Source of the DNA: a virus
Strand: one strand, 5' to 3'
Length of the DNA stretch: 29,024 bases
IMG/VR virus record: IMGVR_UViG_3300013094_000198
Span: 1-29,024 of that record
Part shown: piece after piece, positions 1-29,024 of the stretch
How the letters are laid out: the number at the start of each line of letters is the position of its first letter
Position numbering within the stretch: the first letter of the stretch is position 1
Notes under the pieces: model-generated
Seen by the model: only the letters and a program-made list of their open reading frames with translations
Told to the model about the DNA's origin: nothing
The model's database searches: none
Translations under genes and position numbers: made by a program

Positions 1-1
1 C

Positions 2-232
2 ACCGGCACCGATGGCGCAAACACATCATCTGCATCCGGTTCGGTGAAATTGGGCGACCCTAATCCTGCCGAATTTATCCCGTATCAAGACATCACGCAG
101 GAGATGGCGGCGAGCTGGGTGGCCTCTTTAATCAGCGTCCCTGGCGTTGAGGCACAGATTGCGGCGCAGATTGCCGTTTTGTCTCCGGCACCGATCCAAC
201 CGCAAAATCCACCGTTCTGGGTAGGTGACTAA
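2..232 (+). CDS. Small phage protein, 5' end missing (DUF7936-like)
   Basis: The reading frame is open from the first bases of the window and ends with TAA, so this is the C-terminal 76 residues of a gene that begins outside. A GTG at position 44 could be an internal start, but the open frame upstream makes truncation by the window more likely. The visible part has a Thr/Ser/Gly-rich stretch (TGTDGANTSSASGSV), then the order 'F-x-P-Y-x-D-I-T ... W-V ... VEAQIAAQIA' and a short proline-rich tail. This order resembles a small phage protein family (DUF7936-like) seen near tail and lysis genes; its function is unknown. The stop overlaps the next start by one base (TAATG), so it belongs to the same late operon. 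Family match from memory only. Confidence 0.6.
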   Translation, partial: TGTDGANTSSASGSVKLGDPNPAEFIPYQDITQEMAASWVASLISVPGVEAQIAAQIAVLSPAPIQPQNPPFWVGD

Positions 233-696
233 TGGACCCGTTTACCGTATTGGCTGGTGCCACTGCTATCTACAACGGGCTGAAGTCTGCCGTCAGCGCA
301 GGTGAAGACGTCGTTGATACTGCACATCGAGTTGGCAGCCTTATGTCCGAAGTCGCCAAAGTCGTTCAGCTTGTGTCAATGCCGCGCAAGAAGAGGGTGT
401 TTCAATCGCAAGCTGAGTTTGAAGCGCAGGCGATGAAGCTCTATGCCGCCAAAGACAAGGCCAAACAAATGGCGGCAGAGGCAAAGAATATGTTTGTCGC
501 CATGCACGGTGTCGCAGCATGGGATAATGTCCAGCGCAAGGTCATTGAGTTGCGGAAAGAAGCCGCGCGACAGGCTAAGGAAGAGTATGAACAGGCGATG
601 GAAACCCGCCGCGACATGATTATGGTTTCAAGCATTGTGGGCGGTCTTTTATTTGTCATGGCAGGATTTGGTATTTGGTTAACACTGACACATTGA
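232..696 (+). CDS. Small phage protein with C-terminal membrane anchor
   Basis: A 154-residue protein of unknown function. The N-terminus (MDPFTVLAGATAIYNGLKSA) is mildly hydrophobic. The middle (about 45-125) is charged, rich in Lys/Glu/Ala and likely helical. Residues about 130-152 form one clear transmembrane segment (IMVSSIVGGLLFVMAGFGIW). Proteins with this plan (short N-terminal helix, charged helical middle, one C-terminal membrane helix) occur beside lysis or internal-virion genes in several podovirus groups. It lies directly before the holin and starts one base inside the previous stop, so coexpression with lysis genes is likely. It could assist lysis or be a minor virion protein; the sequence does not decide. 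Confidence 0.8.
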   Translation: MDPFTVLAGATAIYNGLKSAVSAGEDVVDTAHRVGSLMSEVAKVVQLVSMPRKKRVFQSQAEFEAQAMKLYAAKDKAKQMAAEAKNMFVAMHGVAAWDNVQRKVIELRKEAARQAKEEYEQAMETRRDMIMVSSIVGGLLFVMAGFGIWLTLTH

Positions 697-705
697 GAGG
701 GTAAC

Positions 706-1236
706 ATGGATCTTTTGAAATCTTTCGGCCCATTGTTGGGTTCTGTCGCACCGACGATCGCAACCGCCCTCGGTGGCCCGGTCGCGGGAATGGCGGTGCG
801 TGCAATTTCGGGCGCATTGTTCGGTCATGAAAATGGAACCGAAGACGACATCATGTCGGCTTTGGCGAATCCAAACGGCGATCAGCTCGCCGCGCTGAAA
901 AAGATCGACGCTGACTTCAAAGTGCAAATGAAGTCACTCGACATCGATCTCGAACGCATTTCTGAACAAGACCGAGATTCCGCTCGCAACATGCAAATCC
1001 AAACGCGCGACTGGATTCCTCGTGTTCTTGCGGTCGGAGTCACGGTCGGCTTTTTCGGCATCATTGCTTACATCCTTCATTTCGGTTTGCCTCCAACGGG
1101 CGGCGAAGCATTGCTGATGCTCATTGGCACACTCGGCACTGCTTGGACAAGCGTAATGGGATTTTATTTCGGGTCGTCCGCTGGTTCGAAACAGAAAACC
1201 GAAGCTCTCACCTCTGCTTTGGGGAATAAGCAATGA
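706..1236 (+). CDS. Holin, GTA-type 3TM family
   Basis: A 176-residue holin candidate that would permeabilise the inner membrane so the following endolysin can act. Residues about 10-40 are Ala/Gly-rich and weakly hydrophobic. A charged helical stretch with several Asp/Glu/Lys/Arg residues covers 60-100. Two strong membrane segments follow at about 103-128 (WIPRVLAVGVTVGFFGIIAY) and 135-158. The end of the last segment, FYFGSSAGS followed by Lys, is typical of the 'holin of 3TMs, for gene-transfer release' family. A GAGAGGG ribosome binding site precedes the ATG. The gene overlaps the endolysin start by four bases (ATGA), the usual coupling for a lysis pair. Confidence 0.85.
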   Translation: MDLLKSFGPLLGSVAPTIATALGGPVAGMAVRAISGALFGHENGTEDDIMSALANPNGDQLAALKKIDADFKVQMKSLDIDLERISEQDRDSARNMQIQTRDWIPRVLAVGVTVGFFGIIAYILHFGLPPTGGEALLMLIGTLGTAWTSVMGFYFGSSAGSKQKTEALTSALGNKQ

Positions 1237-1745
1237 ATACGAATTTTGAACAATGCTTGGTTTTTCTTTTCAAAGAAGAAGGAGGCTACGTGAATGACCC
1301 GCTCGATCCGGGCGGAATCACAAACCTTGGCGTCACCAAGACAACTTGGGAATCATGGGTCGGCCATGAAGTGACAGAAAATGATATGCGTTCGCTCAAT
1401 CCTGGAATGGTTGCACCGCTTTATCGTGCGAATTATTGGAATGCTATTCATGGCGATAGCCTCCCTATTGGTGTGGATTATGCTGTTTTTGATTTTGCGG
1501 TCAATTCAGGAGTTCGACACGCCGCCGCAGCTCTCCAGCGGATTGTCGGAGCTGACGCAGACGGAGTGATCGGACCAGCAACTTTGTCTGCGGTTCAGGC
1601 AATCAATCCTGTTGACTTATCGTCGCAAATCTGCGATAATCGACTTGCGTATTTGCAATCTCTTCCTGGTTGGGCGCACGACGGACACGGCTGGTCAAAT
1701 CGGATTGCATTTGTTCGGCAAAATGCTATGAAAATGGCTGGGTAA
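1233..1745 (+). CDS. Endolysin, glycoside hydrolase 108 (lysozyme-like)
   Basis: A 170-residue peptidoglycan hydrolase. The N-terminus carries the GH108 signature EGGYVNDPLDPGG followed by TNLGVT; the expected catalytic acid is Glu16. The lysozyme-like core covers about residues 8-95, with the conserved LYRANYW and AVFDFAVNSG segments. The C-terminal part (about 95-168) contains LQRIVGADADGVIGPATLSAV, the peptidoglycan-binding half that usually accompanies this family. There is no signal peptide, so release through the upstream holin is expected. Length is normal for the family. The start overlaps the holin stop (ATGA). Confident call from the motif. Confidence 0.93.
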   Translation: MNTNFEQCLVFLFKEEGGYVNDPLDPGGITNLGVTKTTWESWVGHEVTENDMRSLNPGMVAPLYRANYWNAIHGDSLPIGVDYAVFDFAVNSGVRHAAAALQRIVGADADGVIGPATLSAVQAINPVDLSSQICDNRLAYLQSLPGWAHDGHGWSNRIAFVRQNAMKMAG

Positions 1746-1754
1746 GGATTCACG

Positions 1755-2468
1755 ATGTCGCTGACCTATTCAACCTACGTCCAGCAAATCGCAACGATGG
1801 CTGTTGTTCCGGTCACCGACCCCAACTTTACGATCATTATCCCTTCGATGATTGATTACGCTGAGCTTCGCATGCAGCGTGATCTTGACTTTTTGTCAAC
1901 GCAAATCAGCAACACGTCATATTCTTTCACGATCGGAAACAATACGCTCACGATCCCAACATCTCAATTCGTTGTTATGGAAACATTTGAGGTGATCGAT
2001 GGTTCAGGGAACTCGACGCCTTTGCTTCCGGTCGGGAAAGAATTCATTCAAAATGTTTATGGCTCAGGGTCCACGACCGGATTGCCACAATATTTTGCAG
2101 TTTATGGCGGCGATGCAGCGACAACGGGTTACACTTCGCAGAACATGATCGTTGGCCCATCGCCCAATGCGGCTTATTCTGTTCGCCTCACAGGAACGAT
2201 TCGTTCCGCGCCGCTTTCGGCAACGAACACCGCGACGTTCATTTCGACCTACCTGCCAGACCTTTTCATCATGGCCTCGATGATTTATGTTTCGGCATAT
2301 CAGCGAAATTTTGGTCGGCTGAACGATGACCCAGCGATGGCTCAAACATATGAAAGCCAATACCAATCTCTCTTGAAGAGCGCGATGGTCGAAGAAAACC
2401 GCAAAAAATTCGAATCTTCTGCGTGGACTTCATATTCTCCGACGCCTTTTGCCGCGCAGACGAGGTAG
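1755..2468 (+). CDS. Head-to-tail adaptor protein (podovirus connector)
   Basis: A 237-residue protein likely to sit below the portal ring and join head to tail. The N-terminal region (YSTYVQQIATMAVVP, then IIPSMIDYAELRMQRDLDF) is the helical pattern of phage adaptor proteins: a short helix, then 'I-x-Y-A-E-x-R-x-x-R-D-L'. The middle (about 55-150) is a beta-rich segment with VVMETFEVIDGSG and LPQYFAVYGG. The C-terminal third is helical again and ends with YESQYQSLLKSAMVEENRKKF. The next gene encodes a nozzle-like protein, the expected partner in P22-like and related short tails. The family match is by pattern only; an alternative is another minor connector protein. Confidence 0.65.
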   Translation: MSLTYSTYVQQIATMAVVPVTDPNFTIIIPSMIDYAELRMQRDLDFLSTQISNTSYSFTIGNNTLTIPTSQFVVMETFEVIDGSGNSTPLLPVGKEFIQNVYGSGSTTGLPQYFAVYGGDAATTGYTSQNMIVGPSPNAAYSVRLTGTIRSAPLSATNTATFISTYLPDLFIMASMIYVSAYQRNFGRLNDDPAMAQTYESQYQSLLKSAMVEENRKKFESSAWTSYSPTPFAAQTR

Positions 2469-2471
2469 CCG

Positions 2472-4739
2472 ATGGCCCACAATACCATCAAGCTCTCTCC
2501 CGGCGTCGAAACAAATACGACCCCTGCATTGAATCAGGCAGCGTATTCTTCATCGAACCTCATTCGGTTTTTGCCGGAGCGAAATGGTTTGGGCCTCGCG
2601 CAAAAGCTCGGCGGATGGGTTGCTTATTATGCTTCAGCGATTTCGTCAAAAGTCCGCGCCCTCAAAGGTTGGGCCGATCTCAATGCGATCAACCATCTCG
2701 GCATTGGCGCCGAATCATCGCTCAATGTTTTGACGAGCGGAAATCTGATTAACATCACTCCGCAAACGACGGCGACAAATCCGGGGCCAAATTTTTCGAC
2801 GACCAGCGGATCGAATGTCGTTCAGGTTGTGGATTATGGGCTCATTGCTTCGACGCTCGATCAAGTCAACTATGTCACGCCAGTCACGATTGGCGGATTG
2901 ATTCTCACTGGGCCATACCCAGTTTATTCTGCTTCAGTCGCAATTTCTGCTGCAACCACGGGCGCGAGCGGAACAGGCTCGACTGCAACGCTTACATTCG
3001 GGGCAGTGAGTGTCGCGGCTCCAATCGGTTCAACAATCGTTGTCAGCGGCGTCACTCCAACTGCATATAATGGAACATGGGTTGTCACGGCCTCTTCGAC
3101 AACTTCTGTCTCGTTTGCAAACACAGCGACCGGGTCTCAAACTGTCGCTGGAACGGTTCAATACGGAACAGACTATTCAATTCAAGCTACGAACTTTGCA
3201 ACTTCGACAGTTTCGAATGCAGGAGCATCTTATTATTTCACGACCACGAGTGGTTCCTCAATCGTTTCATGTTCGTTCGCAAATCACGGATACGCTGTAA
3301 ACGATGAATTTTATGTCGGTGTTTCAACAGCAGTCGGTGGCGTAACTCTGACGGGACTTTACACGGTTTTGACTGTCGCAGACGCAAACACTTTCACGTT
3401 CTCGGCGCAAAACACCGCATCGAGCAGCGCAAGTGTTTACATAAACAGCGGCAACATCCGTTCCACATTTTACATCGCTTTGGGTCCGCAACCCACCAGC
3501 ACAGGTTTCGGCGTTGGGCCATATGGCGTGGGCGGTTTCGGCGTCGGAACAACACAGCCTTCCGTCGCAGGAACTCCGATCACAGCGACCGACTGGACGC
3601 TCGACAATTTTGGGCAGGATTTGGTGGCTTGTCCGGCAGGTGGTGCGATTTATTATTGGCAGCCAAATGCTCAGCTGCAAACTGCTCAAATCGTCGGTGG
3701 CACAGGGCCGTTGGTGAACAGCGGCATTTTTGTTGCGATGCCTCAGCGTCAGATCATCGCTTATGGATCATCGTTCACGCTTTCTCCGGATCCGCTTTTG
3801 GTCCGCTGGTGCGACATCAACGACTTCACAAGTTGGAACGGGACCGCGATCAATCAGGCTGGTTATTTCCGCATCCCAACAGGCTCGCAAATCGTTGCTG
3901 GGATTCAAGGTCCACAGCAAGGTTTGCTTTGGACCGACCTCGATCTTTGGGCGATGCAATACGTTGGCCCGGAGTCGGTTTATGGGTTCAATAAAATCGG
4001 ATCGAATTGCGGTGCGATTTCTCGCCATTGCGTCGGACAACTCAATGGTGCAGTTTATTGGATGTCGCAGGAGCAATTCTTCATGATGATGGGCGCTGGC
4101 CCACAGCCGATTGCTTGCCCGATTTGGGATGTCATCTTCCAAAACATCAACAAAACCTATTATTCGAAAGTTTGTTGCGCGGTCAATTCACAATTCAACG
4201 AGATCACATGGTATTATCCCTCGGCCTCTTCGACGGAGAATGATTCCTATGTCAAATATAACACTGCTCTTCAGCAATGGGATTTCGGCTCTCTTGGAAG
4301 AACTGCTTGGATTGACCAGTCTGTGCTTGGATCTCCCATTGGTGCTGGGTCTGATAATTACCTTTATCAGCACGAAGTCGGAAACGATGCTGCCAGCGGG
4401 ACCCAAACCGTTGCAATGGCTTCTTCGTTCCAAACAGGCTATTTTCAGCTGAACGAAGCTGACAATCTCATATTCATTGATCAGATCTGGCCTGACATGA
4501 AATGGGGAACTTACAGCGGCAACCCTAACGCGACGGTTCAAATCACATTTTATGCGACCAATTACCCCGGCGATACGCCGATTCAATACGGTCCATATAA
4601 CATGACTCAAGCGACGGAATATCTTTCCGTTCGAATCCGCGCACGTCTCATGTCGATTGCAGTTTCATCGAGCGACGTTGGTACGTTTTGGCGACTTGGT
4701 GCAATTCGCTATCGTTATCAAATCGACGGGAGATTCTGA
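2472..4739 (+). CDS. Tail hub/nozzle-like protein (P22 gp10-like), with inserted beta domain
   Basis: A 755-residue virion protein. The opening 'IKLSPGVETNTTPALNQAAYSSSNLIRF ... LGGW' matches the pattern of gp10/nozzle-type proteins of short-tailed phages (leu/pro-gly start, then an 'NLIRF ... GGW' element), which close the tail tube and stabilise packaged DNA. Residues about 350-755 are rich in Trp, Tyr and beta-strand patterns expected of a propeller-like hub. Residues about 155-233 form a separate Thr/Ser/Gly-rich module (GTGSTATLTFGAV ... PTAYNGTWVVTASSTTSV ... TVAGTVQYG) of a type that recurs in unrelated phage structural proteins; a similar unit follows at about 255-325. The gene lies between the adaptor and a small protein whose ATG shares the A of its stop. 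Confidence 0.7.
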   Translation: MAHNTIKLSPGVETNTTPALNQAAYSSSNLIRFLPERNGLGLAQKLGGWVAYYASAISSKVRALKGWADLNAINHLGIGAESSLNVLTSGNLINITPQTTATNPGPNFSTTSGSNVVQVVDYGLIASTLDQVNYVTPVTIGGLILTGPYPVYSASVAISAATTGASGTGSTATLTFGAVSVAAPIGSTIVVSGVTPTAYNGTWVVTASSTTSVSFANTATGSQTVAGTVQYGTDYSIQATNFATSTVSNAGASYYFTTTSGSSIVSCSFANHGYAVNDEFYVGVSTAVGGVTLTGLYTVLTVADANTFTFSAQNTASSSASVYINSGNIRSTFYIALGPQPTSTGFGVGPYGVGGFGVGTTQPSVAGTPITATDWTLDNFGQDLVACPAGGAIYYWQPNAQLQTAQIVGGTGPLVNSGIFVAMPQRQIIAYGSSFTLSPDPLLVRWCDINDFTSWNGTAINQAGYFRIPTGSQIVAGIQGPQQGLLWTDLDLWAMQYVGPESVYGFNKIGSNCGAISRHCVGQLNGAVYWMSQEQFFMMMGAGPQPIACPIWDVIFQNINKTYYSKVCCAVNSQFNEITWYYPSASSTENDSYVKYNTALQQWDFGSLGRTAWIDQSVLGSPIGAGSDNYLYQHEVGNDAASGTQTVAMASSFQTGYFQLNEADNLIFIDQIWPDMKWGTYSGNPNATVQITFYATNYPGDTPIQYGPYNMTQATEYLSVRIRARLMSIAVSSSDVGTFWRLGAIRYRYQIDGRF

Positions 4740-5086
4740 TGGCCAGTTTAGACGATATTCTCACCACGCAGAAAAACGGCGTTCAAGGCATCAACAGCGT
4801 GAACAGCACGACGCTGAACCTTGCTGGCAAATTGAATAGCTACGAGATCTCTTCATCAACGTATCTCACGACCACGCTCGGCTGGGTCGCAAAGGTCAGC
4901 GTTATTGTTGCCGGTTCAGCAACTGGCACTATTTATGACGCAAGCTCTGTTTCCGGCGCAGTCACAGGGAAGCGACTCGCCATCATCCCGAATACTGTTG
5001 GGATTTACACCATCAATATGCCGGTCAATGACGGCATTGTTGTCACCCCCGGAAGCGGCATGATCGTCGCAGTATCTTACAGTTGA
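4739..5086 (+). CDS. Small virion-associated protein, unknown function
   Basis: A 115-residue protein beginning MASLDDILTTQKNGVQGIN, an opening I associate with small podovirus proteins encoded beside tail genes. The rest is Thr/Ser/Val-rich and beta-like (TTTLGWVAKVSVIVAGSATG ... GIVVTPGSGMIVAVSYS), which suggests a small beta-sandwich protein. I chose the ATG at 4739 rather than an in-frame one at 4688 because 4739 overlaps the upstream stop by one base (TGATG) and keeps the conserved-looking N-terminus at the start. No catalytic motif is visible. A role as minor tail or head-decorating protein is inference. Confidence 0.75.
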   Translation: MASLDDILTTQKNGVQGINSVNSTTLNLAGKLNSYEISSSTYLTTTLGWVAKVSVIVAGSATGTIYDASSVSGAVTGKRLAIIPNTVGIYTINMPVNDGIVVTPGSGMIVAVSYS

Positions 5087-5093
5087 GGTCAAC

Positions 5094-5876
5094 ATGCCGC
5101 TGACTCCCGGAAAATCTAAAAAAACGATTAGCCACAACATTTCGGAAATGATCCACGCCGGTCATCCACGGGATCAGGCAATTGCTGCGGCGCTGAACAC
5201 CGCTCGCCACACAAAAGCCGCTGGAGGCGGATTGTACGCCAATATTCACGCGAAGCAACAGCGCATCGCCCATGGCTCGAAAGAACACATGCGCAAGCCC
5301 GGCTCAAAAGGCGCACCGACCGACGCAGCATTTGCGGCCGCAGCTCGCACCGCGAAAAAAGAAGGTGGCCCATTCGCCGAAATGAACATCGACCGTGGCG
5401 ACATGTCATACACCAAATCGGACTACCCTGTTCAGCACCAAATGCATGTTGGGCCGATCCATTCCCCTGTTGCGGGGCGCACGGACCATTTGCCGATGAA
5501 TGTGGAATCGGGGTCCTATGTTATTCCGGCCGACATCATCTCGTCCATGGGCGAGGGCAACACGATGGCAGGATTCAGAATCGCCAAGCGTATGTTCAGC
5601 ACCGGCCCTTATTTCAACAAACAGAAACAACCCTATTCCCCCGGCGAAGCACCTTACGCCGAAGGAAAACCATACGGCGCTCGTGCCAAAGGTGGCCGAG
5701 CACCTGTCGAAATCGTTGCCGCTGGCGGAGAATATGTCATTTCACCAGAGGAAGTCACGCACTTGGGCAAAGGAGACATTGACCATGGGCATGAAATCCT
5801 CGATGAATTCGTGAAAGGCTACCGCAACCAAACGATAAAAACTCTCCAGAAACTTCCAGGACCAAAGAGGGATTGA
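5094..5876 (+). CDS. Phage structural-region protein, unknown function
   Basis: A 260-residue protein I cannot assign a function. The N-terminus (KSKKTISHNISEMIHAGHPRDQAIAAAL) has the 'N-I-x-E-x-x-x-A-G-x-P-x-x-Q-A-I-A-x-A-L' pattern of a small helical module found in many phage and plasmid proteins. Residues about 80-130 are variable. A segment at about 135-170 (DHLPMNVESGSYVIPADIIS, then GEGNTMAG) and one at about 200-240 (GGRAPVEIVAAGGEYVISPEEV) look like two versions of one element: 'V-x-x-G-x-Y-V-I-x-x-x-x-I/V'. It may be a maturation or internal virion factor. It sits between small tail-region proteins and the acetyltransferase. An internal TGCGGCCGCA site lies at 5333-5342. Confidence 0.75.
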   Translation: MPLTPGKSKKTISHNISEMIHAGHPRDQAIAAALNTARHTKAAGGGLYANIHAKQQRIAHGSKEHMRKPGSKGAPTDAAFAAAARTAKKEGGPFAEMNIDRGDMSYTKSDYPVQHQMHVGPIHSPVAGRTDHLPMNVESGSYVIPADIISSMGEGNTMAGFRIAKRMFSTGPYFNKQKQPYSPGEAPYAEGKPYGARAKGGRAPVEIVAAGGEYVISPEEVTHLGKGDIDHGHEILDEFVKGYRNQTIKTLQKLPGPKRD

Positions 5877-5879
5877 GCC

Positions 5880-6395
5880 ATGGAAAACGAACTGAACGTT
5901 CGGGTTGGAACACCCGAAGATGTTGACGGAATGATGCAACTCGCACTCGCGGCTTGCGAAGAAAACGGGTTGACGAACCCGAACCCGGCAAAGCTCTTGA
6001 ACGAGATCTGGGCCGGGTTAACGCGCCAGCACGGAATTGTCGGCATCATTGGTCGCTCCGGCGAGCAATTTGAAGCGGCGATTCTGCTCAGAACTGAACC
6101 TTTGTGGTATTCCGATGATTTAACGATTGTCGAACGCGCAATTTTCGTTCATCCTGACTATCGCAGTGCAAAAGGCGGCAGAGCAAGAAAGCTCTGTGAA
6201 TTTGCGAAACAGACCGCAGAGGTTTTGCAGATCCCGTTGGTTATTGGAATTCTCAGCTCTCAACGTGTCGAAGGCAAAGTTCGGCTTTATGAGAGACAGT
6301 TTGGCCCACAGTCGGGCGCTTATTGGATTTATGGCAAAAGAACAGGCGAGTGGGCAGAAGGATCTGCCTCCGCAGACAGTTTGACGGAGCATTGA
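5880..6395 (+). CDS. GNAT-family N-acetyltransferase
   Basis: A 171-residue protein with the GNAT plan. It has an N-terminal 'R-x-G-T-P-E-D-V' strand-helix, a strand before residue 80, then a segment matching motif A, which binds the acetyl-CoA pyrophosphate: HPDYRSAKGGRARKLCEFA at about 95-115 (R/Q-x-x-G-x-G/A). A following hydrophobic strand (IPLVIGIL) and a C-terminal aromatic stretch (GAYWIYGKR) complete the fold. The substrate is unknown. Such genes are commonly found among podovirus structural genes; modification of a virion or host protein is an inference. It lies three bases after the preceding stop, and one base separates its stop from the next ATG. Confidence 0.8.
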   Translation: MENELNVRVGTPEDVDGMMQLALAACEENGLTNPNPAKLLNEIWAGLTRQHGIVGIIGRSGEQFEAAILLRTEPLWYSDDLTIVERAIFVHPDYRSAKGGRARKLCEFAKQTAEVLQIPLVIGILSSQRVEGKVRLYERQFGPQSGAYWIYGKRTGEWAEGSASADSLTEH

Positions 6396-6396
6396 A

Positions 6397-9300
6397 ATGG
6401 GTGGCAAGACTGGGACGACGACCCAACAGGTATCTATTCCGCCCGAAGTATTGGCTCGATATAATTCGGTCAACGCTCAGGCTCAAACGACTGCGGCGCA
6501 GCCGTTCCAGCAATACAGCACAGACCCAAGTGCATTCGTTGCTCAAATCAACCAGCAACAGCAACAAGGCATTTCAGGCATAAATCAATATGCCAATGCC
6601 GCGCAGCCTTCTATTTCATATGCGCAAAATGCTTTCACGCCTCAAGGTTTCCAACAAGGCGTCGCAGGTTACATGAACCCATTCGTGAACCAAGCGATGG
6701 GCGCAACTGCCGCACAGCTTCAGAACGTCAATCAGCAACAGCAACAGCAATTGCTGGGCAACACAATCCAGCAAGGCGCGTTCGGTGGCGATCGTGGCAA
6801 CATCGCGCAAGCGGCGCTGATGAATCAGCAGAATCTCGCTTTGGGCAATACGTTGTCAAACATGGCCTCGCAAGGCTATCAAAATGCTGCTCAGAATTAC
6901 ATGACTGGCATGGGCAACATCGCGAATCTCGGAATTCAAGGCCAGCAAGCTGGTCTCAGCGGCGCTCAGGCTCAAATCGGTGCTGGCACCCTTCAGCAAC
7001 AAACACAGCAAGCTGGTAATACCGCACTTTACAATCAGTTCCTTCAACAGCAAGCCTATCCGTTTCAGGTGGCGCAATTCTTGGCGAATATTGCGGAAGG
7101 GACTGGGGCGCTTTCTGGCTCGACCACGACGACGCAACAGCCCATGCCGTTTTTCTCGGATCGTCGGCTCAAACATGACATCAAACGCATCGGTGAATCC
7201 GACAGCGGATTGCCGATTTATGCGTTCAAATACAAGCATGATCCGGAAGGCCACACGCATGTCGGTTTCATGGCGGATGAAGTCGAGCATGTTCATCCCG
7301 ATGCAGTCGGCCTCGCCGGTGGATACAAAACGGTCGATTACGACAAAGTTGCCAACGACAATGGCCGGGCGGAAGGCGGAGCCGTTGGGCCGCAGCATGC
7401 GGGCTTAGGGTTCATGGCCGGTGGCCGAGAGCATCATGCTTATGGCAATGCAGTCGGTTCGGATTACAATCCATACGACCCAAACAACATCCAGAATCTC
7501 ATCGCTCGCCAACAGGCCGCATTGTCGGCCGGGGAAGGCAGTTTCGTTCCGACAGCTCGTGCTTTGGCGAATGCAACCGGAAAAGCATCGCGCATTCCAT
7601 TGGAACAAAGCGCACATTATGGATTGCTAAAAGCGGAAGGCAACCCGGCTCAACATCCGACAGGCCTCGAACAAACGATGGGCGGTTTGAAAACCGCTGA
7701 AACAATCGCTGAAATGTTCAAGAACAATCCAAAAACTGGCGACAAGGGTTTTGTCACAATGTTGATGGATAAGATGGGAATGAACAAATCCCAGAACGCG
7801 GATCAAAATACCCAACAGAATCAGTCGCAAAATCCTCCTCCGGCAGCATCTTCTGCTGCGCCAGCATCTTCTGCTGCGCCAGCATCTTCTGCTGCGCCAG
7901 CGAAAACCTCCGACGCAGGGGTGGCGGCAACTCCCATGCCGCCGATGAATCCGGAAGGTCTCGCGAGCGCAGACTTTGCTCCGGGCGACGATTTGACTGC
8001 CGCGACAGGCGGAAGGATGCACCGCGCTTTCGGCGGCGGGGACATGCCTTACGAGGATGATTCCGGCGGAAAACTCGACATTCCGGATGAAAAGAACGGC
8101 GAAAAACTTCTGACAGCGCAAACTCCTCCCGGCGCTCAATCGCAAACTGGCATGGGAATTGGCGACGCATTGGCGCTCGCGAAATTTGCAATGATGTTCG
8201 CTTCCGGCGGTCGCACAGGCTATGCCGACACTGGTGCTGTGAGCGACGACAACCTTCCGACCTATTTGGATGCGCTCGGCAAAATCGAAAGCGGCGGAAA
8301 CTACGGCGCTCTTGGTCCAATGACCAAAAAGGGTGACCGAGCTTATGGCAAATATCAAGTCATGGGCTCGAACGTTGGCCCATGGACGCAAACGGCCCTC
8401 GGCAAAACGATGACTCCCGACGATTTTTTGGCTGACAAAGAAGCGCAAGATGCCGTCGCAAATCGCTATTTTGGTCAGGCTTTGAATAAATACGGCAATC
8501 CGCAAGATGCCGCTTCCGTTTGGTTCACTGGCAAACCGCTTGCGAAAAACACGCAACAAACTGCTGACATCACCGGCACAACGGTTCCGAAATACCTCCA
8601 ACGCTTCAATAAAGCCGCTGGCCTCGGACAAACCGCTGGTTTGGATCAAATCGGCGGCGACGGCTCGGATGAAAAACCAGCGTGGTTCCATCCTGAAGTC
8701 GCTGACTCTTATCAGCGTCTTCCTGGCTCGAGCCAATATGCAGAGGCCGACCTTCCGACAGCAACGAAAACGGTTGGCGGAACGGAAGAAGACGCACCCA
8801 CAGGCGGTCTCGCTCCGAACGCAGGTTACGAAGCCGCGAAAAAGTCTCTGAATCCGCCAAATGTTTGGAGCGACATCGGCAAAGTTCTCGGAGTTCCTGA
8901 AAAATATCAGGATTCAAATCTTTGGGTTCCGGCTTTGGCTGGGCTTGGCTCGATGCTTTCATCGCGTTCGCCTTATCTGTTGCCGGCAATCGGAGAAGGC
9001 CTCGTGGGTGGTGCGGCCGCATACACTCAACTCCAGCCTCAACAAGCTCAAACCGAGCAGACTCGCGCCGAAACGATGGCTGTCCTTCAAGGCATCCCAC
9101 GCGAAAACTTCCTTCCGAACGGCGACGTTTTGGTCGAAGGGCCGGACGGCAACCCAATTCCGATGGGCGCACAAGAATATTCCATTCTCAAACTCACCCA
9201 TCCGGATCAAATCAAACTCTGGAACTATGCAACAAAAGGCAAAGCAGGAACCGCAAAGGGCCTCGCTGGAGCCGCTGGCGACACCGGGACTGCGACGGGC

Positions 9301-10248
9301 CTCGGCGGAACAAAGACGCCTCCTGCAACCCCGCTCACGGGCGACGAAAAGGGTGTCGTGGAAGCCCCGGATCCCATGGCGCTTTCGGATGCAGAAAAAC
9401 AAGCGACTGCCGCAGAAGTTATTCAGCTTGCCGGCAAATATCGTAAATCGGATGGCTCGCCAGATCTCGCCTCGCTTCAAACGGTTCGTCCGAACCTCAC
9501 CAACACATATCGTCAAGCCGCTTTGGATGCGCAGCCGGTTCAAAAGAACAACGGCATTTATGCTGACATCCTGACATCGCGCGACGACCATGAATTGACG
9601 GGCGGCGGCAAATACGCTGAATGGTTCGAAGGATTGCGTTCATCGCTGGACGATATTTCCAGAAAATTTGGCGGACCCGGTTTTTATTATAAACAAGGTG
9701 CCGCCCTGGAAGAAGCGCAAAAGATCTACGCTCAAAATCTCGATGCCGCGCAAAAGGCTGGTGACAACCAGACTGTTGGCAAGCTGAATGTTCTCGCAAA
9801 AACTTATCCATGGTTGACGAACACACAGCTTGGCTCCGCGAAAAATATGGCGCAAATCATGGTCAATACGCAAGCGCCAATCGATCAAAATCGTCTCGCT
9901 CAGAACATGGTTTCGTCAACCGGGCAGGTTGGCAAATGGTTGCCGGAAAGCGAATATGTTGGTCAGAACTTTGCTGATCAATACAATCGCCGCGCTCAAC
10001 CGCTTCAAGCAAGAGAGACAACGGCTCTCGAAAAAATGATGACGACGCCGCCGCAAACAAAAACGGCAGATCCAATCAACGATCCAGAAACTGGCAAACC
10101 AATGCCGACGATGTTCTCGTTCCTTCAACGCTATGGCGACAAGCTGAACGGAAAACAACTGAAAGCAATCGCGGCTGAATATGGCGCCGATCCATCGATC
10201 TTCCGTTATTTCCCACGGATCCGCATGCAATACGCAGGAGCGCAATGA
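6397..10248 (+). CDS. Internal virion protein with S74-like chaperone core and lytic transglycosylase-like domain
   Basis: A 1283-residue multidomain virion protein. Residues 1-245 are Gln/Asn/Ala-rich with two poly-Gln runs, resembling a structural helical region. Residues 252-320 carry an S74 intramolecular-chaperone core: SDRRLKHDIKRIG (254-266), IYAFKYK, HVGFMADEVEHVHPDAVG and YKTVDYDKV. In tail spikes this family self-cleaves next to the conserved Ser. Residues 483-501 are an Ala-Pro-Ser repeat. Residues about 620-740 look like a transglycosylase: GKIESGGNYGAL with candidate catalytic Glu631, then AYGKYQVM and AVANRYFGQAL. The remainder is helical with several Gly-Gly-Arg motifs. The likely role is local cell-wall digestion during genome ejection, like T7 gp16 in concept. 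The stop overlaps the next start. Confidence 0.82.
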   Translation: MGGKTGTTTQQVSIPPEVLARYNSVNAQAQTTAAQPFQQYSTDPSAFVAQINQQQQQGISGINQYANAAQPSISYAQNAFTPQGFQQGVAGYMNPFVNQAMGATAAQLQNVNQQQQQQLLGNTIQQGAFGGDRGNIAQAALMNQQNLALGNTLSNMASQGYQNAAQNYMTGMGNIANLGIQGQQAGLSGAQAQIGAGTLQQQTQQAGNTALYNQFLQQQAYPFQVAQFLANIAEGTGALSGSTTTTQQPMPFFSDRRLKHDIKRIGESDSGLPIYAFKYKHDPEGHTHVGFMADEVEHVHPDAVGLAGGYKTVDYDKVANDNGRAEGGAVGPQHAGLGFMAGGREHHAYGNAVGSDYNPYDPNNIQNLIARQQAALSAGEGSFVPTARALANATGKASRIPLEQSAHYGLLKAEGNPAQHPTGLEQTMGGLKTAETIAEMFKNNPKTGDKGFVTMLMDKMGMNKSQNADQNTQQNQSQNPPPAASSAAPASSAAPASSAAPAKTSDAGVAATPMPPMNPEGLASADFAPGDDLTAATGGRMHRAFGGGDMPYEDDSGGKLDIPDEKNGEKLLTAQTPPGAQSQTGMGIGDALALAKFAMMFASGGRTGYADTGAVSDDNLPTYLDALGKIESGGNYGALGPMTKKGDRAYGKYQVMGSNVGPWTQTALGKTMTPDDFLADKEAQDAVANRYFGQALNKYGNPQDAASVWFTGKPLAKNTQQTADITGTTVPKYLQRFNKAAGLGQTAGLDQIGGDGSDEKPAWFHPEVADSYQRLPGSSQYAEADLPTATKTVGGTEEDAPTGGLAPNAGYEAAKKSLNPPNVWSDIGKVLGVPEKYQDSNLWVPALAGLGSMLSSRSPYLLPAIGEGLVGGAAAYTQLQPQQAQTEQTRAETMAVLQGIPRENFLPNGDVLVEGPDGNPIPMGAQEYSILKLTHPDQIKLWNYATKGKAGTAKGLAGAAGDTGTATGLGGTKTPPATPLTGDEKGVVEAPDPMALSDAEKQATAAEVIQLAGKYRKSDGSPDLASLQTVRPNLTNTYRQAALDAQPVQKNNGIYADILTSRDDHELTGGGKYAEWFEGLRSSLDDISRKFGGPGFYYKQGAALEEAQKIYAQNLDAAQKAGDNQTVGKLNVLAKTYPWLTNTQLGSAKNMAQIMVNTQAPIDQNRLAQNMVSSTGQVGKWLPESEYVGQNFADQYNRRAQPLQARETTALEKMMTTPPQTKTADPINDPETGKPMPTMFSFLQRYGDKLNGKQLKAIAAEYGADPSIFRYFPRIRMQYAGAQ
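7844..7897. repeat. Three tandem 18-bp units coding APASSA
   Basis: Three perfect copies of the 18-bp unit CAGCATCTTCTGCTGCGC lie head to tail, with a short partial copy after them. They encode repeated Ala-Pro-Ala-Ser-Ser-Ala inside the 1283-residue virion protein, between the S74-like core and the transglycosylase-like domain. The perfect identity at third codon positions points to recent slippage or expansion. It probably acts as a flexible linker. Confidence 0.9.
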
Positions 10249-12746
10249 TGAGTGATGATCCGTTTGGCGATATTGAATTTGCTGGAAAACCGAGAGGTGT
10301 TGCACCGCCCGAAGATCCGTTCGGCTCTGTCACTTTCGGTGCGCCACAAAAGCCGTTGCCGTTCGCTCATCAAGGCGAACCCGACAATACTCCTGCGCCT
10401 TCCGCCGCCGCAGGAACGCCGAGCCTTGTGCCACCGACCCCGGCTCCTTACGAAAATTATATGGGCCGGGTGAAATCCGCAGAGACTGGTCTCGCAAACA
10501 CTGCAATCAATGCGGCATACCGCATTCCGGACACGATCCAGCTTGCCAAGGACATTGGTTCGTTTGGTTACAGAAAACTGTTCGGCGAAGAAAAACCGCA
10601 GCAACCCGCTCCGACGGTTGCGCCGGGCGACGTGAATGCCTTGCCGCCGACAGCCTCGGAGGAAACTGCTTCGAAGGTTCGTCAGCGCATGGCTGAAGCT
10701 CAGCAATGGCAAGAAGAACATCCTGACGTTGCGGGGATGGCCGCTGGTTTTGGGTTCATGCCTTTGGGTGGGCCGCAAACTTCCGCCGAAGCGAAACAGC
10801 GCATGGCTCCTTATCTCTACACTCCTCAAACGGAGCAAGAGAAAAACATCGCTCGCGACATCGAGGCTGGTGGCACATGGGCCGCTTTGTCGCCGAAGTC
10901 CGCATTCGGAACACCTTTCCGGGCAGTGACCGGGGCTGGCCTCGAACAAGTTTCTCGCGGAGCCGAGGACATTATGCCAGGAGCTGCCCCTTTCATTCCT
11001 TTGGTCGGGCAAATCATCGGCGAATCAGGAGCCGGGACTTTCGCGACGTTGAATGACAGCGAATCGCGCTATGTCGAAGCATTGAAAAAAGCCTACGACG
11101 AAGATGTCCGAACAGGAAACATTGATCCGTCGAAAGTCACGCCGGACATGAAAATCACGGACATTCCGTTCAATCGTCCGGGTTCAAGTGCTTTGCGCAA
11201 ACTTGCGAAACAACAGTCTCAAGTCGCATCCGACACCAGCGACTTTGCAGAATTTAATCGCACTGCAAAAGGTGCGTTGGACCATGGCGAATTGCGTTCA
11301 AAACTGGCCAATGGAATCACGAGCGATATTGAAAATATCACCGGCATTCCATCGAACAAAGCTCTCGAAGCCCAGGATGCAATCAACGCGGAATTCAATA
11401 GCAGAAAGTCTGCTGCTTACGACGCCGCGACAAACAGCGCTCCCGGTCAAGCTGTTCCGAGAGATGTGTTTGGGGCTTATGCTGATGCGCCAATCGTGAA
11501 TGCGGCGGAAAAGCAGATTCAGGATGCCATTGCCAGCAACCCAAACAACCCTCGTTACAAAGGCATCGTTCCTCCGACCGACACTCAGCCGGGCAACTAC
11601 GCTTATTACGAGCAAGTTTATCGTCAGCTTCGCGACGGAGCATTTTTGAAAAATGCAAATCTGCCAACGGATGAAATAAACATCAGCAATGCTCGCGATG
11701 CTGCCAATGGAATAAAAACCGCCCTCGACAAACACATGACGGTCGATGGCCAATCGCTCTCGGCCAATGCGCGTGGCATCGCTCAGGATCATTTCAACGC
11801 AAACGACATCATCGGTGTCGGCGAAAATTTCCTGAACGAAGAACCACAAACTGCGAGCGAAGCGCAAGCCTCCGAGCGTGCTTTTGATAGTTTGGACCCC
11901 GACGAGCGTGCGGCCGCAACTTATGGTGCGCTCAACCAATTCAACAAAATCATCTCCGACGACAACAAAGGCGGATTGAATTGGGCCGCGAAAAAATTTG
12001 ACACGGACGCCACGTTCAATCGCAAAATGCAAATGCTGCTTGGCAAACGCGCCGCAGACGGATCTGTCGATCTTTCGGATTACGACGCATTGCGCGGCAA
12101 AGTTCTGGCAGCTCAAGCGAGAGCGAACATCCCACCATGGGACGTGGACCTGAAAAGTGCACCGCCTTCATTTGCTCAGCGCCACCCGAACATGATGACT
12201 GCAGTTGCTGCTGGCGCAGGAACAACTTTGCCAGTTGCTGCGAGCTATCTGCAAGATTTTCTCATCAATTCAAATCTCATGACAGCAGGTGGCCTCGCCG
12301 CAACCGGCGCATTGGCAGGAATGGGTGCGGCCGCAAAATTCGTCAACGATGCAGCAGTGAAGCGTGCAGCAAATGACATTGTGTTAAAAATGTCCACCGG
12401 CAATGTGCGAGACCTCGCGGAGCTTTCGCGCTTGACGAGAACCAATCCACTTTACGGTGCAGTTTACAGGGGAATTAACTTGGGCCTCGCAAACGAACAA
12501 AACTTGAGTTCCGACGACAAAGTTCGTCGCGGATGGAAAACAGGCGGTCGTGCTTTTTTCAAGGGCGGTCGCGTCGGACGCGCTTCCGGTGGTCGCACAG
12601 GAAAAGATCCGAAATCCGAAGCACAAAAATTGATTGCGCTTGCCAATCGTGTGAAAAACGAGCAAGGTAAAGATACTCAATCTTTGCTGAATCTCGACGA
12701 CACCACTGTCGCCAAAGCACTCGCTGTCGCGAACAAACACATATGA
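10248..12746 (+). CDS. Large internal virion (ejection-type) protein
   Basis: An 832-residue protein, probably a DNA-ejection or internal core protein. Residues 1-75 are Pro/Gly/Phe-rich with a repeated 'DPFG-x-I/V-x-F' element (twice), typical of disordered ends. Residues about 75-640 are mostly helical and charged. About 650-700 is a hydrophobic Ala/Gly-rich region (TAVAAGAGTTLPVAASYL, then GGLAATGALAGMGAAAKFV) that could insert into membrane. The tail end has three Gly-Gly-Arg motifs (GGRAFFKGGRVGRASGGRTG), then a helical segment ending ALAVANKHI, a finish I associate with large virion proteins of alphaproteobacterial phages. The ATG at 10248 is seven bases after AGGAG; the ATG at 10245 is only four bases after it, so I chose the former. 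No enzyme motif seen. Confidence 0.78.
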   Translation: MSDDPFGDIEFAGKPRGVAPPEDPFGSVTFGAPQKPLPFAHQGEPDNTPAPSAAAGTPSLVPPTPAPYENYMGRVKSAETGLANTAINAAYRIPDTIQLAKDIGSFGYRKLFGEEKPQQPAPTVAPGDVNALPPTASEETASKVRQRMAEAQQWQEEHPDVAGMAAGFGFMPLGGPQTSAEAKQRMAPYLYTPQTEQEKNIARDIEAGGTWAALSPKSAFGTPFRAVTGAGLEQVSRGAEDIMPGAAPFIPLVGQIIGESGAGTFATLNDSESRYVEALKKAYDEDVRTGNIDPSKVTPDMKITDIPFNRPGSSALRKLAKQQSQVASDTSDFAEFNRTAKGALDHGELRSKLANGITSDIENITGIPSNKALEAQDAINAEFNSRKSAAYDAATNSAPGQAVPRDVFGAYADAPIVNAAEKQIQDAIASNPNNPRYKGIVPPTDTQPGNYAYYEQVYRQLRDGAFLKNANLPTDEINISNARDAANGIKTALDKHMTVDGQSLSANARGIAQDHFNANDIIGVGENFLNEEPQTASEAQASERAFDSLDPDERAAATYGALNQFNKIISDDNKGGLNWAAKKFDTDATFNRKMQMLLGKRAADGSVDLSDYDALRGKVLAAQARANIPPWDVDLKSAPPSFAQRHPNMMTAVAAGAGTTLPVAASYLQDFLINSNLMTAGGLAATGALAGMGAAAKFVNDAAVKRAANDIVLKMSTGNVRDLAELSRLTRTNPLYGAVYRGINLGLANEQNLSSDDKVRRGWKTGGRAFFKGGRVGRASGGRTGKDPKSEAQKLIALANRVKNEQGKDTQSLLNLDDTTVAKALAVANKHI

Positions 12747-12756
12747 GAGGAATACC

Positions 12757-12984
12757 ATGGACAATTTTGAAGTCGAGTTGAAACTCACCGTCGCTCACGT
12801 GAAAGCGATTCTCAAGCACCTTGGCGCAAACATTTCAACTGAATTGGAAACGATCAATCTTTTGCAGAATCAAACAAACTCGCAGCTCCAAGCTGCAACG
12901 ACACCAATTGAATCCGTTCCTGCACCAGCTGCCGAAGCTCCGGTGCAAGAAACTCAGGCTGCCGAGCCTCCCGCAGCAGCCTGA
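12757..12984 (+). CDS. Small phage protein, unknown function
   Basis: A 75-residue protein and the last gene of the rightward operon. The N-terminus (FEVELKLTVAHVKAILKHLGA) matches the 'V-x-L-T-x-x-x-V-x-x-x-L-x-x-L-G' pattern of small podovirus proteins; a short helical stretch follows, then a Pro/Ala/Glu-rich tail from residue 46 that is probably disordered. A GAGAGGAATACC ribosome binding site precedes the ATG. No functional evidence. The transcriptional terminator begins nine bases after its stop. Confidence 0.75.
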   Translation: MDNFEVELKLTVAHVKAILKHLGANISTELETINLLQNQTNSQLQAATTPIESVPAPAAEAPVQETQAAEPPAAA

Positions 12985-12992
12985 GTAACCTT

Positions 12993-13031
12993 GGCCGGGT
13001 TGAGCTTCACTCCAGCTCCCCGGCCTTTTTT
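12993..13031 (+). terminator. Rho-independent terminator of the rightward late operon
   Basis: The seven-base arms GGCCGGG (12993-12999) and CCCGGCC (13019-13025) pair perfectly. Inside them GAGCT (13002-13006) and AGCTC (13014-13018) extend the stem after a two-base bulge, leaving a seven-base loop. Six T residues follow at 13026-13031. This fits rightward transcription. On the opposite strand the run of A precedes the stem and no T run follows, so it should not stop leftward transcripts efficiently. Confidence 0.93.
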
Positions 13032-13034
13032 GTA

Positions 13035-13748
13035 TCAGCTCCACATGGCAAAGTTGTCGATCGCAATTTCGCGAGTGACATAGACTTTATCTCGCATCGA
13101 AAACCGTGACAAATTAATGCGCTTAATTTGTTTTGAGCCGAGATAAAACATCACCATCCCAAGAACCATTGAGTCCCCGAAAATTGCGATGACGTCCCGC
13201 ACAGGGTTGAAGTCTTTCAGACGATGGACCATGGTCCATTCATATTTCGAACGCGCCCTTTCACCGACATGGCTGTCGAGGACCGGAAAGTCGGAAATAT
13301 AAATGAGCTCTTTCCCTATCTCGAGCAAAGGTTCCGTTTCGAATTTCATGTTCGGGTTCAAAGCGAACACGCGATCGTATTTTTCGCCTGATTTGATCGG
13401 GAGGTCTTTGGCATAAACCAAGGGCCGTGGTTCGGGGGCTTTTTCCACCGGAGTGAAAACAGGCTTCGCCCTCAGATCAGTTTCCGGATATTCGACGAGC
13501 TTGTATGATTTCAAATGTCTTGCGATTTCTTGGCCTCTTTCGTCTTTGAAAACAGAAAACACTTTTGAATTTTCAATCTCACAATAACGATTTGCTGCCA
13601 GCGTCGAAAGAGCTGCCGAAAGAGACGACTGATCTATTTTTGGGAAGGCACGCATGAGATCATGAATCGTCAACGAAGTCCCGAGAGGAACTTTGTGAAG
13701 CATCAATTTCACTTGTGCCAATACTGATGGATTATTAGGTAAACGCAT
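13035..13748 (-). CDS. Winged-helix-like phage protein, unknown function
   Basis: A 237-residue protein, the last gene of the leftward arm. Residues about 8-65 look like a winged helix: a helix, LTIHDLMRAFP, then a candidate recognition helix SSLSAALSTLAAN and a strand pair ending NSKVFSVF. Residues 65-130 are a charged, Pro-rich linker. The rest (130-237) contains beta-rich segments (ELIYISDFPVLDSH, DVIAIFGDSMVLGMVMFYLG) of no family I recognise. Its N-terminal module resembles the next upstream gene, suggesting duplication. An AAGGA sequence lies nine bases before the ATG. A DNA-binding regulator, perhaps of the late switch, is possible but unproven. Confidence 0.75.
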   Translation of the reverse strand: MRLPNNPSVLAQVKLMLHKVPLGTSLTIHDLMRAFPKIDQSSLSAALSTLAANRYCEIENSKVFSVFKDERGQEIARHLKSYKLVEYPETDLRAKPVFTPVEKAPEPRPLVYAKDLPIKSGEKYDRVFALNPNMKFETEPLLEIGKELIYISDFPVLDSHVGERARSKYEWTMVHRLKDFNPVRDVIAIFGDSMVLGMVMFYLGSKQIKRINLSRFSMRDKVYVTREIAIDNFAMWS

Positions 13749-13764
13749 ATTAATTTTCCTTTTT

Positions 13765-14034
13765 TCAAGTGATCAACGTGGAGATCCTTCCGTCAATATA
13801 ATAAACGGCTTTATGCCCACGACCGACTGGTGAGACCGTCACCAGATCGATTCCGTAAATCGACAGTTTGCCTCTGAGCTTGTTCAAAGAGGACATGATT
13901 GACTGTCGAAAAAACTTAGGCTTCTCACGAACACGACGGTTCATGGTTTTCATGAGATCATCAATCGTGAATTCCTGCGCAGCGTATTGCTGCATGAATT
14001 CAATCAGGAGCTTTTCACGAGTCGAAAATTTCAT
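13765..14034 (-). CDS. Small winged-helix-like protein
   Basis: An 89-residue protein. It consists of little more than a winged-helix-like unit: helix KFSTREKLLIEFMQQYA, then FTIDDLMKTMNRRV, a candidate recognition helix FFRQSIMSSLNKLRGKL, and a two-strand wing ending KAVYYIDG. The start at 14034 is chosen over an in-frame start at 14070 because GGAGGA lies seven bases upstream of it. It overlaps the end of the helicase gene by 20 bases. It shares its helix-turn-helix pattern (TI-x-DLM) with the following gene. A transcriptional regulator or replication accessory role is inference. Confidence 0.75.
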   Translation of the reverse strand: MKFSTREKLLIEFMQQYAAQEFTIDDLMKTMNRRVREKPKFFRQSIMSSLNKLRGKLSIYGIDLVTVSPVGRGHKAVYYIDGRISTLIT

Positions 14035-15715
14035 CGGCTTCCTCCAAGGTAATGAGCTTTCGGTATTCATCCAATGCGAGATCGGAAATAGATTTTTTGT
14101 CGCGCAAGTTTTTCAGGATCCGAGAGTCCGGAGATCCTTTTGCAACGAGATCGATATAAGTGACACTTCCAGTGGTTCCATCGCGCCAAGTTCGTCCTTC
14201 AGATTGCCATCTTGCAAGAGAATTGAAGCTGTTTGAATAATAGATGTTCGTCCGACAGAAACCCTGAAGGTTAAGTCCAGTACCCGCCGCTTCGGGTGAT
14301 GCCACGAGATAAGAGACGCTGCTTCCGGGATCGAGAAATGCCGCGATATTTTTTTGTCGGTCATTGTTGGATGTCCCTCCATAATAGTCCAAAGCTGATG
14401 GGCCGAGGGCTTTCATTACGCGCTTTATGTCTTCGTTGAACCTGCACCAGATGATTGCCTTGCCTTGACGTTGCTCCAGGACATTCAGGAGCGCCTCCAG
14501 CCGGGGGTTCGGCAGATCCCTCGCAATTCCGTTCTCATCCACAGCGAAACCGCAGGAGATCTGCTGCATGCGCGTCACGAGTGCGGCCGCATTCGGCACA
14601 GAGATCGCCGCGCCGCCAGCCGTCTGAGCCATGAACGTCTGACGCAGATCTTTCATCAGCTTTTTCTGTTCATCGCTCAAGGTGAATGGCTGCTGGACAT
14701 AAACCTTTGGCGGCAGATCCAAAACCTCGTCGGCGTTTATTCGGAAAATATGTGGTTCGATCTTTTTGTAAAATTCCTCGACGTTTTTGTGGCCGACGAT
14801 CTCGAGGCCGAACCCATTGTCGCGGAGCTGGCAATATCGCGCCCGGAACGTGGTCACATAGCGGTGGCCGAAAATTCGTTCGTCGAGGAACTTGAATTGG
14901 CTGAACGCATCGACAAGGTTTTTGGCAAGCGGCGTACCAGTCATTATCATCCGGTATTTGCATAAATTACCATAGCGGATGGCCATCTTGGTGCGAGAGG
15001 CCGAAATGTTTTTGATATCCTGCGATTCATCAATGATCATGGTTGCCCGACCATTGGCTGCTTTCAGGAACCGCAGGATTTTGGCTTCCGCCGGGCCAGT
15101 GATCAACGCATCGATATTGATTGCGAAGATCTTCAGGCCGTCGAATTTCATCATCTCCTCGAATTCGCGCTCGCCCTTTTTGGTTTTGTTCCAGACCCAA
15201 GCCTTCCACGGCACGACGTCCGACATGTGCTTTGGGATCTGTTCGTTCACCCATTGTGCATGAACGCCATTTTTTGCGACCAAAAGAACGTGGTCGGACA
15301 AATTGTCGCACCAGCGAATTCCCATCATCGCGATCCCGGTCCAGCTTTTGCCGGTTCCGATGTCCATGAACAGCCCGAAACAGCTGGGATATTCCCGCTT
15401 GTTGAACATTTTTTCGAGAGCCGTTTTCTGGTGGGCTCTAGGCGGCGTTTTGAAGGCGAAGGTGGGTCGGGGCTGCTCGAAGGCTTGGAAGCCGCTGGTG
15501 GCCTCCGTAGGGGCCGTAGCGCCGGTTCCGTTCTCGACTTTCGCAAACGGGAAAACAGATCTCCAGACTTCGAGGTTGTAGGGCGTGTTTTCGAACGTGA
15601 ACACTTTGCCCGAGGCCCATCGCTTTTGGCCTTCGAGCTTTGGCAACGCACGGATCATCCGCACGTCATATTCCGAGGTCGTCCGAACACGATTTCCATC
15701 AATGAGAATGTTCAT
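14015..15715 (-). CDS. SNF2-type DEAD/H-box helicase
   Basis: A 566-residue superfamily 2 ATPase acting on DNA. Motifs in order: 'RAHQKTAL' before the ATP site; Walker A GTGKS with Lys123; LLVAKNGVHAQWVNE (motif Ia); Walker B as IIDESQDIKN at about 227-236, where SNF2 proteins have DEAH; MTGTPLAKN (motif III) at about 258-266; then in the second RecA-like domain AIIWCRF, EAAGTGLNLQG (motif V) and RWQSEGRTWRDG (motif VI, arginine finger near 508-511). Phages use such enzymes in replication or recombination. I placed the start at 15715; an upstream in-frame extension of 59 residues is low-complexity and covers a hairpin region. An 84-base A/G-rich leader and a small CCGAA/TTCGG stem lie just before the ribosome binding site. 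Confidence 0.9.
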   Translation of the reverse strand: MNILIDGNRVRTTSEYDVRMIRALPKLEGQKRWASGKVFTFENTPYNLEVWRSVFPFAKVENGTGATAPTEATSGFQAFEQPRPTFAFKTPPRAHQKTALEKMFNKREYPSCFGLFMDIGTGKSWTGIAMMGIRWCDNLSDHVLLVAKNGVHAQWVNEQIPKHMSDVVPWKAWVWNKTKKGEREFEEMMKFDGLKIFAINIDALITGPAEAKILRFLKAANGRATMIIDESQDIKNISASRTKMAIRYGNLCKYRMIMTGTPLAKNLVDAFSQFKFLDERIFGHRYVTTFRARYCQLRDNGFGLEIVGHKNVEEFYKKIEPHIFRINADEVLDLPPKVYVQQPFTLSDEQKKLMKDLRQTFMAQTAGGAAISVPNAAALVTRMQQISCGFAVDENGIARDLPNPRLEALLNVLEQRQGKAIIWCRFNEDIKRVMKALGPSALDYYGGTSNNDRQKNIAAFLDPGSSVSYLVASPEAAGTGLNLQGFCRTNIYYSNSFNSLARWQSEGRTWRDGTTGSVTYIDLVAKGSPDSRILKNLRDKKSISDLALDEYRKLITLEEADEIFDS

Positions 15716-15805
15716 TCCGTTTCCATTCCGAACCTTAATTCGGCCCTTTCTCTTCTCTTTTCTCTCTCTAGAAAATCTGACAGCAACAGATGAAATAAGA
15801 ACTCT

Positions 15806-15850
15806 GGCGGAAACGGTACGTAACGATTTCAATGGGTTACCGTTCCCGCC
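15806..15850 (-). promoter_or_regulatory. Strong hairpin between DUF932 gene and helicase gene
   Basis: On the leftward transcript the arms GGCGGGAACGGTAAC and GTTACGTACCGTTTCCGCC pair along their length, with one G-U pair and a four-base bulge (CGTA), around an 11-base loop. It begins 13 bases after the DUF932 stop. The bases after it (AGAGTTCTTATTT) are only partly T-rich, so it may be a leaky terminator, an attenuator or an RNA-processing site that lowers helicase expression relative to the genes before it. Confidence 0.7.
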
Positions 15851-15863
15851 AAAATTTTCGGTC

Positions 15864-16838
15864 TCAGGCGGCGAGCTGGAGGAGCTCGTCACGCACCTGG
15901 AGCTTCAACTTTGCTTTGTCGCCGAACCATGCGTTGTAGAGCCTTGTTTCGGACTTGCTACCGGCGACGTGATCGGCCCAATGGGTGACGCCGTTGAGGA
16001 CACCCCATGCGGTCGCCGGGACAGCACCCGGAGCTTTTTTCACGGACCACAGGACCTCGTTGAGCCGCTTGTCCATCGCACCGGGATCGTTGATCAAGTC
16101 GTTGACCCACTCATCCTTGTCGTTCTGGGCGACGATCGTTTCCGGCATCGGCTGGAAAAACTTGCTCAGGAACCGAACTGTGTCGAATTCCGACATCTTG
16201 AGTTGGTTCAAAACCTTTGCATCGAGGCCAGCCTGAACGATCTGTTCACGAGCCAGACCAATTGTTTCCTTCGCGGCGGAGACGTTGAAGCGGGTCAGGT
16301 GGTTTTGCGAATAGTCTGCTTCCGACCCACGGAGGGCCATGGCCATGGTGTTGGCGCAGACAACCCGGACGACCGTCGTCCGGACGGTGATTGATTTGCC
16401 GACTTCATGCGGCGAGGTCAGCAGGATGTAACCTTTCGAATGATCCGTGCGGTTCACGGTGAACCCTTCTTGGATCGAGGCCAAGGCCCAAACCATCTTG
16501 CCGCCACGGAGCGAACCGGCTGTTTCGAGCTTTGCGCCACCGGCCTCTGTGTATTCACGGAAAAACTCGAGCGCGTCGCGGTTTTGGAACGGCTTCCACA
16601 TGTCGCCGGTGACAGTCATAATTTTGTTGTCGGAAGAACGCACGAGGGCGCGGCGGAGCGGGAGCTTGACCATTGAACCATCCGCCGCTTGAGCGAACAG
16701 GGGACGGAGCTGCACTTCCCAATTCAGGCCAGCCGCGACGAGCATGTCGTCCACGGACACGGTTGGATCGACGCGATTGCCGAGGCCATGCCAAGGAACT
16801 TCATTCGCGAATGCCATTGTTTCGATTTCGTGTGCCAT
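15864..16838 (-). CDS. DUF932 (phage/plasmid-like) protein
   Basis: A 324-residue protein matching DUF932, the phage/plasmid-like family with an unknown role near replication genes. It opens with 'MAHEIETMAFANEVPWHGLG' followed by the conserved Val-Asp stretch; the pattern 'P-W-H-G-L-G' is characteristic. Further conserved elements are TVTGDMWKPFQNRDALEFF at about 76-95, AGSLRGGKMVWALA at about 105-120, and VRVVCANTMAMAL at about 157-170. The C-terminus is helical and includes GVLNGVTHWADHVAGS. Length is normal. Strong hairpins precede (16875-16894) and follow (15806-15850) it, so it may be a separately regulated or stabilised mRNA segment. A weak AAGGA lies about ten bases before the ATG. 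Confidence 0.9.
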   Translation of the reverse strand: MAHEIETMAFANEVPWHGLGNRVDPTVSVDDMLVAAGLNWEVQLRPLFAQAADGSMVKLPLRRALVRSSDNKIMTVTGDMWKPFQNRDALEFFREYTEAGGAKLETAGSLRGGKMVWALASIQEGFTVNRTDHSKGYILLTSPHEVGKSITVRTTVVRVVCANTMAMALRGSEADYSQNHLTRFNVSAAKETIGLAREQIVQAGLDAKVLNQLKMSEFDTVRFLSKFFQPMPETIVAQNDKDEWVNDLINDPGAMDKRLNEVLWSVKKAPGAVPATAWGVLNGVTHWADHVAGSKSETRLYNAWFGDKAKLKLQVRDELLQLAA

Positions 16839-16874
16839 TTTACAATTTCCTTATCTAAAATTTTGGGTGAGGAT

Positions 16875-16894
16875 GGGCCGGGCGAACCCGGCCC
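16875..16894 (-). promoter_or_regulatory. Perfect 8-bp hairpin with UUCG loop
   Basis: On the leftward transcript the sequence is GGGCCGGG-TTCG-CCCGGCCC, an eight-pair, all G-C stem closed by a UUCG tetraloop. It sits six bases after the stop of the preceding gene and 36 bases before the DUF932 ATG. No T run follows, so it is not a standard terminator. It more likely marks a processing or 3'-end stabilising structure, or causes pausing. Confidence 0.75.
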
Positions 16895-16900
16895 GTTGGG

Positions 16901-17503
16901 TCAGTGCTTGATCGTCACGTTGCCTTTCGCGAGATCCCAAGCGAGATCTTGGCGACGGCCACCGGCTTCAATGAATGCTTCGTAGGTCACGCCTGGATTT
17001 TCCATGATGAAAGCCATGGCCTTGTATCCGAAGCCGCCTTCGCGACGAGGGTTTTCGGTCAGCCCTTCAACCGGATAGATCTTCACGCCAGCAAATTCCG
17101 ACGTGCGGCCGCGCTTGGCTTCAGTCGTTTCCTTCTTTGGGGCAGCAGCTTTGGCCTTTGCCTTTTTCAGCTCGGCCACGGTTTCCTTCACAGTTTCCTT
17201 GGTGGTTGTCATAGCAGGTGTCTCCTTTTGAATTGAAATGTGCTCAGCCTTGGCTTGAGCGAGAGTGAAAATCCGCTTCGCGGCAGTCGCCCGGTCAGCG
17301 AAGCTCTTCACTGGCTGGGTAGAGTTGTGGTGATTGTAGAACGTCACCATCTGCGACAAAGTTAAGCTCTCGTTTTTGGCGAGATCTTCTTCGTCGGAGA
17401 AGATCGTGAAGCCGTTGCCGTGTTTGCCGGCAAGGGTGCGTGATGGATAGGACAAGATTTTGCCAAAATCTTTGCCGCTGAAATAAGCAATAAAGGTTTT
17501 CAT
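16901..17503 (-). CDS. Two-module phage protein with internal start
   Basis: A 200-residue protein of unknown function. The N-terminal module (1-90) contains LTLSQMVTFYNHH and PVKSFADRATAAKRIFTL, a pattern common in small phage proteins ('x-V-K-x-F-x-D-R-A-T-A-x-x-R'). A Lys/Ala/Glu/Thr-rich linker spans about 95-140. The C-terminal module (about 143-200) has 'SEFAGVKIYPV', NPRREGGFGYKAMAFI and 'AWDLAKGNVTIKH', another small phage domain that can occur alone. The start at 17503 has GGAGGA just upstream and replaces a longer in-frame start at 17572. A second ATG at 17212 has AAAGGAG nine to ten bases upstream, so the C-terminal 103 residues are probably also made separately. It follows the 96-residue gene closely. 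Confidence 0.82.
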   Translation of the reverse strand: MKTFIAYFSGKDFGKILSYPSRTLAGKHGNGFTIFSDEEDLAKNESLTLSQMVTFYNHHNSTQPVKSFADRATAAKRIFTLAQAKAEHISIQKETPAMTTTKETVKETVAELKKAKAKAAAPKKETTEAKRGRTSEFAGVKIYPVEGLTENPRREGGFGYKAMAFIMENPGVTYEAFIEAGGRRQDLAWDLAKGNVTIKH

Positions 17504-17513
17504 CAATTCCTCC

Positions 17514-17804
17514 TCAAAACCGTGCTTCATAGTTGACGACGACCGAAGGCTCTTTTTCGACCTTGCAAGCATCGGACATCTTTTTGAATTCAGCGAGGGT
17601 CACGCCGAACGTCTTCATGACTTTGTCTTCGGACAGTTCGGTATTTTTGCGGAGTGAAACCAAAACGAGGAAATCCTGACCGACGATGCGGTCGGTGCCG
17701 GTGGCGACGATTTCCTTGTGGACTTCTTTGAGCTGAAGGGTGAGTGCTTCGATCTGGGACTTCAAAGCGCCATATTGGTCAGCGAGGGGAGCAGCATTCG
17801 ACAT
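17514..17804 (-). CDS. Small coiled-coil phage protein, unknown function
   Basis: A 96-residue protein: an N-terminal helix with coiled-coil spacing (LADQYGALKSQIEALTLQLKE), the link 'VATGTDRIVGQDFLVLVSLR', and a C-terminal helix that reads like a small domain of phage early genes ('K-x-F-G-V-T-L-A-E-F'). The start at 17804 is supported by GGAG eight bases upstream. An in-frame GTG at 17903 would add 33 residues but would run through the putative promoter motif, so I reject it. It is the first gene after that motif, with a leader of about 61 bases. No enzymatic motif seen. Confidence 0.78.
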   Translation of the reverse strand: MSNAAPLADQYGALKSQIEALTLQLKEVHKEIVATGTDRIVGQDFLVLVSLRKNTELSEDKVMKTFGVTLAEFKKMSDACKVEKEPSVVVNYEARF

Positions 17805-17865
17805 TTCAAATCTCCGTTTCAAAGGCCCGTGTTCGAATCGGCGGACCAGCCCGATGACATCCTTA

Positions 17866-17920
17866 TGCCTGAATTGTGCAGAAAAGAAAACGATTTTTTT
17901 CACATTCCGTCATCTTTTTT
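17866..17920 (-). promoter_or_regulatory. Copy B of a repeated multi-block motif, putative phage promoter
   Basis: Read leftward it has the ordered blocks AAAAAAGAT, 11 bases, AAAAAAA, 3 bases, TTTTCTTTTCT, 7 bases, TCAGGCA. The same blocks in the same order with nearly the same spacing occur at 28939-28992. It lies in a 130-base gene-free stretch and ends 61 bases before the ATG of the 96-residue protein. The A-tracts are spaced about two helical turns apart, which suggests bent DNA or an UP-like element. No good sigma-70 -35/-10 pair is present. Confidence 0.6.
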
Positions 17921-17934
17921 ATAAGTCGCTGTTT

Positions 17935-18150
17935 TCATTGCTTATTTTCGGTGGTTTTCTTGGGCTCTCGGCCCATTGAAAGGTTTGGCTGGAGCCGAAT
18001 TTTTGAATTCGGCCACGTCCAGCACTCCCCTGTGTCGTCCTGAAAACAAACCCAGAGCAGGTGGTGCTCTGGGCCATAATCGATGACAAAATGCGCCATG
18101 GCTCGGCCTTTGGGGGTTTCCAGCGGGAGCGGCGGATCAATACGGAGCAT
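17935..18150 (-). CDS. Small conserved phage protein
   Basis: A 71-residue protein. The core 'PPLPLETPKGRAMAHFVIDY' followed by a Gly-Pro-Glu-His, 'LLWVCFQDDTGECWTWPN' and a final 'L-S-M-G-R-E' reads like a well-known small phage family of unknown function, found near replication genes. Several aromatic residues and the T-G-E-C-W turn suggest a compact beta fold. AGGAAG lies about nine bases upstream of the ATG. It follows a one-TM peptide gene and precedes the copy B motif. Confidence 0.82.
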   Translation of the reverse strand: MLRIDPPLPLETPKGRAMAHFVIDYGPEHHLLWVCFQDDTGECWTWPNSKIRLQPNLSMGREPKKTTENKQ

Positions 18151-18168
18151 GGAGGGGCTTCCTGCGCT

Positions 18169-18357
18169 TCACCAGCGCTCTTTTAATTTTCGCAAGAAAC
18201 CCTTCTTTCGGCCCCGATAAGAAATCGACCACGGCAATGGATCGGGATCCATAGTGGATTGTGATCCGAGTTGGAACAGTTCGATGAGACACATCACCGT
18301 GAGCAATATCCCCGACCCGATCGCCGGAAGGAAAATTATGAAAAGCGCCCAATCCAT
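18169..18357 (-). CDS. Single-pass membrane peptide
   Basis: A 62-residue protein. Residues about 4-30 form one hydrophobic segment (WALFIIFLPAIGSGILLTV), and the C-terminal 15 residues are strongly basic (RGRKKGFLRKLKERW), expected to remain cytoplasmic. GGGAGGG stands eight bases before the ATG. An alternative start at 18361 in another frame is four bases from the same ribosome binding site but gives a non-hydrophobic product overlapping the next gene. Function is unknown; an early inhibitor or membrane factor is possible. Confidence 0.65.
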   Translation of the reverse strand: MDWALFIIFLPAIGSGILLTVMCLIELFQLGSQSTMDPDPLPWSISYRGRKKGFLRKLKERW

Positions 18358-18361
18358 TCAT

Positions 18362-18514
18362 TCAACCCTCCCAATTCAATGTGCAGTCGATGAATTCCCC
18401 TGTTTGATCGAATTCGACCCAACCACCAGACTTCAAACATTGGCCTATGAGACGCATCACCTTTTTGTAGGCTTTGCTTTTCAACCAAACTTTCGTGAAC
18501 ACGGTCTTTTTCAT
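18362..18514 (-). CDS. 50-residue early protein
   Basis: A 50-residue reading frame with a near-ideal ribosome binding site, GGAGGCGAAT directly before the ATG. The product starts MKKTVFTKVWLKSKAYKKVM and ends 'GGWVEFDQTGEFIDCTLNWEG'. It is basic at the N-terminus and acidic at the C-terminus. The stop touches the following start (TGAATGAATGG). The tight packing, the strong binding site and the lack of other coding potential make it a real small gene. Function is unknown; small phage early proteins often bind host factors, but nothing here shows that. Confidence 0.7.
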   Translation of the reverse strand: MKKTVFTKVWLKSKAYKKVMRLIGQCLKSGGWVEFDQTGEFIDCTLNWEG

Positions 18515-18531
18515 ATTCGCCTCCTTTTTTA

Positions 18532-20808
18532 TCATAGCACAGAATTTGCGATGTCGCCCGGCTTTTTCATCATCTTCCGGAGATCATCAACGATATTTGC
18601 CTTGCGATGACTCACCATTTCTGGAGTGTCCTCGTTTTTCGTCAGCCCGACAACATTTTTTATCACTTTTACGCTGTGCCGGTTTTTTATCACCTCCAGA
18701 GCTTTGTTGTTCATCGCAGCAAGCTGAAGTCTTCCACCAATGAGAAAACGGTCCTCGAACCAAACCGCTCCCACCTCTTTCATTGCCTTCCTCAATTCGA
18801 GGTCGGTGTCGTAGAGCCTTCCTTGGATTGAAGAGCGAACCCACTCGACGATATCTTTCATCGTAAGCACCAAAGGGTCGTCCTGACGGTTCATCGCCTC
18901 TGCGAGCACTGCGGCTTCTTGCTGGCCCTCGGTCCGCGATGCAACGATCAGCTCCTTTTTCCTTTCCGTCATGGGCGCTGGTTGACCCTTCATAACATAA
19001 TCCCCGTAGCGCTCGGCCCAATGCTTGATGATGTTCAAGCCGCCACTCTTCAGCCAGTTATGAAAGCTCTCGAATTTTTGGCGTGGCCATTTTTCTTCCG
19101 TGACTTCGGGATAAAACCAGCGACGATCGTCCTCTTCGATCTTCAGTGCTCGCATCGAGTTCGAGCAAGCGAACACATGGCACCAATTTTCGATGATGTA
19201 GGGTCGTTGGTATTTCTCATTCACCTCGACCTCGCGGTCGGTGATTGCCGACTTCAGTTTGTTGTATGCTTTCCAGCTGTGGCCTGAATAGATCTCGTTG
19301 ATGACGATCAGGCGCTTGTTGGCGAGCCAACCGTTGAATTCCGACTGAACGATTTGGTTCTCTGTCGGGAACCCAACATTTTGCATCCCCACCAATGGAC
19401 CGAGGATTGAAGAACCGAGCGTTGTTTTGCCGACGCCTTGGCGTTCGCTGACAAGCAGCAGTCCATATTCCATTCTTACATCAAGCCGGGCGATGAGTGT
19501 CGCGCACCAACGCAACGCCTCTTTCAACTCGCTTTCATTCGGGAACATATAGCGCATGAATTCAAGGAATGGCTCCGCATTGCCGGGCTTGCTTTTCACG
19601 TGCGTCGGAGTGTGGAGATTGATTGCGGAAGTCGTCGTGTCTGTCACGACTTTGCCTTTTATGTCTGGCCTGTAGCAAAGTTTCGCGGATCGACCGTTGT
19701 ATGCTTTCACGATGAGCTGCGAAGTCTGATTGGTGTTGCTGAAGGCCGAGAGCATTTTGTTCATGATCGCTTCGGAGCGAATGATCTCTGGCATTTCAGT
19801 GCAGACAAAAAGATCGGCCTCTTCAACGTATGTCCACATTTCCTTGAAGTTTTTCCGGAGGACCGTCGAAGGTTTGCCGCGAGGGTTCGGGATGACATCC
19901 GTTGCCCACGTAGCAGGATGAAGACATGATCGAAAAGAGGGTCCGGTATAATATTCACGACCTTCCACTGTCTTGAACATAGAGCGCGGAAAATCGTCGG
20001 CGAGATCGAACCCTTGCGGCCATTCCGAAGTGAATTGGACATGAAACGTCGGAATTCGTAAATGGAACGAAATGGACGGTACTGCAGAAATTCCTGGCGC
20101 GTCATTATCAGACACAATGTAGGCACGTTTCACTCCCAATTTTTGAAGCATTGACCAGTCCGTGCGGGATGGACTCAGCGCTCCGCCGATCCACCCAATG
20201 TGTGCGGCCGCAGAAAGCTCTTCGCCCCACGGATGCGCGGCGAGCTTCTTTTTCATTTCCGGAGAAGTGCCTTCGACCATCTCGCGCATAGCGCGTGCGG
20301 CTTTCGCGCCTTCATGAATAAAAACGGTCGAATGGTTTTTCAACTGGTCGATGCCCCAAAGCGGCAACGGCCCTTCACTTTCCATCTTGCGCCATTGGCC
20401 ATCGTCCCAATATGTCCAAGGAACATATTTCTTCTCGCCCTCGCCGAGATCGACGCGAGTTTGAAGCATGACAATCTCATCATTCAGATTGCGGAACTCA
20501 AAGATATTTTTCGGTGGGAGCTGTTTCACCTCATCCGGCAAATCAATGAGAGACTTCAGCGTCCGGATCTGAGGCCATGTCACACTTTGGCAATCGACCT
20601 CAATCGCGAGCTTTTCTTTTTCGGTCGGTGAGAAATTGTCCGGAGCTTTCACTGTGCCATTTTGTTCGAAGAAAATGACAGCAATGTCTTCCCAATATGG
20701 GCCTTTGTTTTCACGAACCACGGCTGTGCGCAACGAGCGCGGCTCCGCTCCAATTCTCTTCAAATATGAAGCAACCGCTGGAATATCATTCAGTGACTTG
20801 ATGCGCAT
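18532..20808 (-). CDS. Primase-helicase: TOPRIM-like N-terminus plus SF3/D5-type helicase
   Basis: A 758-residue replication enzyme. Residues 150-240 are TOPRIM-like: VFIHEGAKAARAM with candidate Glu166, and YIVSDNDAPG with Asp234 and Asp236. The helicase half has Walker A RQGVGKTTLG (Lys460), Walker B RLIVINEIY (Glu505), then DREVEVNEKYQRPYIIEN and VFACSNSMRAL, the sensor-like element of superfamily 3 helicases of the D5/DUF5906 group. It would unwind DNA and make primers at the phage fork. No zinc-finger cysteines are visible at the N-terminus, unlike T7 gp4. GAGGAA lies seven bases upstream, and the gene begins 23 bases inside the end of the polymerase gene, which implies coupled translation. 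Family assignment is strong for the helicase, moderate for the primase. Confidence 0.88.
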   Translation of the reverse strand: MRIKSLNDIPAVASYLKRIGAEPRSLRTAVVRENKGPYWEDIAVIFFEQNGTVKAPDNFSPTEKEKLAIEVDCQSVTWPQIRTLKSLIDLPDEVKQLPPKNIFEFRNLNDEIVMLQTRVDLGEGEKKYVPWTYWDDGQWRKMESEGPLPLWGIDQLKNHSTVFIHEGAKAARAMREMVEGTSPEMKKKLAAHPWGEELSAAAHIGWIGGALSPSRTDWSMLQKLGVKRAYIVSDNDAPGISAVPSISFHLRIPTFHVQFTSEWPQGFDLADDFPRSMFKTVEGREYYTGPSFRSCLHPATWATDVIPNPRGKPSTVLRKNFKEMWTYVEEADLFVCTEMPEIIRSEAIMNKMLSAFSNTNQTSQLIVKAYNGRSAKLCYRPDIKGKVVTDTTTSAINLHTPTHVKSKPGNAEPFLEFMRYMFPNESELKEALRWCATLIARLDVRMEYGLLLVSERQGVGKTTLGSSILGPLVGMQNVGFPTENQIVQSEFNGWLANKRLIVINEIYSGHSWKAYNKLKSAITDREVEVNEKYQRPYIIENWCHVFACSNSMRALKIEEDDRRWFYPEVTEEKWPRQKFESFHNWLKSGGLNIIKHWAERYGDYVMKGQPAPMTERKKELIVASRTEGQQEAAVLAEAMNRQDDPLVLTMKDIVEWVRSSIQGRLYDTDLELRKAMKEVGAVWFEDRFLIGGRLQLAAMNNKALEVIKNRHSVKVIKNVVGLTKNEDTPEMVSHRKANIVDDLRKMMKKPGDIANSVL

Positions 20809-23656
20809 CTTTAACTTCCTCTAAATCGTCAGAAAAACCAATGAAACGTATTTGTGTGATTTTCACCATCCGAAAGTCCGGCGGAACCCTTCCCTTCACG
20901 GCGTAAAGTGCTTTGCCCGGTTTGCCTCGGTCGATGATCTCTTTGCCGATTTTTTCGAACGCAAAGCGATCCACCTTTCCGAAAATGACATCCGTGTCGT
21001 CCGCGAGCGTGAGGTTCAACGATTGCGTTGGCCCACTCAGCGTTTTCCCGCCGCGCTTGGCGACGTTGATTGCTTCGTTTTCGTCGCGGGGTTTGATTTG
21101 ACGAGGGGTGCAGAAAATGAGAACGTCGTAGTCATATCCTTTTGTCACCACGTCAATGATTTTTGTTGGCGGCGTGAAAATATTTCGCTCCGCAGGATCC
21201 GGCATGATGCGATGAAATGCATCCTGAATTGGCCAAAGGCTGTCAATTTCCGTGTGGGCATTGCTCAAGAGCTTTTCCGCTTTCGCAGGGAGCTTTTCCC
21301 CGCGCACCCGGCAGCTCATGATTTGCTGAACCATCTTCGGGCCGATCCCTTTCACGTTTTGGATCGGACCCAACAGCGCCTTTTCGCCGTTTTTGTATGC
21401 GACGGTCCATTTGTCGAGCGAAAGATCTTTGTCCACGGGAATGTAATCAATTCCTTCGGCATTCATTTCGCGGAGGATTTTGATTTGCTTCGCGGGGTCG
21501 GGTTCATGGGTCAGTGTGGCGGCGGCAAACTCCAATGGGAAATGCGCTTTCATGTAAGCGCACCAATAGCTGATGATGCCATAAGCCACGGCATGTGAAC
21601 GATTGAAACACATCGCCCCATAAGCGCAGAGATCGTCCCAAATCTTGTCGAGCATCGGGCCGTTCATTCCGCGCTTCATTGCACCGGCTTTGAATTTGTT
21701 TCCGTATTGATCGAAGAACTCTTTGCCGAGCGATTTGCTCATTGCCTTGCGGAGCGTCGAAACGTCTTCCCAACTCATGTCGCCGATTTCGCGGCAAATC
21801 TGCATCACTTGCTCTTGATAAGCGACCATGCCCAGCGTGGTTTTCAGGTATGGTTCAAACGTGGGGTGAGGATATTCGACTGCCTTGCCATTTTTCCGCT
21901 TTGTCCATTCGTTCGTTCCGCCCGAAGCCATTGGGCCGGGCCGCGCGAGCGACGTCACGGAAATGATGTCTTCGAGGTTCTCAATTTTGATTTGGTTGCA
22001 GATCGATTGCAGTGCCGGACCATTGAATTGGAAAATTCCCGAAAACTGCTTGCGGTTGATCACCTCAAAAGACGCTTTGTCATCCAAAGGAACACGCTCG
22101 AGATAATGGATGTCTTTTCCGGCCAAGAGGAGGGCATCTTCAAAAACGGAAAGTTGCGTGAGCCCAAGGGCATCGATCTTAAGTAAGTTAAGTTCTTCTG
22201 CATCTTTCTTGTCGCATTGAGTTGCTCCTGTGCGTGCATCGACAGCGACGTAAGATGTGACTGGATCTGCAGTAACAACAATTCCCGCCGCATGCTGGCT
22301 GTAGTGTCGAGGGTGTCCTTCCATTTTGGTTGCGATAAGGATTTCTGGGTATTTTTCCAAAATTTCCTTTCCTGCAGCAGTCGTCGTAAATGTGTCCTCA
22401 AGCGTATGCATTGCTCGAGAGTCTCCGGAAGATCGAATGATGAGGCTGTCAAGCACTCGAGTGCAGAGGTATTTCGGGATGCCGAGCGCTGTTCCAGCTT
22501 CATCGATTGCTGAGCGTGGGCGATATAACGCAACAGTTCCCAGTCGAGCGACTCGTTCCTTCCCATATTTATTCTCCATGTATTCAAAAACGAGGTGTCG
22601 GTTCTGATCCGAAAAGTCCAAATCAATGTCCGGCAAATCATTGCGGGTGATGTCAATGAAGCGCTCGAACAACAAATCATATTTGATTGGGTCGATCGTG
22701 GTGATCTCGAGGAGATAGCAAACAAGGCTCCCGCACGATGAACCACGGGCCGGGCCGCAGATCATCTGTTGCCGCGCCCAATGCATCACGTCTGCGATGA
22801 TGTAGAAATAATCCTCGAAGTTTTTCTCGGCGATGAGCTTCAGCTCTCGGTCGAGCCGGGCGGAATAAATCTCGTCCGTCAGATCGACGCCGATCTTCTT
22901 TGCGCCTTCCTCGCACATCTGGCGGAGCGTAGCCGGGCGCGGCGGAGCCAAAAGCGTTCCGGCCTTCAGCTTCGCGTGACAGCCCTGCATGGCCTCTGCA
23001 GCGTTTCCTAGGGCCGCTTCGATTTGCTCTGGATCGGCGAGCCTTTTTACGGAGCTTCGCCACTCGTCGTCCGAGAGGATCCACTGCGGATAGGTTTGCG
23101 TCGAAGCACCCTTGCCAATAACAACCTCATAAAATCCTTCATCGTCCGGACGAGTGAATTTGTTGTCGGATGTTGCCAGAAATTTGTGCCCCAATTTGGT
23201 TGCTTCTGCGACGAAGCCTCTGGAGCAAGAGGGCGAGAGCGAAACGAAGATATCAGCTTTCGGTTCGAAGTGTTCGAATAAAGCGCGACTGCCAGTAATT
23301 TTCGTGCATCCTCGCATGCCCATTGCTTGTTCATAGGTGAGGAGCGGCTCGTAGCGGAATTGATTGGTTGCAAGATGTAGCAATTCGTTGATGACAGATA
23401 TGTCATCCTGAGCAAAAAATGTCCAGTGATCGACCACTGGCTTTTTGGCATTGAGGGAGGGGGTGACAGCAATTTCAACTCCATAGATCGGTTGGAGATC
23501 CGCTTTCTTGGCGAGCTTGGTCCAACGATTAAATCCGAACGTCGAAGCGCGGTCGGAGATCGGCGCATGAGTCATTCCTATTTCTTGAATTCGCGACATA
23601 ACATCTTCGATCATTCCGACCGCAGTGCGGAATGAATAGCCGGTTCTTATTCTCAT
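20786..23656 (-). CDS. dnaE: C-family DNA polymerase (DnaE-like), PHP domain degenerate
   Basis: A 956-residue replicative polymerase, shorter than the ~1160 of E. coli DnaE. The palm has PARGSSCGSLVCYLLEIT (302-319), PDIDLDFSD with the metal-binding pair Asp345/Asp347, and KIDALGL with the third acid Asp495. Additional signatures: YSQHAAGIVV, LVAYQEQ-type 'MVAYQEQVMQICRE', FNRSHAVAYGIISYWCAYMKAHFP, and a C-terminal OB-like stretch (LNLTLADDTDVIFGKV). The N-terminus aligns to the PHP domain but the expected His-x-His is Arg-Thr-Gly (RIRTGYSF), so PHP nuclease activity is probably lost. A DnaQ-like exonuclease gene ends six bases upstream. No clear C-terminal tau-binding extension is visible. 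Confidence 0.95.
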   Translation of the reverse strand: MRIRTGYSFRTAVGMIEDVMSRIQEIGMTHAPISDRASTFGFNRWTKLAKKADLQPIYGVEIAVTPSLNAKKPVVDHWTFFAQDDISVINELLHLATNQFRYEPLLTYEQAMGMRGCTKITGSRALFEHFEPKADIFVSLSPSCSRGFVAEATKLGHKFLATSDNKFTRPDDEGFYEVVIGKGASTQTYPQWILSDDEWRSSVKRLADPEQIEAALGNAAEAMQGCHAKLKAGTLLAPPRPATLRQMCEEGAKKIGVDLTDEIYSARLDRELKLIAEKNFEDYFYIIADVMHWARQQMICGPARGSSCGSLVCYLLEITTIDPIKYDLLFERFIDITRNDLPDIDLDFSDQNRHLVFEYMENKYGKERVARLGTVALYRPRSAIDEAGTALGIPKYLCTRVLDSLIIRSSGDSRAMHTLEDTFTTTAAGKEILEKYPEILIATKMEGHPRHYSQHAAGIVVTADPVTSYVAVDARTGATQCDKKDAEELNLLKIDALGLTQLSVFEDALLLAGKDIHYLERVPLDDKASFEVINRKQFSGIFQFNGPALQSICNQIKIENLEDIISVTSLARPGPMASGGTNEWTKRKNGKAVEYPHPTFEPYLKTTLGMVAYQEQVMQICREIGDMSWEDVSTLRKAMSKSLGKEFFDQYGNKFKAGAMKRGMNGPMLDKIWDDLCAYGAMCFNRSHAVAYGIISYWCAYMKAHFPLEFAAATLTHEPDPAKQIKILREMNAEGIDYIPVDKDLSLDKWTVAYKNGEKALLGPIQNVKGIGPKMVQQIMSCRVRGEKLPAKAEKLLSNAHTEIDSLWPIQDAFHRIMPDPAERNIFTPPTKIIDVVTKGYDYDVLIFCTPRQIKPRDENEAINVAKRGGKTLSGPTQSLNLTLADDTDVIFGKVDRFAFEKIGKEIIDRGKPGKALYAVKGRVPPDFRMVKITQIRFIGFSDDLEEVKDAHQVTE

Positions 23657-23662
23657 TTTATT

Positions 23663-24193
23663 TCACACCACGCCCATTTCCCTGAGCCGCAAAAAGCAGC
23701 GAGTGGTTGCGCGGACATCTTGCTCGGCGCGGTGAGCGCCAGCAAAAGGTTCTCCGAACAAAAACTCATGCAGTGCGTTCAAGTTGAGGCGATGTCCTTT
23801 CATGTATTCAGTCGATTCAATCGTGCAAATGAGTTCCGGCCAGCGCACCTTTTTGCCGAGGCGTTTCATTTCGAAGTCGATGACTGCCTTGTCATAAGAC
23901 ATATTGTGTGCAACGATTTCGTCGTGAACCTCGATCAGCTCGAGGATGTGCTGAGCGATTGAGCTGAACGGCTTTTGGCCGTCCAGCATTTCTTGAGTGA
24001 TCCCGGTGATCTCGGTTGTTTTTGCTTCGATCTTTATTCCGGGATTGAAGAGGTAGTGAAACGACTCAAGCTCGTCTCCCGCGCTGTCGATGGACAACGC
24101 GAAAAACTCAATGATCCGTGGTTGACGGTCGAGAGGCTGGAGCTTGTTTTTTATGAGAGCGGTTGTTTCAGTATCCAGCACAAGCGTTCTCAT
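23663..24193 (-). CDS. DEDDh 3'-5' exonuclease (DnaQ/epsilon-like)
   Basis: A 176-residue exonuclease. All five catalytic residues are seen: Asp7 and Glu9 in LVLDTETT (Exo I), Asp101 in VAHNMSYDKAVID (Exo II), and His154/Asp159 in AHRAEQDVRATTRC (Exo III, DEDDh type). Length matches a single exonuclease domain, without the C-terminal alpha-binding tail of bacterial epsilon. It lies immediately before the polymerase and overlaps the upstream gene by four bases (ATGA). Proofreading in trans for the PHP-defective polymerase is the natural inference; general DNA turnover is an alternative. Confidence 0.93.
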   Translation of the reverse strand: MRTLVLDTETTALIKNKLQPLDRQPRIIEFFALSIDSAGDELESFHYLFNPGIKIEAKTTEITGITQEMLDGQKPFSSIAQHILELIEVHDEIVAHNMSYDKAVIDFEMKRLGKKVRWPELICTIESTEYMKGHRLNLNALHEFLFGEPFAGAHRAEQDVRATTRCFLRLREMGVV

Positions 24194-24567
24194 GATGCTT
24201 CAGCCTCGGGATGGTTTCCGAAAACTGCGATCTTCGGCAGCATCGCATCCGAAATGTCGGAAGTGATTTTGTTGTTCCGAGCTTCGACATCGAGCTCTTT
24301 CAGCATCATCGCATAAACTGCAATGTCATCGAGCGAGTCATCGTGTCCGCCATTCGCAAATGCGTTGCAATAGCGCGACATTTTCGAAAACAGCTGAACA
24401 AGAATTCCGAAACGATTGAAGTCATCCGGTGTGCGGAGGACCACGTTCGGAAAAAGTTGTTGCAGAGCGGGGCCGAATTTTTTGTAATTATCACCGTAGA
24501 TTTTGTTGCGTTGTTCATAGATCCCTGCTGCGTCGCGCAGCATATCCGGCACAGGTTTTCTCGCCAT
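24190..24567 (-). CDS. MazG/Nmad1-like phage protein
   Basis: A 125-residue all-helical protein. The pattern 'E-x-R-N-K-x-Y-G-D-N', then 'DDFNRFGILVQLFSKMSRYCN' and 'GGHDDSLDDIAVYAMML' matches small phage proteins related to DUF1599 (nucleotide modification associated domain 1) or DUF6378, which share the acidic helices of MazG-type nucleotide pyrophosphohydrolases (Glu/Asp residues around SLDDIAVY). The substrate is unknown. The ATG at 24567 is chosen because GGAGG lies eight bases upstream; a longer start at 24582 would overlap that site. The upstream stop TAA is one base before this ATG. It may clear or edit a nucleotide in the same pathway as its neighbours. Confidence 0.75.
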   Translation of the reverse strand: MARKPVPDMLRDAAGIYEQRNKIYGDNYKKFGPALQQLFPNVVLRTPDDFNRFGILVQLFSKMSRYCNAFANGGHDDSLDDIAVYAMMLKELDVEARNNKITSDISDAMLPKIAVFGNHPEAEAS

Positions 24568-24568
24568 T

Positions 24569-25027
24569 TTATTCTCCTCCATTGGCGGGTTGCAAAACAG
24601 TCAGTCCATAGTTGCGGAATGCCTCGACGACATGATCGCGATCATCGAGAGCGAACCACACATTTTTGAGAACCCCTTCCCGGCCCCCAAATCTTTTCTC
24701 GAGCAGTTCGAGTTTCACCACGTGATCCGGGCGGAAATCTCCGTCCGGCCGCATGATGAGTTCTTCATAAGACGCATCGAGCTCCGCATCCTTGAGCCAG
24801 TCCATCGTGACGTAGCGATATTTTTCATTCCGCCCGGTAAGCAGAATGATATCCTTCGATGCGGAAAGCAACCGCATGAGGTCCGCGATCCGCACGATGA
24901 CGGGATCCTGCGAAGCGAGCGCATTGAATTGATCCCACTCTTTCATGTATGCCAATGGCAACCGATGATTGGCGTCCGAAAGAGTGCCATCAATGTCGAA
25001 CACGACATATTTTGGAGTTTCATTCAT
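24569..25027 (-). CDS. HAD-superfamily phosphatase (Pnkp 3'-phosphatase-like)
   Basis: A 152-residue HAD enzyme. Motif I is VFDIDGTL with the nucleophile Asp11 and acid/base Asp13; motif II is ILLTGRNEKYR at about 61-70 (Thr64); a Lys occurs in 'HVVKLELL' near 105; motif IV is FALDDRDHVV at about 126-135. The order 'TGRN ... R-x-x-T-x-x-W-L ... L-x-M-R-P-D-G-D-x-R' is close to the phosphatase domain of T4-type polynucleotide kinase. No kinase P-loop is present. It may trim DNA 3'-phosphates or dephosphorylate nucleotides. It starts eight bases before the preceding gene ends. Confidence 0.88.
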   Translation of the reverse strand: MNETPKYVVFDIDGTLSDANHRLPLAYMKEWDQFNALASQDPVIVRIADLMRLLSASKDIILLTGRNEKYRYVTMDWLKDAELDASYEELIMRPDGDFRPDHVVKLELLEKRFGGREGVLKNVWFALDDRDHVVEAFRNYGLTVLQPANGGE

Positions 25028-25526
25028 CGGCCTCAGCTTTCCTCAAACCTTCAGAATTCGATTGAGCAGCAATCGCTTCAAAAAAATCATTGCTGTTATT
25101 TTCTTTTATTGAAGAGCTGAATTTCGTGAAAAAATCTTTGAATTCTTCCACTGAGCTGAAATGATGATCGACAGCTTGACCGAGCATCACGTTCGTTTTG
25201 CCCCCATCGAAAGCAAAAGAGAAAAGCGGAATTCCTGTGCCGTAGCCGAACCCCAATTCGAACGCTGTGCCGATGTCTTTGTCATCCAGCGACGCAACGA
25301 TTATGAACGAGCGAATCATTCCTTCAATGTTGCCATTGAAAATCTCTCTGAAAAACTCCGGCGTTTTCACATGGTCGGCTGAATCGACAATGATCGGGCC
25401 GAGCTCGCGGGGATCCGCCACAGTGAGTCCGGCTTCGATGAGGATCGATTTCGCGAGGTCCATGCGAGCTTTTTGAGCGTCGTTGAAAAATGGTCCGGCG
25501 AGATAAACATCATATGTCTCAAGCAT
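25020..25526 (-). CDS. Nucleoside 2-deoxyribosyltransferase-like enzyme
   Basis: A 168-residue enzyme of the nucleoside 2-deoxyribosyltransferase fold. It opens with VYLAGPFFN, has ADPRELGPIIVD at about 37-48, then VASLDDKDIGTAFELGFGYG with candidate nucleophile Glu90. The family either swaps bases on deoxynucleosides or hydrolyses the N-glycosidic bond of (modified) deoxynucleotides. The start at 25526 has AGGTGA six bases upstream; an upstream TTG is less convincing. About 45 residues at the end are Ser/Asn/Glu-rich and probably loose. It lies between the ThyX-like and HAD genes with eight-base overlaps on both sides, so it is very likely part of one nucleotide pathway. Confidence 0.85.
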   Translation of the reverse strand: MLETYDVYLAGPFFNDAQKARMDLAKSILIEAGLTVADPRELGPIIVDSADHVKTPEFFREIFNGNIEGMIRSFIIVASLDDKDIGTAFELGFGYGTGIPLFSFAFDGGKTNVMLGQAVDHHFSSVEEFKDFFTKFSSSIKENNSNDFFEAIAAQSNSEGLRKAEADE

Positions 25527-26613
25527 CTTCAATCACCTTCATCCAAAAATCTGTATGGGGCCGACGAGCGGCATAGTTTTTCGCTTCCCGAGCGTGAACC
25601 GGAGACATCTTTTCTTTGTCGATCTTTGCCAAAACAGGGCAAGGGGGCGATGGATCATGGCCCATCTTTCGCAAATCATTGTCGCGAATGAAACGGCATT
25701 TCCCATCGTCGCAAGGCAGCATCACCTTGTCTTTGCCGAGGATCTCGAGCAACTGAGAAACGATCGGCTCCCAAAGATCTGTTTGCGCGATCCAGCACGA
25801 ACGCTTACGCACGAGATCTTCCGCGAAATCAACCGGCATGATCAGGCTGACAGCAATATTGTCCGCCATTGTCGCGGCCATCATTTCAGGTTTGAAAAGA
25901 TCCCTGAGTCGATCCTTCACCATGAGTGAACGATGGCGGATGAGCTGTGCGCGAAGGTTCAACTTGATTTGAGCTTCAATGTAAACGAAGTCGCAAACCT
26001 TTGTGCTTTTGAACATCATGCTCGTCGGATACGGGTTCAAAGGAGCAGCTTTGTACCATTTCTCTTCAACGGCCGATCCCAACCATTCGGAAAGAGTTGG
26101 ATATTTCCGCCATATTGCTAAGACTAATGCATCCGCGACTTCATTGAAAAGATCGAGCTCTTCTTTTCTCAACGCAATGATGAATTTCACAAAATCCCTG
26201 AAATTCATCATGAATGAGAACGTCGTCATATAAGCGAGCGGAAGATGGCGACGGAAATCGTCCTGATGCACGCCATACATTTCGTCTTCCATTCTTGCGT
26301 AGGCCGATCGGCAATGGGACATTGTTTCGTCATCAATCCCATGCCAAACCTCCCAAGTCCGCAGATCGTCCACTCGCGATGACCGCGCCCAAACATTGTG
26401 GTTCCGGAAAGAGCAAATAATTTCACGGATGAGGATCGGTGCCTTCAACTCGAAATGCAACGGCAAAAATTCATTCACCGGCACATCCATTGAAAGGATC
26501 TTTTTCATGTCCGCGTCTGTGTCGGCCGGGCGCGAAGTTTCCCATGCTCGTTTCACATCTTGAAGATCCCCGCATGAAACGAGGTTCGCTTTCACCCATT
26601 CAGATCTTAACAT
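25519..26613 (-). CDS. ThyX-like protein with two tandem ThyX-like units
   Basis: A 364-residue protein, longer than the usual ~220-250 of flavin-dependent thymidylate synthases. Residues 50-180 follow a ThyX core: HFELKAPILIREIICSFR, then ARSSRVDDL in place of the 'RHR-x2-S-x-N-x2-S-x-R-Y' signature, then MMNFRDFVKFIIALRKEEL. Residues 200-300 repeat the order: DFVYIEAQIKLNLRAQLIRHR keeps Arg226-His227-Arg228 but loses the SxRY end, followed by VRKRSCWIAQTDLWEPI, like the 'R-x-C-x-x-A-Q-x-E-I' part. Residues 300-330 have Cys301, Cys306 and Cys325. ThyX makes dTMP from dUMP; altered substrate or non-catalytic function is possible. GGAGG precedes the ATG. Homology is by manual alignment. Confidence 0.55.
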   Translation of the reverse strand: MLRSEWVKANLVSCGDLQDVKRAWETSRPADTDADMKKILSMDVPVNEFLPLHFELKAPILIREIICSFRNHNVWARSSRVDDLRTWEVWHGIDDETMSHCRSAYARMEDEMYGVHQDDFRRHLPLAYMTTFSFMMNFRDFVKFIIALRKEELDLFNEVADALVLAIWRKYPTLSEWLGSAVEEKWYKAAPLNPYPTSMMFKSTKVCDFVYIEAQIKLNLRAQLIRHRSLMVKDRLRDLFKPEMMAATMADNIAVSLIMPVDFAEDLVRKRSCWIAQTDLWEPIVSQLLEILGKDKVMLPCDDGKCRFIRDNDLRKMGHDPSPPCPVLAKIDKEKMSPVHAREAKNYAARRPHTDFWMKVIEDA

Positions 26614-27241
26614 TTTCTGCCTCCTGCATTCGAATGAACATCATGTCCTCTTCTGTCGGGACGAATGTGTCCAATATTTCTTTGTTGAGTTCTTTCAGCT
26701 CTTTTATCTCGAGCCACACAGCGGGGTGAAACCTGAACACCTCCAACTCATCGAGGTAGCGCTGAGTTTCGACGCAAACCCGGAGGAATGAACGGTTACG
26801 CAACAGGACGACTTCCGTCCAGTTTTTGTAAACCACCGCCGCCAAATCCACGACCTTCAGGATCGAGCCTTCGAACCCTTCCTTTGCCGTCAACCAAGGC
26901 AACCGAATAAATGACCTGAGCCAAACATCCAAACGCGCGACAGTGTCTTTTTCGACCTTTTTCATTGCGCCGCGAATTTCTTCCGAAAAATATTTCGTCG
27001 TCCGGGGAATGTCCCCAAGGATTGCTTCGTCGATGTCGTGATAAGCAATCTTTCGGAAAAGCTCACCCCGATTGACATAAAGTCCTTTCGCTTCCAACCG
27101 GTCGGAAAGAAGCGCACCATAAACCAAACAAAACCCGACATGCTCGAGAACGCTTTCGGGCTTCAGGAGATGATCGCGTGAATAACGGCTCACGGATGAG
27201 AGCTGAAACGCAACAGTGAATTCTTTTTTCAACTGGTTCAT
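26600..27241 (-). CDS. HD-domain 5'-deoxynucleotidase-like (YfbR-like)
   Basis: A 213-residue metal-dependent phosphohydrolase. The HD residues are visible: His34 in SVLEHVGF, His68-Asp69 in AYHDIDEAILGDIPRTTKYF, and Asp132 in KVVDLAAVV. The segment 'HD-x-D-E-x-I-x-G-D-I/L-P-x-x-x-K-Y' is typical of YfbR-like dNMP nucleotidases and of the related phage DatZ group. It would dephosphorylate deoxynucleoside monophosphates (or triphosphates if DatZ-like), shaping the dNTP pool. It overlaps the upstream stop (ATGA) and runs 14 bases into the ThyX-like gene, so translation is likely coupled. The C-terminal 50 residues are helical and of unknown use. Confidence 0.88.
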   Translation of the reverse strand: MNQLKKEFTVAFQLSSVSRYSRDHLLKPESVLEHVGFCLVYGALLSDRLEAKGLYVNRGELFRKIAYHDIDEAILGDIPRTTKYFSEEIRGAMKKVEKDTVARLDVWLRSFIRLPWLTAKEGFEGSILKVVDLAAVVYKNWTEVVLLRNRSFLRVCVETQRYLDELEVFRFHPAVWLEIKELKELNKEILDTFVPTEEDMMFIRMQEAENVKI

Positions 27242-27489
27242 TGGCGCGTCTCATCTGGCTCATTGATGATTTGATTGATCATTTCACCGAGACCTTCGAT
27301 GAATGACATTTTTAAGTCGATTGGCATGTCGTAGGCTTCCGCTCGAACTCCAAACAAAAGGCCGACATGCGTTTCCGTCTCAACAATCGAGATCCGCAGG
27401 ATCTCAATTCCCTCCTGGACATTTTCACTTGTCAGCCCAATGTCATTGGTCTCGACCATCTCTTCGATGGTGATTGTTTTCTTTTTCAT
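27238..27489 (-). CDS. Small acidic protein, unknown function
   Basis: An 83-residue acidic protein. Its opening MKKKTITIEEMVETNDI leads into 'EGIEILRISIVETETHVGLLFGV', probably a beta-rich part, and a helical end 'LKMSFIEGLGEMINQIIN'. No family recognised. It overlaps both neighbours by four bases (ATGA at each end), which marks it as a genuine operon member. Its place between a conserved replication-region protein and the nucleotidase gives no clear clue to function. Confidence 0.75.
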   Translation of the reverse strand: MKKKTITIEEMVETNDIGLTSENVQEGIEILRISIVETETHVGLLFGVRAEAYDMPIDLKMSFIEGLGEMINQIINEPDETRQ

Positions 27490-28061
27490 TTGCCACGCTT
27501 TCTGGAAGCCTTCACTTTGGCAACCCGTCCAGCGTAAAGTCCGAGCATTTCGAGAGGCACCTCTTCACCATTGCGCATCTTTTCCCGCACAAATGCGAGC
27601 AAGGTTTGCGCATGGATGCCTTCGCTTTCCTCGACAAAATAGCCCTCATCCTTCAACTTCGCGGCCAAATCCTTGGCCATGTTGTGTTCAGTTTTGCCGA
27701 ACGCGACAGAGATTTCGCTCTTTATCATTTCGGCCGCACCATTTTTCGCCAGCCAGTCGAGCGCAGCCTTGCGGTCTTCCTCTTTTTTCGTGAGCGAACC
27801 CGCCACGAAATCGCTGACCTCGATGACCCGGCCTGAGTCGGAGTGCGTGAATGAAGACAAACCGTTTTCTGCCATGAGGTCCGGCAACTCGATCGTCTTC
27901 AAATGGTTCAGCCGCCTTTTCAAATCCGCAAGGTTTTCTTCCAGCGCCTCAACAGTTTCTTCAGTTTCAATGATCTCAGCCGCCATGCGCATCATGCGCT
28001 GCATGGTTGAGCTGTCGGAGGGGGCAGATGCCCCCTCCTCAATGTCGAACGGATCCGACAT
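27486..28061 (-). CDS. Conserved phage replication-region protein with coiled coil
   Basis: A 191-residue protein. Residues about 18-58 are a coiled coil (RMMRMAAEIIETEETVEALE, then LADLKRRLNHL). The rest includes IELPDLMAENGLSSFTHSDS, 'ALDWLAKNGAAEMIKSEISV', FVEESEGIHAQTLLAFVREK and 'GLYAGRVAKVK', which read like a protein often found next to replication genes in podoviruses, without an established role. I start at ATG 28061 rather than the GTG at 28064; the run GAGGGGG upstream may serve as the binding site. The preceding stop is three bases away. A nucleic-acid-binding role is only an idea. Confidence 0.78.
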   Translation of the reverse strand: MSDPFDIEEGASAPSDSSTMQRMMRMAAEIIETEETVEALEENLADLKRRLNHLKTIELPDLMAENGLSSFTHSDSGRVIEVSDFVAGSLTKKEEDRKAALDWLAKNGAAEMIKSEISVAFGKTEHNMAKDLAAKLKDEGYFVEESEGIHAQTLLAFVREKMRNGEEVPLEMLGLYAGRVAKVKASRKRGK

Positions 28062-28064
28062 CAC

Positions 28065-28871
28065 TCACATAGCCCCCTCTGAGCTATGTTCGTCGCTTTC
28101 ACCCACATCGCCGCGAACCTCGCCGCGCTGGATGGAATTTTTGAATTCAATCGCTTCATTGACCAAACCGTTCCAGTCGTCCGGTCCAGCAAAGTCCACG
28201 ATCGTTGGCCCACGCTCAATCCGGAACCCGATCCAATCGCCTTTGCTATTGCTTTCCTCGACGGTCGAGATGGCATATGTCCGGTAATAAAGCGGTGGCG
28301 TGAAAAGTGTGCCGTCAGCACGCTTCACTTTTTCGCTGGTCGCCAAGCTGAGCCACGAACGAGCCTTTTTCAGCTGCGTCGAAGTCATCGGCAAGAACGA
28401 ACGGCGATTGTCGGCGCTGAGGTTCAGCCCAAAGAATTGGGCGGTCTCGGCGATGTAGTTCCCGTTCGGGAGGATGATCTGGTTGCTTTCGTTCCGCGAG
28501 CCTTGATCCAAGATCGAGGCATCATTGTGAATGGCGACCAGACCCTTTCCAGAGCTCCGTGGAGCCCACTCCAGGTATTGCTTCATGAAAAGCACCGGCA
28601 GGAACATGAGGGGCTGCTCGAACACCTCATTCATTCCCACATCGCAAAGATCCCCGACGGAGGCTCCTTTGATGTATTCAGGCTTTTTGGGCTGGACCTG
28701 TGGGCTCAAACCCTGCAGGATGGTGATGCGGGGGACAATCAAGTCCTTCGCCGTCACATTTTCGAGGCCGTCCCCGGAGAGCCGGTCGAAATACCCTGCG
28801 CCGTCAGTGAGCGCCGGGGCAATGCTGGCGGATTTGGGAGCAACCGCCGTGCTTTCAGTCTTTTTAGCCAT
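28065..28871 (-). CDS. Conserved phage protein, first gene of leftward arm in window
   Basis: A 268-residue protein. After a Lys/Ser/Ala-rich start (about 1-25), it has 'TAKDLIVPRITILQGLSPQV', 'EYIKGASVGDLCDVG', 'LMFLPVLFMKQYLEWAPR' and 'GKGLVAIHND', a set I recognise as a conserved phage early protein whose partners are replication genes; single-stranded DNA binding would fit its position but I see no diagnostic motif. The C-terminus is acidic (DVGESDEHSSEG), as in many single-stranded DNA-binding proteins. ATG 28871 is preferred over an upstream GTG/TTG. The ribosome binding site (AAGAAAG) is weak. The copy A promoter-like motif ends about 67 bases upstream. Confidence 0.78.
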   Translation of the reverse strand: MAKKTESTAVAPKSASIAPALTDGAGYFDRLSGDGLENVTAKDLIVPRITILQGLSPQVQPKKPEYIKGASVGDLCDVGMNEVFEQPLMFLPVLFMKQYLEWAPRSSGKGLVAIHNDASILDQGSRNESNQIILPNGNYIAETAQFFGLNLSADNRRSFLPMTSTQLKKARSWLSLATSEKVKRADGTLFTPPLYYRTYAISTVEESNSKGDWIGFRIERGPTIVDFAGPDDWNGLVNEAIEFKNSIQRGEVRGDVGESDEHSSEGAM

Positions 28872-28938
28872 TTTCAACACTTTCTTGCCGACTTAGGTCT
28901 GGGACCATCCGAAACCATTTTTGCGGCTAGCCCAGCTT

Positions 28939-28992
28939 TGCCTGATTCGCGAGAAAAGAAAAACTGTTTTTTTAAAAAACTGAATCTTTTTT
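28939..28992 (-). promoter_or_regulatory. Copy A of the repeated multi-block motif, putative phage promoter
   Basis: Read leftward: AAAAAAGAT, 10 bases, AAAAAAA, 4 bases, TTTTCTTTTCT, 6 bases, TCAGGCA. The same blocks occur at 17866-17920. It sits in the gene-free stretch 28872-29024 and ends 67 bases before the ATG of the 268-residue protein. The only departure from copy B is one base moved between spacers, with the total core length (35 bases from AAAAAAA to TCAGGCA) unchanged. Likely a promoter or regulator site of the leftward arm. Confidence 0.6.
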
Positions 28993-29020
28993 CAATTTTA
29001 GGGGTTGAAAACGGATTCAG
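28974..29020 (-). terminator. Inverted repeat followed by T run, possible leftward terminator
   Basis: Arms of 16 bases (28980-28995 and 29005-29020) pair with two mismatches around a nine-base spacer; the outer CTGAATC/GATTCAG and the inner TTTTCAA/TTGAAAA are perfect. On the leftward strand six T follow directly (28974-28979), so it can end a transcript arriving from genes beyond the window. The stem is A-T rich, so efficiency may be modest. It overlaps copy A of the repeated motif, so an operator role is an alternative. Confidence 0.55.
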
Positions 29021-29024
29021 ATCA

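Follow-up and report, generated by a model that had tools for sequence, protein, structure and literature searches.

An open reading frame of 1283 residues in the 29,024-nucleotide stretch of viral DNA analysed here (the window) carries a short homologue of the peptidase S74 domain, complete with a Ser-Lys dyad, at the joint between a part that resembles a first ejection protein and a long, enzyme-like part. The best reading of this arrangement, to which we give a probability of about one half, is that the core is a self-cutting joint, which would free a 253-residue part from a part made up of the core and the enzyme, after the fusion of two ejection genes; a non-cutting structural role is rated below it. 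The cut proposed in a preliminary description of this DNA, which would fall before Ser254 and release a Gln-rich N-terminal part, fits the indirect evidence from sequence comparison, namely the dyad, the position at a joint and the places where relatives end. The features concerned are the following.

5880 to 6395, plus strand: GNAT-type protein adjoining upstream (phrog_1249 acetyltransferase, E 5.4e-5; PF13508, E 0.0019, below the cut-off)
6397 to 10248, plus strand: fused ejection-protein gene holding the S74 mini-core, 1283 residues (open reading frame; matches to PF13884, phrog_6121, phrog_4287 and phrog_24990)
6397 to 7155, plus strand: N-terminal part, residues 1-253, Gln-rich, predicted helical and like a first ejection protein (phrog_4287, phrog_6121; low-confidence model)
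7156 to 7356, plus strand: S74 mini-core, residues 254-320 (PF13884, E 1.1e-9; pLDDT about 80-93 per block of ten residues)
7156 to 7158, plus strand: Ser254, predicted nucleophile and first residue past the proposed cut (aligned with MYRF S587; 102 of 102 cores)
7171 to 7173, plus strand: Lys259, predicted catalytic base (aligned with MYRF K592; 102 of 102 cores)
8161 to 8202, plus strand: hydrophobic stretch, residues 589-602, of the kind that comes just ahead of the second core in two-core relatives, with no core after it here (by eye)
8248 to 8625, plus strand: transglycosylase-like stretch, residues 618-743 (phrog_24990, E 1.3e-21; tape-measure and minor-tail matches)
10245 to 12746, plus strand: 833-residue protein of the following gene, which by position alone takes the place of another ejection protein

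The window also holds a block of minus-strand genes (13035-28880), which includes a DNA polymerase III alpha-like gene (20786-23656), an exonuclease (RNase_T), a SNF2-type helicase, DUF5906, DUF932, Thy1 and Pam3 gp34-like genes, and a sub-threshold Pam3 gp32-like match.

The segment at 7150-7356 encodes residues 252-320 of the frame. PF13884 (Peptidase_S74) matches residues 254-304 over model positions 1-57 of 58, scoring 38.9 bits (cut-off 22; E 1.1e-9), so that the S74-like core reported in the preliminary description is real; this is the only PF13884 match in the window record, and NCBIfam returned no match for the two proteins searched. The mini-core is a short PF13884 homologue and not a classical tailspike chaperone, and its SDxxxK motif reads S254-D-R-R-L-K259. 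A profile built from 49 cores gave six matches among PDB sequences at E up to 10, namely the MYRF ICA (7dc3, 1e-4), a long tail fibre (6f45, 5.6e-4), a neck-appendage chaperone (3gud, 3.8e-3), a tail fibre (8jov, 0.084), an L-shaped tail fibre (8hqz, 0.19) and the designed protein ThreeFoil (3pg0, 3.3e-3), the last of which was taken to be unrelated and due to chance. A single-sequence phmmer search of the PDB with just the window core recovered one weak, unrelated match and none of the S74 structures. The alignment obtained with the 49-core profile places S254, R257, K259, F277 and Y279 on MYRF positions 587, R590, K592, Y615 and Y617 (MYRF residue numbers were counted from the printed alignment, in which position 587 is Ala in the solved mutant chain). 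According to excerpted text of PMC8326128, MYRF S587 and K592 correspond to S911 and K916 of endosialidase NF, the S587A and K592A mutants stay uncut, and S587A still folds and crystallises.

Among 218 loci, 200 cores were found in 192 ORFs, and the Ser and the Lys are present in every one of the 200, a sample biased by the use of core-containing queries in the four viral scans and of HMM seeds that carry SD. Removal of redundancy at 90% (ungapped, first 62 residues) left 102 cores, all of which have S254, D255, K259 and G290 as well as an aromatic residue at the position of F277; A293 is kept in 101, P301 in 100, V304 in 97 and R257 in 89. A fairer count than 200 of 200, though one of close relatives only, comes from a core-free query (residues 1-240; best 80 of 252 loci, many of the contigs being shared with the first scan), in which 77 of 81 ORFs with the N-terminal part have a core, with both Ser and Lys in 77 of 77, and the other four are truncated, by a contig end or an in-frame stop, before they reach the end of the core. 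The Ser codon is TCN in all 102 non-redundant cores, with all four such codons in use, against a share of 33% for AGY among the 4524 Ser codons of the same ORFs; this uniformity fits steady selection but also shared descent.

This degree of conservation bears on two alternatives. The preliminary description allowed for a structural relic, and a functionless remnant of a tail-fibre gene or of the gene fusion would be in keeping with relatives, both fused and separate, that have no core at all. We regard this as very improbable, given that S, D, K and G290 are unvarying across 102 non-redundant cores of very different phages and that the dyad is kept in second cores too. A far more serious rival, with a real but minority chance of being right, is that the mini-core is a structural module that does not cut, closing off the helical part as a compact cap or an oligomer contact and keeping it at a distance from the enzyme part. 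The structural-looking residues G290, A293, P301 and V304 are conserved as well as the dyad or nearly so, neither a coiled coil nor an upstream beta-helix is apparent, and two fused ORFs do without a core, all of which would suit such a module. However, a structural role by itself does not demand a dyad, and the Ser and Lys are invariant here and accompanied by aromatics that align with MYRF Y615 and Y617. Since MYRF S587A folds and crystallises, a purely structural role would leave the invariant Ser unexplained, which points to catalysis, an autoprotease still active at the joint being the most economical reading.

Comparison with other phages shows that the core is not oddly placed in an ejection-type protein: where the genes are separate, the first ejection protein ends in it, and in the window family it stands at the joint. 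Fifteen S74 loci were fetched from the phage collection, comprising 13 with separate genes (PAE2, RHph_N2, phiM5, ppBeUSDA76-2, AH02, Mwe-JY13, CRP-212, vB_OspP_OH, MW202496, phiGT1, pCB2047-C, RHph_I3_18 and Mae-JY35) plus MW202675, whose protein is long like that of the window (1185 residues, 'internal virion protein D'), and MT835830, a record without annotation. In the former 13 of the 15, the core is the C-terminus of proteins of 271-594 residues, with 62-83 residues from the Ser to the end. An acetyl- or acyltransferase gene, annotated or matched, lies directly upstream in 5 of these 13, and the downstream gene is annotated as internal virion, injection or muralytic-type in six (phiM5, AH02, vB_OspP_OH, MW202496, phiGT1 and pCB2047-C); the others carry the label hypothetical or tail protein. 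Gene order and profiles mark the core-bearing protein as the first ejection protein (the P22 gp7 slot) in several of the 13, and the record of phiM5 lists its counterpart as found in the particle proteome. Residues 3-228 of PAE2 gp13 match phrog_598 (E 5.7e-30) and its core begins at residue 240; P22 gp7, with 229 residues, has phrog_598 as its only PHROG match (E 2e-95), with no S74 family among its PHROG hits. At least in PAE2, therefore, the mini-core is an add-on at the end of a gp7-type protein. A BLASTP comparison of P22 gp7 with PAE2 gp13 gave nothing useful.

Where the ORF is complete at its C end (170 places), the distance from the Ser to the end is 60-90 residues in 95, 109 residues in one, 400-800 in two and at least 800 in 72. 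The case of 109 residues is the annotated tail fiber domain protein of ppBeUSDA76-2, a Bradyrhizobium phage with two S74 proteins (L086, 1508-2716 and 5119-6222), the other of which has a short core.

Residues 1-253 of the window protein most likely correspond to the first ejection protein, in the slot of P22 gp7. Against PHROG, the window protein matches phrog_4287 ('DNA ejection protein') over residues 1-319 and phrog_6121 (virion structural protein) over residues 70-320; each profile has 392 positions, and both matches stop at most 5 positions from the profile end, at the core. The P22 gp7 family, phrog_598, which PAE2 gp13 matches, was not matched by the window protein, and residues 1-252 as the sole query recovered one phage record, MW202675. 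The order of adaptor and stabilisation genes, GNAT-type gene and ejection genes in the window agrees with that of phiGT1, pCB2047-C, RHph_I3_18 and P22. No BLASTP similarity was found between the GNAT genes of the window and phiGT1, so the correspondence is one of gene order and not of homology. For the 833-residue neighbour downstream, PHROG gave no match and Pfam a sub-threshold match only.

The gene as a whole is most likely a fusion of two adjoining ejection-protein genes of a P22-like short-tailed phage. The part past about residue 340 would most likely be a muralytic ejection protein, and the mini-core the C-terminal domain of the first protein, retained for predicted catalysis at the joint. 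The transglycosylase-like part mentioned in the preliminary description was recovered at residues ~603-743, a stretch that resembles tape-measure and minor-tail proteins and matches phrog_24990 at 618-743. Pfam found no muralytic family in the window protein, nor in the relatives L049, L064, L078 and L194; it did find SLT (PF01464, 9.2e-15) in the fused ORF of L008 and glycosyl hydrolase 108 at residues 750-823 of that of L070. Glycosyl hydrolase 108 is also the family of a stand-alone lysin-type gene of the window (1233-1745). From gene order we infer that the fused C-terminal part descends from a separate downstream gene. The only profile common to the window protein and to the downstream genes of RHph_N2 and phiGT1 is phrog_24990, of which they match different stretches, and an HMM of 50 fused C-terminal parts recovered no separate downstream gene at E 0.01, which counts against the self-cutting reading.

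The frame of the window-family ORFs extends beyond the core, mostly for at least 800 residues (1030 from Ser254 to the end in the window protein). The core stands at the joint in 93 of the 95 ORFs with the joint motif, 19 of the 93 running off a contig end, and 29 of the 30 complete ORFs from the core-free-query scan extend at least 863 residues past the core start; the exception, with 444 residues, is from a contig with an in-frame stop. A frame error merging two genes was considered and dropped, as long single ORFs recur in many contigs. Single in-frame stops break otherwise long fused frames in L035 (near 502-505) and L036 (near 8055-8058). The joint is without a core in two of the 95, both of them long fused ORFs (L106, 5151-10311, whose N-terminal part has long internal repeats, and L107, 5982-9720), which indicates that the chain can work without a core or is handled otherwise. 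When genome contigs were scanned with N-terminal patterns, 9 of the 11 loci recovered had a core. A fused ORF with one core lies on a contig of a Bradyrhizobium cenepequi strain (L103, 5998-9339), a possible cultured source. Short Gly-rich motifs of the GG[RL].GYA.GG type recur in linkers around the joints (window residues 335-343 and 603-612, and many relatives).

The two parts might also be made separate by other means, either by an internal translation start or by a host or phage protease acting in the Gly-rich linkers. An in-frame ATG at window residue 541 does have a 5-of-6 Shine-Dalgarno match upstream, and the N-terminus of P22 gp7 is cut by the host protease OpdA according to a record note. 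Shine-Dalgarno matches are, however, likely in Gly-rich coding sequence (at least 5 of 6 positions past the core in 37 of 74 fused ORFs, versus 15 of 74 in the following stretch), and neither route explains the invariant dyad; we therefore consider both improbable.

Relatives with two cores and with none throw further light on the joint. A second core with the same dyad is present in eight long fused ORFs (L049, L064, L070, L078, L079, L101, L183 and L194). By eye, the residues directly ahead of it are hydrophobic or rich in Gly, and L049, L064 and L194 have a 'GYA' or 'GYQ' motif, also Gly-rich, behind it; the hydrolase domain of L070 lies downstream of it. At the corresponding place in the window protein, residues 589-602 run straight into the Gly-rich motif with no core between. 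Among relatives of the separate-gene family of Bradyrhizobium phage proteins, 24 loci without a core (19 distinct tails) end 14-26 residues past a shared anchor, and in 13 core-bearing loci of the same family (11 distinct) the Ser lies 12-35 residues past it. L164, for instance, ends in '...GSGVLGLLSLL', and L150 reads '...GSGLLGLLKW' followed by SDRRLKED. As the core-less relatives end near the position of the Ser, a protein resembling the expected cut product occurs in nature, although domain loss alone could account for these relatives.

In a model of residues 1-345 (mean pLDDT 63.8), the core reaches about 80-93 per block and the rest is poor, the upstream part being modelled at low confidence as long helices and not as a beta-helix; a model of the core only has a mean pLDDT of 79.5. 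With VIA-align, the core model matched 7dc3 first (Z 4.0, 2.4 A, 56 residues, the dyad lying outside the aligned range) and 3gud second (Z 3.3, 3.5 A, 57 residues), with unrelated kinases close behind at 3.0. VIA matches to the 1-345 model were mostly of long helices to model residues 76-174, and Foldseek found no match at E 0.001 or better for either model. A coiled coil is absent, as the sequence past the window core is Gly-rich and mini-cores that are complete at the C-terminus have 60-90 residues from the Ser onwards, which makes the trimerisation implied by the S74 name doubtful. In MYRF, a C-terminal coiled coil drives trimerisation and is needed for cutting (excerpted text of PMC8326128). 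The missing coiled coil is the main weakness of the self-cutting reading, to which the core-less L106 and L107, the predicted helical upstream part and the weak fold searches must be added.

If the joint does cut, several chains would assemble first, brought together by the N-terminal helices or by assembly around the portal, as otherwise the core may not cut. Lys259 would then serve as the base for an attack by Ser254 on the Phe253-Ser254 bond, in the manner of MYRF and endosialidase NF. The N-terminal part would be freed and the core would stay at the front of the 1030-residue enzyme part, as in MYRF, so that the two parts would be able to leave the virion separately. A fused chain must either separate or leave as one, and a cut before Ser254 would amount to separation.

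The C-terminal mini-core has already been noted by annotators, as S74 or chaperone of endosialidase, in the records of phiGT1, phiM5 and PAE2. In the open-licence literature, no paper was found on S74 in ejection proteins, on its internal position there or on two-core proteins; the main text of PMC10386132 does not mention S74, chaperone or endosialidase, and PMC10783043 names, in a listing of gene groups that are shared, a 'chaperone of endosialidase' next to an acetyltransferase. A broader proposal, to which we give not quite an even chance, is that S74 mini-cores are self-cutting joints of the ejection polyproteins of short-tailed phages, with one or two cores, and cut without a coiled coil. 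Cutting of this kind would (i) mean that some phages build their DNA-injection machine by a polyprotein strategy, (ii) show that about 65 residues, a minimal form, suffice for the S74 protease to work outside fibres, (iii) explain why several such ejection proteins are annotated as 'tail fiber domain-containing protein', 'tailspike' or 'chaperone of endosialidase' and (iv) offer a simple way to ask, by a Ser-to-Ala change, whether ejection proteins have to be separated before they can exit the virion.

The MYRF ICA (7dc3) is among the known systems closest to the window core. Both have SDxRxK, the Ser-Lys dyad and aromatics at the positions of Y615 and Y617, and both lie inside a chain; when MYRF is cut, its N-terminal part is set free from a remainder that retains the core, as would be the case here. 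However, MYRF is a eukaryotic membrane-bound transcription factor in which a beta-helical stalk lies upstream and a triple coiled coil is C-terminal, and its domain spans S587 to K705, whereas the window core belongs to a phage protein without the coil. Endosialidase NF, GA-1 gp12 and Bdellovibrio Bd3182 share the domain and SDxxxK with the window core, and in Bd3182 this motif cuts and an S-to-A change abolishes cutting. In tailspikes and fibres, the S74 domain sits at the end of a trimeric beta-helical fibre, from which it is released by the cut, whereas the window core is internal, short and placed behind a predicted helical part. phiGT1 gp17 (Sulfitobacter), phiM5 gp27 (Sinorhizobium) and PAE2 gp13 (Pseudomonas) have the same mini-core as the window, but as the C-terminus of products of separate genes, where a cut would shed 64-78 residues only. 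In gene order, P22 gp7 and gp20 and T7 gp14, gp15 and gp16 occupy the same slot as the window gene, with a first ejection protein followed by the others. In T7, the first ejection protein forms an outer-membrane pore and the others a periplasmic tunnel, a transglycosylase part and an inner-membrane part (excerpted text of PMC8954989). The T7 ejection proteins thus include a muralytic domain, as the window protein probably does, but the P22 and T7 genes are separate, unlike the fused gene of the window.
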